From positions 1,736,001 through 1,800,000 of the forward strand of contig NZ_JACCBV010000001.1 in NCBI RefSeq assembly GCF_013409785.1: 64,000 nt of DNA, given 5' to 3'. This stretch comes from Microbacterium immunditiarum (GTDB lineage: Bacteria > Actinomycetota > Actinomycetes > Actinomycetales > Microbacteriaceae). The notes beneath the pieces were generated by a model. That model was not told the DNA's origin, did not search any database, and saw nothing but the letters and a program-made list of their open reading frames with translations. Shown here one piece after another: positions 1-64,000 of the stretch (position 1 is its first letter; every line of letters begins with the position of its first letter). Position numbers and translations under genes: made by a program.

Positions 1-521
1 CGGGCGTCGACGGCCTTGCGCCGTCCGAGCCGGGCGCGCGGGAGCTTCCCGCCGACGTAGAGCCAGCCCAGCAGCTCCTCGTTCTTCTTCAGGCCGTGTG
101 CCTTGGCGACGGCCTTCGAGCGCGTGTAGTGGCCGGTGCGCCAGATGACGCCGTAGCCGGCCTCGTCCAGCAGCAGGCTCAGCATGTGCGCGACGCCCGA
201 GGCGACCGCCTCCTGCTCCCACCGCGGAACCTTGTCGCTCTTCCTGTAGCTCGCGACGACGGCGATGAGCAGCGGTGCGCGCAGGGGCTTCGACGACGAG
301 CCCTTGTCGCCGGTCGCCTTGTTGATCGCGCGACCAAGGCGCTCGCGGTCGGCGCCCCGCAGCTCGATGAGCCGCCACGGGCGCAGCGACGAGTGGTCGG
401 CGACGCGACCCGCCGCCGAGACGAGCGTCAGCAGCTCGGCGCGGGTGGGCGCGGCATCCGTCACCTTCGACCAGGACCGGCGCGAGCGCACCGCCTCGAG
501 CGCGGATCCGGATCCGGTCAT
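1..521 (-). CDS. Nitroreductase family protein (3' part outside window)
   Basis: Predicted FMN-dependent NAD(P)H nitroreductase-fold protein. The N-terminal stretch RSRRSWSKVTDAAPTRAEL and the following HSSLRPWRLIEL are the usual first FMN/phosphate-contact region of the family, and GYGVIWRTGHY with GWLYVGG fits the C-terminal FMN domain. About 173 residues are visible; the C-terminus runs off the left edge. The ATG overlaps the msrB stop codon (ATGA), so the two genes are probably translationally coupled with msrB upstream. The substrate cannot be told from sequence. Confidence 0.85.
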   Translation of the reverse strand, partial: MTGSGSALEAVRSRRSWSKVTDAAPTRAELLTLVSAAGRVADHSSLRPWRLIELRGADRERLGRAINKATGDKGSSSKPLRAPLLIAVVASYRKSDKVPRWEQEAVASGVAHMLSLLLDEAGYGVIWRTGHYTRSKAVAKAHGLKKNEELLGWLYVGGKLPRARLGRRKAVDA

Positions 522-919
522 GTCTCGGGGACGAAGTCGAGCGCGATCGAGTTCATGCAGTACCGGTCGCCCGTGGGGGTGCCGAAGCCGTCCGGGAACA
601 CGTGCCCCAGGTGCGACCCGCAGCTCGCGCAGCGGACCTCGGTGCGGACCATGCCGTGGCTGCGGTCCTCGATGAGCTCGACCGCCTCGGGGCGCACCGA
701 TTCGTAGAAGCTCGGCCACCCGCAGTGCGAGTCGAACTTCGTCCCGCTCTTGAAGAGCTCGGCGCCGCACGCGGCGCACGTGTAGAGGCCGGCCCGGCTC
801 TCGTCCAGCAGCTCGCCCGTCCACGGGCGCTCGGTCGCCGCCTCCCGCAGCACCGCGAACTGCTCGGGCGTCAACTCCTCGCGCCACCGCTCGTCGGACT
901 TCTCCACCGCGTAACCCAT
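518..919 (-). CDS. msrB: Peptide-methionine (R)-S-oxide reductase MsrB
   Basis: Reduces the R-epimer of methionine sulfoxide in oxidised proteins. The 133-residue product has the usual family length. It carries both zinc-binding CxxC pairs (CAACGAELF and CASCGSHLGH), the GWPSFYE and GHVFPDG signatures, and the catalytic Cys in RYCMNS near the C-terminus. The ATG at 919 was chosen because a GGAGGAG Shine-Dalgarno sits just upstream and MGYAVEKSDERW is a normal MsrB start. It overlaps the downstream nitroreductase by four bases, suggesting a small redox-repair operon. Confidence 0.95.
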   Translation of the reverse strand: MGYAVEKSDERWREELTPEQFAVLREAATERPWTGELLDESRAGLYTCAACGAELFKSGTKFDSHCGWPSFYESVRPEAVELIEDRSHGMVRTEVRCASCGSHLGHVFPDGFGTPTGDRYCMNSIALDFVPET

Positions 920-1003
920 GACTCCTCCTCGATCTCCTCCATTCAACCCGACGCACGGCCGCCGGGACCCGGGTGCACCTGCGTTCTCGCCCAGAATGGG
1001 GGA

Positions 1004-2035
1004 GTGACAGCGGATGCAGCGGCCGACGTGGCCGATCGCTACGCGCGCTTCGCCGACGACGCCCGCGGCCGTTCGGCCCTGTACGAGGAGTGGGCTCGCG
1101 GGGTGGTGCGTCACGACGCCGTGCGCGCGATCATCGCCCGCATCCCGGCCGATCGCAGGCAAGCCCCGCTCGTGTTCGCCGTCACGCGCCTTCTCGGTGC
1201 GCCCGAAGCCGACTTCGCCGCATGGGCGGAGTGGCTCGTCGCGCATGCCGATGCGGTCGTGGCCGAGTGCACTCGGCGCAGCCTCCAGACGAACGAGCCG
1301 CTGCGGTGCGCGGCGCTGCTTCCCGCGCTGAGCCTCGTCGACGGGCCGATCGCGCTGATCGAGGTCGGTGCGAGCGCGGGCCTGTGCCTGTACCCCGACC
1401 ACTACTCGTATCGCTATCGCGGCCCCGGCGGTGTGACGGCGCTCGACCCCGCGGACGGGCCGTCGACGGTCGTGCTGTCGAGCGACCTGACGGCGGACGA
1501 CGACCGGATGCCGCCCCTGCGGCTCCCCGAGATCGTGTGGCGCGCGGGCGTCGACCTCGACCCGCTCGGTGCGGGCGACCCCGACGACAGGCGGTTCCTC
1601 ACGACGCTCGTCTGGCCCGGCGAGGAAGGGCGCATCGAGCGCATCGAGGCCGCGCTCGACATCGTCGCGGCCGACCCGCCGCTCCTCGTGCGCGCGGACG
1701 CGACCGCCGAGGGGGTGATCGCCTCGCTGGCGGCACCCGCTCCGCGCGATGCCACCCTCGTCGTGACCACGCCCGGAGTCCTCCCGCACATCCCGCGGGC
1801 GGGGCGCGTGCGCCTCGCGCGGGCGATCGATGCCCTCGGCGCGCGGTGGATCACGATCGACCCTCCCGCGCTCCACGCCGACCTCGCCGCGATCGTGCGA
1901 CCCGGCGGATCTCCCATCGATCCGGGGGTGTGGGACGCGTTCGTGCTCGCGCTGGACGGCGTTCCGCTCGCGTCGGTCGATCCGCTCGGGGCATCCGTGG
2001 CGTGGCGCCCCGTCGCGGGGCGGTCGTCGACTTAG
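1004..2035 (+). CDS. DUF2332 domain-containing protein
   Basis: A 343-residue cytoplasmic protein of the DUF2332 family, which is common in Actinobacteria and of unknown function. Recognised from the N-terminal ADRYARFADDARGRSALY block, the central VGASAGLCLYPDHYSYRY block and the C-terminal RWITIDPP stretch. The GTG start is preceded six bases earlier by a CAGAAT -10-like hexamer, so the mRNA is probably leaderless. It is divergent from msrB. The LIEVGASAGL motif resembles an SAM-binding glycine loop, but a methyltransferase role is only a guess. Confidence 0.8.
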   Translation: MTADAAADVADRYARFADDARGRSALYEEWARGVVRHDAVRAIIARIPADRRQAPLVFAVTRLLGAPEADFAAWAEWLVAHADAVVAECTRRSLQTNEPLRCAALLPALSLVDGPIALIEVGASAGLCLYPDHYSYRYRGPGGVTALDPADGPSTVVLSSDLTADDDRMPPLRLPEIVWRAGVDLDPLGAGDPDDRRFLTTLVWPGEEGRIERIEAALDIVAADPPLLVRADATAEGVIASLAAPAPRDATLVVTTPGVLPHIPRAGRVRLARAIDALGARWITIDPPALHADLAAIVRPGGSPIDPGVWDAFVLALDGVPLASVDPLGASVAWRPVAGRSST

Positions 2036-2044
2036 CGTGGGCAT

Positions 2045-2317
2045 GTGCCCCTCACCGACCGCGAACGCGCCATCCTCGACTTCGAGGGCGAGTGGCGCCG
2101 GCACGTCGGCGCGAAGGAGGAGGCGATCCGCGAAGACCTCGGCATCTCGCCGGCGCGCTACTACCAGCTGCTGGGGCGCCTGATCGACACGGCCGAAGCG
2201 CAGGCGTACGACCCGATGCTCGTGAAGCGCCTTCGCCGCATGCGTGATCGGGGGCGCGGCGAAGCCGCCGACGAGCGCAAGCGAGTGATCGCGGGGACCA
2301 CCCCGGGATCAAAGTAG
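2045..2317 (+). CDS. DUF3263 domain-containing protein
   Basis: A 90-residue protein of the actinobacterial DUF3263 family. It begins PLTDRERAILDFEGEW and contains a helix-turn-helix-like segment (KEEAIREDLGISPARYYQLL), so DNA binding is plausible but unproven. The GTG start lies six bases after a TAGCGT -10-like hexamer (2033-2038), again suggesting a leaderless transcript. It sits just upstream of the LytR_C gene, as is usual for this family in actinobacteria. Confidence 0.8.
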   Translation: MPLTDRERAILDFEGEWRRHVGAKEEAIREDLGISPARYYQLLGRLIDTAEAQAYDPMLVKRLRRMRDRGRGEAADERKRVIAGTTPGSK

Positions 2318-2395
2318 GAAGCACGCGCGCGCGGCCGGGTGTCGTTCGGCCGCGTTGAGACGGATGCCCCAGGCGACGCCGGGTACCATCGTGGG

Positions 2396-2989
2396 GTGCC
2401 GAAAACGACCTATCCCCGGGATCGCTTCGACGACCTTCCCGAGGAGTCGACCGGCCGCGTCGGCGCTCACCGCGCCGAGAACCCGCGCATGCGGGGCTGG
2501 GTCGTGCTGCTGTGGGCGCTGCTGGCCACGGCGGTGCTGATGACCGTCGGCATCTTCGGCACCCTCGTCGCGCAGGGGCGCATCGTGCTCGCGCCCGAGC
2601 CCGAGCCGACCGTCGAGCCGACCCCTGTCGTGACGCCCGTCGTCGACACGTCGTTCTCGGTGCTCGTGCTCAACGCGACGCCCGAGTCCGGGCTGGCGAC
2701 GCGCACCAAGGACGAGATCGTCGCTGCCGGCTGGGCAGCCGACGCCGTCACCGCGGGCGAGGCCGGGGCGGACGACTTCCCCGAGACGACCGTCTACTAC
2801 GCCTTCCCGGCCGATGAGGCCGCCGCGGCCGGCCTCGCCGACGTCATCGGCGGCGCGCGCGTCGCGATGGACGCGACCTATCAGCCGCCGGACGACCCCA
2901 ACACCCCCGACGACGAGAGCCAGACCAAGCAGCTCGTCGTGGTGCTCGGGCTCGATCGCGTCGCACCGCCCGAGACACCCGCGTCCTGA
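2396..2989 (+). CDS. LytR C-terminal domain membrane protein
   Basis: A 197-residue single-pass membrane protein. The cytoplasmic head starts [16 protein letters not shown], a transmembrane helix follows at about residues 38-60 ([16 protein letters not shown]), then a Pro/Glu-rich linker and an extracytoplasmic LytR_C domain ([16 protein letters not shown]). LytR_C domains accompany cell-wall glycopolymer ligases, but no ligase domain is present here. The GTG at 2396 was preferred over the farther ATG because the protein then starts as its family does and a TACCAT hexamer lies six bases upstream. Confidence 0.8.
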
Positions 2990-3134
2990 CCGCGAGCCCG
3001 TCACCGGGGCTCTGTGTTACCGGCGTGTGAAGAGTTGGGGGCATCCGTGTCAACTCCTGCCCTCGGGCCGGTGCGCAGGCGACCTCCGAACCTACGATGG
3101 GCCCCACGTTCCACCCGCACCACAGGAGATTCGC

Positions 3135-3341
3135 ATGGCCCAGGGCACCGTCAAATGGTTCAACGCTGAGAAGGGATACGGCTTCATCACGGTCGCCGAC
3201 GGCCAGGACGTCTTCGTCCACTACTCGAGCATCGACATGGCGGGGTACCGCGTCCTCGAGGAAGGGCAGACGGTCGAGTTCACCCTCGGCTCGGGCCAGA
3301 AGGGCCCTCAGGCCGAGTCGGTCCGCGTGGTCACCGGGTAG
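3135..3341 (+). CDS. Cold-shock protein, CspA family
   Basis: A 68-residue single-domain cold-shock protein that binds single-stranded nucleic acid and acts as an RNA chaperone. It is full length and carries both RNP motifs (KGYGFI and VFVHYSSI) on the five-strand OB fold. The ATG has an AGGAG ribosome-binding site nine bases upstream. It stands alone between the LytR_C gene and groEL. Confidence 0.95.
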
Positions 3342-3400
3342 CGGCATCCGCTCGTCCCCCTCGCCCCGCGTCGTCGCATGCCGGGGCGCTTGAGCGCGGC

Positions 3401-3429
3401 TTGCACTCCCCATGGGCGAGTGCCAGAAT
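3401..3429 (+). promoter_or_regulatory. Vegetative-type promoter for groEL
   Basis: TTGCAC (3401-3406) and CAGAAT (3424-3429) are separated by exactly 17 bases, the best sigma-70-type spacing, and lie immediately upstream of the CIRCE operator. A repressor on CIRCE would cover the transcription start. Confidence 0.6.
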
Positions 3430-3432
3430 GGG

Positions 3433-3459
3433 TTAGCACTCGCGTTTGTCGAGTGCTAA
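3433..3459 (+). promoter_or_regulatory. CIRCE operator (HrcA site)
   Basis: A perfect CIRCE element: TTAGCACTC, nine bases, then GAGTGCTAA. This is the binding site of the heat-shock repressor HrcA and implies that groEL is HrcA-controlled. hrcA itself is not in the window. Confidence 0.97.
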
Positions 3460-5115
<1,656 letters not shown>

Positions 5116-5144
5116 TCCAGCCTCGCTGAGTCGAAGAACGACAA

Positions 5145-5180
5145 GGCGGATGCCCCGGCCATCAGGCCGGGGCATCCGCC
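5145..5180 (+). terminator. Intrinsic terminator after groEL
   Basis: A 16-bp perfect stem (GGCGGATGCCCCGGCC and its complement) around an ATCA loop, 29 bases after the groEL stop. There is no clear U-tract, as is usual for actinobacterial terminators. It could also serve the convergent WXG100 gene. Confidence 0.75.
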
Positions 5181-5224
5181 GTCTCTGGGCGCCTCGGCGC
5201 CTCGGCTGGGCTCTGGCTCGCGCG

Positions 5225-5512
5225 TCAGCGGAACAGGTTGACGGTCGCCTGCTCGGCGTCGGCGTACTGCTGCGCGGCGACCCCGAGGGCTGCGTTGATG
5301 CCCGAGAGGCTCTCTTCGACCTGGCGCTGCGTCGCGCGCCATTCGTCGATGACGGTCTGGAACGCGGCGGCCGCGCCGCCCGTCCAGGTGGACTGCAACT
5401 GCGTGAGCTGCGACATCATCGCCTGGGTCTCGCCCTGGAGGCGGTCGATCGTTCCGCGCACCGCGGCGGTGGCGGAGAGGACGGCGTCGCTGTCGACGGA
5501 GAACACGGCCAT
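5225..5512 (-). CDS. WXG100-family type VII secretion substrate
   Basis: A 95-residue ESAT-6/CFP-10-like helical hairpin protein. The diagnostic WxG turn is present (STWTGGAAAAFQ), with a helix on each side, and a C-terminal YADAEQATVNLF stretch that resembles a secretion tail. The ATG at 5512 was chosen because MAVFSVDSD starts the first helix and a GGAG ribosome-binding site precedes it. No ESX core gene is nearby, so it is an orphan substrate here. Confidence 0.88.
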   Translation of the reverse strand: MAVFSVDSDAVLSATAAVRGTIDRLQGETQAMMSQLTQLQSTWTGGAAAAFQTVIDEWRATQRQVEESLSGINAALGVAAQQYADAEQATVNLFR

Positions 5513-5635
5513 CGGGGGGCTCCTCGCTCGTTGGGGAAGGTCGACAGCCACCGTATGAGCGGGGATGGGGCATCCGTCGGTCGCCCTGGACCGCGGTGGA
5601 GGGCGGCCATGCCACCGCGGGCTGGGGAGGAGAGG

Positions 5636-7339
5636 TCAGATCTCGTCTTCGGGGAAGCGCTCGAGCGGCTGTGTCTGGATGTGCAGGTGCTCGGCCGCCT
5701 CGCGCTCAGGGGCAAGCGGGATGCCGACGCGGAACGTCGCCCCGCCACCCGGGGTGTCGAGCACGCGGACGGATCCGTGCAGCGCCTCGACGATCGACGC
5801 GACGATCGACAGGCCCAGACCGCTTCCGCCCGTCTCGCGTGTGCGTGACGTGTCGGCCCGCCAGAACCGCTGGAAGATCTTCGCCTTGATCTGGTCGGGG
5901 ATGCCCTCGCCGTGGTCGATGACCTCGATCCAGCCCTCGGCGCTCTCGGGGTCGACGCCGACCCGCAGTTCGATGGGGGAGTCCTCGGCCGTGAACCGGC
6001 GCGCGTTGCCGAGCAGGTTCGCGACGACCTGGCGGATGCGGTTCTCGTCGCCGAGCACGACCGGCGCGATGCCTCCGCTGTGCGCCGGGGCGTGCGCGAA
6101 GTCGAGCTGGGGGACGGGGGGAACGCCTCCGCCCGCACCCGGCGCGGGGACCGGGCGCGGCTTGCGCCGCAGTAGGGACAGCGTCGCGCCCGCACGTGCG
6201 ATGGCCGAGGTGGTCGGACCGCGCCGTGCGGCCTGCTCATCGGGCTGATTCTGCACGGGTGCGGACGTGGCCGGCGCGCCCGGCGTCGCGCCGTCGAGCA
6301 CCGTGACGACGCGCAGCGGGGAGGCCGCCCGCACATCGAGGGCAGCGTCGCGCGCGACCGCGCGGAGGTCCACGGGACCGATCACGACGTCCCGACGCTC
6401 GTCGAGGCGCGCGAGTGCGAGGAGGTCCTCGACGAGGAGGCCCATGCGGATGGCCTCCTTCTCGATGCGGTCCATCGCCTGGGCGGTGTCCTCATCGCCC
6501 GCGATGGCTCCCATGCGGTAGAGCTCGGCGTAGCCGCGCACCGTCACGAGAGGAGTGCGCAGCTCGTGGCTCGCGTCGCCGATGAACCGCCGCATCTGCT
6601 CGACCGTCGCATCGCGGTGCTCGATCGCGGCGTCGACCTTGTCGAGCATCGCGTTGATGGCCGTCTTCAGCCGCCCGACCTCGGTCGTCGTCGGCTCGAT
6701 GTCGGTCATGCGCTGGCTGAAGTCGCCGTGGGCGATCGACATCGCCGTCGTCTCGACCCCGCCGAGACTTCGGAACGTGAGCGTCACGAGCCAGCGCGTG
6801 AGGAACGCGCTCGCGACGAGGATGATGACCGCGAGGATGCTGTAGATGCCCGTGAACGCGGCGACCGTGCTGTTGATGGGCGCCGTGGGCAGTGCGACCA
6901 GCTGCGTGAAGAGGCTGCCGACCCCCTCGATCGGATACGTGTCGACGCTCGCACGGAAGGGCGCACCGCCCTCCTCGGCAGGCATGGTGAACGGGGCGAG
7001 CCCCTGCTTCGCCGCCCACTCCAGGGTGACCGGCTCGGGAAGCACCGGGGTCTGCCGGCCGTCGCCGCCGGCGTCGGCGCGCAGCGTTCCGTCGCTGTCG
7101 TAGATCGCGACGACGTACTGCGTGGCCGGGGCATCCGACTTCGCCCTGAATCGCACCTCGCCGCCGTCGACCTCGATGTCGATCAGGCCGCTCGCGACGT
7201 CGGTCGGGGCGAGCGACTCGAGCTGCTGGTCGAGGCTCGCCAGCAGCGCTTCGCGCAGGAACCCCTGCGTGCCGACCCCGGCTGCGAACAGGCCGATCGC
7301 CAGGAGCGCGACGGTGACCCCGGTGACCTTCGCGCGCAA
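5636..7339 (-). CDS. Sensor histidine kinase (HAMP, HisKA, HATPase_c)
   Basis: Membrane sensor of a two-component system, 567 residues. In order it has an N-terminal membrane helix, an extracytoplasmic sensor of about 150 residues, a second helix (YSILAVIILVASAFLTRW), a HAMP linker, the phospho-acceptor motif ASHELRTPL near residue 260, and an ATPase domain with N box (NLLGNARRF) and G boxes (DHGEGIPD, GGSGLGLS). An unusual low-complexity Pro/Ala-rich insert of about 80 residues separates HisKA from the ATPase. The only ordinary start codon is TTG at 7339; a CTG at 7387 following AAAGGGA is an alternative. It is directly downstream of its response regulator. Confidence 0.93.
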   Translation of the reverse strand: MRAKVTGVTVALLAIGLFAAGVGTQGFLREALLASLDQQLESLAPTDVASGLIDIEVDGGEVRFRAKSDAPATQYVVAIYDSDGTLRADAGGDGRQTPVLPEPVTLEWAAKQGLAPFTMPAEEGGAPFRASVDTYPIEGVGSLFTQLVALPTAPINSTVAAFTGIYSILAVIILVASAFLTRWLVTLTFRSLGGVETTAMSIAHGDFSQRMTDIEPTTTEVGRLKTAINAMLDKVDAAIEHRDATVEQMRRFIGDASHELRTPLVTVRGYAELYRMGAIAGDEDTAQAMDRIEKEAIRMGLLVEDLLALARLDERRDVVIGPVDLRAVARDAALDVRAASPLRVVTVLDGATPGAPATSAPVQNQPDEQAARRGPTTSAIARAGATLSLLRRKPRPVPAPGAGGGVPPVPQLDFAHAPAHSGGIAPVVLGDENRIRQVVANLLGNARRFTAEDSPIELRVGVDPESAEGWIEVIDHGEGIPDQIKAKIFQRFWRADTSRTRETGGSGLGLSIVASIVEALHGSVRVLDTPGGGATFRVGIPLAPEREAAEHLHIQTQPLERFPEDEI

Positions 7340-7405
7340 GCTGGTGCCGCGCCAGCCCCGAGTGATCGCGTCGGTCTTGCCCGCCAGGTCAGTCCCTTTC
7401 GTCGG

Positions 7406-8098
7406 TCACGCGGATTTGCCCGCCTTGAGCATGTAGCCGAACCCGCGCTTGGTCTGGATGAGGGGCTCGCTCGAGTGCGGGTCGATCTTGCGACGCAGGT
7501 AGGAGATGTAGCTCTCGACGATCCCCGCGTCGCCGTTGAAGTCGTACTCCCACACGTGGTCGAGGATCTGCGCTTTCGACAGCACGCGGTTCGGGTTGAG
7601 CATGAGGTACCGCAGCAGCTTGAACTCGGTGGGGCTCAGGTCGATGGAGACGTCGCCGACCTTGACGTCGTGCGTGTCCTGGTCCATCGTGAGCTCGCCC
7701 GCGCGGATCATGGAGTCCTCGTCGGCCTGCATCGTGCGACGCAGGATGGCCTGGATGCGCGCGACGATCTCGTCGAGGCTGAAGGGCTTCGTGACGTAGT
7801 CGTCGCCGCCCGCGTTGAGGCCGGTGATCTTGTCCTCGGTCTCGTCCTTGGCGGTGAGGAAGAGGATCGGGGCGGTGTAGCCGGCCCCGCGCAGGCGCTT
7901 GGTCACGCTGAACCCGTTCATGTCGGGGAGCATGACGTCGAGGATGATCAGGTCCGGCTCCTCCTCGAGGACGGCCGAGATCGTCTGCGCGCCGTTGGAC
8001 ACCGCCCGCACCTGGTAGCCCGCGAACCGCAGGCTCGTGATGAGGAGATCGCGAATGTTGGGCTCATCGTCCACGACGAGGATGCGAGGTGCGCTCAT
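7406..8098 (-). CDS. OmpR/PhoP-family response regulator
   Basis: DNA-binding partner of the downstream histidine kinase, 230 residues. The receiver domain has the acidic pocket (VVDDEP), the phospho-acceptor Asp54 in ILDVMLP, the conserved Thr in FLTAKD and the Lys in TKPF. The C-terminal winged helix has the usual SPTEFKLLRYLMLNPNRVLS and YISYLRRKID segments. It most resembles the actinobacterial PhoP/TcrX type. Its TGA lies in the same reading frame as the kinase. Confidence 0.95.
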   Translation of the reverse strand: MSAPRILVVDDEPNIRDLLITSLRFAGYQVRAVSNGAQTISAVLEEEPDLIILDVMLPDMNGFSVTKRLRGAGYTAPILFLTAKDETEDKITGLNAGGDDYVTKPFSLDEIVARIQAILRRTMQADEDSMIRAGELTMDQDTHDVKVGDVSIDLSPTEFKLLRYLMLNPNRVLSKAQILDHVWEYDFNGDAGIVESYISYLRRKIDPHSSEPLIQTKRGFGYMLKAGKSA

Positions 8099-8152
8099 AG
8101 GCCCATTATTGCCACGGATACCTGCCCCTGTCTGGAAATCGGGCGCGGGCCG

Positions 8153-8803
8153 TCAGCGCAGCACGACGCAGCACCGCCCGGCGCTGGGCGCGAGCACCGG
8201 CGTGCGCGTCGCCTCAGTCGCCTCCACGACACCCTCGAGGAGGGCGAGGTTCGCCGTGCACACGAGGTCGGTGTGGCGCCCCGCGAGCGCGTGGAACGGG
8301 CAGTTCTCCAGCAGCACCTCCCCGTCCGCGTCCTCCGCGGGGGAGTACCCGCACGCGGCGAGCGCCTCGTCGAGGTGCCCGGCGGCCGCGCCGATCGCGG
8401 CGCCGGTCTCGCGTGCCTCGCGGACGAGGGCGTCGCGCACCGGCATCCGCTCGTCTTCGGCTCTCTCGATCGCCGACGCGAAGAGCTCGCCGGCCAGCTC
8501 GTAGTGGCGCTCCGGGACGCTGCCGATGACATCGGCGGATGCCGCGGCGTACAGCTTCGCGGGGCGCCCCGCGCCGGGGCCGGACTTTCCGGACAGGCGC
8601 CGGTACTGCACGCGCAGGAGCCCGGCCTCGGCGAGCCGGTCGAGGTGGAACGCGGCCGTCGAGCGGGGGATGCCGACGGCGGCCGCGGCCTCGTCGCGGC
8701 TGACCGGTCCTCCTGCCGCGGCGACAGCGCGGTAGAGGTCGCGGCGCAACGGGTCGCCGAGCGCGGCGATCGCGGTCACGCGGTTGGGCGCGAGCGGTTC
8801 CAT
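8153..8803 (-). CDS. HTH transcriptional regulator with C-terminal Cys cluster (SufR-like)
   Basis: A 216-residue regulator. The N-terminus is an ArsR/DeoR-type winged helix (LGDPLRRDLYRAV, then GIPRSTAAFHLDRLAEAGLL). The C-terminal half has cysteines in ACGYSP, ENCPFHALAG and LVCTANLA and a final CC pair. The 13-residue spacing between the second and third Cys matches Fe-S-binding SufR proteins, but the other spacings are longer. A metal or Fe-S ligand is therefore likely but not certain. It is divergent from the folE cluster and probably controls it. Confidence 0.75.
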   Translation of the reverse strand: MEPLAPNRVTAIAALGDPLRRDLYRAVAAAGGPVSRDEAAAAVGIPRSTAAFHLDRLAEAGLLRVQYRRLSGKSGPGAGRPAKLYAAASADVIGSVPERHYELAGELFASAIERAEDERMPVRDALVREARETGAAIGAAAGHLDEALAACGYSPAEDADGEVLLENCPFHALAGRHTDLVCTANLALLEGVVEATEATRTPVLAPSAGRCCVVLR

Positions 8804-8833
8804 GTGTCGAGTGTAACTCTAAAAAAGCAAATC

Positions 8834-8862
8834 TTGACAAAACAATTTTGAAGTCCTACTGT
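8834..8862 (+). promoter_or_regulatory. folE promoter with overlapping palindromic operator
   Basis: TTGACA (8834-8839) and TACTGT (8857-8862) are 17 bases apart. The spacer start overlaps the inverted repeat CAAAA-CAA-TTTTG (8838-8850), in an AT-rich patch that stands out from the surrounding GC-rich DNA. The divergent SufR-like regulator is the natural candidate to bind it; that link is inference. Confidence 0.55.
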
Positions 8863-8888
8863 CGGCCTCGAGGGGCGAGGAGGTCGAG

Positions 8889-9482
8889 ATGTCATCGTCA
8901 GGCGCGTTGCGGCTCCACCCGGTCGACGCCGCGATCGCGGTCGATCGGGATCGGGCCGAGGCCGCTGTCGCGGAACTGCTCGAGGCATTCGGTCGCGACG
9001 TGGGCGGCGAGCACCTCGCGGACACGCCGCGCCGTGTCGTCGACGGACTGCTCGAGCTGATCACTCCGCGTGAGTTCACGGCCACGACGTTCCCGAACGA
9101 CGACGCGTACGACGAGCTCGTGCTCGTGCGCGACATCCCCTTCACATCCCTCTGCGAGCACCATCTCCTTCCCTTTCGGGGAGTGGCCCACGTCGGATAC
9201 ATCCCCGGGCCGCGGCTGGTCGGGCTGTCGAAGCTCGCCCGCATCGTGGAGTGGTACGCGCACGACCTCCAGGTGCAGGAGCGCCTGACGGTGCAGATCG
9301 CCGATCACCTGGAGCGTCACCTCGAGCCGGCGGGCGTCGGCGTCGTGCTGCGCGCGGAGCACCTGTGCATGTCGGTGCGCGGCGTCCAAGCCGTAGGCTC
9401 CACGACAGAGACGCACGTGTTCCGCGGCGCCGTGGCGGCCGACGACCGACTGCGGCGGCGGTTCGAGGCATCCGGTCCATGA
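8889..9482 (+). CDS. folE: GTP cyclohydrolase I
   Basis: Converts GTP to 7,8-dihydroneopterin triphosphate, the first step of pterin and folate synthesis. The 197-residue protein carries the zinc ligands Cys and His in SLCEHHLLPF and the second Cys in AEHLCMSVRGV, together with GYIPGPRLVGLSKLAR. The ATG at 8889 follows a GGCGAGGAGG ribosome-binding site. It begins a cluster with a reductase pseudogene, a FolP2-like gene and a RibD_C gene, behind its own regulated promoter, which suggests a specialised or second pterin pathway. Confidence 0.95.
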   Translation: MSSSGALRLHPVDAAIAVDRDRAEAAVAELLEAFGRDVGGEHLADTPRRVVDGLLELITPREFTATTFPNDDAYDELVLVRDIPFTSLCEHHLLPFRGVAHVGYIPGPRLVGLSKLARIVEWYAHDLQVQERLTVQIADHLERHLEPAGVGVVLRAEHLCMSVRGVQAVGSTTETHVFRGAVAADDRLRRRFEASGP

Positions 9483-9504
9483 TCGAGTCGCGGGAGGCAA
9501 CGCC

Positions 9505-10725
9505 ATGACCCACATCGTCATCGTCGGAGGGGGCCTCGCGGCGGGAACCGCTGCGGCCACCCTGCGCAAGGAGGGGTTCGACGGCGACGTGACCGTCATC
9601 GCCGACGAGCCCCACACGCCCTATCAGCGACCGCCGCTGTCGAAGGGCTATCTGCAGGGGGAGGAAGGCACGGATGCCGTGATCCTGCACCCGCCGGAGT
9701 GGTAAGACGAGCAGCGCATCGACGTGCGCACGTCGACCTCCGTCACGTCCCTCGACCCTGCCGACCACCGCGTGGGGCTTGCGGACGAGACGTCGCTCGC
9801 GTACGACTCGGTGCTGCTGGCGACCGGCGCGTCGCCGAGGCGTCTGCCCATTGAGGGCGCCGACCTGCCCGGCGTGCGCATGCTGCGCCGGCTCGACGAC
9901 TCCGACGCGCTGCGCGCCGAGCTCAAGGACGGCGGACACCGGCTCGTGCTCATCGGCTCGGGCTGGATCGGCATGGAGGTCGCGGCGTCCGCGCGCACGC
10001 TCGGCAACGAGGTGACGGTGCTCGAGCGCGACGCCGTGCCGCTCGCGCTCGCCGTGGGCGAGCAGATGGGCGGCGTCTTCCGCCGACTGCACGAGGACCA
10101 CGGTGTCGACCTGCGCACGTCGGTGAACGTCGAGCGCATCGTGGGATCGGATCGCGCGGAGGGCGTCGTCGTCGGCGGCGAGACCGTGCCCGCCGACCTC
10201 GTGCTCATCGGCGTCGGAGCCGTGCCCAACACGCAGCTCGCGGAGTCCGCGGGCCTCGAGGTGAACAACGGGATCCTCACGGATGCCGCGCTGCGCACGA
10301 GCGCTCCGGACGTGTACGCCGCGGGCGATGTCGCGAACGCGTACCACCCCGTCATCCAGCGGCACCTGCGCAGCGAGCACTGGGAGAACGCACGCAAGGC
10401 GGGCCCCGTCGCCGCGAAGAGCATGCTCGGCAAGGACGCCGCGCACGACTCGATCCCGTACTTCTACACCGACCAGTTCGACCTCGGAATGGAGCTGTCG
10501 GGCTACCCGCCGCTCATGTCGGACGCCGATCTCGTCATCCGCGGCGACCTCGACAAGCGCGAGTTCATCGCGTTCTGGGTCGACCACGGCCGCGTCGTCG
10601 GGGGCATGAACGTCAACGTGTGGGACGTGAACAAGGCTGTGCAGAAGCTCATCCGGTCGGGCGAGCGGGTCGACCTGCGCGCGCTCGCCGACCCCGACAC
10701 GCCACTCGAGGGCCTCATCCCGTGA
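9505..10725 (+). pseudogene. FAD-dependent ferredoxin reductase-like gene with an in-frame stop
   Basis: The frame encodes a 406-codon pyridine-nucleotide-disulfide oxidoreductase: FAD motif VGGGLAAGTAAATL, TPYQRPPLSKGYL, NAD(P) motif GSGWIGMEVAASA, GDVANAY and a C-terminal reductase domain. A TAA at 9703-9705 interrupts it after HPPEW. Homologues usually have Tyr-Asp-Glu here, so a TAC-to-TAA change explains it. The frame is otherwise open and well conserved, so the mutation is recent, a sequencing error, or read through. It sits between folE and the folP-like gene, which starts inside its stop codon. Confidence 0.88.
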
Positions 10726-11627
10726 CCCCAGGGCCCTCCACGACGACCGAGGCGTCGTGCGTGCTCGACGTGCGGGGCGCGGCGCTCGACCTCACTCGGC
10801 ACGTCGCCGTGATGGCGATCGTCAACCGCACGCCCGACTCGTTCTACGACCGCGGGGCGACGTTCGCGCTCGACGCCGCGATCGCCGCCGGGCTCGCCGC
10901 GGCGGAGGAGGGCGCCGAGCTCGTCGACGTCGGCGGCGTGAAGTTCGCGCCGGGGCCGCCTCTGCCCGTCGAGGTCGAGAAGGACCGGATCCTGCCGGTG
11001 GTGCGGGCGCTCGCGCCGGTCGTCGCGGTCAGTGTCGACACGTTCCACCCCGAGGTCGCGCGCGCGGCGATCGACGCCGGCGCGAGCATCATCAACGACA
11101 CGACCGGCCTGCGTGACCCGGCCATGGCCGCCGTCGTCTCCGAGGGCGGAGCGGGCGTCGTGATCGCCCACAGCCTGGCGGCACCGCGGATGCCGCATCC
11201 GAACCCCCACTACGACGATGTCGTCGCAGATGTCGCCGCATTCCTCGCGCAGCGACGCGATCTCGCCCTCAGCCGCGGCATCCGGCCCGAGCGGATCATC
11301 CTCGACCCCGGCCACGACCTCAACAAGAACACGCTCCACTCGCTCGAACTCACGCGGCGTCTCGGCGAGCTCGCGGAACTCGGGTCGCCGTTGCTCGTCG
11401 CCCTGTCGAACAAGGACTTCGTGGGCGAGACGCTCGGCCGAGACCGCCACGACCGGGTCGCCGGGTCGCTCGCGGCCGCTGTGTGCTGTGTGCTGCACGG
11501 CGCCCGCGTCGTGCGGACGCACAACGTGCGCGAGACGATCGACGCGGTCCGCATGGTCGAGGCGATCGCCGGATGGCGCGAGCCCGCGTTCCTACGCCAC
11601 AACATGCCCGCAGAGGCGGTCGCATGA
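10722..11627 (+). CDS. Dihydropteroate synthase homologue (FolP2-like)
   Basis: A 301-residue pterin-binding TIM-barrel protein. It has AIVNRTPDSFYDRG and SVDTFHPEVARAAI, but where a true DHPS has GGxSTRPG it has GGVKFAPG, the form seen in the mycobacterial FolP2 group, which is reported to lack DHPS activity. The usual SRKxF and final RxHDV are also altered (SNKDFVG, RTHNV). It may therefore bind another pterin substrate. The GTG overlaps the reductase stop (GTGA) and its own stop overlaps the next ATG, so the cluster is translationally coupled. Confidence 0.85.
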   Translation: MTPGPSTTTEASCVLDVRGAALDLTRHVAVMAIVNRTPDSFYDRGATFALDAAIAAGLAAAEEGAELVDVGGVKFAPGPPLPVEVEKDRILPVVRALAPVVAVSVDTFHPEVARAAIDAGASIINDTTGLRDPAMAAVVSEGGAGVVIAHSLAAPRMPHPNPHYDDVVADVAAFLAQRRDLALSRGIRPERIILDPGHDLNKNTLHSLELTRRLGELAELGSPLLVALSNKDFVGETLGRDRHDRVAGSLAAAVCCVLHGARVVRTHNVRETIDAVRMVEAIAGWREPAFLRHNMPAEAVA

Positions 11628-12331
11628 CGCCGACACGCCAGGAGCTGTTCGACGCGTATGCGCTGCCCGACCGCGACACGCGCCGCGTACGGATGAACTT
11701 CATCGAGAGCGCGGACGGCTCGGTGACGCTCGGCGGACGAAGCGGCGCCCTCGGCGGCGAGACGGACCGCGCGGTGATGCAGGTGCTGCGCACGATGGCC
11801 GACGTCCTCATGATCGGCGCAGGCACGGTGCGTGCCGAGGGCTACGGCGGCGTGCGACTGGACGAGACGGATGCCGCGTGGCGCCGGGAGCGCGGACTGA
11901 GCGAGCACCCGCCGCCGGCCATCGTCAGCCACCGGCTCGACATCGAGCCGGAGCATCCGTTCTTCGCCGAAGCCGTCGTCCGGCCGTTCGTCATCACGCA
12001 CGACGCCGCACCCGCGGGGCGCCGCGGCGCGCTCGAGGACGTCGCGGAGGTGCTCGTGTGCGGCGCAGACGGCGTCGACCTCGCGCTCGCCCTCGACGCG
12101 CTCGCGGAGCGAGGCATGACGCAGGTGCTGTGCGAGGGTGGGCCTCGCCTGTTCGGGTCGCTTCTCGAGGCGGGGCTCGTGGACGAGTTGTGCGTCACGA
12201 TCGCGCCGCGCATCGTCGGCGGCGACGCCGGGCGCATCGATCGCGGCGCGGCCGAGGCCGACCGCAGACTCCGGCTCGCGTCGTCGTTCGTCGACGAGGA
12301 GGGGTACGTCCTCCTGCGCTACGCGGTCTGA
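11624..12331 (+). CDS. RibD C-terminal-domain / dihydrofolate-reductase-like reductase
   Basis: A 235-residue NADPH-dependent reductase of the RibD_C/DHFR fold. Family marks are RVRMNFIESADGSVT, the nucleotide-binding MADVLMIGAGTVRAEGYG and LCEGGPRLFGSLLEAGLVDEL. Standalone RibD_C proteins reduce the riboflavin-pathway pyrimidine, but some can act on dihydrofolate. Placed after folE and a FolP2-like gene, a dihydropterin reductase role is attractive and unproven. It overlaps the preceding gene as ATGA. Confidence 0.85.
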   Translation: MTPTRQELFDAYALPDRDTRRVRMNFIESADGSVTLGGRSGALGGETDRAVMQVLRTMADVLMIGAGTVRAEGYGGVRLDETDAAWRRERGLSEHPPPAIVSHRLDIEPEHPFFAEAVVRPFVITHDAAPAGRRGALEDVAEVLVCGADGVDLALALDALAERGMTQVLCEGGPRLFGSLLEAGLVDELCVTIAPRIVGGDAGRIDRGAAEADRRLRLASSFVDEEGYVLLRYAV

Positions 12332-12368
12332 GGCTCTGCGCCCCGCGGACATCGGTCGAAGGCGGCGG

Positions 12369-12497
12369 TCAGTCGAGGGACGCGCGCACCGCGCGGTCGA
12401 TCACCGGCCGGATCTCGGCTTCGGGGTCGACGGTAACGCGGTGCAGGACGATCCCCTCGCCGGCGGCCATGAGCGCGCGCGCCGCCTCCTCGGGTGA
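12369..12497 (-). pseudogene. 3' remnant of a TetR-family regulator
   Basis: Only the last 42 codons remain: SPEEAARALMAAGEGIVLHR followed by VTVDPEAEIRPVIDRAVRA, a standard C-terminal end of the TetR ligand-binding domain. The DNA-binding half is gone. The open frame continues upstream into the opposite strand of the neighbouring hydrolase remnant, where it no longer resembles TetR. The break lies at about 12495-12500. Confidence 0.7.
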
Positions 12498-12824
12498 CCG
12501 GGCACCGACGCGTGCGACGAGGCCTACGTCGAGGCGCTCCGGGATCCGGCGCGGGCCCGCGCGGCGTCGAAGCTTTACCGCGGTCTCATCCTGCCCGCGT
12601 TCACGAAGATCATCAGGGGCGGGTACCGAGGGCGCGTCCTGGGCACCCCGACGCTCGTCCTGTTCGGCGCCGACGACGCGCTCCTCCCGCGGGAGACGCT
12701 CACGGTGACGCGCGAGGACGCACCTCACACGACGGTCGAGTTCGTGCCGGGCGGTGCGCACTTCCTCGTCGACGACAACCCCGACGAGGTGACTCGGCGC
12801 GTGGCGAGCTTCGTGCTGGACTGA
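12498..12824 (+). pseudogene. 3' remnant of an alpha/beta-hydrolase gene
   Basis: About 108 codons with no start codon: part of the cap region (DACDEAYVEALRDPARAR), then TPTLVLFGADDALLPRE with the catalytic acid and GGAHFLVDDNPDEV with the catalytic His. The nucleophile Ser half is missing, and a stop codon (12495-12497) closes the frame just before it. It was probably divergent from the TetR gene whose stump abuts it. Confidence 0.75.
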
Positions 12825-12834
12825 CCGGTGGTCG

Positions 12835-14493
12835 TCAGGCGGCCGCGAGCGCGTCGGCGTCGAGGATCGTGTAGCTGTAGCCCTGCTCGGCGAGGAACCG
12901 CTGCCGGTTCTGCGCGAAGTCCTGGTCGACCGTGTCGCGCGCGATGAGCGTGTAGAAGCTCGCGGTGTGGCCCGACTCCTTCGGACGCAGCAGGCGCCCG
13001 AGCCGCTGTGCCTCCTCTTGGCGAGAGCCGAACGAGCCCGACACCTGGATCGCGACGGATGCCTCGGGCAGGTCGATCGAGAAGTTGGCGACCTTCGACA
13101 CGATGAGCAGCGTGATCTCGCCCTCGCGGAACGCCTGGTAGAGCTGCTCGCGCTCGTCGACGGGCGTCGCCCCGGTGATCTTCGGGGCGTCGAGCGCCTC
13201 GGCGAGGATGTCGATCTGGTCGAGGTACTGCCCGATGACGAGGATGCGCTCGCCCTCGTGCCGCTCGACGAGCCGGCGTACGACCCCGATCTTCGCCTCG
13301 GCGGTCGCCGCGAGCCGGTACCGCTCGTCGTCGGCGGCCGCGGCGTACTCGAGGCGATCGCCCGCGGGAAGGTCGACGCGCACCTCGTAGCAGACCGCGG
13401 GAGAGATGAAGCCCTGCGCCTCGATCTCCTTCCACGGCGCGTCGAAGCGCTTCGGGCCGATGAGGCTGAACACGTCGCCCTCGCGGCCGTCCTCGCGCAC
13501 GAGCGTGGCGGTGAGGCCCAGGCGGCGGCGCGCCTGCAGGTCTGCGGTGAGCTTGAACACGGGCGCCGGCAGCAGGTGGACCTCGTCGTACACGACGAGG
13601 CCCCAGTCGAGCGCGTCGAGCAGCGCGAGGTGCGCGTACTCGCCCTTCCGCTTCGCCGTGAGGATCTGGTACGTCGCGATCGTGACCGGGCGGATCTCCT
13701 TCGCCTGGCCGGAGTACTCGCCGATCTCCTCGGGCGTGAGGCTCGTGCGCCGGAGCAGCTCGTCGCGCCACTGCCGCGCGCTCACGGTGTTGGTGACGAG
13801 GATGAGCGTCGTCGTCTTCGTCTCCGCCATCGCGCCCGCGCCGACGAGCGTCTTGCCTGCCCCGCACGGGAGGACGACGACGCCCGAACCGCCCTGCGTG
13901 AACGTCTCGACCGCCTGGCGCTGATAGGGGCGCAGGTGCCAGCCGTTCTGGGCGAGGTCGATCGGATGCGGCGTGCCCGGCGTGTAGCCCGCGAGGTCCT
14001 CCGCCGGCCAGCCGATCTTCAGCAGCTCCTGCTTGATGTGCCCGCGCGCCCACGCGTCGACGACGTAGAAGTCGGGGGAGGGGTGCGCGATGAGCAGCGG
14101 CTGGATGCGCTTGTTCTTGGCGACCTCGGCGAGGACCGGGGCATCCGTCGACCGCAGGATCAGCGCGTCGTCGCCGTGGCCATCGACGGCCGCGCGCTCG
14201 ATCACGAGGCGGCCGTACCGCCCGACGGTCTCGCGGATGTCGATCGCGACCGACGGAGGCACCGGGAACCGCGTCCACCGGTCGAGCGTCGCGAGCATGT
14301 CGTCGGCGTCGTGGCCGGCCGCACGCGCGTTCCACAGCCCCAGCCGCGTGATGCGGTAGGTGTGGATGTGCTCGGGCGCGCGCTCCAGCTCTGCGAAGAT
14401 CGCGAGTTCGTGACGCGCGCTCTCGGCATCGGGGTGGGCGACCTCGAGCAGCACGGTCCGGTCGCTTTGCACGATGAGGGGGCCGTCAGCCAT
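12835..14493 (-). CDS. XPB-type DNA repair helicase
   Basis: A 552-residue superfamily 2 DNA helicase of the bacterial XPB/Ssl2 group. It has an N-terminal helicase-associated domain, Walker A (PCGAGKT, near residue 210), the DEVH box (near residue 302), LTATLVREDG (motif III) and a C-terminal helicase lobe ending RLGRLLRPKESG. The role is probably DNA opening in repair. It lies just downstream of the helicase-associated gene on the same strand, and the two form a conserved actinobacterial pair. Confidence 0.93.
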   Translation of the reverse strand: MADGPLIVQSDRTVLLEVAHPDAESARHELAIFAELERAPEHIHTYRITRLGLWNARAAGHDADDMLATLDRWTRFPVPPSVAIDIRETVGRYGRLVIERAAVDGHGDDALILRSTDAPVLAEVAKNKRIQPLLIAHPSPDFYVVDAWARGHIKQELLKIGWPAEDLAGYTPGTPHPIDLAQNGWHLRPYQRQAVETFTQGGSGVVVLPCGAGKTLVGAGAMAETKTTTLILVTNTVSARQWRDELLRRTSLTPEEIGEYSGQAKEIRPVTIATYQILTAKRKGEYAHLALLDALDWGLVVYDEVHLLPAPVFKLTADLQARRRLGLTATLVREDGREGDVFSLIGPKRFDAPWKEIEAQGFISPAVCYEVRVDLPAGDRLEYAAAADDERYRLAATAEAKIGVVRRLVERHEGERILVIGQYLDQIDILAEALDAPKITGATPVDEREQLYQAFREGEITLLIVSKVANFSIDLPEASVAIQVSGSFGSRQEEAQRLGRLLRPKESGHTASFYTLIARDTVDQDFAQNRQRFLAEQGYSYTILDADALAAA

Positions 14494-14550
14494 AACGGAC
14501 CATTCTACCCGCGTGGCCGACGCGCGGCGTCGGGGGGCAGGGTTTCGTGC

Positions 14551-16257
14551 TCAGCCCCGGCTGACGCTCACGATGCTCGACACCGGAAGGGTGCGCTCGA
14601 TGTCGGCGCCGCGGTCGCGCCCGCGCAGGCGCCCGCCGCCGAGTCCGGATGCCTCGAGGGTGAACGTGCGCTCGCTGTCGTCGGGCATGCGCACCACGAC
14701 GACCACCGTCGCCCGCGCCCGCACCGCGAGCTCGAGCTCGCGCGCGAGCCACGCCGACTCGGAGTCGGTGGAGCTTCCCGCGCGCAGCGTCGCGATGAGT
14801 CCCGCGTAGACGGTCGCGGGTGGCGTCTCGACCGGGCGCGGCCCCGCGGCGTGGCGGTGCATGGACTCCGGCTCGCCGTCGTCGTCGATCGCGACGACGG
14901 GATAGCGCGCGTCCGCGAGCGCCCAGTACACGGCGTCGCGCGACACGCGCGAGACGAGGTCGCCGCGGTCGGCGACGAGACCGAGGGGCCGCAGGGCCTG
15001 GTCGATCTCGATCGCGTCGAGGATCGAGGCATCCGTCGAGGTCACGCGCGTTCCGCCGGATGCCGCGTCCTCCGCCACGCGGACGAGGCCGTGCCGCGCG
15101 GCCGTGCTCTCGATGAGGTACTCGAGCGGCTGGGGGATGCCCGTGAGCGAGATGCCGGCGAGGAACTCGCGGATCGAGTCCGCCGACTCGCCCTCGGTCA
15201 TGCCGGCGCCGATCGAGTCGGCGCTGAAGCGGTAGCTCGAGGCCTGCGCGCGCGACTCGCGCCGGGCCATGCGTCGCAGGCGCAGGTCGAGCCGGGGCGC
15301 GAGGGGTCCGGGCGCGATCGCCGTGAGGTCTGCCTGCAGGTAGATGCGGTCGATCTCGGCCGGGAGCAGGGCCTCGAGACCGGATGCGTCGACGGTGCCG
15401 TCCTCGCACAGCGCGCGGGTCCACGCGGGCTCCGCACCCGTGGGGGTCAGCAGCCCGAATCGCACCATCACGCGTCGCAGGCTCGCGGCGCGGTTCGGCC
15501 ACGCGGGGTCGAGGGGGAAGGCGTCCTGCCACGATGACACCGGCGACACGCCGCCGCCCGCCGTGCGAAGCGCGGGAGGAAGGGAATCGCGGATGCCCCG
15601 CACGAGCGTCGCCCACCGCTCGGGAGTGCTCGCCTCGAGCCAGCTCTCGCCCGCGTCGCCCACGACCCAGTCGCGTCCGTCGGCGCGCAGGAGTCCCGCC
15701 GCCGCGGCGGCCGTCACGAGATCGTCGAGCTCGTCGGCGTCGAGCACCGCTCCCGCCTCGACGAGCCGGCGACGGTCCACCGCGCTCACGCTTCCGCTGC
15801 CGGTGCGGCTCAGCGCGATCGCGGAGCCCGCCAGCAGCACGTCGGCGAGAGCCCCGAGGTTGGTGAACGCGCGCTCGGCGGCGGCCGCGGCATCCGATTC
15901 GCTCGCCGGTGATGCCTCGTGAGCCTCTTCGGCGTCGAAGGCCGCCGCGTTCTCGACTGCGGCCGCGTCGAGCCGCTCGCGGACCGGGACGAACGGCGCA
16001 CCCGTCTCGTCGACGAGCGCGAGGCGGTGGGCGTCGTCGCCGGTCGTGCGTCCGTCGCGAAGCTCGCGCAGCGTCGCGCGGGGGAGCCGCAGGAGGGCAC
16101 GGTCTACGGTTGCCGGATCCAGCAGCGCCGCCGCCGCGTCGAAGAACCCCTGCCAAGGTGCCGACGGCGAGACGCCGCGGGCCGCGAGCGTGGCGGCGAG
16201 CCCGGCGTCGTCGAGGGACGCCAGCCGGGTCGCGAGCGCGCGCTCGTCGGAGAGCAC
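14551..16257 (-). CDS. Helicase-associated domain protein (XPB partner)
   Basis: A 568-residue protein of the actinobacterial family annotated as helicase-C-terminal or XPB/Ssl2-like N-terminal domain. It begins LSDERALATRLASLDDAGLA and has a winged-helix middle and a C-terminal VVRMPDDSERTFTLEASGL strand region. There is no ATPase motif. It precedes the XPB helicase on the same strand, so a helper role in the same repair process is likely. The GTG directly follows the stop of the small membrane protein gene (TGA|GTG), with a GGAGG inside that gene's end. Confidence 0.8.
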   Translation of the reverse strand: MLSDERALATRLASLDDAGLAATLAARGVSPSAPWQGFFDAAAALLDPATVDRALLRLPRATLRELRDGRTTGDDAHRLALVDETGAPFVPVRERLDAAAVENAAAFDAEEAHEASPASESDAAAAAERAFTNLGALADVLLAGSAIALSRTGSGSVSAVDRRRLVEAGAVLDADELDDLVTAAAAAGLLRADGRDWVVGDAGESWLEASTPERWATLVRGIRDSLPPALRTAGGGVSPVSSWQDAFPLDPAWPNRAASLRRVMVRFGLLTPTGAEPAWTRALCEDGTVDASGLEALLPAEIDRIYLQADLTAIAPGPLAPRLDLRLRRMARRESRAQASSYRFSADSIGAGMTEGESADSIREFLAGISLTGIPQPLEYLIESTAARHGLVRVAEDAASGGTRVTSTDASILDAIEIDQALRPLGLVADRGDLVSRVSRDAVYWALADARYPVVAIDDDGEPESMHRHAAGPRPVETPPATVYAGLIATLRAGSSTDSESAWLARELELAVRARATVVVVVRMPDDSERTFTLEASGLGGGRLRGRDRGADIERTLPVSSIVSVSRG

Positions 16258-16524
16258 TCAGCCTCCTCTGTTGGCGCGCGCCCTCCGCACGAAGCTCATG
16301 ATGAGCACGGTCAGAAGAAGGAGGAACGCGAGGATCGGGGCGATGTAGACGATGATGCCGATCATGGGCCAGACGCCGGTGGAGAAGTCGACGCGTGCCG
16401 CCGACCCGAGCATGATCGCGAAGAAGCACACGATCGACAGCACCAGCAGGCCGAGCGAGATGAAGGAGAGGATGCGGTCGATGCGACGGATCGGAACGTC
16501 CTCGCGGGGGGAGGGTGTGCTCAT
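16258..16524 (-). CDS. Small two-helix membrane protein
   Basis: An 88-residue protein with two predicted membrane helices (SFISLGLLVLSIVCFFAIML and MIGIIVYIAPILAFLLLLT) and a basic C-terminal tail (RRARANRGG). No family was recognised with certainty. The inner ATG at 16524 was preferred over the ATG 30 bases upstream because MSTPSPREDVPIRRID is a typical start. Its stop abuts the next start, so it is co-translated with the XPB partner. Confidence 0.75.
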   Translation of the reverse strand: MSTPSPREDVPIRRIDRILSFISLGLLVLSIVCFFAIMLGSAARVDFSTGVWPMIGIIVYIAPILAFLLLLTVLIMSFVRRARANRGG

Positions 16525-16662
16525 CCGAATAAGACTATCGCGGTGCCGGATCATCTCACGCGCGCGGGCGACGCCGAAAGGATCTAGGCTGGAGGGCGGG
16601 ATCGGAAGGTCCCGACTCCGTCATGCCCGCGCAGTGCGCGGTCCCCCCAAGCGAGGTTTCCC

Positions 16663-17043
16663 ATGCCCACCGGCAAGGTCAGGTTCTACGACGACGAGAA
16701 GGGGTTCGGCTTCATCGCGAGCGACGATGGCCAGGACGTCTTCCTGCACGCGACTGCCCTTCCCGCCGGCGCCTCGCCCAAGGCCGGCCAGCGCGTCGAG
16801 TTCGGCGTCGCCGAGGGCAAGCGCGGCCCGCAGGCCCTCTCCGTGCGGCTCCTCGAGGCGCCCGTGAGCCTCACGAAGCGCTCGCGCAAGCCCGCCGACG
16901 ACATGGCGATCATCGTCGAGGACCTCGTGAAGCTGCTCGACGGCATCGGCGCCGACCTGCGGCGCGGCCGCTACCCGAGCGGCTCGCACTCGCGCAAGGT
17001 CGCGGCCGTCCTGCGCAAGGTCGCGGATGAGCTCGACGCCTGA
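16663..17043 (+). CDS. Cold-shock domain protein with C-terminal extension
   Basis: A 126-residue protein. Residues 1-67 are a cold-shock OB fold with RNP-like motifs (KGFGFIASDD, VFLHATAL). The remaining 60 residues form an added helical region (ADDMAIIVEDLVKLLDGIGA, then SRKVAAVLRKVADELDA) not found in CspA. This extended form recurs in Actinobacteria, and its role is unknown. A TAGGCT hexamer at 16585-16590 is a possible -10. The DUF3027 gene starts four bases after its stop. Confidence 0.88.
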   Translation: MPTGKVRFYDDEKGFGFIASDDGQDVFLHATALPAGASPKAGQRVEFGVAEGKRGPQALSVRLLEAPVSLTKRSRKPADDMAIIVEDLVKLLDGIGADLRRGRYPSGSHSRKVAAVLRKVADELDA

Positions 17044-17047
17044 GCCC

Positions 17048-18717
<1,670 letters not shown>

Positions 18718-18809
18718 CTAGGAGCGCCGCCGGATGCGCCCCGCACGGCCGGGTGTCGTGGCGGTTGGATAGGCTGGGATCGCCCCTTCCACACGGTGAG
18801 GACACCGCG

Positions 18810-19511
18810 ATGACCGACCTGATCGACACCACCGAGATGTACCTGCGCACGATCCTCGAGCTCGAGGAGGAGAACATCGTGCCGCTGCGCGCGCGCATCT
18901 CGGAGCGCCTCGGTCACTCGGGGCCGACCGTGTCGCAGACCGTCGGCCGCATGGAGCGCGACGGCCTCGTCGTCGTGTCGGGCGACCGCACCCTCGAGCT
19001 CACCGACGAGGGCCGCCAGAAGGCGGTCGACGTCATGCGCAAGCACCGGCTCGCCGAGCGGCTGCTCTCCGACGTCATCGGCCTCGACTGGGCGTTCGTC
19101 CACGAAGAGGCGTGCCGCTGGGAGCACGTCATGAGCGAGCAGGTCGAGCGTCGTCTCGTCGAGCTCCTCGGTCACCCGACCGAGTCGCCGTACGGCAACC
19201 CGATCCCGGGCCTCGACCAGCTGGGCGACATCCCGGCGAAGCAGTTCGAGCAGGGGGTCGTCGGGCTCGTCCGGCTGCTGAACGAGGTCGGCGGTCCCGT
19301 GCGGGGCACGGTGCGACGGCTCGCCGAGCCCGCCCAGGTCGATCCCGAACTGCTGCAGCAGCTGAAGGCGGCCGGCGTCGTACCGGGTGCGACGGGCGCG
19401 TACCGGTTCAGCGAGGGGTACGTCCTCGTCGAGATGGACGGGTCCGACGAGGGCCTCGAGCTTCCGGTCGAGGTCGCTTCGCACATCTTCCTCGTCGATG
19501 ACCGCAATTGA
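18810..19511 (+). CDS. ideR: Iron-dependent repressor, DtxR/IdeR family
   Basis: Fe(II)-activated repressor of iron uptake genes, 233 residues. It has an N-terminal winged helix (TEMYLRTILELEEENIVPLR, RLGHSGPTVSQTVGRMERDG), a dimerisation domain with the metal-site residues of HEEACRWEHVMSEQVE, and a C-terminal SH3-like domain, as in full-length IdeR. A TAGGCT -10-like hexamer lies at 18770-18775. The ATG at 18810 was chosen because it matches the conserved N-terminus MTDLIDTTEMYL. Confidence 0.93.
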   Translation: MTDLIDTTEMYLRTILELEEENIVPLRARISERLGHSGPTVSQTVGRMERDGLVVVSGDRTLELTDEGRQKAVDVMRKHRLAERLLSDVIGLDWAFVHEEACRWEHVMSEQVERRLVELLGHPTESPYGNPIPGLDQLGDIPAKQFEQGVVGLVRLLNEVGGPVRGTVRRLAEPAQVDPELLQQLKAAGVVPGATGAYRFSEGYVLVEMDGSDEGLELPVEVASHIFLVDDRN

Positions 19512-19551
19512 CGGGCCTTCGACACGCTCAGCAATCTGCCAGCGCGTCGGC

Positions 19552-19580
19552 GTGACAGATTCGTTACCTTCAGGTAGCCT
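19552..19580 (+). promoter_or_regulatory. Promoter for the M23 peptidase gene
   Basis: GTGACA (19552-19557) and TAGCCT (19575-19580) with a 17-base spacer, giving a leader of about 80 bases. The leader holds two copies of the palindrome CCACGTGG (19617-19624 and 19646-19653) that can pair with each other around a 21-base loop, ending 15 bases before the start codon. Confidence 0.5.
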
Positions 19581-19668
19581 CGAACAGTCCAATCGGCGAG
19601 AAGCCCGCCTCGGACCCCACGTGGATTGCCTCATCGGCTCGTCGTCCACGTGGTGAAGCCTGCACCTC

Positions 19669-20589
19669 GTGCCCCGACACACAGTGCCGACGAGCCAGCG
19701 CTCCGGCGCGGAGGCGCCGGAGGACAGTTTGGCTGAAGAGACCATCTCGCCACCCGACGAGACCTTGACCCAGTCGACGGACTTGAGCCGTCGCAACCGC
19801 AACAGACGACCCGTCGCCCCCCGCACGCCCACGCGCGCCACGGCCCGTCCCTCGGCCGCGAAGGCGTCGCGCAGCGCCGTCAAGCCTCTCCGCAGCCTCG
19901 CGACCCTTGCCGTCGTCGGCGGCCTCATCGCGACCGTCGCGCTCCCCGCGTACGGCGCGTGGCGTCCCGCCGAGGACGCCGTCACCATCCAGCAGGTCGC
20001 CGCCGATGACGCGCAGTCCCTCGTCGTCGCGTCGAACGCGACCGGCGTCGAGCTCGCCCGCGGCGGCTACGCCGCGACGACCGAGGACGAGATCGCCAAG
20101 AAGAAGGCGCAGGAGGCCGCTGCCGCCCGCGCGCGCGCGATCCAGAGCAGTGTGGCATCTGTTCCCATCAACATCAGCATGGTCTCGCCCGGCAGCGGTG
20201 CCGTGCGGTGGCCGCTGCTCAACTTCACCAAGGGCCGCGGGCTCGGCGACTCCGGCTACCACCAGGGCGTCGATCTGCTGACCTCGTGCGGCACGCCGAT
20301 CTACGCGGCCGCGGCCGGCGTGGTGCGTGTGTCGCAGGAGAGCTTCGGCGGCTACGGCGTCGCGATCACGATCGACCACGTCATCAACGGGCAGAAGGCC
20401 TCGACGCTCTACGGCCACATGACGTACGGCAGCCGTCAGGTCGCCGCCGGGCAGGCGGTCGAGGCGGGGCAGCTGATCGGACTCGTCGGAAGCACCGGCA
20501 GCTCGACCGCGTGTCACCTGCACTTCGAGGTGCGCATCAACGACGCGCTCGTGGACCCGTGGGCGTGGCTGCAGGCGAACGCCGGCTGA
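19669..20589 (+). CDS. M23-family metallopeptidase (cell-wall hydrolase)
   Basis: A 306-residue exported LytM-type peptidoglycan endopeptidase. A long Pro/Arg-rich cytoplasmic head is followed by a membrane or signal helix (SLATLAVVGGLIATVALPAY, residues 83-102), a helical linker (DEIAKKKAQEAAAARARA) and the catalytic domain with the zinc ligands of GYHQGVDLL and HLHFEVR. All expected active-site residues are visible. The start is GTG, behind a promoter and a hairpin-forming leader. Confidence 0.9.
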   Translation: MPRHTVPTSQRSGAEAPEDSLAEETISPPDETLTQSTDLSRRNRNRRPVAPRTPTRATARPSAAKASRSAVKPLRSLATLAVVGGLIATVALPAYGAWRPAEDAVTIQQVAADDAQSLVVASNATGVELARGGYAATTEDEIAKKKAQEAAAARARAIQSSVASVPINISMVSPGSGAVRWPLLNFTKGRGLGDSGYHQGVDLLTSCGTPIYAAAAGVVRVSQESFGGYGVAITIDHVINGQKASTLYGHMTYGSRQVAAGQAVEAGQLIGLVGSTGSSTACHLHFEVRINDALVDPWAWLQANAG

Positions 20590-20695
20590 GGTCTCGGTTC
20601 ACCGACACGCCATAACGCGTTCGCGTCGACTCGCCCTCGGGTGGGTCGACGTGCATTACCCTGAAACCCGACGCTGAGAGAAGCGGAGGGAGCCG

Positions 20696-20794
20696 ATGGG
20701 CAGCACACCACGCATCCGAACCACGGATGCGCTCGGACGCCTCGTCCTCCGGCATTGCACGAGCGGATGCCACGGCCGCACCGTGGCGCCATAG
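20696..20794 (+). CDS. 32-codon ORF with C-x3-C motif (candidate small protein or leader peptide)
   Basis: A short ORF with a strong Shine-Dalgarno (GGAGGGAG, seven bases before the ATG), a TACCCT -10-like hexamer at 20657-20662 and an intrinsic terminator that begins on its stop codon. The product ends HCTSGCHGRTVAP, with Cys and His that could bind a metal. Two hairpins lie inside the ORF (20711-20731 and 20769-20787). It could be a translated small protein, a leader peptide or a structured small RNA. No homologue is recognised. Confidence 0.5.
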   Translation: MGSTPRIRTTDALGRLVLRHCTSGCHGRTVAP

Positions 20795-20820
20795 CGCTGT
20801 CTGCCCGACAGCGCTTTTTT
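20793..20820 (+). terminator. Intrinsic terminator with U-tract
   Basis: A perfect 9-bp stem (AGCGCTGTC and GACAGCGCT) with a TGCCC loop, running into six T. It ends the small transcript that starts near 20669. Confidence 0.92.
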
Positions 20821-20893
20821 CGTGCCCCTGCGCACCTCGAATCGTCGCAGTTCGAATACCGAGAAGCCGTCCCGGCCATTCGAGAGGATGATG

Positions 20894-21391
20894 ATGCGCA
20901 CTCTGGTGCTGAACGCGGGCTACGAGCCCCTGGCCGTCGTGTCGTTCAAGCGAGCCCTCGTGCTCGTCATGAACGAGAAGGCGATCGTCGTCGAACACAT
21001 CGATGACGAACCCGTCTGGAGTGCGAGCGGAATGTATGAACGTCCCGCCGTCATCCTCCTGACCCGATACGTGCGCGTTCCCAGCGCCCGGCGCGTCCCG
21101 GTGACGCGCCGGGGGGTGCTGCGGCGCGACGCGCACCGCTGCGGGTACTGCGAGAAGGCGGCGTCGACGATCGACCACATCGTGCCGCGCTCGCGCGGGG
21201 GCGAGGACTCGTGGGAGAACCTCGTCGCGTGCTGCCTGCGGTGCAACAACCTCAAGGGCGATCGCACGCCCGGCGAGATCGGGTGGGAGCTGCGGATGAC
21301 ACCGCGCCCCCCGCGCGGCACGCAGTGGACCGTGCGCGGTACGGATCGCACCGATCCGCGGTGGGAGCCCTATCTCGCGCTCGCGGCGTGA
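20894..21391 (+). CDS. HNH endonuclease family protein
   Basis: A 165-residue protein. It starts MRTLVLNAGYEPLAVVSFKR and has an HNH (beta-beta-alpha metal) nuclease core: CGYC, TIDHIVPRSRGGEDSWENLV and CLRCNNLKGDRT. These zinc CxxC pairs and the His-Asn-His residues are all present. The form is widespread in Actinobacteria with no known role. The ATG at 20894, the third of three consecutive ATG codons, fits the GAGAGG ribosome-binding site best. Confidence 0.85.
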   Translation: MRTLVLNAGYEPLAVVSFKRALVLVMNEKAIVVEHIDDEPVWSASGMYERPAVILLTRYVRVPSARRVPVTRRGVLRRDAHRCGYCEKAASTIDHIVPRSRGGEDSWENLVACCLRCNNLKGDRTPGEIGWELRMTPRPPRGTQWTVRGTDRTDPRWEPYLALAA

Positions 21392-21466
21392 GCCGCGCTC
21401 ACTGAGGCGCTTCCGGGCGGGCGGCCCGAAGCGCCGAGGGTCGTCGGCGCGTGATGGGATGGAGAC

Positions 21467-22030
21467 GTGACCCGAGCTCTCATCGTGATCGACATGCAAC
21501 GCGGCTTCGACGACCTGGACTTCTGGGGGCCGACGACCAACCCCGACTGCGAGGCGAATGTCGCCTCGCTCATTGCCGCGTGGCAGGCGGCGGACGAGCC
21601 GATCGTCGTGGTGCGTCACGATTCGCGGTCGGAGGGGTCGCCGCTGCATCCGTCGAATCCCGGCAATGCCCTGGTCGAGGCTGTCGCGGATGCGCCGGCC
21701 GCGGTGCTCGTGACCAAGCACGTCAACTCGGCGTTCTACGGGGATCCCGATCTGCACGCGTGGCTGCGGGAGCGGGGGATCGAGGAGCTCGTGGTGTGCG
21801 GGATCCAGACGAACATGTGCGTCGAGACGACGGCGCGCATGGGAGGGAACCTCGGCTACGACGTGACGGTCGTGCTCGACGCGACGCGCACGTTCGACCT
21901 GTCGACCGAGGTTTCGGGCCTCGGAACCGTGACCCGGACCGCGGACGAGCTCATGGCCACGACGGCGCTCGATCTGCAGGCAGGCGGGTTCGCGCGGATC
22001 GCCACGACGGCGGAACTCACGGAGGTGTGA
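21467..22030 (+). CDS. Isochorismatase-family cysteine hydrolase
   Basis: A 187-residue hydrolase with the family's catalytic triad: Asp in VIDMQRGFDD, Lys in LVTKHVNSAFYG and Cys in GIQTNMCVETTARM. A cis-peptide segment precedes the Cys, as is normal. The substrate may be a small amide or N-carbamoyl compound and cannot be predicted. It has a GTG start and probably forms a single-gene unit upstream of the SOS cassette. Confidence 0.85.
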   Translation: MTRALIVIDMQRGFDDLDFWGPTTNPDCEANVASLIAAWQAADEPIVVVRHDSRSEGSPLHPSNPGNALVEAVADAPAAVLVTKHVNSAFYGDPDLHAWLRERGIEELVVCGIQTNMCVETTARMGGNLGYDVTVVLDATRTFDLSTEVSGLGTVTRTADELMATTALDLQAGGFARIATTAELTEV

Positions 22031-22104
22031 GACTTCTCGCTGTCTCGGGTCGGGTCTGCCGATGTCGTAGGTAGGAGTTATATTCGATCCCACGATAGAG
22101 AATA

Positions 22105-22120
22105 TAGAACATCTGTTCTA
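22105..22120 (+). promoter_or_regulatory. LexA SOS box
   Basis: TAGAACATCTGTTCTA is a palindrome with arms TAGAACA/TGTTCTA and matches the actinobacterial LexA site GAAC-N4-GTTC. It ends ten bases before the imuA' start codon. A further inverted repeat TATATTC/GAATATA (22079-22106) overlaps its left edge. DNA damage is expected to induce the cassette. Confidence 0.92.
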
Positions 22121-22130
22121 TCATCGGGGG

Positions 22131-22865
22131 ATGAGGGCGATCGTGCGACACCAGGCGATGCCGTCGGCAGACGTGCACGAGCTGCGCGCGCGGCTCGAGC
22201 GGGTGCAGGGGCGGCGCATGGAAGCGCCGGTGCTGCCGACGCATCCGGCTCTCGCCGAGCTGCTTCCGGGCGGGGGATTGCGGGCGGGGTCGATGTACTC
22301 GCTCGCCCCGTCGACGTCGCTGCTGCTCGCGCTGCTCGCACGCCCCACGCAAGAGGGCTCGTGGTGCGGGGTCGTGGGCATGCCCGAGCTCGGCGCCGAG
22401 GCCGCCGAGCGGCTGGGGGTCGATCTCTCGCGGATCGTGCTCGTGCCCGATCCAGGGCCGCGATGGGTCGCGGTCACCGCCACGATCGCCGAGGTGCTGC
22501 CCGTGGTCGCGGTGCGTCCCGCCGGCCGCATCGCCGACGGCGAGCTCTCGCGACTGGCCGCCAGGCTGCGCGATCGCGGATCGGTGCTGCTCGTTCAGGG
22601 CGTCTGGCCGCAGGCCGAAGCGGCGCTGAGCGTGAGCGACGCGGAGTGGACGGGCGTGGGCGACGGCCATGGCTACCTCGCCGGTCGCACGCTCACCGTC
22701 ACCGTGCACAGCAGGCGCTCGCCCGTGCCTCGCCGTGCGCGCCTGCAGCTGCCCGATGTCGGCGGGCGGCTCACGCCCGTCGAGCACGAGCGGGTCGAGC
22801 GTGCGCCGGTTCCCGTCGAGCTCGCCCCCGATTTCGCCGACATTCCGGCGAGGGCGGTGAGCTGA
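22131..22865 (+). CDS. imuA': ImuA'-like protein of the SOS mutasome
   Basis: A 244-residue RecA-like accessory protein. It is recognised mainly by position as the first gene before imuB and dnaE2, and by HPALAELLPGGGLRAGSMYS, the usual ImuA/SulA-like opening, with SLLLALLARPTQEG in place of a clear Walker loop. In mycobacteria ImuA' is needed for induced mutagenesis and binds ImuB. Its transcription is expected to be LexA-controlled. imuB starts one base after its stop codon. Confidence 0.8.
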   Translation: MRAIVRHQAMPSADVHELRARLERVQGRRMEAPVLPTHPALAELLPGGGLRAGSMYSLAPSTSLLLALLARPTQEGSWCGVVGMPELGAEAAERLGVDLSRIVLVPDPGPRWVAVTATIAEVLPVVAVRPAGRIADGELSRLAARLRDRGSVLLVQGVWPQAEAALSVSDAEWTGVGDGHGYLAGRTLTVTVHSRRSPVPRRARLQLPDVGGRLTPVEHERVERAPVPVELAPDFADIPARAVS

Positions 22866-22866
22866 C

Positions 22867-24537
22867 GTGGCGGCGCGGTTCGCCGGGTCGGGCGTCGCGG
22901 AAAGCGGTGCGTCGAGGTCACCCGTGCGCAGCATGGTGCTGTGGTTCCCGGACTGGCCGGTGACCGCGCTCCTGCGCGAAGGGGTTCGCGATGACGCGGG
23001 CGTGCCGTTCGCGGCATCCGCCCCCATCGCCGTGCTGCAGGGCAACGAAGTCGTCGCGTGCTCGCGAGCCGCGCGCGACGCCGGCGTGCGCCGGGGGCAG
23101 CGCCGCCGCGACGCGCAGGCGCGCTGCCCGTCCCTCGCGGTGATCGCCGCCGACCCGGTTCGCGACCACCGGGTGTTCGCCCCGATCGTGTCGCGCGTCG
23201 AAGAGCATGCGCCCGGGGTCCAGCTCGTCCGGCCGGGGCTGTGCGCGTTGCGCGCGCGAGGGCCGGCGCGATACTACGGCGGAGAAGAGGCGGCCGCCCG
23301 CGTGCTGCTCGGCGCCCTCGCCGAGATGGGGATCCACGAGGTGACGGCGGGTGTCGCCGACGGTCCGTTCACCGCGCAGCAGGCGGCGCGCACGGCGCGG
23401 AACGAGGGTGTGCGGGTGGTGCCTTCCGGAGAGGCGGCGGCCTTCCTCGCGCCGCTCTCGGTCGCGACGCTCGACGACGCGTCGGGCGGACTCGCGGTAG
23501 GGGCCACCGGCGGCGAGCTCGCGAGCCTGCTGGCACGACTGGGAGTCCACACGCTCGGCGACTTCGCCGCGCTCGAGGTCGACCGCGTGCGCGAACGGTT
23601 CGGCGAGCGCGGTGTGCGGCTGCACGCCCTCGCGGGGGGCGTCGACTCGAGTCCCGTCGAGCCGCGCATCCCGCCGCCCGAGCTCGAGCGCGAGGTCGTC
23701 TTCGAGCCGCCGCTCGAGATCGCCGAGCAGGTCGCGTTCGCGATGCGTATGCCCGCCGAGGAGTTCATCGCTGGCCTCGGGGCGGTCGACCTCGTGTGCA
23801 CCGAACTCCGAGTCGAGCTCATCGGCGACCGGGGTGAGCGCAGTGAGCGGGTGTGGCTGCATCCGGGCTCGTTCGACGCGTCGGCCGTCGTCGACCGCGT
23901 GCGCTGGCAGCTCGCCGAGGATGCGCTGCCCCCGCCCGGCGACGACGAGGTCGCGCCCGCCGACGGAGCGCTGCGCAGCGGGGTCGGCCTCGTGCGGATC
24001 TCTCCCGAGGCCGTCGACGCGGCGTCGCACCACCGGGTCGCGCTCTTCGGGTCCGGTCCCGACGAGCGCGTGCACCACGCCCTGTCCCGTGTGCAGGCGA
24101 TGCTCGGGCATCGTGGTGTGCTCACACCGGCGGTCGGCGGCGGCAGATGGCTCGCCGAACGCCAGGTGCTCGTGCCGTGGGGCGACCGGGTCGTGCTCGA
24201 CAAGGAGCGGTCGCGCCCGTGGCCGGGGAGCCTTCCCGCGCCGCTGCCGGCCACGGTGTTCCCCGAACCGCGCCCGGCGCGCGTGACCGGCGAGGGCGGC
24301 GCGACGGTGGCCGTCGACGACCGCGGTGCGCTCACCACCCCGCCGACGGTGCTTGTCGAGAGCGGGCAGCGACGCGAGGTCGTGGCGTGGGCGGGTCCGT
24401 GGCCGGTCGTGGAGCGGGGGTGGGACACCTCTCGCGCGCGGCGCGCGCATCGGTTCCAGCTCGTCGACGCCGACGGTGACGCGTGGCTGGTCGTGAACGA
24501 GCACGACGAGTGGGCGGTCGAGGCGAAGTATGACTAG
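22867..24537 (+). CDS. imuB: ImuB, non-catalytic Y-family polymerase homologue
   Basis: A 556-residue Y-family protein. It starts RSMVLWFPDWPVTALLREG, where active Pol IV has a catalytic Asp, so it probably lacks polymerase activity like other ImuB proteins. It still has the palm/finger region (CSRAARDAGVRRGQRRRDAQ) and the little-finger domain. ImuB links DnaE2 to the sliding clamp during translesion synthesis. Start codons at 22867 (GTG) and 22921 (GTG) are both possible. Confidence 0.88.
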   Translation: MAARFAGSGVAESGASRSPVRSMVLWFPDWPVTALLREGVRDDAGVPFAASAPIAVLQGNEVVACSRAARDAGVRRGQRRRDAQARCPSLAVIAADPVRDHRVFAPIVSRVEEHAPGVQLVRPGLCALRARGPARYYGGEEAAARVLLGALAEMGIHEVTAGVADGPFTAQQAARTARNEGVRVVPSGEAAAFLAPLSVATLDDASGGLAVGATGGELASLLARLGVHTLGDFAALEVDRVRERFGERGVRLHALAGGVDSSPVEPRIPPPELEREVVFEPPLEIAEQVAFAMRMPAEEFIAGLGAVDLVCTELRVELIGDRGERSERVWLHPGSFDASAVVDRVRWQLAEDALPPPGDDEVAPADGALRSGVGLVRISPEAVDAASHHRVALFGSGPDERVHHALSRVQAMLGHRGVLTPAVGGGRWLAERQVLVPWGDRVVLDKERSRPWPGSLPAPLPATVFPEPRPARVTGEGGATVAVDDRGALTTPPTVLVESGQRREVVAWAGPWPVVERGWDTSRARRAHRFQLVDADGDAWLVVNEHDEWAVEAKYD

Positions 24538-24573
24538 GCAGCGGGGGAGCGCACCACGGGGGAGGGGTGGCTG

Positions 24574-27500
24574 ATGGGCTTCGACAACCCGCCCATCCCG
24601 TGGTCCGAGATGGAGCGGCTGCTCAGCGATCGGCGTCGGCCGCGGCAGGTGCCGTCCGGGGCCGACGGCGGAGACAGCCCCGCCTGGTCGCACAAGCGCG
24701 CGCCCTACGTGGCGCCGCCGATCCAGCGCCCGCCCGACGCGGTGCCGTACACCGAGCTGCACGCGCACACGTCGTTCTCGTTCCTCGACGGGGCGTCCTC
24801 ACCCGAAGAGCTCGCCGAAGAGGCGGAGCGACTCGGCCTTTCCGCGCTCGCGGTCACCGACCACGACGGGTTCTACGGAATCGTGCGGTTCGCCGAAGCC
24901 GCCGAGAACCTCGAGCTGAAGACCGTGTTCGGCGCCGAGCTGTCGCTCGGGCTGCCCGAACCGCAGAACGGCGAACCCGACCCGGTCGGCGGGCATCTGC
25001 TCGTGCTCGCGCGCGGCGAAGAGGGCTACCACCGGCTCGCGTCGGCCATCACGCACGCCCAGCTGCGCGGCGCCGAGAAGGGCCGTCCCACGTACGACCT
25101 CGACGAGCTCGCGGCGCAGGCCGACGGGCATTGGGCGATCCTCACCGGGTGCCGCAAGGGCGCCGTGCGCAGCGCGCTCGCCGACGAGGGTCCGGAGAGT
25201 GCGGCGCGCGAGCTCGATCGGCTCGTGGAGCTGTTCGGGCCGGATGCCGTCAACGTCGAGCTCATCGACCACGGCGAGCCCCTCGACTCGCGCACGAACG
25301 ACGTGCTGGCGGCGCTTGCAGCCGAGCGGGGTCTTCCCGTGGTCGCGAGCAACAACGTGCACTACGCCTCGCCGCAAAGGGTGAACCTCGCGGCGGCGAT
25401 CGCGGCGGTGCGCGCGAACCGGGGGCTCGACGAGCTCGACGGGTGGCTGCCAGCGCACGCGGGTGCGCACCTGCGGTCCGGAGCCGAGATGGCCGCGCGC
25501 TTCGCCCGCTATCCGGGTGCTGTCGAGCGCACGGTCGAGCTCGCCGACGAGCTCGCCTTCCCGTTGCGCCGTGCACGGCCGGCGCTGCCGAAGCAGGAGG
25601 TGCCCGCGGGGCATACGCCGATGTCGTACCTGCGCGAGCTCGTGTGGAACGCGGTCCCCGGCAAGTACCCCGACCTGACGCCTGAGCAGCGCGTGCGCAT
25701 CGAGAACGAGCTCGCGGTCATCGAGTCGAAGGACTTCCCGGGGTACTTCCTCATCGTGCACGACATCGTGGCCGAGGCCAGGCGGCGCGGCATCCTCTGT
25801 CAGGGCCGCGGCTCCGCCGCGAACAGCGCGGTGTGCTACCTGCTCGGGATCACGGCGGTCGACGCGATCGCGTTCAACCTGCCGTTCGAGCGCTTCTTGT
25901 CGAGCCTGCGCGACGAGGAGCCCGACATCGACGTGGACTTCGACTCCGACCGGCGTGAAGAGATCATCCAGTGGGTGTACGAGCGGTACGGGCGTGAGCG
26001 CGCCGCTCAGGTGGCGAACGTCATCCAGTATCGGCCGAAGAACGCGGTGCGCGACATGGCGAAGGCGCTCGGGCACTCGCCCGGCCAGCAGGACGCGTGG
26101 TCGAAGCAGGTCGAGCGCTGGGGCGCGATGCTCGAGACCGGCGTCGACCACGACATCCCCGACCGGGTGATCGAGTACGCGACCGAGCTGCTGAAGGCGC
26201 CGCGGCACCTGGGCATCCACTCCGGCGGCATGGTGCTCACCGAGCGGCCCGTCGGCGAGGTCGTGCCGATCGAGCACGCGCGCATGGAGAACCGCACCGT
26301 CATCCAGTGGGACAAAGACGACGCGGCCTGGATGGGCCTGGTCAAGTTCGACCTGCTCGGCCTCGGCATGCTCGCCGCCCTGCAGTACACGTTCGACCTC
26401 ATCCGCGCGACGACGGGTGAGGAGTGGGAGCTCGCGACCATCCCGAAAGAAGAGGCGGCGGTGTACGACATGCTGTGCCGCGCCGACTCGATCGGGGTGT
26501 TCCAGGTGGAGTCGCGCGCCCAGATGGGGCTGCTCCCGCGACTGCAGCCCCGCGCGTACTACGACCTCGTGATCGAGATCGCGCTGATCCGTCCGGGTCC
26601 GATTCAGGGTGGGGCGGTGCATCCGTTCGTCCGCCGGAAGCTGGGCTACGAAGAGGTGACGTACCCGCATCCGAAGCTCATGCCGGTGCTCGAGCGCACA
26701 CTCGGCATTCCCGTGTTCCAGGAGCAGCTCATGCAGATGGGCATGGCGGTCGGCGGGCTCACCGGTGAGGACGCCGATCTGCTGCGGCGCGCGATGGGGT
26801 CGAAGCGCGGCGTCGAGCGTATCGAGTCGCTGCGCGAGAAGCTGTACGCCGGCATGGCCGAGAACGGGCTCGTGGGGGAGGACGCGGACGCGATCTACAC
26901 GAAGATCCAGGCGTTCGCGAACTTCGGGTTCGCCGAGTCGCACTCGCTGTCGTTCGCGCTGCTCGTGTACGCCTCGTCGTGGCTCAAGCTCCATTACCCG
27001 GGGGCGTTCCTCGCAGGTCTGCTGCGCGCTCAGCCGATGGGGTTCTACTCGCCCGCGACGCTCGTCGCCGACGCGCGTCGGCACGGCGTCGAGGTGCGGC
27101 GCCCCGATCTGCATCTGTCGGGCGTCGAGGCGGTGCTCGAGCCGGTGGAGGGCACCGGCTCGGGTGAGGTGTTCCCAGATCAGGACATCTGGCGAGTTCA
27201 GGACCATTTCGCGCGGAAACGTCCTGCATTCGCCGGATCTCCTGATGTCGGTGTGGGAGCGGGTGCGGGTGCGGGCGCGCCGTCGGTGGAGTTCACGGAT
27301 GCAGCGCCGGACGGCATCGCCGAGATGAAGCGTCTGCCGACGGGAACGGATGCCTGCACCCAGCGCGTCCAGCCGCCGGTGACGCCCTTCGACCCCGACG
27401 CACCCGACGAGTCCGCCGCCCACCGTCGCGACGGCGCCTTCGCGGTGCGGCTCGGGCTTGCAGGCATACGGGGGATCGGCAAGGCGGTCGCGGAGCGCAT

Positions 27501-28143
27501 CGTCGCGGAGCGCGAGACGGCGGGGCCATTCCGCGATCTGCGCGATCTCGTGCGGCGCACGGGTGTCACCGAGGCGCAGCTCGAGTCGCTCGCCACGGCG
27601 GGTGCGTTCGAGCGACTGGGGTTCAATCGCCGCGAAGCGATCTGGCTCGCGGGGTCGGCCGCGCAGGATCGCGCGGAGTACCTGCCCGACTCGCTCATCG
27701 CGGTGCAGCCGCCGCTCTTCCCCGACCAGACCAGCTACGAGCGGCTCGCTGCCGACCTGTGGGCGACGGGCATCTCGACCGACGACCACCCCATGACCCA
27801 CTACCGGTCGGGACTCGACGCCCGCGGGGTGCTCACATCGACCGAGCTGCGCACGCACGAGACCGGTCGGCGCATCGAGGTCGCGGGGCTCGTCACGCAC
27901 CGGCAGCGGCCGGCGACGGCATCCGGTGTCACGTTCTTGAACCTCGAGGACGAGCACGGCGTCGTCAACGTGATCTGCTCGGTCGGCCTGTGGAACAGGT
28001 ATCGCCGCATCGTGCGCGATGCGCCCGCGCTCATCGTGCGGGGGATCCTCGAGCGTTCGCCCGAGGGCGTCACGAACGTGCTCGCGGATGCCGTGGAAGA
28101 CCTGCGGGTGGGCGTGCAGCATCAGTCGCGCGACTTCCGGTGA
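24574..28143 (+). CDS. dnaE2: Error-prone DNA polymerase DnaE2
   Basis: C-family translesion polymerase of the imu mutasome, 1189 residues. It has an N-terminal PHP domain (TELHAHTSFSFLDGA), catalytic Asp residues in EEPDIDVDFDSDRREE near residue 450, helix-hairpin-helix (GIRGIGKAVAERIV) and a C-terminal OB fold. About residues 855-925 hold an extra segment not typical of DnaE2, partly encoded by an imperfect palindromic DNA element (27179-27246). The frame stays open through it. A GGGGGAGGGG ribosome-binding site precedes the ATG. Confidence 0.95.
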   Translation: MGFDNPPIPWSEMERLLSDRRRPRQVPSGADGGDSPAWSHKRAPYVAPPIQRPPDAVPYTELHAHTSFSFLDGASSPEELAEEAERLGLSALAVTDHDGFYGIVRFAEAAENLELKTVFGAELSLGLPEPQNGEPDPVGGHLLVLARGEEGYHRLASAITHAQLRGAEKGRPTYDLDELAAQADGHWAILTGCRKGAVRSALADEGPESAARELDRLVELFGPDAVNVELIDHGEPLDSRTNDVLAALAAERGLPVVASNNVHYASPQRVNLAAAIAAVRANRGLDELDGWLPAHAGAHLRSGAEMAARFARYPGAVERTVELADELAFPLRRARPALPKQEVPAGHTPMSYLRELVWNAVPGKYPDLTPEQRVRIENELAVIESKDFPGYFLIVHDIVAEARRRGILCQGRGSAANSAVCYLLGITAVDAIAFNLPFERFLSSLRDEEPDIDVDFDSDRREEIIQWVYERYGRERAAQVANVIQYRPKNAVRDMAKALGHSPGQQDAWSKQVERWGAMLETGVDHDIPDRVIEYATELLKAPRHLGIHSGGMVLTERPVGEVVPIEHARMENRTVIQWDKDDAAWMGLVKFDLLGLGMLAALQYTFDLIRATTGEEWELATIPKEEAAVYDMLCRADSIGVFQVESRAQMGLLPRLQPRAYYDLVIEIALIRPGPIQGGAVHPFVRRKLGYEEVTYPHPKLMPVLERTLGIPVFQEQLMQMGMAVGGLTGEDADLLRRAMGSKRGVERIESLREKLYAGMAENGLVGEDADAIYTKIQAFANFGFAESHSLSFALLVYASSWLKLHYPGAFLAGLLRAQPMGFYSPATLVADARRHGVEVRRPDLHLSGVEAVLEPVEGTGSGEVFPDQDIWRVQDHFARKRPAFAGSPDVGVGAGAGAGAPSVEFTDAAPDGIAEMKRLPTGTDACTQRVQPPVTPFDPDAPDESAAHRRDGAFAVRLGLAGIRGIGKAVAERIVAERETAGPFRDLRDLVRRTGVTEAQLESLATAGAFERLGFNRREAIWLAGSAAQDRAEYLPDSLIAVQPPLFPDQTSYERLAADLWATGISTDDHPMTHYRSGLDARGVLTSTELRTHETGRRIEVAGLVTHRQRPATASGVTFLNLEDEHGVVNVICSVGLWNRYRRIVRDAPALIVRGILERSPEGVTNVLADAVEDLRVGVQHQSRDFR
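27179..27246 (+). repeat. 68-bp imperfect palindrome inside dnaE2
   Basis: The two 34-base arms, starting ATCAGGA and ending TCCTGAT, match at 27 of 34 positions around a GCGC centre. The fold would be one long hairpin, like a REP or palindromic mobile element. It lies in a DnaE2 region that looks inserted, followed by a Gly/Ala-rich stretch, and the reading frame continues through it. Confidence 0.8.
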
Positions 28144-28216
28144 CCGGCGGCGGCGCGCGGGGCGGGCTCGGCCCGTGAGCCGATCGACGTCACGGCATCG
28201 CCGCTACGCTCGCTCC

Positions 28217-28762
28217 ATGATCTCGCTCGTGCTTCCCGATCACGCCCGCCGGGACTCGTGGCTCGCTGCGATCGATGAGATCGACGCTGCGGACCTGCAC
28301 GGCTTCTCCACTTTCGGATTCGACGTTCACGAACTGGGCGACCCGGACGTCTTCGATCTGTGGCTGCAGCGCGAGATCCGGCAGCGGACGGAAGGCCAAG
28401 ACGGGTTCGTTCCGGCGACGGTGTGGTGGATCATCGACGACTCCAACCCCACGGAAGTCCTCGGTTCGATTCATCTGCGCCATGAACTCAACGAGGTCCT
28501 GCTCGCCGAGGGCGGTCACATCGGATATGCGGTGCGGCCGTCGGCGCGCGGTCGAGGCGTCGCGACCGCGGCGCTGAAGCTGTGTCTGGAAGAAGCCCGC
28601 CGGCGGGGGATCGTCAAGGTTCTCGTCGTGTGCGAGACGGGCAACTCGGCGTCGGGGCGAACCATCCTGGCCGCCGATGGCGTGCTGGAGAACGTCCACG
28701 GCACGCTCGAGAGGTACTGGATCGAGCTCGACGACGGTCGCGGGGGAGAATCGGCCGCGTGA
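28217..28762 (+). CDS. GNAT-family N-acetyltransferase
   Basis: A 181-residue acetyl-CoA-dependent acetyltransferase. The acetyl-CoA loop is ARGRGVATAALKLCLEEA, preceded by GGHIGYAVRPS (beta-4) and followed by VLVVCETGNSAS. The acceptor is unknown. The ATG lies six bases after TACGCT (28205-28210), so the transcript is probably leaderless. It is the last chromosomal gene before the tRNA and island. Confidence 0.88.
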   Translation: MISLVLPDHARRDSWLAAIDEIDAADLHGFSTFGFDVHELGDPDVFDLWLQREIRQRTEGQDGFVPATVWWIIDDSNPTEVLGSIHLRHELNEVLLAEGGHIGYAVRPSARGRGVATAALKLCLEEARRRGIVKVLVVCETGNSASGRTILAADGVLENVHGTLERYWIELDDGRGGESAA

Positions 28763-28868
28763 CCCCGTGGGCTTTCGGCTGGAGGTCATCCCCGGGCAGG
28801 ACCGCCTTGCGGTGACCGCTCGCGGCACGCGAGAGGGGTGACGGCCGTCACCTAGACTGGATCGGCCA

Positions 28869-28940
28869 GCCTCTGTAGCTCAATGGAAGAGCAGTTGCGT
28901 CCTAAGCAAACGGTTGGGGGTTCGAGTCCCTCCAGGGGCA
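28869..28940 (+). tRNA. tRNA-Arg (anticodon CCT)
   Basis: A 72-base tRNA. The acceptor stem GCCTCTG pairs with CAGGGGC (28933-28939, one G-U pair), the D arm is GCTC-AATGGAA-GAGC, the anticodon loop is GTCCTAA with CCT at 28901-28903, the T arm is GGGGG-TTCGAGT-CCCTC, and the discriminator is A. CCA is not encoded. Its 3' end is the island's attachment site, and the last bases after the shared core come from the element. Confidence 0.93.
28920..28938 (+). repeat. attL core of the island
   Basis: GTTCGAGTCCCTCCAGGGG in the T arm and acceptor stem of tRNA-Arg(CCT) recurs exactly at 49810-49828, defining the element's ends. Beyond the core the two copies differ (CACAG here, GCACT at the right end). 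Confidence 0.9.
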
Positions 28941-28999
28941 CAGTGTCTTTTTACCTCTGACCAGGAGTTTCTTCTGAGGTCAGACCACACAGAATGCGT

Positions 29000-29021
29000 T
29001 TTTGCCCGCATTTTGCCCGCA
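29000..29021 (+). repeat. Left-end 11-bp tandem repeat (candidate integrase arm sites)
   Basis: Two perfect adjacent copies of TTTTGCCCGCA. The core TGCCCGCA recurs twice with the same 11-base period near the right end (49673-49691), in the same orientation. This position between att core and integrase fits arm-type binding sites. Confidence 0.65.
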
Positions 29022-29149
29022 TTCCGAAAATTCGGGGAGCCGAAAATTGCCGTCTGCAACGGCGTGCGCGCGACGTCTGAGAGCGCCAAAATCGAGCGTT
29101 TCGAACGAAATCTGCGTCGTCGAAATACTGAGCAGTCTGCTCTCTGGGG

Positions 29150-30280
29150 TCACTGCGGTCGGGCGTAGCGGGTCTGCGGACCCGAGGGCAGCGCGACGAG
29201 CGGCATCTGGTCGTTCAATCGCGTCGCGACGGCATCCAGATCGTCGTCGAAGAGATCGGCGTACGTGTCCAGCGTCATCGCCGCGGACGCGTGCCCGAGC
29301 ATGCGCTGGACCGCCTTGACGTTCGCGCCCGAGCTGATCGCCAGGGATGCGGCGGTGTGACGAAGGTCGTGAGGAGTGAGCCGAGGAATCGACGGATCGA
29401 ACGCCTGCGCACGCCGGACCGCATTCGCGAACCATCCCTTATTGCCAGAGTTGCGCATGTGATTGACGCCGTCGCCGAACAGAAGTCCCTCCGGCCCCTT
29501 GCCGGTGCACGCCTGCTCGATCATCGGCGCGAGCCGCTCGGGGTACGGCACCGAGCGCTTCTCATGCGTCTTCGGCGTGCCGACGTGGATCTCGTACGCG
29601 ATCATTACCGCGTTCTCTTCGATGACGAAGCGCCGGCGCAGCCGGTTCACGCTGCGCACCCGCAGCCCTGTGGCCTCGCCCCACCGCAGACCTGTGTACG
29701 CCAAGGTCAGGACAAGCGTCGGGTGGGCCGAGCACGCCGCCAGCGTCGCGACCTGGTCGTGCGAGAGGTAGACGCGGCGCTTGCCCGGTCCGTGCCGAGG
29801 CAGGTTGCGTACGTTGCGGGCTGGGTTGCTCGCCAGGCGGCGATCGTCGATCGCGACGTCCAGGATGCCGGCGAGGACGCCCAGTGCGCGAAGAACGACC
29901 GTGCGCGATTTCTGCGTCGCGAGGTCGGACACCCAATCCTGGACTTCCGAGCGACGGATCGACGAGATCTCTCTGTCGGCCCAGACCGGCGCGACGTGGT
30001 TCTTCCACGCCCGCTCGAGCGTCATGTAGTACGACGGCTTCGACATCGGTGGCTGCTTCGATCGCAGCCAGCTGTCGGCGAACATCCGGACCGGTACTCG
30101 CGACGACGACGGGTCGATGTACTCGCCCTTCGACTTCGACACAGTGACCATCGAGAGGTACAGCTTCGCCTCACGCATCGTCGTGAAGCCACGCTTCTCC
30201 GCCTCGGTGCGATCCGGCTTGCGATAGCGCACGCGGTAGCGGCGGCCTTTCGCGGATTCGTACGGGGTGATGCTGCCCAT
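29150..30280 (-). CDS. int: Tyrosine-type site-specific integrase
   Basis: A 376-residue phage-type integrase. It has an N-terminal arm-binding domain (MGSITPYESAKGRRYRVRYR), a SAM-like core-binding domain (residues 60-150) and a catalytic domain with Arg in TGLRWGE, His-x-x-Arg in HDLRH (about 304-307), His in LGHAS (about 330) and the nucleophile Tyr in DTYADL (about 340). All catalytic residues are present, so it should be active. It lies 210 bases from the tRNA attachment site it presumably uses. Confidence 0.95.
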   Translation of the reverse strand: MGSITPYESAKGRRYRVRYRKPDRTEAEKRGFTTMREAKLYLSMVTVSKSKGEYIDPSSSRVPVRMFADSWLRSKQPPMSKPSYYMTLERAWKNHVAPVWADREISSIRRSEVQDWVSDLATQKSRTVVLRALGVLAGILDVAIDDRRLASNPARNVRNLPRHGPGKRRVYLSHDQVATLAACSAHPTLVLTLAYTGLRWGEATGLRVRSVNRLRRRFVIEENAVMIAYEIHVGTPKTHEKRSVPYPERLAPMIEQACTGKGPEGLLFGDGVNHMRNSGNKGWFANAVRRAQAFDPSIPRLTPHDLRHTAASLAISSGANVKAVQRMLGHASAAMTLDTYADLFDDDLDAVATRLNDQMPLVALPSGPQTRYARPQ

Positions 30281-30559
30281 CTCGACCTCCGATCGTGCCC
30301 GGCTCGACGGTCAGTATTGGGCCAGTGTCGGACACTGGTCGGACCCCGTCAACGCGGCCGATGAGAGATGTGGATAGATGACGGAGGATGTCCTCAACTG
30401 GCGATGGGTTGGAGGGGCGCCTCCCTCCGACGCCGAGAGTGTAGCGATCGGTCGCGGCTCCGTTCTCGCCGCTCACTCCTTGCAGACTCCGCGCTGGCGC
30501 GCGTCGCTTAGCAGCCGTTCGACGACGAGGACTGCGCCGCGCCCGATCGCTAGAGGGGC

Positions 30560-30982
30560 TTACTGTCGGAGGAAACCCGACCTATTCGTTCGAAGATCCG
30601 AGCGGACACGTTCGACCGCGGGGACGTCGGCCGGCGCCCACTCCACGGAAGCGAGCTCGTCCGGCGTGAGCCAGCGAAGCGCCGCGTGCTCTGTGGGCTG
30701 CGGTGTTCCGCAACGGAGTTCGCAGTAGTAGGTGGTCAGCGTCACGACCCCGAACTCGTAATTGTGAGTTGTCGTGAGGATCTCGTCGCCGACTCTGATG
30801 TCGACGAGCAACTCCTCGCCGATTTCGCGAGCGAGCGCCTCTTGCGGGGACTCGCCTTCCTCGATCTTTCCACCGGGGAATTCCCACATGTTGGGCAGAC
30901 TTCCGCTCGGCCCTCGCATCGCGGCGAGCACACGTTCGTCGCTCACGATGACCGCGCCCACCACGTTGAATCGCCGTGTCAT
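30560..30982 (-). CDS. NUDIX hydrolase (MutT-like)
   Basis: A 140-residue NUDIX pyrophosphohydrolase. The NUDIX box runs from GKIEEGESPQEAL to REIGEEL, with the WEFPGG motif of MutT/8-oxo-dGTPase-type enzymes just before it. It would hydrolyse a nucleoside triphosphate. The ATG overlaps the stop of the SRA-nuclease gene (ATGA), so it is translated with it. That coupling to a restriction-type gene inside a defence-rich island suggests a nucleotide-linked defence role, which is inference. Confidence 0.9.
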   Translation of the reverse strand: MTRRFNVVGAVIVSDERVLAAMRGPSGSLPNMWEFPGGKIEEGESPQEALAREIGEELLVDIRVGDEILTTTHNYEFGVVTLTTYYCELRCGTPQPTEHAALRWLTPDELASVEWAPADVPAVERVRSDLRTNRSGFLRQ

Positions 30983-31947
30983 TGGTGCAGCCGTTCTTCC
31001 CGATGTGAGGTGTCGGGCGGCACAAGCACGAAGGTTGTCTGCTCGCGGAAGGCCAGCCCAAGTCCGGCATCGCGGAGAAGATCCCGGAGGTCAGCGGTGG
31101 GGCGTTCGGGAAGAAGTACCGAACAGCGTAAGTCGTCGACGCGCACGTGTCGGCGGTAGTCGTAGAGCTGACCGACCGCCATACGGAGATCTGAGCGGCC
31201 GGCAATCGCCTTCGCTTCATAGAGGGTGTGATCGACTTCGTCGTAGATGTCGGTGAGGAGCCGGGTGCGCTCGGCGGGGAGGTTAATCGCCCACCGAGTG
31301 AAGGTGTGCCCGACTTGATGTGCGATGAACTCGTCGACAAGCTGCGACTCGCGCCGTACCGCCAGGCCACCCGCGCGATCCGCCGTCTCGAAGAACTCGG
31401 TTGAGTTGATCTCGACGGGAACAGAGATGGCGTTCGGTTCGCGCGTCACTCCCGAGTATCCGACCAGCTCAACGACGTCATCCGGGATCACGCTCACCGG
31501 GAGCAGCCGGAAGACGAGGACTGTGCGCAGCGCTCCGCTCCGATCGAGCGCTGGCATGCGCTCAAATGGCACGTCGGGGTCAAGGATGAACTCGCCGATG
31601 TATCGCTGGAGCTTCGTACTCGACCCCGCCACGACGCCCGCTGCGCTGAACGCGTGGAGGGAGCGCCCTTTCGCGGCGTGGGTCAGGATCGGTGAGTTGC
31701 TGCCACTGAGCTTCTGGTCCCCAACGCGGCCCGCGCCGGTGTAGTGGAACACCGTGCCGTCCGAGGAGAAACCGTCATAGACGTAGCCAAATTGTCTGCC
31801 CTCGGCGGGGTCCGTGAACACAAAGACGGAGTTGGACGTGTTGCTCGGAACGATGCCGCCAGACTGAACGCTTCCGCCATACTCCACCACGAGGTCTGCA
31901 CGTGTGACGATGTCACCTGCGCGGAGGCGGAAGGCGGGCGATGGCAC
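30979..31947 (-). CDS. SRA-like plus PD-(D/E)XK nuclease protein (modification-dependent restriction type)
   Basis: A 322-residue two-domain protein. The N-terminal half (residues 8-160: RAGDIVTRADLVVEYGGSVQ, FGYVYDGFSSDGTVFHYTGA, RYIGEFIL) resembles the SRA-like domain of ScoMcrA, which reads modified DNA. The C-terminal half has a PD-(D/E)XK-like core: Asp in YDEVDHTLYEAKA, the ExK near residue 243 and QLYDYRRH. Together these suggest a type IV restriction enzyme that cuts modified DNA. It heads the operon with the NUDIX gene and is divergent from the mazG-like gene. Confidence 0.7.
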   Translation of the reverse strand: MPSPAFRLRAGDIVTRADLVVEYGGSVQSGGIVPSNTSNSVFVFTDPAEGRQFGYVYDGFSSDGTVFHYTGAGRVGDQKLSGSNSPILTHAAKGRSLHAFSAAGVVAGSSTKLQRYIGEFILDPDVPFERMPALDRSGALRTVLVFRLLPVSVIPDDVVELVGYSGVTREPNAISVPVEINSTEFFETADRAGGLAVRRESQLVDEFIAHQVGHTFTRWAINLPAERTRLLTDIYDEVDHTLYEAKAIAGRSDLRMAVGQLYDYRRHVRVDDLRCSVLLPERPTADLRDLLRDAGLGLAFREQTTFVLVPPDTSHREERLHQ

Positions 31948-32080
31948 GTGATCAACCTATCGATCAGATCGAGTTGGCGGCGAGGATCTTCCGCGAGCTG
32001 GGGCCACTACGACGAGTCCGAACGCCACCCGCCTGCTCCCCTTGCGGAGCCCGCGCCCGCGTCCTGATACGGTCGCAATC

Positions 32081-32401
32081 GTGACGAGTGAGCGTGTTCA
32101 GAAGGCCCTAGAGGACTTTGTTCGAGAGCGTGACTGGGCCCAGTTTCACACTCCGGCGAACCTGGCCAAGAGCATTGCGATTGAGGCGGGCGAGCTACTG
32201 GAGTGCTTCCAGTGGAGCGACGATGCAGACGAGGCGCAGGTGCGAGCCGAGCTTGCTGACGTTGTGACCTATTGCACACTGCTCGCCGCACGGCTCGGGG
32301 TCGACCTCGATGAGATCGTGCTCGAGAAACTCGTCACGACTGGAGAGAAGTACCCGGCCGATCGGGCCAGGGGACGGAGCACAAAGTATGACGCCCTTTG
32401 A
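32081..32401 (+). CDS. MazG-like nucleotide pyrophosphohydrolase
   Basis: A 106-residue all-alpha NTP pyrophosphatase of the MazG superfamily. The metal-binding residues are in IEAGELLECFQW (ExxE type) and AELADVVTYCTLLA (ExxD). Single-domain forms like this often hydrolyse dNTPs. The GTG lies seven bases after TACGGT (32068-32073), suggesting a leaderless mRNA. The gene overlaps the following GIY-YIG-DUF2075 gene by 14 bases, so the two are expressed together. Confidence 0.85.
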   Translation: MTSERVQKALEDFVRERDWAQFHTPANLAKSIAIEAGELLECFQWSDDADEAQVRAELADVVTYCTLLAARLGVDLDEIVLEKLVTTGEKYPADRARGRSTKYDAL

Positions 32402-34139
32402 GATCGAGCGCCTGAGCTTCACGTCAGGCGCGATTTCGGACTGGGTGGCTGGCGACGAGCGCCGAAGGAACTGGCCTGTCGTCTACGTGCTTGATGGTGC
32501 CGACTCGGCTGGTGCCGGGGCCGTGTACGTCGGTGAGACGGTCAACGCCGCTGCGCGCATGCGCCAGCATCTCGCGAACCCCGCCAAGAACGCATTCCGG
32601 CGCGTGCGCGTTGTCATCGACGACACCTTCAACAAGTCGGCGTGCCTCGATCTGGAGTCTCACCTGATCCGCTGGCTCGCCGGCGACGGACAGTTCACGG
32701 TGATGAATGGCAACGAGGGCATCATCGACGCCCGGTACTACGAGCGCGACCTTTACCGGGAGAGCTTCCGTGACATCTTCGACAAGTTGCGATCAGAGGG
32801 AATCTTCCAGCGCAGCATCCCTGAGATCGAGAACAGCGACCTCTTCAAACTGTCGCCGTTCAAAGTGCTCACGCCGGAACAGGCGATCGCGGTCGAGGAC
32901 ATTGTGGAGGGACTCCTTGCCGACCTCGGCAACGGAGCGTCGTCTACGAGTGTGATCGAAGGACAGCCTGGGACGGGCAAGACCATCATCGCGATCTTCC
33001 TGATGAAGCTCCTCGCAGACATCCGCGACCACGATGATGCAGACGAAGTCGAACCAGACTCGATGTTCGCCGACTTCTTCGTGCCCGGCAATCGCGAACT
33101 ACTCGCGGGCCTTCGGATCGGTTTCGTCGTACCTCAGCAGTCCTTGCGCGAATCCATCAAGCGTGTCTTTAAGAAGACACCAAAGCTCACGGAGGCACAA
33201 ATCCTGACGCCCTTCGACGTGGGGGCATCAGATCAGCCATGGGACCTGCTGATTGTCGACGAGACTCATCGCCTGAACCAGCGTGCGAACCAGTCGTCGG
33301 GCGTCAACAACAGGCGATTCATCACAATCAACGAGAAGCTCTTTGGCGTTGACGACCCATCGAAGACGCAGCTGGACTGGATCCGCGCTCAGAGCCGGCA
33401 CCAGATCTATTTGCTCGACGTCGAGCAGACCATACGACCGGCTGACCTGCCTCAGAGTGTCCTCCGCTCGCTCGTGGACCAGGCAAGGTCGACGCATCGC
33501 CGGTATCCGCTGTCTACCCAGATGCGCGTGCGTGCAGGCGCCGACTATGTGCAATTCGTTCGGGACGTGCTGCGGGGCGAGTCCAACGCGACCGAGCGCC
33601 CCGACTTCGGTGACTACGACCTGAGATTCTTCGACAACCTCGCGGCGATGCGACGCACAATTTTCAAGCGCAACGACGAGCATGGCCTCGCCCGCCTCGT
33701 CGCCGGCTACGCATGGGAGTGGAAGAGCAGTCGCGATAAGGAAGCGTTTGATATCGAGCTGGATGGCGTGCGCCTTCGCTGGAACAGCCAAGCCAAAGAC
33801 TGGATCAATAGTCCGGCATCCATTCACGAGGTCGGGTCTATCCATACCGTCCAGGGTTACGACCTCAACTACGCAGGCGTCATCATCGGCAACGACCTCC
33901 GTTACGACCCCCACTCCCAACGGCTCTACATCGACCGCGCCTCGTATCGGGATGCGAAGGGCAAAGAGAACAACAAGCAACGCGGGATCGCCTACTCCGA
34001 CGACGACCTATTGGAGTTCATCCGCAACATCTACGGCGTTCTCCTGACGAGAGGCATGCTCGGCACGTATGTATACGTGTGTGATCCGCCGCTGCGCGAG
34101 TACATTGCGCGCCAGATTGGGCGTCGCGTCACCGGCTAG
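32388..34139 (+). CDS. GIY-YIG nuclease domain fused to DUF2075 P-loop helicase-like domain
   Basis: A 583-residue fusion. Residues 20-70 are a GIY-YIG-like nuclease module (PVVYVLDG, AVYVGETVNAAARMRQH). From about residue 165 a DUF2075 superfamily 1-like ATPase follows, with Walker A GQPGTGKT near 189, Walker B LLIVDETHR near 286 and a C-terminal helicase lobe (SIHTVQGYDLNYAGVIIGND). This architecture occurs in defence islands, but its mechanism is not settled. The start overlaps the mazG-like gene by 14 bases. Confidence 0.85.
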   Translation: MTPFEIERLSFTSGAISDWVAGDERRRNWPVVYVLDGADSAGAGAVYVGETVNAAARMRQHLANPAKNAFRRVRVVIDDTFNKSACLDLESHLIRWLAGDGQFTVMNGNEGIIDARYYERDLYRESFRDIFDKLRSEGIFQRSIPEIENSDLFKLSPFKVLTPEQAIAVEDIVEGLLADLGNGASSTSVIEGQPGTGKTIIAIFLMKLLADIRDHDDADEVEPDSMFADFFVPGNRELLAGLRIGFVVPQQSLRESIKRVFKKTPKLTEAQILTPFDVGASDQPWDLLIVDETHRLNQRANQSSGVNNRRFITINEKLFGVDDPSKTQLDWIRAQSRHQIYLLDVEQTIRPADLPQSVLRSLVDQARSTHRRYPLSTQMRVRAGADYVQFVRDVLRGESNATERPDFGDYDLRFFDNLAAMRRTIFKRNDEHGLARLVAGYAWEWKSSRDKEAFDIELDGVRLRWNSQAKDWINSPASIHEVGSIHTVQGYDLNYAGVIIGNDLRYDPHSQRLYIDRASYRDAKGKENNKQRGIAYSDDDLLEFIRNIYGVLLTRGMLGTYVYVCDPPLREYIARQIGRRVTG

Positions 34140-34423
34140 TCCGGTAGTGAAGGCCTCAGGGGCGCACGGCGTCTTCTCTCTGGCGCATGGACCCCCCGCG
34201 AGGCGCAAGCCAATCGCCGCGCCGTTGGTGGATTGCGGTGCGAATCGGGTGAGCTGCTTCACCAGCGTTCGTGGCCGGAGCACGAGGGCGCCTTCGGCCC
34301 TAGACCAGCCGCCAACGAGAGGTCAGCCTGCTGCAAGGAAGCCGAGCGAAGACCGCGAGAGCGAACGCGTTCGCGCGAGAACAATTACCAGTCAGCGGTC
34401 GCACCGCACGATTCGCAATTTCC

Positions 34424-35761
34424 CTAGCTGCGGGGTTCCGATACCGGCCAGAGCCCGACCGACTGCCGGTACTCGGTGGCTTCGCCGACCTCGTTGAACT
34501 CGAGGATGTTGCCCACCTTTTCGATGAGGACGTCGCGCACCTCGGCTGGTGTGGCGAAGAAGAACTCCTTTCGCGCGTTGGCGCGGTTGAGGGCGCGGTC
34601 GGCGAAGTGATGGTGCAGCTCGGATTCGAGGGTGACGGCGTCTTCGGAGAAGAAGAGCGCGTGGGTATCGAATCTGAAAGGCACAGAAGCCCCACCGAGT
34701 TCGACGATGCGATCGCGCGGCTCGAGGCGTCGCGTCAGGCCGATCTTCACCACGTTGGCGCCGAAGGCCCCCTCGTTCGAGATCACGTAGACGTAACCAG
34801 CGCGAATGTTCGCTGCCCGGAAGTCGTTCTGCGCGATCGCATCATCGACCGCCGCGAGCCGTGCGCGCAAGGCGTCGTCGACCTGCCCCTGCTGCTCCAA
34901 GACTGACAGCGTGTTGAGGAGGTGCGCGCGTTCCTTATCGAGGCGCGCTCGCTCCTCGGCGAGCTCTCGCTCGACCTTCTTCTCTTCACGGAGGCGCGCT
35001 CGCTCCTCGCGTTCCGCCTCGCGCTCTTCCTGCTTCTTCATCAACCAGTCGGCGGTGAGCTCAATCTCCTCCACGCGCAGGTCGTGAAACTCGTCGCTGA
35101 TCTTCATCTCCATCAGTGCGCCCAGCTTGGCGATCGCCGTCCGCGACGCCTCAAGTCGACGCTTGGCGGTCACGACATTCCCGACCCGAAGCGTTCGAAT
35201 CGAATTGTCAGCCTCAGCGTTGTAAGCCCGGAGCATGAGCTTCGCCAGGTCGTCGGTCATGCGGCGACCCTGGGCGAGGGAGTTGTTGAAGGTGAACAGC
35301 TCGGACTTCACGATCGCTCGACCCGCCTTTACAGCGTCGGCAATGCGGGACTCGAGCGAAGCAAGCGCTTCTTGGTAAGCCGCTGCCGTTTCAAGCGGAT
35401 GGTGGTATCGGTAGATCCCCACGTCCTGCAGCACTCGCGCGTCACTCAAGTCCACGTAGTCGCCCGCACGCGCCTCCGCCAGCTGTGCGCGAAGTGAGGC
35501 GTTCTCGGCTTCAAGGAACGCTAGCCGGCCCATCTCCGAACCCGGGGCCGGTGCCGCGGCTGTCGGATCCTCATTCGTCGGAAGATCAGCCGCCGGCGCA
35601 ACTGCCTCTGCAGCGGGCGGCTCGTCTGTCAGCCACAACTGCCATCCGGCGGGGGGTTCCGGCCACGACGGGTCTGGAGTCCAGCCTGCTGGCGGGACCC
35701 AACCCGCCGGTGGCTTTGGCCATCCCGGAGGCGGGTTGAACCTGACGCTCGAATCAGTCAT
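34424..35761 (-). CDS. DUF4041 and T5orf172 (GIY-YIG) domain protein
   Basis: A 445-residue protein. The N-terminus has repeated PPxGW units (PPGWPKPPAGWVPPAGW). A DUF4041 region follows (residues 110-240), then a charged coiled coil with many EER/AEE repeats (residues 240-300), and a C-terminal T5orf172/GIY-YIG nuclease domain (AGYVYVISNEGAFG, KIGLTRRLEPRDRI). DUF4041-T5orf172 proteins are common in phages and islands; a nuclease role is likely. Its ATG overlaps the stop of the upstream coiled-coil gene (ATGA). Confidence 0.85.
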   Translation of the reverse strand: MTDSSVRFNPPPGWPKPPAGWVPPAGWTPDPSWPEPPAGWQLWLTDEPPAAEAVAPAADLPTNEDPTAAAPAPGSEMGRLAFLEAENASLRAQLAEARAGDYVDLSDARVLQDVGIYRYHHPLETAAAYQEALASLESRIADAVKAGRAIVKSELFTFNNSLAQGRRMTDDLAKLMLRAYNAEADNSIRTLRVGNVVTAKRRLEASRTAIAKLGALMEMKISDEFHDLRVEEIELTADWLMKKQEEREAEREERARLREEKKVERELAEERARLDKERAHLLNTLSVLEQQGQVDDALRARLAAVDDAIAQNDFRAANIRAGYVYVISNEGAFGANVVKIGLTRRLEPRDRIVELGGASVPFRFDTHALFFSEDAVTLESELHHHFADRALNRANARKEFFFATPAEVRDVLIEKVGNILEFNEVGEATEYRQSVGLWPVSEPRS

Positions 35762-37008
35762 CGCGCGCGCCGTACCCCACCGGCGACGGCGGGCACCAGA
35801 CCGTACGGATTTTTCGAGACCGAGGCGCCAAGGTGCTCGAGAGTCGCGGAAGGGACGACTGCGGACAAGTCGAGCGCGTCGAACTCCTCGCGGCGCGCTG
35901 CGACTGCGACGAAGGGCACGTAGGTCGGTCGGCCGGTCGCCGGACTGATGGTCTCGGTTCCCAGCTCCAGTGAAATGCTCGCGATCAGTCCGCGACGGTC
36001 GGCCTCGAACACCTCGTGAAGGGACCGCAACGCGATGTTGTGAACGACGCGCAGATAGCGGTCCTTTGTATCTTTTTGTGTTGCAGCGACAGGAGTGATT
36101 TCGTCCGTCGCTTTGGTGTAGCGGTACGACTTGATCGCGGGAATCGCGTCCGGCCCTGGAATCAGAACCCGCAGGCTGAGTTCGGCGGTCGTCGGTTCAA
36201 AGGTCGCCGAGTGCGATACCGGAAACCATTCAGGGTAGATCGAGTTGGCGAGCACGATTCCGACGTACTCCTGAAGGGCGTCAACCGTGCCGTACGCCAG
36301 GCCCGAAATCAGCTGGTCGAGGGACTCATTCTGCTCGGCGACATCCTTCTCCCGCGCGGCTGACTCCGCCTCGTATTGCGCGAGCGCCTCGGCGAGGGCG
36401 ATCTGTCGCGCGCTCTCTGCCGCCTGGTGGGCGGCCTCTTGCGCCGCGCGGCGTGCGGGAAGTTCGTCAGTCGCGGCCTTCCACGCCCAGTAGTCGGTCG
36501 CATACTGCTGCTCGACCGCCGCTAGAGCATCCGCAGCCTTTTGCTTGCGCCCGAGCAGTCCCTTCACCGGCTCCGGTTCGCGTTTGACCGGCAGCGGAGG
36601 GTCGGGGATCGCCGCCGGCGCGGGAATCGGGACGCGCAAGTCCTCGCGCGGGAAGGGCGGGTGCGTGACTACGGCGCGCAGCGACTCCAAGTCCACGAAG
36701 TCGTCCACATCGAGCGTTGCCGAGAGAATTTCGTCGAGTTCGACGAGGCGCCTGTTCAGCTCCGCGGTTAGCTCTTCAGCCTCGGCTTGGCGAGCCTCCG
36801 CGTGCGCTTGAGCTGCCTCGCGCTCCAGACGTTTGCGATCCTGCTCCGACGCACGGGCGGCAGCTGCCGCCGCGCGCTCTGCGGCGCGTTGTGCAGCTTC
36901 GGCCCGCTTGACCGCCTGCGACTGCTGACGTAGCGCGGCCTGCTGTCTCTGATCGGCAAGCTTTGCCTGGTGCTGAAGCTCCGCAAAAAACCCACGACGA
37001 CGTGCCAT
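35758..37008 (-). CDS. Coiled-coil protein of a restriction-associated actinobacterial family
   Basis: A 416-residue protein starting MARRRGFFAELQHQAKLADQ. It has a long Ala/Arg/Glu coiled coil (residues 10-100), the block TLDVDDFVDLESLRAVVTHP, a second coil (residues 190-250), and a C-terminal domain with VALQEYVGIVLANS-like and YRYTKATDEITPV segments ending VSKNPYGLV. Relatives are often annotated as restriction-system proteins, some fused to Mrr nuclease domains; no nuclease domain is seen here. It is co-translated with the DUF4041 gene. The ATG at 37008 was chosen by the conserved start. Confidence 0.7.
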   Translation of the reverse strand: MARRRGFFAELQHQAKLADQRQQAALRQQSQAVKRAEAAQRAAERAAAAAARASEQDRKRLEREAAQAHAEARQAEAEELTAELNRRLVELDEILSATLDVDDFVDLESLRAVVTHPPFPREDLRVPIPAPAAIPDPPLPVKREPEPVKGLLGRKQKAADALAAVEQQYATDYWAWKAATDELPARRAAQEAAHQAAESARQIALAEALAQYEAESAAREKDVAEQNESLDQLISGLAYGTVDALQEYVGIVLANSIYPEWFPVSHSATFEPTTAELSLRVLIPGPDAIPAIKSYRYTKATDEITPVAATQKDTKDRYLRVVHNIALRSLHEVFEADRRGLIASISLELGTETISPATGRPTYVPFVAVAARREEFDALDLSAVVPSATLEHLGASVSKNPYGLVPAVAGGVRRAR

Positions 37009-37182
37009 ACGTGCCCCCAAATCGACCAACTCCCGAAGTCTATTGGGGAAGCACGTCGTCCTTCTCACCCAGCCTGCTTCTGTCTCCCGCTGACGGCGCT
37101 CCGTAGCGAGATAGCGACCGGTTCACTTCGCGCAGTCCATGTCGATGAGCACCACGCACTCGCGTGAAGCCATACTGGGCGA

Positions 37183-37803
37183 ATGGACGCCCGCTTCGAT
37201 TCATTCCCATTCCAAGACGGACAGTTCGCCCCGCTCGGCGCGAAGGCCTACGCGCCCGTCGTTCCTACGCGAGCGATGGGGTTCACCGACGACGAAGAAT
37301 GGGAGGTAGTCGGGGAATCCCGCTACCTCGACGGTATTCGCCGCACCAAGGAGCTGATGGATGAAGATGAAGAGGGCGGGACGCTATTCGCCCAGCTAAT
37401 CGCGGAGCCCTTGAACGAGTTCGACCGCCACGCGGTGCGCGTGGACCTCGTGTGGGACTACCAACGTGAGACCTGCGGCTATCTACCTCGCGAGCAGGCA
37501 TACAGGCTCCAGCCCCTGGTGATTCAGGAGGCCGACGACGGCCTGATCGTACTTCGAGAGGCCTCCCTTTACGGCGGAACTCTCGATCGGCCAAACATCG
37601 GCGTCTGGCTCTCACCTCCAGCATTGTCCGACCAGACGCAGGACTACTCCGACTTTCGTGCCGAGCGCGCCGCCAACGAGCGCGACGAATCCGCGGCCAC
37701 TCAACGCGCGAACGCGGTCGCGCGGGAACACCAAGAAGCGATAGTCGCGGAGCAGGCTGCCGCATCGGAGAAGCGCTCGCTATGGAAGCGACTCGGATTC
37801 TGA
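37183..37803 (+). CDS. HIRAN-domain-like protein
   Basis: A 206-residue protein. Residues 35-120 match a HIRAN domain: EVVGESRYLDGI, FAQLIAEPLNEFDRHAVRVD and CGYLPREQAYRLQ. HIRAN domains bind DNA ends or stalled-fork structures and occur alone in bacterial defence or repair loci. A charged helical tail (AANERDESAATQRANAVARE) ends in the basic KRSLWKRLGF. It is divergent from the coiled-coil/DUF4041 operon. The ATG lies near a CATACT -10-like hexamer. Confidence 0.75.
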   Translation: MDARFDSFPFQDGQFAPLGAKAYAPVVPTRAMGFTDDEEWEVVGESRYLDGIRRTKELMDEDEEGGTLFAQLIAEPLNEFDRHAVRVDLVWDYQRETCGYLPREQAYRLQPLVIQEADDGLIVLREASLYGGTLDRPNIGVWLSPPALSDQTQDYSDFRAERAANERDESAATQRANAVAREHQEAIVAEQAAASEKRSLWKRLGF

Positions 37804-38117
37804 GTCCTGCGCCCTAATCGCCTGCCGTCGTTGCAGTCCGCCACTGGTCTCCGTTCGCGCGGCGGGCGGAGCAGGACTCGTGTGTGTAGGCAGAGCATCA
37901 GACGGTCCGAATTGCGAATTTGGGATCTCCGAGCAGGGCGGACAGGCAGCACCGTCGAAGCGACGAGCGATCCCTTTCCCAGAACAGGCCGCAGGACGAG
38001 GCGAGTGTGAGTCCTGACTGGAGGGCCGCTCAGGCCCCGAGAGCTGTCTCAGCGCACGCAACTGCGCGGTCCTTGAGCCAAGCCTCCAAGGAGGGGATAG
38101 GCGCAAGTGCCGGGGGA
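37804..38117. other. Intergenic stretch, no feature seen
   Basis: 314 bases between the HIRAN gene and the convergent membrane-anchored gene. Short open frames cross it on both strands, but none has a ribosome-binding site or recognisable product. No hairpin with a U-tract was found. Confidence 0.6.
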
Positions 38118-38891
38118 TCAATCTTCTTCGTAAGGACCCCAGCGCTCGTGGCGATACTTGAGACCTTCAAGAGACACGATCTGTGACTTCATCGCCCATG
38201 CCTGTCGGGAGAGGTCGAGAAGCCTGCGGCGCGAGCGGTCCTTCAGTTTCTTATCCCACAGCGCCTCCTCTTCCCGCCGATAGCCCTGCACCGCGCTGAT
38301 AAACGCCTCGCGGGATGTCTCCATCTCTGAGCGAACGCGGCAATATGCCCGCACGGCATCCTCAAGTTCCTTCGCGCGGGCCGGATCCGGCTCGGGTGGC
38401 CGGGCGTTCTCCCACGTCACACCGGGATCGGCGAAGTAGCGATGTATCGTCTTGTTGAACAGCGGCGGACGAACGGAGGCCGGCATAAGCCTTTCGACCC
38501 TCTCTGCCTGTATGCGTAGCCGCTCCCATGCGTCACAACACAGTCGGAGCGACCAGAAGCCGAGCGCCGACTCCGTCGTGCCGACACTTGGCGCGCTGGT
38601 CATCCTCCGGCGCGCGGACTTGAACGCTGTGCCTGCTGGAAGTAATGAAGACGCGTCATAGAACGGCGGGGCGAAGAGGGGCGCGAACAACTCGTCCACT
38701 GCTTCCTGTTCGAGGCGGTTCTGCGTGGCAGATTCCCGCCGTCGTTCCAGAGAGCGCTCCGCTCCGAGCACAACCAGGCCGACGATGACACCGGTGAGAA
38801 CCGCGACAATGATGTCTGGGACCATCTGCGACCAGTCCGGGGGCCAGAAGGCCGCACTCGCTGTTGGCGTCGGTCTGAGCGAGGGCGTCAC
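38118..38891 (-). CDS. Membrane-anchored protein of unknown function
   Basis: A 257-residue protein with one membrane helix near the N-terminus (MVPDIIVAVLTGVIVGLVVL, about residues 23-42) and a large soluble helical part rich in Arg and Glu (AERSLERRRESATQNRLEQE and later RREEEALWDKKLKDRSRRR). No family was recognised. It resembles small islands' membrane-tethered proteins of unknown role. No partner overlaps it. Confidence 0.6.
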   Translation of the reverse strand: MTPSLRPTPTASAAFWPPDWSQMVPDIIVAVLTGVIVGLVVLGAERSLERRRESATQNRLEQEAVDELFAPLFAPPFYDASSLLPAGTAFKSARRRMTSAPSVGTTESALGFWSLRLCCDAWERLRIQAERVERLMPASVRPPLFNKTIHRYFADPGVTWENARPPEPDPARAKELEDAVRAYCRVRSEMETSREAFISAVQGYRREEEALWDKKLKDRSRRRLLDLSRQAWAMKSQIVSLEGLKYRHERWGPYEED

Positions 38892-39183
38892 GATCTTTGT
38901 CTACCGCATCGGCGGCCGGCAGCGTGAGACCAGACTCGGTCGGCCTAATCGAGGGTTACTCCCGCCCAGTCACCGCGGCGCGAAGGCCCGTCGCGAGCAT
39001 GGCCACAGCAGCGGAGAGCGCCTGCGTCGCGTTGAGTGGGGTAGCGTAGCGCTCTCGAGCGGGCATCCTCATCGCCCTTGCGTGGGTGAGATATGGGGCC
39101 GTGGCATACGCCGAGAGAGTCGAACCCGTCGATAGAGTCGGGCGCGTGCATATTGATCGGCTCGACTACGGTGCGGCGCCGCC

Positions 39184-39657
39184 ATGACCTGGGAAACCGT
39201 AATGACGAAGGACACATGCATTGCGTTGTCGGCAGTGTTCCCTCTCATCCTCGTGACAATGGCGATCGAGCACCGTAGGGCCCTTCGGTACGTGCAGCGA
39301 CGCGAAGGCGTCTTTCAGTGGATCGTGGAGAAGAGCACGATCGGCGCGGTATGCGGCCTCGTCATGACCGTTATCGGCGTGCAGACCGACGGCCTGGCCC
39401 TGCCCTTCACTGTTCTTGCGTGGTTCCTCTTCGGCCTCGGCATCCTTGGGCTTACGCTCGTTCTGGTCGCGATCGTGGAGCAGGACCGCTCCGACCGTGA
39501 AGAAGACGTTCGGCGGCGAGAGGATGAGCGCCGAGCTGCTCTCAAAGCGACCCGGCGGAGGCCGTGGTGGAGGCGCGCGGTCAACCTGGCGACAGGCGAT
39601 CGCCGGCGGGACCCCGCTGCGCGCGGGGCTTCTAGCGAGGTCTGGCATGCAGACTGA
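39184..39657 (+). CDS. Small membrane protein
   Basis: A 157-residue protein with three predicted helices (TCIALSAVFPLILVTMAIE, STIGAVCGLVMTVIGVQ and FTVLAWFLFGLGILGLTLVL) and a long basic, Arg-rich cytoplasmic tail (EEDVRRREDERRAALKATRR). No family was recognised. Its end overlaps the next gene by 11 bases, so the two form a unit. Confidence 0.6.
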   Translation: MTWETVMTKDTCIALSAVFPLILVTMAIEHRRALRYVQRREGVFQWIVEKSTIGAVCGLVMTVIGVQTDGLALPFTVLAWFLFGLGILGLTLVLVAIVEQDRSDREEDVRRREDERRAALKATRRRPWWRRAVNLATGDRRRDPAARGASSEVWHAD

Positions 39658-40147
39658 TCCCTTCGCGCTCCCCGCGTTCATCCTCGCGATAATCAGTCTC
39701 GTCGTCGCGACAATCGGTGCGCTGACTGGCGTCGTGGCCCTTGTCTGGCAGATCATCACTCGCACGCGCGGTGCGCATCGCGTCACGGTGTCTGTCGCGA
39801 ACTCCGTCCTCATCGGTGACGGTATGCCCGATGGAGTCTTCATCTCGGTTGAGGCGATCAACAAGGGTGCGTCGGCGGTGCGCATTATCAACTGGGGCTT
39901 CCAGTTGCCGAGCGGTGAAGGCATTACCGTCTATGTGCCCGTGCCGCTCTCTACGACCCTGCCTCACATGCTCGAACCCGGCACGAACGCGACCTTCTTC
40001 GTGCCCGCGGCCAATCTCGGCGGGGCGATCCGGACGCGCGACGGGCTCACGCCGCGCGATCTGCGAGCCGTTGTCGGCCTCGCGACAGGCGAGAAGATTT
40101 TCGCGAAGCTCGGCTCGCTGAAGCTTGCCGAGGAGTTTTGGCGCTAG
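39647..40147 (+). CDS. Single-pass membrane protein with beta-rich soluble domain
   Basis: A 166-residue protein. An N-terminal membrane helix (ALPAFILAIISLVVATIGAL, then VVALVWQII) is followed by a soluble domain rich in beta strands (RVTVSVANSVLIGD, GVFISVEAINKGASAVRIIN). The pattern resembles small Ig-like domain proteins found in mobile elements, but no function is known. It overlaps the preceding membrane-protein gene. Confidence 0.6.
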   Translation: MQTDPFALPAFILAIISLVVATIGALTGVVALVWQIITRTRGAHRVTVSVANSVLIGDGMPDGVFISVEAINKGASAVRIINWGFQLPSGEGITVYVPVPLSTTLPHMLEPGTNATFFVPAANLGGAIRTRDGLTPRDLRAVVGLATGEKIFAKLGSLKLAEEFWR

Positions 40148-40457
40148 GGCGCGACGTCGCAGGACGCCCTCCGTCGTGGCGTCTTGAGCGATAAGGATGA
40201 CCGTCGCCCAACCGCCAGTCGTTGGAGCGCACGCTCCCGACGGCACTCTTCGCATTCCTGTATGTCGCGGGCGAGATGCGACCTGACTTCATGTCGGCGA
40301 CCCTTCAAATGCATGCAGACGCCGAGGTCACTCGAGGAGAACCGCAATGCACGCAGGCACCCGGGGTGAGCGGCACCTTTAGAAGCACTCACCTACACAT
40401 ACCTGCACCACTGAAAAATCCCTGGATAGCGGGTAAAACCTAGCCTAGTCTGGCGCC
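40148..40457. other. Non-coding stretch upstream of the relaxase (possible oriT region)
   Basis: 310 bases without a convincing gene. A short inverted repeat GTGAG/CTCAC (40366-40392) is followed by an AT-richer patch and by TAGTCT (40446-40451), a -10-like hexamer six bases before the relaxase ATG. Position directly upstream of a relaxase suggests an origin of transfer, but no nic consensus is recognised. Confidence 0.35.
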
Positions 40458-43148
40458 ATGCGCGGAGGTCTTGAGCGCTGGAAGCGAGGTGTCGAATCGA
40501 GAGGGGTTCGACATGCGATCGGCTACGCGCTCGAGGGCATCTGCGACGCTCACCTGCAGCACTCCCGCGGCGTTGACGCGCTCGAAGCGTACGGTGGCGC
40601 GTCCGATTCGACCGTCTCACGATTCATCGTGGCGAACGGCATCCTCACCTCCGACGAGCTCACCGCCGGCGGCCTTCGTGTCTGGCTCACCGGGCACGAC
40701 CCGGTCACGGGGGAGGAGCGCGGCCGCCAGCGGTTGAGCCCCGACGCTGACCTGTTGCTCGATGGCACGCTTAACCACCCGAAGTCGTACAGCATTGCCG
40801 CGCTGCTCCATCCCGAACTCGCAGCCGAGTTCGAAGCCCTCCAAGACCGGTTGCGGGACCGCATCCTGTGCATCTGGCAAACCGAGCTCAACGCACGCCG
40901 CGGACACGGCGGACTCATTCGCGAGGCGATCACGCGTATCGAAGTCGTCGAGCTGCAGCACCGTCGCTCGCGAGCGCTCGACCCGCACATCCACCGGCAC
41001 CTGTGGCTGAATATCAAAGCGCTTGGTGCGGACGGCAAGTGGTCAAACCTCGATTCGCGTGTCGCGATGAAACTGCACACCGTCGTCAACGCCGAGGGCG
41101 AGCTCGCCGCCCGCACCGATCCCGCCTGGATCGACGCGCTCGCCCGGCACGGATACACACTCGACCTCAATGGGGAGATCGCCGAGCTCGCTGGCGCGGT
41201 CCGACCCGTGTCGCGCCGGTCGGCGCAAATCGAAGGCAACCGAGCGCGCCTGATCGCGGAGTGGTCGGCGGCGCACGGAGGATCTGCGCCGAGCGTGGAG
41301 GTGCTGCATCAGATCGATCGGCGCGCGTGGGCGGTGTCGCGTCCGAACAAGCCGGCCGATCTCGATGAGGCGTGGTGGGAGGCGCGCGTCCGCGACGAGA
41401 TCGCCGCGATCGATCCGAGCCTGATCGCCACGCGCGCACCCATTCCACTCGCCGCAACAGACCCGCCTGCGCTCGATCTGGATCTGCTCGCTGCACAGGC
41501 AGTCATCGACGCGGACGAACGGTCGACCTCATGCGGCGGGAGGTTCAGCATCTTCGACATCCGCGCGGGCGCAATACGCGCGCTCTCGCGCACGGGCGTC
41601 GTTGCGGAGCGCGATCGGTTCGATGGCGTGATCGCCGAGGTGACGGAGCGCGCCATGCGTTCCGTCTTCCGGCTCGTTGCGGACGATCCGCCTGCGCACG
41701 TCAAGGCGTTCATGGCAACCGAGACCGTACGCGCCAAGGTGCGTCTTGCCGGATGCTTGGACGTGCTCGCCCAACCGGGGCGCTCCCTGCTGCCGGAGGA
41801 GTTGCGCCGACTCGCACCGAACGCGCATCTGTCGACGCTGGATGCGTCGCAAGGCGTTGCCGCGTGCGCCATCGCCGGCACGGACGGGCTCGTGACGGTG
41901 ACCGGCCCCGCAGGCGCGGGCAAGACGACGATGCTGCGCGCTGCGTTCACGGCGCTCGCGTCGCAACGGAGGCGGATGCTCGTTGTTGCTCCTACGCGAA
42001 AGGCGGCATCGGTGGCGTCTCGCGAGGTCGGGGCCGCGGCATCCAGCATTCATGCCTTGCTTACGGATCATGGCTACCGATGGGGCACCGACGAGGCCGG
42101 CGCTAAGGTGTGGACCAGGCTTCGAGTGGGAGAAGTCGATGCCATCACGGGCGCCGTGTACGGCGGACCAAGCCAGTACATGTTGCGTTCTCGCGATCGG
42201 ATCGTCGTCGACGAAGCCGGCATGGTCGACCTGCGGACGGCGAACGTACTTGTCGAACTCGCGATCGAACAGGGTGTCGGGCTGGCGTTCGTGGGTGACA
42301 CGCATCAGGCGTTGCCGGTCGGACACGCGGGAGCGATGGGTTCTGCGATCCGGCACGCGAACGCTGCGATCGAACTCGACACGGTGCACCGGTTCCGCGA
42401 TCCCGACTACGCGGCGCTCACGCTGCGGCTCCGGGATGCGGGTGACCGCGAGCGTGCACTGGTGGTTGCGGGCGAGCTTGCCGAACGCGGTCTCGTCGCT
42501 CGGGTCGATCATCACGACGCGGCGCGTGGGCGGATGATCGACGCGTACTTCGAGTGGCACGAACGCGGCAAGCGGGTGACGTTGGTATCTGGCACGAATG
42601 CTGAGGCGGATGCGATCAACGACGCCATCCAGCAGCGGCGAGTCGATCAAGGCGAGCTCGACGTCCGCGTCGCCGCGTGGGGAATGGGGCAGCAGCGCAT
42701 CCTCGTCGGCGACACCGTCCAGACCCGTCGCAACGACCGGCTCACCGGAGTCGAGAATCGCGCGCAGTGGATCGTGCGCGGGATCCGTGATGAGTACCTG
42801 TCTCTTGTCTCCGTGAGCGACAGCGGCGAGGTGGCGCGCGTGTCCACCGAGTACGCGCGTGAGCACTTGCAGCTCGCCTACGCGTCCACCGTGCACGGCG
42901 TGCAGGGCGACACGGCCGATGCGTCGGTGGTCGGGCCTGATGTGGACGCCGCAGGCCTCTACGTGGGCCTGACGCGCGGTCGGCTCAGTAACGTCGCGAC
43001 CGTCGTCGCGCGGACGGATGCCGCGGCCCGCGAGTGCCTCGCCGAGTCGATGCAGCGCGGGACTCCGGAGTTGACTCTGCAGGACGCTGTGAGCGCGGCC
43101 CAGGCGGAGCTGCGACGCGCGGCGAGGAAGCGGGAGCGGCGATGGTGA
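40458..43148 (+). CDS. MobF-family relaxase-helicase (TrwC/TraI-like)
   Basis: An 896-residue conjugative relaxase. The relaxase domain contains the metal-binding His cluster in RALDPHIHRHLWLN and a candidate catalytic Tyr near residue 22. A superfamily 1 helicase follows with Walker A TGPAGAGKTT, DEAGM and VHGVQGDTADASVV. It would nick oriT and unwind the strand for transfer. The N-terminus is shorter than in many MobF proteins. Its presence without secretion genes marks the island as mobilizable. Confidence 0.88.
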   Translation: MRGGLERWKRGVESRGVRHAIGYALEGICDAHLQHSRGVDALEAYGGASDSTVSRFIVANGILTSDELTAGGLRVWLTGHDPVTGEERGRQRLSPDADLLLDGTLNHPKSYSIAALLHPELAAEFEALQDRLRDRILCIWQTELNARRGHGGLIREAITRIEVVELQHRRSRALDPHIHRHLWLNIKALGADGKWSNLDSRVAMKLHTVVNAEGELAARTDPAWIDALARHGYTLDLNGEIAELAGAVRPVSRRSAQIEGNRARLIAEWSAAHGGSAPSVEVLHQIDRRAWAVSRPNKPADLDEAWWEARVRDEIAAIDPSLIATRAPIPLAATDPPALDLDLLAAQAVIDADERSTSCGGRFSIFDIRAGAIRALSRTGVVAERDRFDGVIAEVTERAMRSVFRLVADDPPAHVKAFMATETVRAKVRLAGCLDVLAQPGRSLLPEELRRLAPNAHLSTLDASQGVAACAIAGTDGLVTVTGPAGAGKTTMLRAAFTALASQRRRMLVVAPTRKAASVASREVGAAASSIHALLTDHGYRWGTDEAGAKVWTRLRVGEVDAITGAVYGGPSQYMLRSRDRIVVDEAGMVDLRTANVLVELAIEQGVGLAFVGDTHQALPVGHAGAMGSAIRHANAAIELDTVHRFRDPDYAALTLRLRDAGDRERALVVAGELAERGLVARVDHHDAARGRMIDAYFEWHERGKRVTLVSGTNAEADAINDAIQQRRVDQGELDVRVAAWGMGQQRILVGDTVQTRRNDRLTGVENRAQWIVRGIRDEYLSLVSVSDSGEVARVSTEYAREHLQLAYASTVHGVQGDTADASVVGPDVDAAGLYVGLTRGRLSNVATVVARTDAAARECLAESMQRGTPELTLQDAVSAAQAELRRAARKRERRW

Positions 43149-43330
43149 CGGCGCCGTTGAGCAGTGCGCTAAGTTCGGGGCGCGGGATAGGGATGTAGAG
43201 GCGCTCGACGGTTGGGCGCTCAACGAGGAAGGACTCGGGCGGGCTATTCGGGCGCGACCTGCGAGGGTCCCGGCGCCGAAAATCGGATCTCATCGGTTGT
43301 TGCCACGGACGACCGGCGCTCGGGCCATTT

Positions 43331-44026
43331 CTAATCCACGATCACGACGTCGGAGTGCTGAGGCGGCGGCGGCGGGTCGGCGGCGAGCCGTGCTTGCCTG
43401 TCAGCTTCGGCCGGATCCTGGCCAAGCCCAACGTAGACGTCGACGAGCATCTGGTGCAATGCGACCACGGAACCCCAACGACGATCCCACTCGGCCACCG
43501 CATTGTGCGCCTCTAGCGACATGATGACCCAGGTGAGCGTGGTCGCGAACTCGTCAGCCAACGTGTGGTGCGGCTTATCCAAGTGCGCGATGCCCTCGAG
43601 GTGGTCTTTCGGCAGGAGCGCTCGCAATCCTCGCGCATCCCCGTCAGACACTTCGAAGTCGAGACTATGTGCAGCTCGGTTACGCAGCTGGTTTAGCCGC
43701 TCGAGCACCGGCCGGAGGTCGGCCTTGATGAAGCCGTACGCCGTGGCGATGTTGAGCTTTGTCGCGAACGGAAGTCGATCGAGTTTGATCTGACTCGGCT
43801 GCTCGGCGTGAATCTCCAGCGCGGCGTTCAGCGCGCGCTCAACCCAAAGGTGCCCCTTGATCACTGCCATGAGCAGGTTGGGGTCGGCCACGTGCGCGCG
43901 TACATCTGCGAGTCGAACCGCCATTTCGCCGAGCGTACTTGTGATCCGCCTGCAGGGTGCAACCAAGCGCTCGCATGCACACTGGTGAACGTCCGGCGGA
44001 AGCGTAGTGATCAGAGAATCGCTCAT
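43331..44026 (-). CDS. HEPN-like protein (possible RNase)
   Basis: A 231-residue all-alpha protein. The segment LERLNQLRNRAAHSLDFEV contains RNxxxH, the catalytic motif of HEPN ribonucleases, after a helix-rich DUF4145-like region (HLWVERALNAALEIHAEQ). HEPN RNases act in toxin-antitoxin, abortive infection and CRISPR systems. No antitoxin is obvious; the only close neighbour is the divergent membrane gene. The proline-rich tail PPPPPQHSDVVIVD is unusual. ATG at 44026 or 44032. Confidence 0.55.
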   Translation of the reverse strand: MSDSLITTLPPDVHQCACERLVAPCRRITSTLGEMAVRLADVRAHVADPNLLMAVIKGHLWVERALNAALEIHAEQPSQIKLDRLPFATKLNIATAYGFIKADLRPVLERLNQLRNRAAHSLDFEVSDGDARGLRALLPKDHLEGIAHLDKPHHTLADEFATTLTWVIMSLEAHNAVAEWDRRWGSVVALHQMLVDVYVGLGQDPAEADRQARLAADPPPPPQHSDVVIVD

Positions 44027-44051
44027 GCCCATGCACCGCTATGGTTCATCC

Positions 44052-44606
44052 GTGTACAAGATCTGTCGCACGCGGCCCAAGTCGACGAGGATTCGCCGCG
44101 TACAGCTGCTGAGTTCCGAGCTGGACTCGCTGCGAAACTCTGCCGTTGAGCGAACACGCTCCCTGGATGCCAAGGCTTCCTTCGTCGTCGTGGCAGCAGG
44201 CGTGTTGGCGAGCGCCGTCGGCCTCGGACTCGTTCGTTCCGAGACCTGGTACGTCGGCCTCATCCCGTTCGGATTGACCGTTTGGACCGTTGTGCAGTCC
44301 GCCGCCGCACTCTGGCCGCGGTCGATTGATCTTCCGGGAGCGCGCAAGCTAGTGGCCAAGCATGTGGATTCCGCGGATCCGCCGGAGAAGCTGGAGGACT
44401 TTCTTCTTGAGGTGAAGACGACGGAGGTCGAGAATCGAAATGCCCAGAATGAGAAGAAGGCCGCGTACACCAAGCGCGCCTTCAAGCTCCTCGTCGCTAG
44501 CCTCGTCGCCATCTTCATCGTGGTCGGGCTCAATGCAATCCTCACAAGTAACGGAGCAGCCAGTGTCGGACCAAAATCCACCCCCAGCCCCACAGCCACG
44601 CCCTGA
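44052..44606 (+). CDS. Membrane protein heading the micro-protein operon
   Basis: About 184 residues from the GTG at 44052. It has a paired N-terminal hairpin of membrane helices (LDAKASFVVVAAGVLASAVG and WYVGLIPFGLTVWTVVQSAA), a charged cytoplasmic linker and a third helix (AFKLLVASLVAIFIVVGLNA). The D-x-KAS start and helix layout recall Pycsar-type and SLATT membrane effectors, but no cyclase is nearby, so this is only a resemblance. Its 3' end overlaps the first micro-protein ORF by 44 bases. An ATG at 44007 is an alternative start. Confidence 0.6.
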   Translation: MYKICRTRPKSTRIRRVQLLSSELDSLRNSAVERTRSLDAKASFVVVAAGVLASAVGLGLVRSETWYVGLIPFGLTVWTVVQSAAALWPRSIDLPGARKLVAKHVDSADPPEKLEDFLLEVKTTEVENRNAQNEKKAAYTKRAFKLLVASLVAIFIVVGLNAILTSNGAASVGPKSTPSPTATP

Positions 44607-44697
44607 TGTGGATGACGTATTCGAGAAGGTGACGCTGACTCCTCCCGAGTCGGATGCCGACAAAATCATCCGGCTGGTTGCCGATCATGGCGAGTGA
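44563..44697 (+). CDS. Micro-protein A with RPxVxD motif
   Basis: A 44-residue ORF starting GTG at 44563, with GGAG seven bases upstream, inside the end of the membrane-protein gene in another frame. Its centre reads PRPDVDDVFEKVTL. The same core recurs in the two following ORFs. A short Pro-rich head and acidic tail flank the motif. No homologue is known. Confidence 0.55.
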   Translation: MSDQNPPPAPQPRPDVDDVFEKVTLTPPESDADKIIRLVADHGE

Positions 44698-44842
44698 CTC
44701 GGACAAGGAGCGTCCTGCCCCCGAGGCTAGACCGCGCCCCTCGGTCGATGACGTGCTCGATTCGCTCACTGCCGGTGGTGGATGGAAAGATCAGAAGACT
44801 GAGCCGGATCGCTCCAAAAACACCAGGAGACGAAGTGGGTAG
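44687..44842 (+). CDS. Micro-protein B with RPxVxD motif
   Basis: A 51-residue ORF with ATG at 44687, overlapping A by 11 bases. Its core is RPRPSVDDVLDSLTAGG, clearly related to A and C, followed by a basic tail (SKNTRRRSG). The overlap suggests translational coupling. Confidence 0.55.
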   Translation: MASDSDKERPAPEARPRPSVDDVLDSLTAGGGWKDQKTEPDRSKNTRRRSG

Positions 44843-44942
44843 ACCTAGTCAGAGCTCGCACGAATCAGAGGAGCGCCCGGACGTGAGCGACATCATGGAT
44901 ACGCTGACGCATAGCGACGATCGACCGAGCGAGAGCCGGTAA
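44835..44942 (+). CDS. Micro-protein C with RPxVxD motif
   Basis: A 35-residue ORF with GTG at 44835 and an AGGAGA ribosome-binding site four bases upstream, overlapping B by eight bases. Its core is EERPDVSDIMDTLTHSDD. It closes the four-gene overlapping unit, 116 bases before the IS element. Confidence 0.5.
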   Translation: MGRPSQSSHESEERPDVSDIMDTLTHSDDRPSESR

Positions 44943-45058
44943 GAGCCGCGACCAGCTTCCCCAGTCGGATTGCGCACCAAACGGTGCCTCCTGCGCGTCG
45001 CCCGTAGAGAAATACCTATAGCACTCCAAGCGCCTGGGCGGGCGGTCACCTCGGCGGG

Positions 45059-45085
45059 ATTGACTCGCCCCGGCATGTCCGGAGA
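45059..45085 (+). repeat. IS left inverted repeat
   Basis: 27 bases, the exact reverse complement of 46379-46405. Confidence 0.95.
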
Positions 45086-45111
45086 CAAGATTCCTTGGAA
45101 GGATCTGTCTC

Positions 45112-45435
45112 ATGGGACGTCCCAGCAAGTACCCGCGCGAGCTTCGTGAGCGCGCTGTCCGAATGGTCGCCGAGGTGCGGCCCGACTACCCGAGCGAGTA
45201 CGCGGCGATGACCGCAGTCGCGGGGATGCTCGGGATCGGCTCACCGGAGACGATCCGCACCTGGATCCGCCGGCAGCAGGTCGACGCCGGTGATCGGCCG
45301 GGCCTGACGACCGACGCGGCGGTGGAGATCAAGCGGTTGCGGCGCGAGAACGCCGAGTTGCGCCGGGCGAACGAGATATTGAAGGCGGCTTCGGCTTTCT
45401 TCGCGGCCGAGCTCGACCGGCCACACAAGCGATAG
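45112..45435 (+). CDS. IS3-family transposase OrfA
   Basis: A 107-residue DNA-binding half of the transposase: HTH segment MGRPSKYPRELRERAVRMVA, GIGSPETIRTWIRRQQ, then the leucine-zipper stretch IKRLRRENAELRRANEILKA before the stop. Programmed -1 frameshifting near 45400-45430 would give the OrfAB fusion. Confidence 0.93.
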   Translation: MGRPSKYPRELRERAVRMVAEVRPDYPSEYAAMTAVAGMLGIGSPETIRTWIRRQQVDAGDRPGLTTDAAVEIKRLRRENAELRRANEILKAASAFFAAELDRPHKR

Positions 45436-45506
45436 TCGCGTTCATCGACGAGCACCGCGACCGCGCCGATGGCGGGCTCAGATGGGGTGTCGAGTCGATC
45501 TGCGCC

Positions 45507-46568
45507 GTGCTCAGTCAGCATGGAGTGAAGATCGCCCCATCGACCTACTACGACGCTCACGGACGAGAACCCTCGGCCCGAGAGCTGTCCGACGAACGCT
45601 GGAAGCCGATCATCCTGACCACGTGGCAGAAGCAGCGGAAGGTACTGGGCGCCCGCAAGCTCTGGCTCCGGCTCCGCCGCGACGGGCACGACATCGCCCG
45701 CTGCACGGTCGAACGCCTCATGCGTGATCTGGGGATTGCCGGGGTGGTCCGCGGGAAGCGCAAGCGGCCCGTCGATGTGGACCCGCGGGAGACCAGGCCG
45801 GCTGACCTCGTCGACCGGCATTTCGCGAGGTTCCGCACGAACCAGCTCTGGGTGGCCGACTTTACCTACGTCTGGACGTGGTCCGGATGGGTCTACGTCG
45901 CATTCGTGTTCGACGCGCACTCCCGCCGCATCCTCGGCTGGCGCGCCGCCACGAGCATGACGACCCCGCTCGTGCTGGACTGCCTCGAGATGGCGCTCTG
46001 GACCCGTCGTCGTGAAGGCGTGGACGGGTTCACCGGTCTCACGCATCACACCGACGCGGGCAGCGTCTATACGTCGATTTCCTTCACGGACCGACTCGTG
46101 GACGAGGGCATCGACCCATCCGTCGGCTCCGTCGGCGATGCATACGACAACTCCCTCGCCGAGTCGCAGATCGGTCTCTACAAGTCCGAGCTCATCCACC
46201 ATGAGGGCCCATGGCGGGACGTCGATCAGGTCGAGGCCGCCACAGCGTCCTGGGTTCAGTGGTTCAACACCGAACGCACCCACGGGTCGATCGACGACCT
46301 CACACCCGTCGAGCTCGAACAACTCGACTACGCTCTCACCGAACCCCTCGAACGAGCGGGCCGACACCAGCTAAACGCTCTCCGGACATGCCGGGGCGAG
46401 TCAATGAGCCTCTGGCGATGTCGCCTGGAGAAACGAGTGGCCCACGCCGGTCACCCCCAGGGGTCGTCGTATGCTTCTGACTGTTGGACCCTCCAACCAT
46501 CCAGCAGGAAAACTCACGCAGGAGCAACATGGACGCCCCGAAGTTCACCGACGATACTTACGACCTGA
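45507..46568 (+). CDS. IS3-family transposase OrfB (DDE integrase domain)
   Basis: The catalytic half of the transposase. DDE residues are in WVADFTYVW, HHTDAGSVY and NSLAESQIGLYKSE. Homology begins upstream of 45507 (IVAFIDEHRDRADGGLRWGV in the same frame), consistent with synthesis by -1 frameshift from orfA. The frame has no stop before the right inverted repeat and continues about 160 bases beyond the IS, adding roughly 55 foreign residues and overlapping the ParB-like gene start. Confidence 0.9.
   Translation: MLSQHGVKIAPSTYYDAHGREPSARELSDERWKPIILTTWQKQRKVLGARKLWLRLRRDGHDIARCTVERLMRDLGIAGVVRGKRKRPVDVDPRETRPADLVDRHFARFRTNQLWVADFTYVWTWSGWVYVAFVFDAHSRRILGWRAATSMTTPLVLDCLEMALWTRRREGVDGFTGLTHHTDAGSVYTSISFTDRLVDEGIDPSVGSVGDAYDNSLAESQIGLYKSELIHHEGPWRDVDQVEAATASWVQWFNTERTHGSIDDLTPVELEQLDYALTEPLERAGRHQLNALRTCRGESMSLWRCRLEKRVAHAGHPQGSSYASDCWTLQPSSRKTHAGATWTPRSSPTILTT
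46379..46405 (+). repeat. IS right inverted repeat
   Basis: 27 bases, the exact reverse complement of 45059-45085. The orfB frame runs through it without a stop. Confidence 0.95.
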
Positions 46569-47623
46569 GCGAGCTCCTTTTCGACCCCAACAACTTTCGA
46601 TTCCAGGACGAGCCCAATTTCGCTCGCGCAGACGAAACCCGCTTTGCGGAAGCATCGGTTCAAGATCGCGCCTATCAGCGTCTTCGCCGAGAAGGCATCT
46701 CCGAACTGAAGAGTTCGATACTTGCTAACGGATTCCTGCAGGTGGAGCGTTTGGTAGTACGGCCACATGCACCTTCGGGAAAGTATCTCGTCGTGGAGGG
46801 CAACCGACGGCTTGCTGCATTGCGATGGATTGCTGAAGATCACGAAGCAGGAGTACCGGTGCCTCCAGAGGTACTCGACGTTCTGAGGGCCGTTCCGGTT
46901 CTGACACTCGACGCCGGCGACGCGCACGCGGCTTATCTGGCAATCATGGGAGTCAGGCATGTCGGAGGCATCAAGCAGTGGGGAGGTTACCAGCGGGCAA
47001 AGTTGGTGACGGATCTCCGCGACACCTATCAGCTGGAGACTCCTGAGGTTGCCGCGAGGCTTGGCATGACGGCTCACGAGGTGAATAGGCGGTATCGCGC
47101 TTTCAAGGCGTTGCAGCAAATGCAGCGCGACGACGAATACATGGACTCAGCGACCTCGGACAAGTACCCGCTATTCCACGAGGCTTTGTCTTTGCCGGCC
47201 GTCAGAGAGTGGCTGAAGTGGGACGACGCGAAGTCTCAGTTCGAGGACATAGAGCAAGTCCATCACTTTTATTCGCTGATCACCGAGACGGTCGATCAGG
47301 ACGAAGAGAGTGCGGAGGTGCGACTGCCAAAACTGCCGACATACGTGCAGGTGCGAGAATTGCGGACGATTTTGACGAATCCGGAAGCGAAGCAGGTCCT
47401 CCTCGATCCCGACCGCTCGTTCCCGGATGCACTTGGTATCGCGAAGGCCGAGGAAAAGTCGAAGAGCTGGCGGAGCGAGGTAGCCGAGGCAGTCAGTGTG
47501 CTCGGATCAATCGGCGCACTCGAGCTGGCGCGCCTAAGCGCCGCCGACATGGAGGTGGTCGAGAAGCTTAGGGAAACGGCAGCACAGGTGCTCTCGATGC
47601 ACGCTCGTCTCACCGCGGAGTAA
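46529..47623 (+). CDS. ParB/Srx-like N-terminal domain protein
   Basis: A 364-residue protein. The ParB-like nuclease/CTPase core is seen in SSILANGFLQVERLVVRP and YLVVEGNRRLAALRWI, followed by a helical KorB-like region (GGYQRAKLVTDLRDTYQLET, VAARLGMTAHEVNRRYRAFK). Such domains outside partition loci occur in phages and defence islands. A GGAG ribosome-binding site precedes the ATG, 123 bases after the IS. The Mrr-like gene follows two bases after its stop, so the pair is an operon. Confidence 0.88.
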   Translation: MDAPKFTDDTYDLSELLFDPNNFRFQDEPNFARADETRFAEASVQDRAYQRLRREGISELKSSILANGFLQVERLVVRPHAPSGKYLVVEGNRRLAALRWIAEDHEAGVPVPPEVLDVLRAVPVLTLDAGDAHAAYLAIMGVRHVGGIKQWGGYQRAKLVTDLRDTYQLETPEVAARLGMTAHEVNRRYRAFKALQQMQRDDEYMDSATSDKYPLFHEALSLPAVREWLKWDDAKSQFEDIEQVHHFYSLITETVDQDEESAEVRLPKLPTYVQVRELRTILTNPEAKQVLLDPDRSFPDALGIAKAEEKSKSWRSEVAEAVSVLGSIGALELARLSAADMEVVEKLRETAAQVLSMHARLTAE

Positions 47624-47625
47624 GC

Positions 47626-48504
47626 GTGGAGGGCCCAAAGGCGGCCGCGCTCGTGGTCATCCAGAGTCACGAGTTAGCGCGCCCACCAATGCTAGTACTG
47701 GAACTCCTTGAGGAGATCGGTGTTGCCGAGGGCTGGTTTCCGAATCTGACGCCAGCTGAGATAGCGGAGCGCTGCGCATCATGGCGGGTGCGCTTTGTGG
47801 CGTTTCTGACAAAAGACCTCGACGACCGCGCGAGTGACAACCGGCCAGCGCGCTATGAGTTCAATGCCTCGGATCCGTCGTACATCCAAGGATCCTGCTT
47901 TCCGGCGCCGGGCGATTCTCCAGAACTGAAGCAGGCGAAAGCTTTGCGCTCGCAACACGAGCAGTATGCCAGCGCCATCCGCGCGATCTCCTGGCGCGAA
48001 TTCGAGGGCGTGTGTCGAGGGGTCCTCTCGGTCCTTGGCTGCGATTCCCCCAAACTTACGAAGGAACGGAACGACCAAGGCGTCGACTTTTTCGGCTCGC
48101 TATCCCTCGAGGGAAAGCTCGGGAGGTCAATCGGTCTGCCCGGCGTGGACAGGAATTTCCGCACTTGGCTGGTTGGTCAGGCTAAGCAATATGAGGGAAC
48201 AGTCAGCACGACCGAACTCAGAGAACTCGCCGGATCCGTGACATTGGCGCGCGCAGGTGTTGGCTCTGATGACGGGTCAGCCCTACTCGGCCTGGACATG
48301 CGCGTTTTCGATCCCGTTTTCTTCATCTTCATCACAGCAGGGTCTCTCACGGCCGATACGCGCCTTCTCGCAAAGCGGTCGGGAATAATCGCGCTGGATG
48401 GCGAGAGCTTAGGAGCGCTTCTAGCAGACGCGGAAGTAGGGATGGTTGATCATATTTTCGACTCTGGCGCGTTCGACGCATGGGTCAAACAGCAGCTCAG
48501 GTGA
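47626..48504 (+). CDS. Mrr-like PD-(D/E)XK restriction endonuclease
   Basis: A 292-residue protein. The C-terminal part has the Mrr core: WREFEGVCRGVLSVLGCDSP, Asp in NDQGVDFFG near residue 152 and QAKQY near 184, the Q-x-K variant typical of Mrr, then TTELRELAGSV. The N-terminal 110 residues may sense the target. It is translated with the ParB-like gene, so the two probably form one restriction or anti-phage unit. GTG start. Confidence 0.82.
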   Translation: MEGPKAAALVVIQSHELARPPMLVLELLEEIGVAEGWFPNLTPAEIAERCASWRVRFVAFLTKDLDDRASDNRPARYEFNASDPSYIQGSCFPAPGDSPELKQAKALRSQHEQYASAIRAISWREFEGVCRGVLSVLGCDSPKLTKERNDQGVDFFGSLSLEGKLGRSIGLPGVDRNFRTWLVGQAKQYEGTVSTTELRELAGSVTLARAGVGSDDGSALLGLDMRVFDPVFFIFITAGSLTADTRLLAKRSGIIALDGESLGALLADAEVGMVDHIFDSGAFDAWVKQQLR

Positions 48505-48522
48505 GGTCTCCGCGCGCCGCTA

Positions 48523-48702
48523 TCAGGCGTCGACGCCGAACGCGCGCAGCAGCGGGACGCGAGGGATCATCCGGCGCGGGCCGAGTTGGATCGTGGGGAT
48601 GGTCCCGGCTTCGATGCCGAGCTTGATCGTGCGGTAGTCGACGCCGACGAGCTTCGCGGCATCCTTCATTGTCAGTGCCAGACAATCCTGTGATCGGTTC
48701 AT
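48523..48702 (-). CDS. xis: Excisionase-like HTH protein
   Basis: A 59-residue MerR-like excisionase-type winged helix: LTMKDAAKLVGVDYRTIKLG and then IPTIQLGPRRMIPRVPLL, the usual DNA-binding helices and wing. Size and place near the right end of an integrase element fit a recombination directionality factor. The ATG at 48702 was chosen because MNRSQDCLALTMKDAA starts as such proteins do. Confidence 0.75.
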   Translation of the reverse strand: MNRSQDCLALTMKDAAKLVGVDYRTIKLGIEAGTIPTIQLGPRRMIPRVPLLRAFGVDA

Positions 48703-48821
48703 CGTCCTGCCCTTCTGTGAGCCAGCAGTGTCAGTCTCCCTTCGTCGCAAAGTACCACGCGCGTGAGCCAAGATCGACAGTCTTCTTCGCGATTCTTCGA
48801 TGACCTGGAATAGTGGGCTCC

Positions 48822-49466
48822 ATGGCAGACGTCGAGACGTACGACTCCAGCGATGAGCGCATAGATCTCGGCAGCGGGGTGACGCTTCCGAAGTCCTGGC
48901 GCGCACGCGTGTCGGGTGAGCAGGACGTGCCAGGCACGATCACCGTCCGCGTGGAGTGGGATGAGCTGCTTCGACGCACGGCCGTGTCCTTCGCTGCACT
49001 CGAGCGCGAAGCGGACGGCGTCGACATCACCAGCCAGGTGCTCCGCGAGGTGCGAACACACTGGATCATGACGAGGTCCGCCCTCGATGTCGTCACCGTC
49101 GACGTCGGCACTGAGGACGGTGGCGAACGCGACCGCATACCGGTGCGCGAGTTTCTCAGTCGCGTGCGGGCGCAGGAGGAGCGGGAGCCCTTGGAGTCCC
49201 TCCACGCCGCGATCTCTGTCTATCGCGTCGCCACGGCAATCAGCTATCCGCCGCTCAAGCTCGTCGCCGACACCCTGCAGATCAGCCAGAGCACAGCGAC
49301 GCGCCTCATGAGTCGCGCGCGCGACTCGGGCCTGGCGCCGGAGGTCCGGATCCAGGAGCCGCGACGGGCGCCGGCGGTCGACCCATACAACCCGGGCCAG
49401 GCCTTCGACCCTCCGGCGCCACACCGCGGGCCAGCTCAGCCCGGCGGACCGTCGATCGGACGATGA
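48822..49466 (+). CDS. Helix-turn-helix protein near the right end
   Basis: A 214-residue protein. Residues 130-170 hold a helix-turn-helix (YPPLKLVADTLQISQSTATR, LMSRARDSGL), and a Pro-rich tail ends the protein. The N-terminal 120 residues are unrecognised. It may regulate the element and is a candidate to bind the palindromes just downstream. It is divergent from the excisionase-like gene. Confidence 0.65.
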   Translation: MADVETYDSSDERIDLGSGVTLPKSWRARVSGEQDVPGTITVRVEWDELLRRTAVSFAALEREADGVDITSQVLREVRTHWIMTRSALDVVTVDVGTEDGGERDRIPVREFLSRVRAQEEREPLESLHAAISVYRVATAISYPPLKLVADTLQISQSTATRLMSRARDSGLAPEVRIQEPRRAPAVDPYNPGQAFDPPAPHRGPAQPGGPSIGR

Positions 49467-49527
49467 GCAGCCAGTCGGTGCCACCGCAGCGAGACCCGAT
49501 CGGGGTTAGCGGCCGTATGGCGCGCTT

Positions 49528-49584
49528 TGAGCAAATTGCTCAGCGTGGCTGACGTTTACTCTTCGCCGCTAAGCAATGTGCTCA
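49528..49584 (+). repeat. Two 15-bp palindromes near the right end
   Basis: TGAGCAAATTGCTCA (49528-49542) and TAAGCAATGTGCTCA (49570-49584) fit TNAGCANNNTGCTCA and start 42 bases apart, four helical turns. A third copy is at 49790-49804. They look like operator or accessory-protein sites. Confidence 0.75.
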
Positions 49585-49672
49585 TTTGACTCTTCTTGCC
49601 GCTGAGCGAGTCCCGGATCGGGGAAGCCTTGCGCCACGGGGTATCGAACAGCCCTGATTTTCCGGGGTTTCC

Positions 49673-49691
49673 TGCCCGCACTTTGCCCGCA
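49673..49691 (+). repeat. Right-end TGCCCGCA pair (candidate arm sites)
   Basis: TGCCCGCA at 49673-49680 and 49684-49691, 11 bases apart, the same period and orientation as the pair at 29000-29021. Confidence 0.65.
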
Positions 49692-49789
49692 AACCGTTTC
49701 CCACAACGTGTTTTGGGCGGTCGCGCGATGTCGCTGACGATCGTGGAGATCCGCGTGATTCCGCGGTTCTTGTGGCCTTTGGGTAGGAT

Positions 49790-49804
49790 TGAGCATTATG
49801 CTCA
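49790..49804 (+). repeat. Third palindrome, adjacent to attR
   Basis: TGAGCATTATGCTCA, with perfect 7-bp arms, ends five bases before the attR core. Confidence 0.75.
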
Positions 49805-49809
49805 GTCGT

Positions 49810-49828
49810 GTTCGAGTCCCTCCAGGGG
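49810..49828 (+). repeat. attR core of the island
   Basis: Exact copy of the 19-bp attL core (28920-28938). It is followed by chromosomal GCACTCT, one G longer than the tRNA end now in place. Confidence 0.9.
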
Positions 49829-49840
49829 GCACTCTCTGCT

Positions 49841-50611
49841 CTACCGCACCCGGGCACCCGCGCCGAGCGCCGCCTCCTCTATGACGTCGACCACAGTCGC
49901 CGACTCCGACAGCAAGCCGAGATGCCCCGCGTCGTACTCCGTCACGGTCGCGCCCGCGCGCTCCGCCATCGCCCGCTGCGCCGCGGGAGGGATGATCTGA
50001 TCCGTGAGCCCGAGGACGTACCACGACGGGATCGTCTTCCAGGCGGGCTCGCCCGATGGCTCCGTGAGCGCGCCGAACGCAGCCGGCCGCTGGGTCGCAT
50101 GCACGAGGCGTTTGTCATCGTCACCCAGCCCCGACGCGAACGGGCCGAAGACCGCCGACTCCTTGAGGTAGACAGCGCTGTCGGGAGTGGGGGGGAGCGC
50201 AGGCGGCACGAGGTCGAAGACGGTCGTCGGGTCCGGGACGGCGAGTGCCGAGTCGGGACCGGCCAGCTGGAACGCGGACTCCCCGGCGTCGGGAGCGAAG
50301 GCGTTGACGTAGACCAGGGCTTGGACGTTCGCGAGACCGGTCGCGGCGTTCGTGATCACCGCGCCACCGTAGGAGTGAGCGACGAGCACGACGGGTCCGG
50401 CGACGGCCTGTAGAAACGCTCGCACGACCGCCGCGTCGCCCGACAGCGTACGCAGTTCGTTGGGCAGGGCGCGCACGGCGAAGCCATCGTGGTCGAGGCG
50501 CGCGATCACCTCGCTCCAACTCGACGCATCCGCCCACGATCCGTGGACCAGGACGACGGTGGGCTTGTCTCGGCCGGCGCTTTGCGAGTCGGCGAGGGAT
50601 GTACCTGACAT
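49841..50611 (-). CDS. Alpha/beta-hydrolase
   Basis: A 256-residue hydrolase with the full triad: Ser in VAHSYGGAVI, Asp in LGLTDQIIPP and His in YDAGHLGLL. The family is often annotated as esterase or lactonase; the substrate is unknown. It is the last gene of a unit with the MarR regulator 29 bases upstream and the FAD monooxygenase before that, so it may act in the same aromatic pathway. Its 3' end lies 12 bases from attR. Confidence 0.88.
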   Translation of the reverse strand: MSGTSLADSQSAGRDKPTVVLVHGSWADASSWSEVIARLDHDGFAVRALPNELRTLSGDAAVVRAFLQAVAGPVVLVAHSYGGAVITNAATGLANVQALVYVNAFAPDAGESAFQLAGPDSALAVPDPTTVFDLVPPALPPTPDSAVYLKESAVFGPFASGLGDDDKRLVHATQRPAAFGALTEPSGEPAWKTIPSWYVLGLTDQIIPPAAQRAMAERAGATVTEYDAGHLGLLSESATVVDVIEEAALGAGARVR

Positions 50612-50640
50612 GTGGATCTCCTTCTTGTCGAATCTCCCCT

Positions 50641-51177
50641 CTAGGGATGACCGCGCAGCGCGCCCATGCGTGACAGATCCGTCGCATAGGTGGTGGGTGC
50701 CGCCGCATCCGACTCACCGCGCACATCCCCGAGCATGAGGCCGAGCAACTCCCGAAGCTGCGCCGCCGCGGCATCCGTCAGCCCCACGACGAGCTCGCGC
50801 TGCACCTCTTCGACGAGCGGCCGCAGCCGGTTCAGCTCGCTCTCGCCGATCTCGGTCAGCGTCACGACGTTTCGTCGCGCATCGGCGGGGGAGCGGTGGC
50901 GGTCGACGAGCCCGCGGCGCTCCATGCGCGCGACGAGGTCGGCGATCGTCGACCGATCGAGGTCGACCTCGTCGCACAGCTCCCGCTGGCTCGCCTCCCC
51001 GAGACGATGCACCACCGCGAGGATCGAGTACTGCACGCTCGAGGTCTCCTGCGACACGACGCGAGCCCACGTCGCGACGTGCAGCTGTTGCGCGCGGCGG
51101 ATGAGGTAGCCCAGGTGGCGCTGGGGTTCGCGGTCGTCCTGCGGGTCGGCGATAGAGGTGGACACGGAGTCCATCAT
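50641..51177 (-). CDS. MarR-family transcriptional regulator
   Basis: A 178-residue dimeric winged-helix regulator: SSVQYSILAVVHRLGEASQR, LCDEVDLDRSTIADLVARME, RRGLVDRHRSPADARRNVVT. It probably responds to an aromatic ligand and controls the neighbouring monooxygenase. The ATG overlaps the monooxygenase stop (ATGA). CTCARTA repeats upstream of the operon at 53135-53252 are possible operators. Confidence 0.88.
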   Translation of the reverse strand: MMDSVSTSIADPQDDREPQRHLGYLIRRAQQLHVATWARVVSQETSSVQYSILAVVHRLGEASQRELCDEVDLDRSTIADLVARMERRGLVDRHRSPADARRNVVTLTEIGESELNRLRPLVEEVQRELVVGLTDAAAAQLRELLGLMLGDVRGESDAAAPTTYATDLSRMGALRGHP

Positions 51178-53078
51178 CGCAAGGCGGGTGCGCGCTGGGG
51201 TCGGAGGATTCCCGAGAAGAAGTCCGTGAGCTCCGTACGCGTCGACAGCGGCAGCACGTGCGCGACGTGCTGGTCGGGACGCACCAGGACCGCGGCGCCG
51301 TCGGGCGAGATGCCCCGTTCGGCGAAGACATCGTGGCGCGGGTCGACCGCCCACACCTTTTCCCAGTCCTGGATTCCGAGCGGGCCCGTGCGAGGGAGCA
51401 GCAGCTCGGGCACCGCTCCGAGGTCGACGTCGTGATGCCCCGCGCGGAACACCCCGTGCACGTCGAACACGGCGTCGATGTCGGCACCTGCGGGGGTGAA
51501 CCGAGCGACGGGCGAGTCGGGGGATTCGCCCAGCCATGTCGCGGCCTCCACCACGCGATCGGCCTCGCCGAACAGGTACATGCGCCAGCGGCCGTCGGCG
51601 CGGTGGGTGTGGCCCAGGTGCATCCGTCTCGCGTCGGCGACCCGCACGACGGGTGCCGCGTGGAATCGCGTGCCGATCTCGAATCCGGCGGCGAGGTGCT
51701 GGTGCTCCGCGGTCCCCGTGAGCGCCGAAGGGCTGTACCGCGTGGCGAGCCCCGCGGTGTACCGACCCTGCCGCGCGAACTCGGTCTGCATCTGCTCCGG
51801 GGTCACGCCGCCGAGCTCAGGGCGCGCGCGATCGAGGGTCGGCTGCGCGATGAACGCCGACCAGAACCGGTCGAAGTCGATGAGGTCCTGCGCCACGGCC
51901 TGGCGCTCCGCCGAGTACGTGTGCAGCAGCGACTCGTCCGCGAGACCGCGCAGCACCGCGGCCAGCTTCCAGCCCAGGTTGAACGCGTCCTGCATCGACA
52001 CGTTCATGCCCTGGCCGGCCTTCGCGGAGTGCGTGTGGCACGCGTCGCCCGCGATGAACACGCGCGGCGCACGCCCGGTCGTGTCGTCGTCGGGCACGTC
52101 GTCGAACCTGTCGGTGAGGCGCTGACCGACCTCGTACACCGACGACCACGCCACCGACCTCACATCGATCGAGTACGGATGCAGGATGGCGTTGGCGACC
52201 TCGGTGAGCTGCTCGACGGTCGTCCCGCGGATCTCGCTGTCGCCGGCCGGCACTTCGCCGAGGTCCACGTAGCAGCGCACCATGTTCCCGCCCTCTCGCG
52301 GGATCATGAGGAGGCTGCCCTTGCCCGCGGACTGGATGACGTTCTTCGTGCGCCAGTCGGGGAAGTCCGTGACCGCGAGCACGTCCATGACGCCCCACGC
52401 GTGGTTGGCGGCGTCGCCGCGCAGCTCGCGGCCGATCGCGCGGCGCACCGCGCTGCGCGCGCCGTCGCAGCCGACGACGTACTTCGCCCGCACGGTGAGC
52501 TCCTCGCCGGCGCGCTCGCCATCGACCCGGCGCAGCGCGACCTGCACGGGGTACTCGCCCTCGCCCACCTGGAGGTCGACGAACTCGATGCCGTAATCCG
52601 GCTCGAGCCGGCTCGCCGATCGCGACGCGTGCTCGAGGAGGAACTGCTGCATGCGCGCCTGGTTCACGATCACGTGCGGGAACTCGCTCAGCCCCTCCGG
52701 CGTGTCCTCCACCCAGCCGGTGCGCACGATGCGCGAGCGGTCCTCGTCAGACGGTCCCCAGAAGCGAACCTCGTTCACCCAGTAGGCCTCGCGCACGAGC
52801 GCCTCGGCGAGGCCGAACGCGTTGAACATCTCGACCGTGCGGCACGCGACGCCGTCCGCCTGACCCACCTGGAGGGGACCGCCCCGGCGTTCGACGATGC
52901 GGGTGCGGATGCCGGGGAACTCGGCGAGCTGGGCGGCGAGCACCGTGCCGGCGGGGCCGGTGCCCACGATGAGCACGTCGACCTCGGCGGGCACCTCGAC
53001 GGTACGGGCCAGAGCCTCGGGGGACGCAGGTTGGAGGTCGGGATCGCCCGGCCGGTATCCGTCGCGGTAGAACTGCAC
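51174..53078 (-). CDS. FAD-dependent aromatic monooxygenase (3-hydroxybenzoate 4-monooxygenase/phenol hydroxylase type)
   Basis: A 634-residue flavoprotein hydroxylase. It has the FAD loop VDVLIVGTGPAGTVLAAQLA, the second FAD motif VGCDGARSAVRR, RVFIAGDACHTHSAKAGQG with the GD motif, and a C-terminal thioredoxin-like domain of the phenol-hydroxylase type. It hydroxylates an aromatic compound using NAD(P)H and oxygen; length and domains best fit MobA-like 3-hydroxybenzoate 4-monooxygenase. It heads the operon with MarR and hydrolase. Confidence 0.9.
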   Translation of the reverse strand: MQFYRDGYRPGDPDLQPASPEALARTVEVPAEVDVLIVGTGPAGTVLAAQLAEFPGIRTRIVERRGGPLQVGQADGVACRTVEMFNAFGLAEALVREAYWVNEVRFWGPSDEDRSRIVRTGWVEDTPEGLSEFPHVIVNQARMQQFLLEHASRSASRLEPDYGIEFVDLQVGEGEYPVQVALRRVDGERAGEELTVRAKYVVGCDGARSAVRRAIGRELRGDAANHAWGVMDVLAVTDFPDWRTKNVIQSAGKGSLLMIPREGGNMVRCYVDLGEVPAGDSEIRGTTVEQLTEVANAILHPYSIDVRSVAWSSVYEVGQRLTDRFDDVPDDDTTGRAPRVFIAGDACHTHSAKAGQGMNVSMQDAFNLGWKLAAVLRGLADESLLHTYSAERQAVAQDLIDFDRFWSAFIAQPTLDRARPELGGVTPEQMQTEFARQGRYTAGLATRYSPSALTGTAEHQHLAAGFEIGTRFHAAPVVRVADARRMHLGHTHRADGRWRMYLFGEADRVVEAATWLGESPDSPVARFTPAGADIDAVFDVHGVFRAGHHDVDLGAVPELLLPRTGPLGIQDWEKVWAVDPRHDVFAERGISPDGAAVLVRPDQHVAHVLPLSTRTELTDFFSGILRPQRAPALR

Positions 53079-53479
53079 GCTGATCTCCTCAGATCGTGAA
53101 CGCCCGGCGTTGGGCGTCGTGTCCTGTCAATTTACTCAGTACCCCAACGAATGTCCAGCGAGGATCTCGCTTTCGCCGACCGCAGTGCAGCTCGCCTCAG
53201 TAATCCATCAAGATCCGCTCAAGTCGCCGATTTCCATTCACCTGACTCAATATGGTCGAGGCTGGTGCGCACGACGTGCGCGGGAATCCGGGGGGCTTCG
53301 CCGCGGCGCGCTCTGGTGCGCGCCGCAACCGGGGCGCGGCGGTCCGGCTCAGCGAGCCGGCGCCGCGCCCCGGCACGCCCACGGATACGCGGGCCAGGGA
53401 CCGTCGGTCGTCTTAGCCCGCGACCGCGTCGGCTTCAAGGCCCTCGGCTCCCCGGGTCCGCGCGCCTAACGTGGCGGAG
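53079..53479. other. Divergent intergenic region with stem-loop and direct repeats
   Basis: 401 bases between the monooxygenase and the P450. Near the monooxygenase it has three CTCARTA copies (53135-53141, 53196-53202, 53246-53252). Further on lies a GC-rich nested stem-loop. TAACGT (53467-53472) is seven bases before the P450 ATG. Confidence 0.6.
53329..53373 (+). terminator. Large nested stem-loop
   Basis: An outer 13-bp perfect stem (CCGGGGCGCGGCG with its complement at 53361-53373) encloses an inner 7-bp stem CCGGCTC-AGC-GAGCCGG with only two unpaired bases between them. There is no U-tract. It could be a terminator or an insulator between the two divergent genes. Confidence 0.5.
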
Positions 53480-54760
53480 ATGACAGCGCTCGACCACACC
53501 ACGACCGCGGCGCCCGAGCTGCCCGGCGACCAGTCACTCGCGTTCCTGCGTGAGGGCTACCCGTTCGGGCACCGCCGATTCCTCGAGCACGACGGCGATG
53601 CGTTCCGCGCGCGGCTGCTCGGACGGCGCGTGCTCTTCCTTCGCGGGGGCGACGCCGCGCAGTTCTTCTATGGCGAGGATCGGTTCACGCGCAAGGGCGC
53701 CATGCCCCGGTCCGTGCTGCACTCGCTGCAGGACGAGGGCAGCGTGCAGACGCTCGACGGCGCGGCGCATCGCGTGCGCCGTGGGTACTTCCTCGAGGTG
53801 CTCGCGCCCTCGTCGCGCGGGGGGCTCGCCGACGCGTTCGACACGGCATGGGCCGCGAGATGGGACGAGTGGTCGCGACGCGGCCGCCCGGTCTCGCTCG
53901 TGACCGGCTCGGGAATCGTGCTCGCCGACGCGACGCTGCGGTGGCTCGGCCTCGGCCCGCGCTGCGACGCGGACGCCCGGGCGGTCGAGAGCCTCGCGAT
54001 GATCGACGGCGCCGGGGCGTTCGGTCCGCGCAACTGGTGGGGGCGGATGCTGCGCCGTCGCTCCGAGCGCTGGGCGCGCCGTGTGATCGAGGGCGTTCGG
54101 TCGGCGGAGCTCGACACCGTGCCCGGCTCGCCGGTCGAGACGCTCGCGTGGTACCACGATGCCGACGGCCCGCTCGACGAGGACGTGGCGGCGGTCGAGC
54201 TGCTGAACCTCCTGCGCCCGATCGTCGCCGTGTCGCGATTCATCGGCTTCGCGGCGCTCGCGCTGCACCTTCACCCCGACCAGCGGGTCGCCGTCGCGCA
54301 GGACGACGCGAACCTGCATCCGTTCTGCCAGGAGGTGCGCCGGGCCAGCCCGTTCTTCCCGGCGGTCGGGGGATGCGCGACGCACGACATGTCGTGGCGG
54401 GGGATCGACATCGCCGCTGACGACTGGGTCATGCTCGACATCTTCGCGACGCACCGCGATCCGGGCCGCTGGATCGATCCGGAGCGGTTCGACCCGACCC
54501 GTTTCTCACCGGCTCCCGAAGGGTCGAGCGTCGAGGCGAACGTCATCGCGCAGCCGCCGAGCCTCGCGCCGCAGGGCGCGGGGTCGATGACGGGCGGCCA
54601 CCGCTGCCCCGGCGAACCTGCCACGGTCGACCTGCTCACGCTGGCGACCCGCCTGCTCGCGCGCTCGGATTGGGAAGTGCCCGATCAGGACCTCACGGTC
54701 GACCTCAGCCGCCTGCCCGCGTCCCCCGGACGCGGGGGCATGCTGATCGTGCCGCGGTAG
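53480..54760 (+). CDS. Cytochrome P450, fatty-acid peroxygenase type (CYP152-like)
   Basis: A 426-residue P450. The haem loop is GSMTGGHRCPGEPATVDLL, with the axial Cys and the GHRCPGE pattern of CYP152, which uses hydrogen peroxide to hydroxylate fatty acids. RFTRKGAMPRSVLHSLQDEG and RRASPFFPAVGG also fit that group. The ATG at 53480 was preferred over GTG at 53471 because TAACGT sits seven bases upstream. A fatty-acid desaturase lies nearby. Confidence 0.88.
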   Translation: MTALDHTTTAAPELPGDQSLAFLREGYPFGHRRFLEHDGDAFRARLLGRRVLFLRGGDAAQFFYGEDRFTRKGAMPRSVLHSLQDEGSVQTLDGAAHRVRRGYFLEVLAPSSRGGLADAFDTAWAARWDEWSRRGRPVSLVTGSGIVLADATLRWLGLGPRCDADARAVESLAMIDGAGAFGPRNWWGRMLRRRSERWARRVIEGVRSAELDTVPGSPVETLAWYHDADGPLDEDVAAVELLNLLRPIVAVSRFIGFAALALHLHPDQRVAVAQDDANLHPFCQEVRRASPFFPAVGGCATHDMSWRGIDIAADDWVMLDIFATHRDPGRWIDPERFDPTRFSPAPEGSSVEANVIAQPPSLAPQGAGSMTGGHRCPGEPATVDLLTLATRLLARSDWEVPDQDLTVDLSRLPASPGRGGMLIVPR

Positions 54761-54851
54761 GCCGGACGTCAGCGGGGGGACGTTGGTCCCGACCCACCGG
54801 AATCTGCGCGCGACACTGAGTGCAACGGACGTGGTGAAGGAGGGCAGGCCC

Positions 54852-55244
54852 ATGCGGACTCGTCGAATCGTCGCCATCGTCGTCGTGATCGCCGCGGTGC
54901 CCCTGGTGATCCTGGGGCTCATCGACCCGCTCGAAGGGGGACTGGCGCTGCTCGGGGCGATCGTCCTGGTCTTTGTCGCATGGTTGCTCTCCCGGGTGCC
55001 GGTCCCCAGGCTCGCGTGGATCGCCGCCGCCGCGACCGTCCTGGTGGGTGCGGTGACGATCGCGATCGCGATCGCGGTCTTCTCTCCCGGCTCGCCGCCG
55101 ACGACCGGCACGGTGGCGGCCCCCGGCGGAGGTCTGCTGGTCCCGCTGAACTGGGTCTGGCGCGTGGGCGTGCTGGTCACACTCGCCGGAGCGGTGCTCT
55201 ACATCGTGCGGCTGTTCCAGAGCCTTCGGCGCGTGCCGGAGTGA
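54852..55244 (+). CDS. Small four-helix membrane protein
   Basis: A 130-residue protein with four predicted helices, starting RTRRIVAIVVVIAAVPLVIL and ending GVLVTLAGAVLYIVRLFQSL. No family was recognised. The ATG at 54852 follows a GAAGGAGGG ribosome-binding site. It is convergent with the desaturase gene. Confidence 0.7.
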   Translation: MRTRRIVAIVVVIAAVPLVILGLIDPLEGGLALLGAIVLVFVAWLLSRVPVPRLAWIAAAATVLVGAVTIAIAIAVFSPGSPPTTGTVAAPGGGLLVPLNWVWRVGVLVTLAGAVLYIVRLFQSLRRVPE

Positions 55245-55268
55245 GTGCGCGGCCCGCCAGTCGCCCGC

Positions 55269-56426
55269 CTATGCGCGTCGGTACTGCGACGCCATCGGGC
55301 AGTCGAACGGATCGCGCGCGGCGAGGCCGACGCGGTTCAGGTAGTCGATGACGATCGCGTACGAGCGCCACAGCGACGTCTCGGTGTACGGCACGTCGTG
55401 GTTCTCGCAGAACTCGCGCACGATCTCACGCGCCTTGGCGAGATGCGGACGGGCCATGCTCGGGAAGAGGTGGTGCTCCACCTGGTAGTTGAGCCCGCCC
55501 ATGAGCGACGTCGCCCACCAGCCGCCGCGGACGTTGCGCGAGGTGCGGACCTGCTTCGAGAAGAAGTCGAGCTTCGCGTCGCGGTCGATGACCGGCATGC
55601 CCTTGTGGTTGGGAGCGAACGACGCGCCCATGTAGACGCCGAACACGGCGAGCTGCACGCCGAGGAACGCGAACGCCATGCCGAGGGGCAGGAACATGAA
55701 CACCGGGACGAGCAGGATCGCGAAGCGGGCCAGGATCATCGACAGCTCGGCCCAGCGCGCCTTCGCGTCGCGGTCGGTCAGGAGGTGCTTGAAGCTCAGA
55801 AAGTGAAGGTTGAGGCCCTCGAGGGTGAGCAGCGGGAAGAAGAGCCACCCCTGCTTGCGCGTGATGAGCCGGCGCAGTCCGCGCGCGCTGGCGGCGTCCT
55901 CTTCGAGGAACGAGATCGTGTCGATCTCGATATCGGGGTCCTTGCCCACGCGGTTCGGGTTCGCGTGGTGACGCGAGTGCTTGCTGTCCCACCACGAGTA
56001 GCTCATGCCGACGATCGCGCCGAGCACGCGCGCGAGCCGGTCGTTGGCGGGACCGGTCGAGAGGATCTGCCGGTGAGCGGCCTCGTGCGCGAGGAAGGCG
56101 ACCTGCGTCGCGATCACGCCGAGCGCACCGGCGATGAGCAGCTGGAACCAGCTGTCGCCGAGGAGGATGAACCCGGTGACTGCGCCGCCGAGCGCCACCG
56201 CGATCGCGACGCCCACCAGCGCGTAGAACCGCGTCGCGCGCTGGAGGAGGCCAGTCTCGCGTACGACGTTGGACACCTGGGTGTAGGCGCGTGCGATGGG
56301 CGGGAATGTGTCGGTTCCGGCATACGTCTGGCGAACGCGGCCGAGGGTTGCGGAAGGGTATGTGGCTGAGAGAGAGATGATTTCCTCGTTCGATCGGGCG
56401 ACACCGCGTGGCATCTGCAAAGCCAA
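55269..56426 (-). CDS. Membrane fatty-acid desaturase
   Basis: A 385-residue di-iron acyl desaturase with the three His boxes HEAAHRQ, HSRHHAN and QVEHHLF, between membrane helices (ALGVIATQVAFLAHEAAH, FPLLTLEGLNLHFLSF). It introduces double bonds into acyl-CoA or lipid acyl chains and is nearest to linoleoyl-CoA/delta-6-type enzymes. A second start (MPRGVARSNEE at 56414) is possible. Confidence 0.93.
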   Translation of the reverse strand: MALQMPRGVARSNEEIISLSATYPSATLGRVRQTYAGTDTFPPIARAYTQVSNVVRETGLLQRATRFYALVGVAIAVALGGAVTGFILLGDSWFQLLIAGALGVIATQVAFLAHEAAHRQILSTGPANDRLARVLGAIVGMSYSWWDSKHSRHHANPNRVGKDPDIEIDTISFLEEDAASARGLRRLITRKQGWLFFPLLTLEGLNLHFLSFKHLLTDRDAKARWAELSMILARFAILLVPVFMFLPLGMAFAFLGVQLAVFGVYMGASFAPNHKGMPVIDRDAKLDFFSKQVRTSRNVRGGWWATSLMGGLNYQVEHHLFPSMARPHLAKAREIVREFCENHDVPYTETSLWRSYAIVIDYLNRVGLAARDPFDCPMASQYRRA

Positions 56427-56595
56427 AGGCGGTCGCCGATCGCTTTCCTCACCCTAACCCGGGGCATATGCCGGAACGTTGATGCACGGGCGATGTCCAG
56501 GAACCCCGCCGGAGATCGTCGGACTCGCCGCATCCGCCCACACATGCGACGACCCCGGCAGCGAACCGCCGGGGCCGTCGCTCGTGCGATCGCGC

Positions 56596-56877
56596 TCAGG
56601 CCTGCGTCGCGAGCGCGAAGCGCACCGAGCCGTCGCCCGAGAGCTCGGCATCCAGCACGCGGTCGTCGAGGGCCGCGGCGGCCGACGTGTCGAGGAACAC
56701 GCGCGCACCGTCGGTCTCGACCACGGTGTCGTCCGGCTCAGGGGTCTCGGCGACGCTCAGCTCGAACCCGCGCTCCGGACCCGTGTCGCGGATACGGACG
56801 CCTCCGTCCACGGTGAGCGGCACCTGCGAGACGATCGTCTTGACGGCCTCGGCCGCGGTCGTGGTCAGCGTGAGCAT
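56596..56877 (-). CDS. HesB/IscA-like protein lacking the cysteines
   Basis: A 93-residue A-type Fe-S scaffold homologue. It starts MLTLTTTAAEAVKTIVSQVP and has VRIRDTGPERGFELSVAETP and GARVFLDTSAAAALDDRVLD. The three cysteines that bind iron in IscA are absent, as in the actinobacterial HesB group. It is therefore probably not a classical Fe-S carrier. Single-gene unit. Confidence 0.8.
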   Translation of the reverse strand: MLTLTTTAAEAVKTIVSQVPLTVDGGVRIRDTGPERGFELSVAETPEPDDTVVETDGARVFLDTSAAAALDDRVLDAELSGDGSVRFALATQA

Positions 56878-57086
56878 GATGCTCCTTCCGTTGCGGACTT
56901 CGGAACCGGCCACGATTCCGAGAATCCGCGCGCATCGCAACGAATCACCGGCATTCGGAGGGGATTCACACGTGGCGGCGCACGGTCCTCAGGCGGCGGA
57001 TGCGGCATCCGCCCCGCCCCTATCAGGAGCCTCACCGGCGCGCAACGCCTTGCCATGACACCTCGGCCCGACCGACTCTCGGGAGC

Positions 57087-58052
57087 ATGGTCGTGATCGG
57101 TTACCACCTCTCCCACGAGCAGTTCCTGCCGTCGCGTCTGCTGCGCATCGTGAAGCAGGCGGAGGTCGACGGCTTCGACGCCGCGATGTGCTCGGACCAC
57201 TTCGCGCCGTGGAGCCGCTCGCAGGGACAGTCGGGCTACGCCTGGAGCTGGCTCGGCGCCGCGCTTGCGACGACCCACCTGCCGATGGGGCTCGTGACGG
57301 CGCCCGGGCAGCGCTACCACCCGGCGATCGTCGCGCAGGCCGCAGGGACGCTCGCGGAGATGTTCCCGGGGCGGTTCTGGGCCGCGCTCGGCAGCGGCGA
57401 GGCTGTCAACGAGCACATCACGGGAGATGATTGGCCGCCCAAGCACGAGCGCGAGGCGCGCCTGCACGAAGCGGTCACCGCGATGCGGCGACTTCTCGCC
57501 GGCGAGACTGTGGACCACTCCGGATCGGTGCGCCTGCACGAGGCGCGCCTGTGGACGCTCCCGGAGGAGCCGCCTCCCTTCATCGCGGCTGCCGTCGGGC
57601 CCGCCACGGCCGAGTGGGCCGCGGAGTGGGCGGACGGCCTCATCACGGTGGGAGTCGATCCGTCCGCGCTCGGGGAGGTCCTCTCGGCCTACCGCTCCGC
57701 GGGCGGTCGCGGTCGCGCCGTCGTGCAGGTGCACGTGTGCCTCGCGGAGACGATGGACGACGGCATCCGCATCGCCGCAGACCAGTGGAGCCAGGCGACG
57801 GTGCCGCCGCCGCGGCTGTGGGACATCGAGACGCCCGAGGAGTTCGACCGCGTGGCGGACAGGTCCGACCACGCGGCGCTTCAGGGCGCGGTGCTCATCG
57901 ATGACGACGACCGGTCGATGTCGGAGCGCCTCCTCGCGATCACCGCCCAGGGCTTCGACGAGATCTACCTGCACCACGTGGGAACCGATCAGGAGGCGTT
58001 CGTCGAACGGGCCGGGCGCGAACTGCTGCCGAGGATGAGGAGCACCGCATGA
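57087..58052 (+). CDS. LLM-class (F420- or FMN-dependent) oxidoreductase
   Basis: A 321-residue luciferase-like TIM-barrel oxidoreductase: VVIGYHLSHEQFLPSRLL, AAMCSDHFAPWSRSQGQSGY, the cofactor region MGLVTAPGQRYHPAIVAQAA and FWAALGSGEAVNEHI. It resembles the TIGR03885 group, which often sits beside an alpha-amylase-family enzyme, as here. Its stop overlaps the next start (ATGA), so the two are translated together. The substrate is unknown. Confidence 0.88.
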   Translation: MVVIGYHLSHEQFLPSRLLRIVKQAEVDGFDAAMCSDHFAPWSRSQGQSGYAWSWLGAALATTHLPMGLVTAPGQRYHPAIVAQAAGTLAEMFPGRFWAALGSGEAVNEHITGDDWPPKHEREARLHEAVTAMRRLLAGETVDHSGSVRLHEARLWTLPEEPPPFIAAAVGPATAEWAAEWADGLITVGVDPSALGEVLSAYRSAGGRGRAVVQVHVCLAETMDDGIRIAADQWSQATVPPPRLWDIETPEEFDRVADRSDHAALQGAVLIDDDDRSMSERLLAITAQGFDEIYLHHVGTDQEAFVERAGRELLPRMRSTA

Positions 58053-59704
58053 AGATCGCCGACACGGGAGACATCTGGTGGAAGACCGCCGTCATCTACT
58101 GCCTCGACGTCGAGACGTTCTTCGATGTCGACGGTGACGGGATCGGCGACTTCGGCGGGCTCACCGACAAGATCGACTATCTCGCCGACCTCGGCGTCAC
58201 CTGCATCTGGCTGATGCCGTTCTACCCCACGCCGGACGCCGACGACGGCTACGACGTGAGCGACTTCTACGGCGTGGACCCGCGTCTCGGGTCGCACGGC
58301 GACGTCGTCGAGTTCGTGCGGACGGCGCGCAGTCGCGGCATCCGGGTCATCATCGACCTCGTCGTGAACCACACGTCGGACCGGCACCCGTGGTTCCTCA
58401 ATGCGCGCCGCTCGCGCAACGCGCGGTACCGCGACTACTACGTGTGGCGGGACCGCCCGACCCGCAAGCAGAAGAACGAGGTGTTCCCCGGCGAGGAGGA
58501 GAGCATCTGGGAGTGGGACGAGCGAACCGGGCAGTACTACCTGCACTCGTTCTACAAGCACCAGCCCGACCTCAACATCGCCAACCCCGCCGTGCGCGAC
58601 GAGATCGCGAAGATCATCGCGTTCTGGCTCATGATCGGCGTCTCAGGGTTCCGGATGGACGCCGTGCCGTTCCTGCTGGAGTCGCCGGGCGGGCCGTACG
58701 AAGTCGATCCGCACGAGTTCCTGCGCGATGTCAAGCGCTTCGCGCGGCGGCGCTCGAGCGAGGCGATGCTGCTCGGCGAGGTCGCTCTCCCGCACGATCA
58801 GCAGGCGGACTACTACGGTCACAACGCCGGCGAGCTGGATTCCCAGTTCGACTTCACGACCATGCAGGCCGTGTACCTGTCGATGGTGCGCGAGGACGCC
58901 GCGCCGATCGTGAAGGCTCTCCAGACGAGGCCGCCCATCAACGAGCCGGTCTCGTGGGTGAACATGCTCCGCAACCACGACGAGCTCACGCTCGCGCTGC
59001 TGCCCGAGAAGGAGAAGGGCGAGGTGCTCGACGCGCTCGCGCCGGATCCCGCGCAGCGCGCCTACGGGCGGGGGATCCTTCGGCGCCTCGCGCCCATGCT
59101 CCAGGGCGACGTCCGTCGCATCCGCCTCGCGTACAGCCTCATGTTCTCGCTGCCCGGAAACCCGCTCCTGTTCTACGGTGAGGAGCTGGGCATGGGCGAG
59201 AACCCCGAGGTCGCCGGCCGCATGGCCGTCCGCACGCCGATGCAGTGGACGCCCGGAAAGAACGGGGGGTTCTCCGACGCGCGACCGTCGCAGCTCATCG
59301 CGCCGCTGCCCCGGGGCGGCTTCGCGCCGGTGCACGTCAACGTGCTCGACCAGCAGAAGGAACCGGACTCGCTCTTCCACTTCGTGCGCGAGCTCGCGCA
59401 TCGCTACCGCTCGCTGCCCGAGATCGGGTGGGGCGACCTCGACCTCGTGCAGGCCGGTCCCGGCGGGGCGTTCGTGCACTCGCTCGTGACTCCGACGGGC
59501 CGGTTCGTCGCCGCCCACAACCTGAGCTCCGAGCCCGTCCAGCTCGCGGTGAACCTCCCGGAGTCGGTCGAGGGCGACGTCGTGCTGTCGGATCTGCTCA
59601 GCCCCGGCTATCTCGACGTCGAAGACGACCGGTCCTGCAGCTTCGAGCTCGACGCGTACGGGTTCCAGTGGTTCCGCGTCGTGCCGCGCGCGAAGCTCGG
59701 CTGA
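58049..59704 (+). CDS. Alpha-amylase-family glycosyl hydrolase (trehalose-synthase-like)
   Basis: A 551-residue GH13 enzyme. It starts WWKTAVIYCLDVETFFDVDG and has region I DLVVNHTSD, the nucleophile Asp in GFRMDAVPF, the acid/base Glu in MLLGEVALP and the third Asp in MLRNHDELTL, then a C-terminal beta domain. All catalytic residues are present. It resembles trehalose synthase but lacks a maltokinase. It is coupled to the LLM oxidoreductase gene. Confidence 0.9.
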   Translation: MKIADTGDIWWKTAVIYCLDVETFFDVDGDGIGDFGGLTDKIDYLADLGVTCIWLMPFYPTPDADDGYDVSDFYGVDPRLGSHGDVVEFVRTARSRGIRVIIDLVVNHTSDRHPWFLNARRSRNARYRDYYVWRDRPTRKQKNEVFPGEEESIWEWDERTGQYYLHSFYKHQPDLNIANPAVRDEIAKIIAFWLMIGVSGFRMDAVPFLLESPGGPYEVDPHEFLRDVKRFARRRSSEAMLLGEVALPHDQQADYYGHNAGELDSQFDFTTMQAVYLSMVREDAAPIVKALQTRPPINEPVSWVNMLRNHDELTLALLPEKEKGEVLDALAPDPAQRAYGRGILRRLAPMLQGDVRRIRLAYSLMFSLPGNPLLFYGEELGMGENPEVAGRMAVRTPMQWTPGKNGGFSDARPSQLIAPLPRGGFAPVHVNVLDQQKEPDSLFHFVRELAHRYRSLPEIGWGDLDLVQAGPGGAFVHSLVTPTGRFVAAHNLSSEPVQLAVNLPESVEGDVVLSDLLSPGYLDVEDDRSCSFELDAYGFQWFRVVPRAKLG

Positions 59705-59755
59705 CGGCGCGCGCCCGCTCTCTGTTCACGCGCTCCCCGACCGTCTATTGTCGGC

Positions 59756-59791
59756 GCATCAGCATCAGCATCAGCATCAGCATCAGCATCC
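59756..59791 (+). repeat. Hexanucleotide repeat tract (GCATCA)5
   Basis: Five GCATCA units followed by GCATCC, starting four bases after a TATTGT -10-like hexamer (59746-59751) and ending 20 bases before the MBL start codon. In frame it would read as an Ile-Ser repeat. Repeats of this kind can change number by slippage. Confidence 0.9.
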
Positions 59792-59811
59792 GCACGACGG
59801 ACGGACGGCAC

Positions 59812-60591
59812 GTGCGCATCACCCGAATCGGAGGGCCCACCCTCCTCGTTGAGCTCGACGGCTGGCGCATCCTCCTCGACCCCACGTTCGACCCGCCCGG
59901 GCGGCGGTACGCGTTCGGCGCAGGAACATCGAGCGTCAAGACGCGCGGGCCCGCGATCTCCGTCGAGGACGTCGGACCGGTCGACGTCGTGCTGCTCAGT
60001 CATGACGGGCACGCCGACAACCTCGACGACGCGGGTCGCGCGCTCCTTCCCCGAGCGAAGCACGTCGTGACGACGGCCCACGGTGCGCGCCGCCTCGCCT
60101 TGCCCCACGCGATCGGACTCAGGCCGGGAGAGTCGCGCAACCTCGCACTGGAGGGCAGGCCCGCGCTCGCGGTGACCGCGACTCCCGCGCGCCACGGGCC
60201 TCCGCTCAGCCGTCCGCTCGTCGGCCCGGTGGTCGGCTTCGCGGTGCGCAGGGCGGGCGAGGAACGCGTGGCCCTGTGGGTGACGGGAGACACCGTCCTC
60301 CATCGAGCGCTGAGCGCGACGGCCCGCAGGTATGACATCGACGTCGCGGTCGTGAACGTCGGCGGCGTCGGCTTCCCCGCGACCGGACCGGTCAAGTACA
60401 CGATGACCGGTCCCGACGCGATGCGGCTCGTCGCCGACGCCGACCCGCGCGTGGTCGTTCCTGCGCACTACGACGGGTGGTCGCACTTCCGCGATGGCGA
60501 GCAGGGGTTGCGCGCAGCCGTGCTCGCCGCGCCGCCGGCATTGCGCGAGCGGGTCGTGTGGCTGCCGGACGGCGAGCCGGTGGAGGTCTAG
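59812..60591 (+). CDS. MBL-fold metallo-hydrolase (UlaG-like)
   Basis: A 259-residue metal-dependent hydrolase: RITRIGGPTLLVELDGWRIL, LLSHDGHADNLDD with the HxGHxDN form of the metal site, VTGDTVLHRAL and PAHYDGWSHF. The GTG at 59812 was chosen because VRITRIGGPTLLV starts the first strand. Its promoter and leader include the hexanucleotide repeats. The substrate is unknown. Confidence 0.85.
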   Translation: MRITRIGGPTLLVELDGWRILLDPTFDPPGRRYAFGAGTSSVKTRGPAISVEDVGPVDVVLLSHDGHADNLDDAGRALLPRAKHVVTTAHGARRLALPHAIGLRPGESRNLALEGRPALAVTATPARHGPPLSRPLVGPVVGFAVRRAGEERVALWVTGDTVLHRALSATARRYDIDVAVVNVGGVGFPATGPVKYTMTGPDAMRLVADADPRVVVPAHYDGWSHFRDGEQGLRAAVLAAPPALRERVVWLPDGEPVEV

Positions 60592-60601
60592 CGCGAAGAG
60601 G

Positions 60602-60778
60602 TCAGTCCTCGCCCTCCTCGCCCGGGTCCTCCAGCGAGGACGCCTGCGCGGGCGGCACCTCTTCGGCGATGTCGCCGCGGTCGGCATCGGGGTTGCCGGT
60701 CCCGCTCGCCGCGGCGTACTCGACGGGGTCCTGAGGTGTCGGCCTCCCGCCCTCACGCCTGTCGTGGTGGTGGTCCAT
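60602..60778 (-). CDS. Small acidic protein
   Basis: A 58-residue acidic protein starting MDHHHDRREGGRPTPQDPVE and ending SLEDPGEEGED. The ATG at 60778 has a strong GGAGG ribosome-binding site seven bases upstream, so it is probably translated. No family is recognised. It is convergent with the MBL gene and divergent from the kinase gene. Confidence 0.6.
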   Translation of the reverse strand: MDHHHDRREGGRPTPQDPVEYAAASGTGNPDADRGDIAEEVPPAQASSLEDPGEEGED

Positions 60779-60941
60779 GTCGCCTCCTTCGGGCTCAGTC
60801 TCGCGCCGCATGCGCGGCGGCACCGGGGGCTTGACAGCGGATGCCGCGGCGGCCGCCGCAGGGGGAGGGAGCTCTTGCGGCATCCGTCCCGGTCCCGCAA
60901 GGGGGTTCACGCGACGCACCCGCGCGCCTAGCGTCGCGTGC

Positions 60942-62012
60942 ATGAGCGACGTGACGATCTTCGCCCCCTCGCCGACGCTGACGGTGACCGTGGAGGACCA
61001 CCCGTCGGGCAGCGAGATCCACGTGCACGCCGGCGGGCAGGGGGTGTGGCAGGCGCGCATGCTGCTGCGCCTGGGAGTCGACGTCACGATGTGCTGCGTC
61101 TTGACGGGGGAGACCGGCCGTGTGCTGCGGCACCTTCTCGAGGACGAGGGCATCTCGGTCGTCGCCGTCGAGCGCGAGGGCCGCGGATCCGCATACCTCC
61201 ACGACCGGCGCGAGGGACACCGGACGGAGATCGCCGAGGACGACGGCGAGCCTATCGGGCGCCATGAGCTCGACGAGCTGTACGGAGCAACCCTCAAGAC
61301 GGGCCTTCGCTCGGGGCTCGTGATCCTGAGCGGGCCGGTCGGCGAGGAGGTCCTTCCGGCGGACACGTATCGGCGTCTTGCCTCCGATCTCCGCGAGGGC
61401 GGCGCGCGCGTGATCGTCGACCTCGCCGGCGAGCGACTCGACGCGGCGCTCCAGGGCGGTGTCGACGTGCTCAAGGTCAGCCACGAGGAGCTCAAGGACG
61501 ACGGGCGCATCGAGGAGGCATCCGGTCGCGCGATCCTGCACGCGATGCGCGAGCTGCACCGAACCGGCGCGGGAACCGTCATCGTCACGCGCGCCTCGGA
61601 GCCGCTTCTGCTGCTCGACGCGGAGGGCTTCCTCGAGGTGAACGCGCCGCAGCTCGAGGTGACGGACACGCGCGGGGCCGGCGACTCGCTCACCGCGGGC
61701 GTGGCCGCGGGCATGGCCGAAGGAGCGACCCCACGCGAAGCGGTGACGCTCGGCGCGGCTGCGGGCGCCCTGAACGTGACACGGCACGGCCTGGGCACGG
61801 GCGATCCCGATACGATCGCGCGCCTCCGCGACCGGGTCACGGTGCGCGCGCTCGCCGACGAGCTGTCGGCCGACGCGGAGCAGCCCGTGACCGGACACGT
61901 GAGTCCCGACGGCCTGGCGGCACTGGCCGAACCGGATGCCGCGGCCGACGTCGAGCGGAAACGCGACGCCGACGGCGATCCCGACGCTCACGGGGAAGGT
62001 AGTCGGCCGTGA
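60942..62012 (+). CDS. PfkB-family carbohydrate kinase
   Basis: A 356-residue ribokinase-fold sugar kinase. HVHAGGQGVWQARMLLRLGV is the sugar-binding start, and TDTRGAGDSLTAGVAAGMAE holds the catalytic Asp of the GAGD motif. Close to 1-phosphofructokinase/tagatose kinase types, but the sugar is unknown. The C-terminal tail is unusually charged. TAGCGT (60929-60934) lies seven bases before the ATG. surE overlaps its stop codon. Confidence 0.9.
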   Translation: MSDVTIFAPSPTLTVTVEDHPSGSEIHVHAGGQGVWQARMLLRLGVDVTMCCVLTGETGRVLRHLLEDEGISVVAVEREGRGSAYLHDRREGHRTEIAEDDGEPIGRHELDELYGATLKTGLRSGLVILSGPVGEEVLPADTYRRLASDLREGGARVIVDLAGERLDAALQGGVDVLKVSHEELKDDGRIEEASGRAILHAMRELHRTGAGTVIVTRASEPLLLLDAEGFLEVNAPQLEVTDTRGAGDSLTAGVAAGMAEGATPREAVTLGAAAGALNVTRHGLGTGDPDTIARLRDRVTVRALADELSADAEQPVTGHVSPDGLAALAEPDAAADVERKRDADGDPDAHGEGSRP

Positions 62013-62758
62013 CGAGCATCCTCGTGACGAACGACGACGGCATCGCCGCCCCGGGCCTGCACGTGCTCGCGCGGCTCGCCCGGGACGCCGGCTACGACGT
62101 GACGATCGCCGCGCCCGCGGAGCAGTCCAGCGGCTCGAGCGCCTCGATCATGGCGGAGGACGCCGATGGCCGCATCGCCGTCGAGCGGCGCAGCCTCGAG
62201 GGACTCGACGGCATTCCGGCGTTCGCGGTGCGCGGTGGCCCAGGGCTCATCGCTCTCATCGCGGCGCGCGGCGCGTTCGGCGATCCGGCCCAGGTCGTGC
62301 TCTCGGGCGTCAACCACGGTGCGAACGTGGGCCGCGCGATACTGCACTCTGGCACGGTCGGCGCGGCGCTCACGGGCGGACTCAATGGGGCGTGGGGGGT
62401 CGCCGTGTCGCTCGACGTCGGCATGCGTCCGGAGGCGTTCCACTGGGAGGCCGCCGCGGCACCCGCGATCGACCTGCTGCCCGACTTGATGACCCGCCCG
62501 CGGGGGACCGTCATCAATGTCAACGCCCCGAACGCTCCCACCAACCGCGGTCTGCGCGAAGCCACGCTCGCGCCCTTCGGAATCGTGCAGACGACCCTCA
62601 CCGACGAAGGAGAGCACCACGTCCGGCTCGCGGTGGAGGATCTGCCGAACCGCCCGGAGCCGGGCACGGACGCGGCCTACCTCGCCGAGGGCTGGATCAC
62701 CGTGACCGGAATCGATCCGGTCTCGCACTTCGAGCTCGGGCTCGCCGCGCACGACTGA
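62009..62758 (+). CDS. surE: 5'/3'-nucleotidase SurE
   Basis: A 249-residue metal-dependent nucleoside monophosphatase. The metal ligands are in ILVTNDDGIAAPGL (Asp-Asp), SSGSSASI (Ser) and SGVNHGANVGRAI (Asn). It is normally a survival protein in stationary phase. The GTG overlaps the kinase stop (GTGA), so both are made together. Confidence 0.93.
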   Translation: MTSILVTNDDGIAAPGLHVLARLARDAGYDVTIAAPAEQSSGSSASIMAEDADGRIAVERRSLEGLDGIPAFAVRGGPGLIALIAARGAFGDPAQVVLSGVNHGANVGRAILHSGTVGAALTGGLNGAWGVAVSLDVGMRPEAFHWEAAAAPAIDLLPDLMTRPRGTVINVNAPNAPTNRGLREATLAPFGIVQTTLTDEGEHHVRLAVEDLPNRPEPGTDAAYLAEGWITVTGIDPVSHFELGLAAHD

Positions 62759-62794
62759 CTCGGCACCGGGCCGGGAGTCCGCGAGCGTTCGACG

Positions 62795-63151
62795 TCAGTG
62801 CGCCGCTTCGTACGCTTCGAGCACGCTCGCCGGAACGCGACCGCGCTCGGAGATGTCGTACCCGTTCTCCTTCGCCCACGCGCGGATCGCGCTGTAGTCC
62901 TGCTGCCCCGCGCGGCGGCGCTTGCGTGGCGCGGAGCCCGCGGTCGAGGCCGCACCTCGACCGCCCGACACGCGACGGGCGGCCTTGGTGTACTGCTCGA
63001 GCGCGCCGCGCAGCGAGGTGGCGTTCTCGGTGGACAGGTCGATCTCGTATGCGACGCCGTCGAGCGAGAACAGGACCGTCTCGCCGGAGCCGACTTCGAG
63101 GACGGTGCCGTCGAGGTCATCGACGAGCTGATGGACGATTCTGCGTGCCAT
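62795..63151 (-). CDS. lsr2: Lsr2-family nucleoid-associated protein
   Basis: A 118-residue xenogeneic-silencing protein: MARRIVHQLVDDLDGT and SGETVLFSLDGVAYEIDLST form the dimerisation domain; a basic linker follows, then the DNA-binding domain IRAWAKENGYDISERGRVPA with the RGR AT-hook-like motif. It binds AT-rich DNA and silences acquired genes, such as those of the island. The ATG at 63151 was chosen by the conserved MARRIVHQL. Confidence 0.95.
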   Translation of the reverse strand: MARRIVHQLVDDLDGTVLEVGSGETVLFSLDGVAYEIDLSTENATSLRGALEQYTKAARRVSGGRGAASTAGSAPRKRRRAGQQDYSAIRAWAKENGYDISERGRVPASVLEAYEAAH

Positions 63152-63271
63152 ACCCGTCACATTAGGGGAATTCAGCTTTTCGCACTATCAGGCATTCGAA
63201 GATCGGCGAATTCGCGCCGCAAGGAAATGTGAGAAAACGCTCACCCTTTATCGCGCGCATTCACGCGTGTG

Positions 63272-63784
63272 CTAATGCTCGATCGCGTCGCGCTCGAGTT
63301 CGAGCAGGAATCGTTTGACGTCGGACCGGCCGCCGTATTCGCCGAGGGACCCGTCTGATCGGACGACGCGATGCACCGGCACGATGATCGAGAACGGCGT
63401 CGTCGCACACGCGGTGCCCACGGCGCGCGCGGCCCTGGGGCTTCCGGCGGCGACGGCGACCTCGCCGTACGACGCGGTCTCGGCGTAGGGGATCTCGCGG
63501 ACCGCCTCGAGCGCGGCGCGCGTGAAGCCGCGTACCCCGCTCCAATCGACGGTCACGTCGAATTCGCGGCGTTCACCAGCGAAATACTCCTCGAGCTGCC
63601 GATCGATATCGCCGCCCGCGGTGTCGTCGGGCTCGGGAGCGCGACGCAATTCCAGAGCGATGCGCTCGAGTTCCGCACCGAGCGGCCCTTCGAACGGATG
63701 CAATTGCACGATGCCGGAGGAGGTCGCGACGATCAGGATGTCGCCGATCGGGGAGGGGTGGACTCGGAAGCGCGGGTCGGTCAT
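63272..63784 (-). CDS. Alkyltransferase-like protein (Ogt/MGMT homologue without active-site Cys)
   Basis: A 170-residue homologue of methylated-DNA-protein-cysteine methyltransferase. It has an MGMT N-terminal domain, GFTRAALEAVREIPYAETAS, YGEVAVAAGSPRAARAVGTA with the Arg finger, and SIIVPVHRVVRSDGSLGEYGG. The catalytic motif PCHRV is PVHRV, so residue 137 is Val instead of Cys and no alkyl transfer is possible. It would recognise alkylated guanine and flag it, as alkyltransferase-like proteins do. Confidence 0.85.
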   Translation of the reverse strand: MTDPRFRVHPSPIGDILIVATSSGIVQLHPFEGPLGAELERIALELRRAPEPDDTAGGDIDRQLEEYFAGERREFDVTVDWSGVRGFTRAALEAVREIPYAETASYGEVAVAAGSPRAARAVGTACATTPFSIIVPVHRVVRSDGSLGEYGGRSDVKRFLLELERDAIEH

Positions 63785-63878
63785 GGCTTCATCCTGTCTG
63801 CGCGGGGGTGGGGCATCCGTTCTCTCCGGCCCGCCCGTGAAGAGTCGTCCGCGAGGTTCCGCTGGGGAGGAACCGCCG

Positions 63879-63947
63879 ATGACACGGCGTGTCGCAATCC
63901 GGCGAAACCCGCGCTTGAATCCCGGTCCGCGACGGGCGCCCGCCTAG
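63879..63947 (+). CDS. Possible 22-residue basic micro-ORF
   Basis: ATG at 63879 with a GGGGAGGAA ribosome-binding site five bases upstream. The product is MTRRVAIRRNPRLNPGPRRA and two more residues, very basic. It ends on the -10-like hexamer of the next gene. It could equally be chance. Confidence 0.25.
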   Translation: MTRRVAIRRNPRLNPGPRRAPA

Positions 63948-63957
63948 TCTGGCTCGT

Positions 63958-64000
63958 GTGTGGCGTGCAGAAGTCGACGCCGTCTCGGGCGCAGAGGATG
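63958..64000 (+). CDS. Start of a gene that runs off the right edge
   Basis: GTG seven bases after TAGTCT (63945-63950), followed by VWRAEVDAVSGAED in an open frame to the window end. The layout is that of the leaderless genes elsewhere in the window. Too short to identify. Confidence 0.35.
   Translation, partial: MWRAEVDAVSGAED

Follow-up and report, generated by a model that had tools for sequence, protein, structure and literature searches.

A gene for a small membrane protein in Microbacterium immunditiarum is followed by three overlapping micro-ORFs whose products share a motif, and the same arrangement recurs at other loci, where the short reading frames are conserved as proteins. The micro-proteins are very probably genuine gene products that work together with the membrane protein. 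The cassette lies in the window, by which we mean the whole 64,000-nucleotide stretch of DNA that was analyzed. Genes of fewer than 50 codons are frequently left unannotated, which could hide a conserved set of peptides partnering with an immune-like membrane protein. No description of such a cassette was found in the openly available literature, preprints aside.

Organization of the cassette

A sequence-only reading of this locus had described three consecutive ORFs overlapping each other and the membrane gene, and their lengths and the presence of overlaps are as it had claimed (coordinates and start codons in Table 1). The membrane gene and micro-ORF 1 share 44 nt, micro-ORFs 1 and 2 share 11 nt, and micro-ORFs 2 and 3 share 8 nt. 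The same reading had given most of the micro-ORFs a ribosome-binding site of their own; such a site is clear in two of the three, whereas the second lacks an evident one and perhaps relies on translational coupling. Four candidate starts are available to the membrane gene (44007, 44025, 44031 and 44052), the last of which fits best because a divergent ORF of annotated length begins at 44032. This divergent gene (43331-44032, minus strand) has a weak match to DUF4145 (E 0.054) and carries the motif RNRAAH, which we take to indicate a possible HEPN fold; it fell into no cluster of three or more loci when the neighborhoods of 31 loci were clustered. On the other side of the cassette, transposase genes (45112-46568; HTH_Tnp_1 and rve) begin 170 nt past the last micro-ORF, and no additional copy of the motif was seen in the stretch between them. 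A scan for promoters and terminators returned nothing informative.

Table 1. Positions in the window of the cassette, its motifs and the surrounding island features
Feature	Position	Strand	Remarks
tRNA-Arg	28869-28941		
19-bp attachment-like repeat	28920 and 49810		copy of the tRNA 3' end
Tyrosine integrase	29153-30280	-	
Schlafen-group helicase	32310-34139	+	weak N-terminal GIY-YIG match
PD-Lambda-1 (E 4.4e-94) adjoining mREase_IV (E 4.7e-31)	34427-37068	-	PADLOC; the latter is type IV methyl-directed restriction enzyme-like
Membrane gene	44052..44606	+	product of ~184 aa, Pro-rich tail
Micro-protein 1	44563..44697	+	44 aa, GTG start, GGAG upstream
Motif RPDVDDVFEKVT	44599..44634	+	inside micro-protein 1
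Micro-protein 2	44687..44842	+	51 aa, ATG start, no clear ribosome-binding site
Motif RPSVDDVLDSLT	44735..44770	+	inside micro-protein 2
Micro-protein 3	44835..44942	+	35 aa, GTG start, AGGAG upstream, LTHSDD subtype
Motif RPDVSDIMDTLT	44874..44909	+	inside micro-protein 3
LTHSDD, second recurrent motif	44904..44921	+	pattern [LIVFM]xH[SAG][DENQ]
ParB-like PDC-M38A candidate (E 5.9e-58), then Mrr-type nuclease gene	46484-48504	+	

The shared motif and selection on the micro-ORFs

The pattern RP-[DS]-V-[DS]-D-[VI]-x-[DE]-x-[VL]-T, as originally proposed, fits RPDVDDVFEKVT, RPSVDDVLDSLT and RPDVSDIMDTLT, and its simpler form RPxVxDxxxxxT is present in all three window micro-proteins, which are encoded in three different reading frames. 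That this repetition exceeds chance, as had been argued from the letters, was borne out with an HMM trained on 25 micro-proteins from other genomes, with the three from the window and the three from Microbacterium yannicii, the closest relative, withheld. Among 1311 six-frame stretches of the window this HMM ranked the three micro-frames first to third (E 4.1e-7 for micro-protein 3, 3.3e-5 for micro-protein 1 and 1.5e-4 for micro-protein 2), the next stretch having an E of 0.53, and each of the three scored above all 2000 of its own shuffles. A strict DNA pattern search of the same genome found nothing.

Selection acts on the micro-ORFs at the protein level. Differences at codon positions 1, 2 and 3 number 219, 178 and 456 across 24 aligned micro-ORF pairs. 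The in-frame dN/dS is below 1 in all 23 of these 24 pairs for which it is defined (range 0.105-0.561, median 0.189), the pairs being non-independent in that sequences are shared between them, versus medians of 1.57 (3/24 below 1) and 1.82 (1/23 below 1) when the same DNA is read in the two shifted frames. Between the window and M. yannicii (L019) the values are 0.435, 0.194 and 0.189 for micro-proteins 1, 2 and 3, respectively. Short ORFs such as these could in principle be annotation artefacts, with non-coding overlaps and a motif arisen by chance, given their very small size and the abundance of spurious ORFs in GC-rich DNA; however, the leave-out HMM with its shuffles, the frame-controlled dN/dS values and the recurrence at other loci make this extremely improbable.

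Two groups of cassettes and their distribution

The motif and the gene order, on whose conservation elsewhere the sequence-only reading had staked its proposal, are kept in what we call group 1, comprising twelve loci and 31 micro-proteins (3, 3, 2, 2, 3, 4, 4, 3, 2, 2, 1 and 2 per locus). The consensus order of a group-1 micro-protein is a short start, a Pro-rich stretch, RPDVxxVFxxLT and a variable tail. Successive ORFs are spaced by -11, -8, -4 or +2 nt, with the exception of ORF 3 of M. yannicii, which lies 34 nt downstream when counted from its GTG. At L038 (2008-2166) a single 52-aa protein contains two copies of the motif, as if two micro-genes had been made one. Group 2 is a separate branch of the membrane-protein family, with eleven loci and 20 micro-proteins (one or two each), and those of its membrane proteins that were aligned are 25-31% identical to that of the window. 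Group-2 micro-proteins begin with GRPDY or a near variant after the start residue (MGRPDY-type). Where a group-2 locus has two such genes, they overlap by exactly 14 nt in eight of nine cases, the end of ORF1 (e.g., NGTP) being read in a second frame as the beginning of ORF2 (MGRP).

The window's membrane protein, used as query, matched at least 16 of 366 genomes of the genus, at no fewer than 17 places. Nine of the 17 places belong to group 1, all of them followed by RPxV micro-ORFs, and six to group 2; one (L017) has a different short ORF, and at L018 no recognized micro-ORF follows the membrane gene. A profile of twelve members matched 20 of 398 genomes of the family, eight of which carry group-1, group-2 or fused-motif micro-proteins (the window, L031-L036 and L038; L035 and L027 are the same place) and four another single short ORF (L043-L046), while no recognized micro-ORF was seen in the remaining eight (L037, L039-L042 and L047-L049, the last three being partial or doubtful matches). 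Across the class, matches were found in 3 of 394 genomes, all within the same family. Relatives that could be named are M. yannicii, M. enclense, M. esteraromaticum, Agromyces bauzanensis, Marisediminicola senii and a Leucobacter MAG, as well as Galbitalea soli, in which no micro-ORF was seen. A profile of five distant relatives gave matches in 22 of 349 genomes of the family, and these took in groups 1 and 2. Among the places it reached, chosen by eye, L109 has three overlapping micro-ORFs with common PPxVxxxxFxxL-like segments and L116, L118 and L123 have one short ORF each; L106-L108 show no recognized micro-ORF. Behind the distant membrane relatives at L041 and L107 lies a longer ORF, which may resemble DUF2188, instead of motif micro-proteins, and the relative at L037 is followed by a possible HEPN-like ORF (RNEMYH) in place of micro-ORFs.

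Character and subtypes of the micro-proteins

Group 1, group 2 and L038 together supply 52 micro-proteins, which range from 34 to 68 aa, contain no Cys, and consist on average of 75% disorder-promoting residues. Their highest 19-residue Kyte-Doolittle mean is 0.7, so that none of the 52 has a strongly hydrophobic stretch; this does not support pore subunits that span the membrane by hydrophobic segments, one of the roles that had been suggested for the peptides being that of pore subunits. AlphaFold2 predicts a single helix in micro-protein 3, at residues 17-27, coinciding with the motif (mean pLDDT 74). The micro-proteins are covered by no family model among those searched (Pfam, PADLOC, PHROGs and NCBIfam): nine had no match in PHROGs or NCBIfam, six from L020 and L028 had none in Pfam, and the window's three had none in PADLOC and a sole, sub-threshold match in Pfam, that of micro-protein 2 to DUF7302 (E 0.25). 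A resemblance of micro-protein 1 to Pup, suggested by GE/GQ ends, was dropped, as the other group-1 peptides lack such an end.

The tails fall into distinct subtypes that recur across loci, namely A (LTHSDD), B (MATEHGKP), C (LLASGD) and D (TENDR), mostly in the order A to D, with the A type last in the window and M. yannicii. The pattern [LIVFM]xH[SAG][DENQ], which was picked post hoc, is carried by 16 of 63 micro-proteins spread over 16 of 33 loci, compared with a mean of 0.39 and a maximum of 4 in shuffles. For all 30 group-1 micro-proteins that have a paralogue in the same locus the closest relative sits in another locus, an outcome favored by the larger cross-locus pool; L009_1, for example, scores 0.93 to its best relative elsewhere versus 0.37 within its locus. 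This pattern suggests that the subtypes are old copies which may not be interchangeable.

Association of the micro-proteins with the membrane gene

The sequence-only reading had proposed tandem paralogous peptides acting with the membrane protein, and had suggested looking for their co-occurrence in other genomes. A 31-row micro-protein profile was searched against 361 genomes of the genus, and all 24 matches below 1e-4, in nine genomes, adjoin a group-1 membrane gene among the matches listed, the 24 matched sequences being themselves part of the profile. No strong orphan micro-protein appeared among the matches listed for this group-1 profile in the 361 genomes. A further 27 genomes gave weak matches only (E 0.008-0.1), and the best match away from a membrane gene (L079, E 0.008) had the look of a spurious frame rich in Arg and Ser. 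Together with the recurrence at other loci, this adjacency upholds the proposed tie between peptides and membrane protein.

We found no third gene that recurs next to the cassette when 529 predicted proteins from 31 loci were clustered, a clustering that recovered the membrane family in 20 of the 31 loci and drew on flanks of unequal length. In the wider neighborhood, clusters of ABC-transporter-like genes (five loci), relaxase-like genes (three loci) and several other three-locus groups were formed. None of the ABC-transporter-like genes adjoins the cassette, and the two that were scanned are both ABC_tran. These genes bear on a reading of the peptides as exported or modified products, such as bacteriocin or RiPP precursors, which the membrane protein would export or confer immunity to. 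A common segment with variable ends in tandem short ORFs would resemble precursor arrays, but ABC transporters are common everywhere, the peptides are devoid of Cys, and the part common to group 1 is a helix in the middle of the protein, not an N-terminal leader; we consider this reading very unlikely.

Genomic setting

The window cassette lies in an island of ~21 kb (28869-49828) bounded by a tRNA-Arg gene, an integrase gene and a 19-bp repeat, with a GC content of 0.637 in 30000-48500 versus 0.705-0.712 outside. Defense genes are among its contents (Table 1). Ten of 92 neighbors at other loci were hand-picked, with no control set, and six of them showed TIR, Vsr, terminase, AlbA, Eco57I or HsdR-like domains; the other four had no domain match. 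The system is likely, on balance, to be defensive. A non-defense accessory module under small-protein regulation, concerned with island maintenance, conjugation control or envelope physiology, would be in keeping with the relaxase-like clusters and with the TrwC-type relaxase gene upstream of the window cassette. No relative of the membrane protein was found in viral contigs or in plasmid and phage records (the latter two at E 1e-5), and the plasmid and phage result speaks against such a module, which we regard as unlikely.

The membrane protein and known effectors

AlphaFold2 places helices at residues 10-62, 66-87, 97-105 and 111-171 of the membrane protein (mean pLDDT 78, pTM 0.56). The model suggests a topology in which a cytosolic helix runs into TM1, followed by TM2, one or more cytosolic helices leading into TM3, and a Pro-rich tail. 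At E<=0.1, one PADLOC PycTM model matches 10 of 12 members of the family (best 5.9e-5) and a second matches 8 of 12 (best 9.1e-6); the window copy matches them weakly (E 0.0016 and 0.006), the longer match covering residues 28-144 of 177. The Pfam PycTM family (PF18967) was matched by 2 of 12 members (best 0.0078), none of the 15 Pfam families to which any of the 12 gave a match at E<=0.1 was a SLATT family, and NCBIfam gave scattered weak matches. A Foldseek search with the model returned no match at E<=0.001, and a profile search of the sequences of solved structures found no relative. Foldseek/VIA rows naming BAR domains, NINJ1, PA28 and designed bundles were set aside as generic helical bundles lying below the caution level of the tool.

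The sequence-only reading had likened the helix layout to that of immune effectors while noting that no cyclase is near. The latter part stood: no class III cyclase (PF00211, E<=0.001) was matched in 15 of the 20 cassette genomes, and in the other five the matches lie on another contig or more than 200 kb from the cassette. The likeness itself was borne out in part, by the weak PycTM matches. According to PMC11224242, PycTM forms a transmembrane pore that disrupts the membrane once cyclic mono-pyrimidines have activated it. SLATT-domain pore-forming effectors were predicted by Burroughs et al. 2015, as cited in PMC7159879, which describes them as 2TM proteins responsive to a nucleotide signal. 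The membrane protein of the cassette may work in the manner of PycTM.

A proposed mechanism and its alternatives

The reading we favor is of a PycTM/SLATT-like membrane effector whose control rests with docking peptides and not with a cyclic nucleotide, the peptides serving as a lock in a defense cassette; taken as a whole it is plausible while falling short of probable. The cassette would be self-contained and probably act in anti-phage or abortive defense, with the small membrane protein as its effector and one to four co-encoded disordered micro-proteins as dedicated soluble regulators. The docking helix (RPxVxxxFxxLT) of each micro-protein is predicted to attach to the cytosolic helices of the effector, and the differing tails would give rise to the distinct subtypes. 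Bound peptides would most likely keep the effector closed, infection would remove, modify or titrate them, and the membrane protein thus freed could disrupt the membrane. If the partnership and the defense role are both real, we lean slightly towards the peptides being inhibitors.

The direction of control might also be the reverse, with the peptides acting as activators or obligatory partners that assemble or open an otherwise inert membrane protein. The adjacency and the motif-helix evidence fit such a role equally well, overlapping or closely spaced genes suit a stoichiometric complex, and regulators encoded downstream would suit co-factors as well as antitoxins, but a peptide number ranging from one to four among group-1 loci would be odd for a fixed stoichiometry. 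We regard activation as nearly as plausible as the lock, and as doubtful in itself. The tails raise a further alternative, in which the helix plugs into the effector and each tail serves as bait for a different invader protein or is the target of its cleavage or modification, giving the system several triggers. The recurrence of the subtypes across loci, the variable peptide complement of each locus and the L038 protein with its two motif copies would agree with such guarding, but the tails are short and of low complexity, and the nine micro-proteins compared with PHROGs had no match (a measure of phage likeness by family models only), leaving it rather improbable.

A bolder reading can be offered tentatively and with some doubt, namely a new kind of bacterial immune switch in which a PycTM/SLATT-type pore is gated by disordered peptides having a common docking helix and separate old tails, and so responds to several triggers. 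If this is true, control of a PycTM-like membrane effector by peptides replaces control by cyclic nucleotides. A small membrane effector gene followed by overlapping disordered micro-ORFs also offers a search pattern for more systems. The whole cassette is compact, with four genes in ~0.9 kb, making effector gating, peptide docking and subtype specificity directly testable.

Comparison with known systems

The PycTM proteins of Pycsar (PF18967; PADLOC PDLC02363 and PDLC02364) resemble the membrane protein of the cassette in being small multi-helix membrane proteins found among defense genes, and positions 20-136 of 160 of PDLC02364 align with the window protein. Unlike Pycsar, the cassette has tandem micro-proteins and no adjoining cyclase, and its similarity to PycTM is weak; by the criterion of a class III cyclase encoded near the effector, it falls outside Pycsar. 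SLATT proteins likewise combine membrane helices with cytosolic helices in a conflict-system setting, but the cassette differs from them in having no SLATT match in Pfam and no class III cyclase nearby. Toxin-antitoxin pairs whose antitoxins are small and disordered share with the cassette this kind of partner, a helix that perhaps folds on binding, and overlapping genes. In many toxin-antitoxin pairs, however, the regulator is not downstream, unlike the peptides described here, and the cassette consists of one membrane protein with one to four related partners of distinct subtypes, all located downstream of it.
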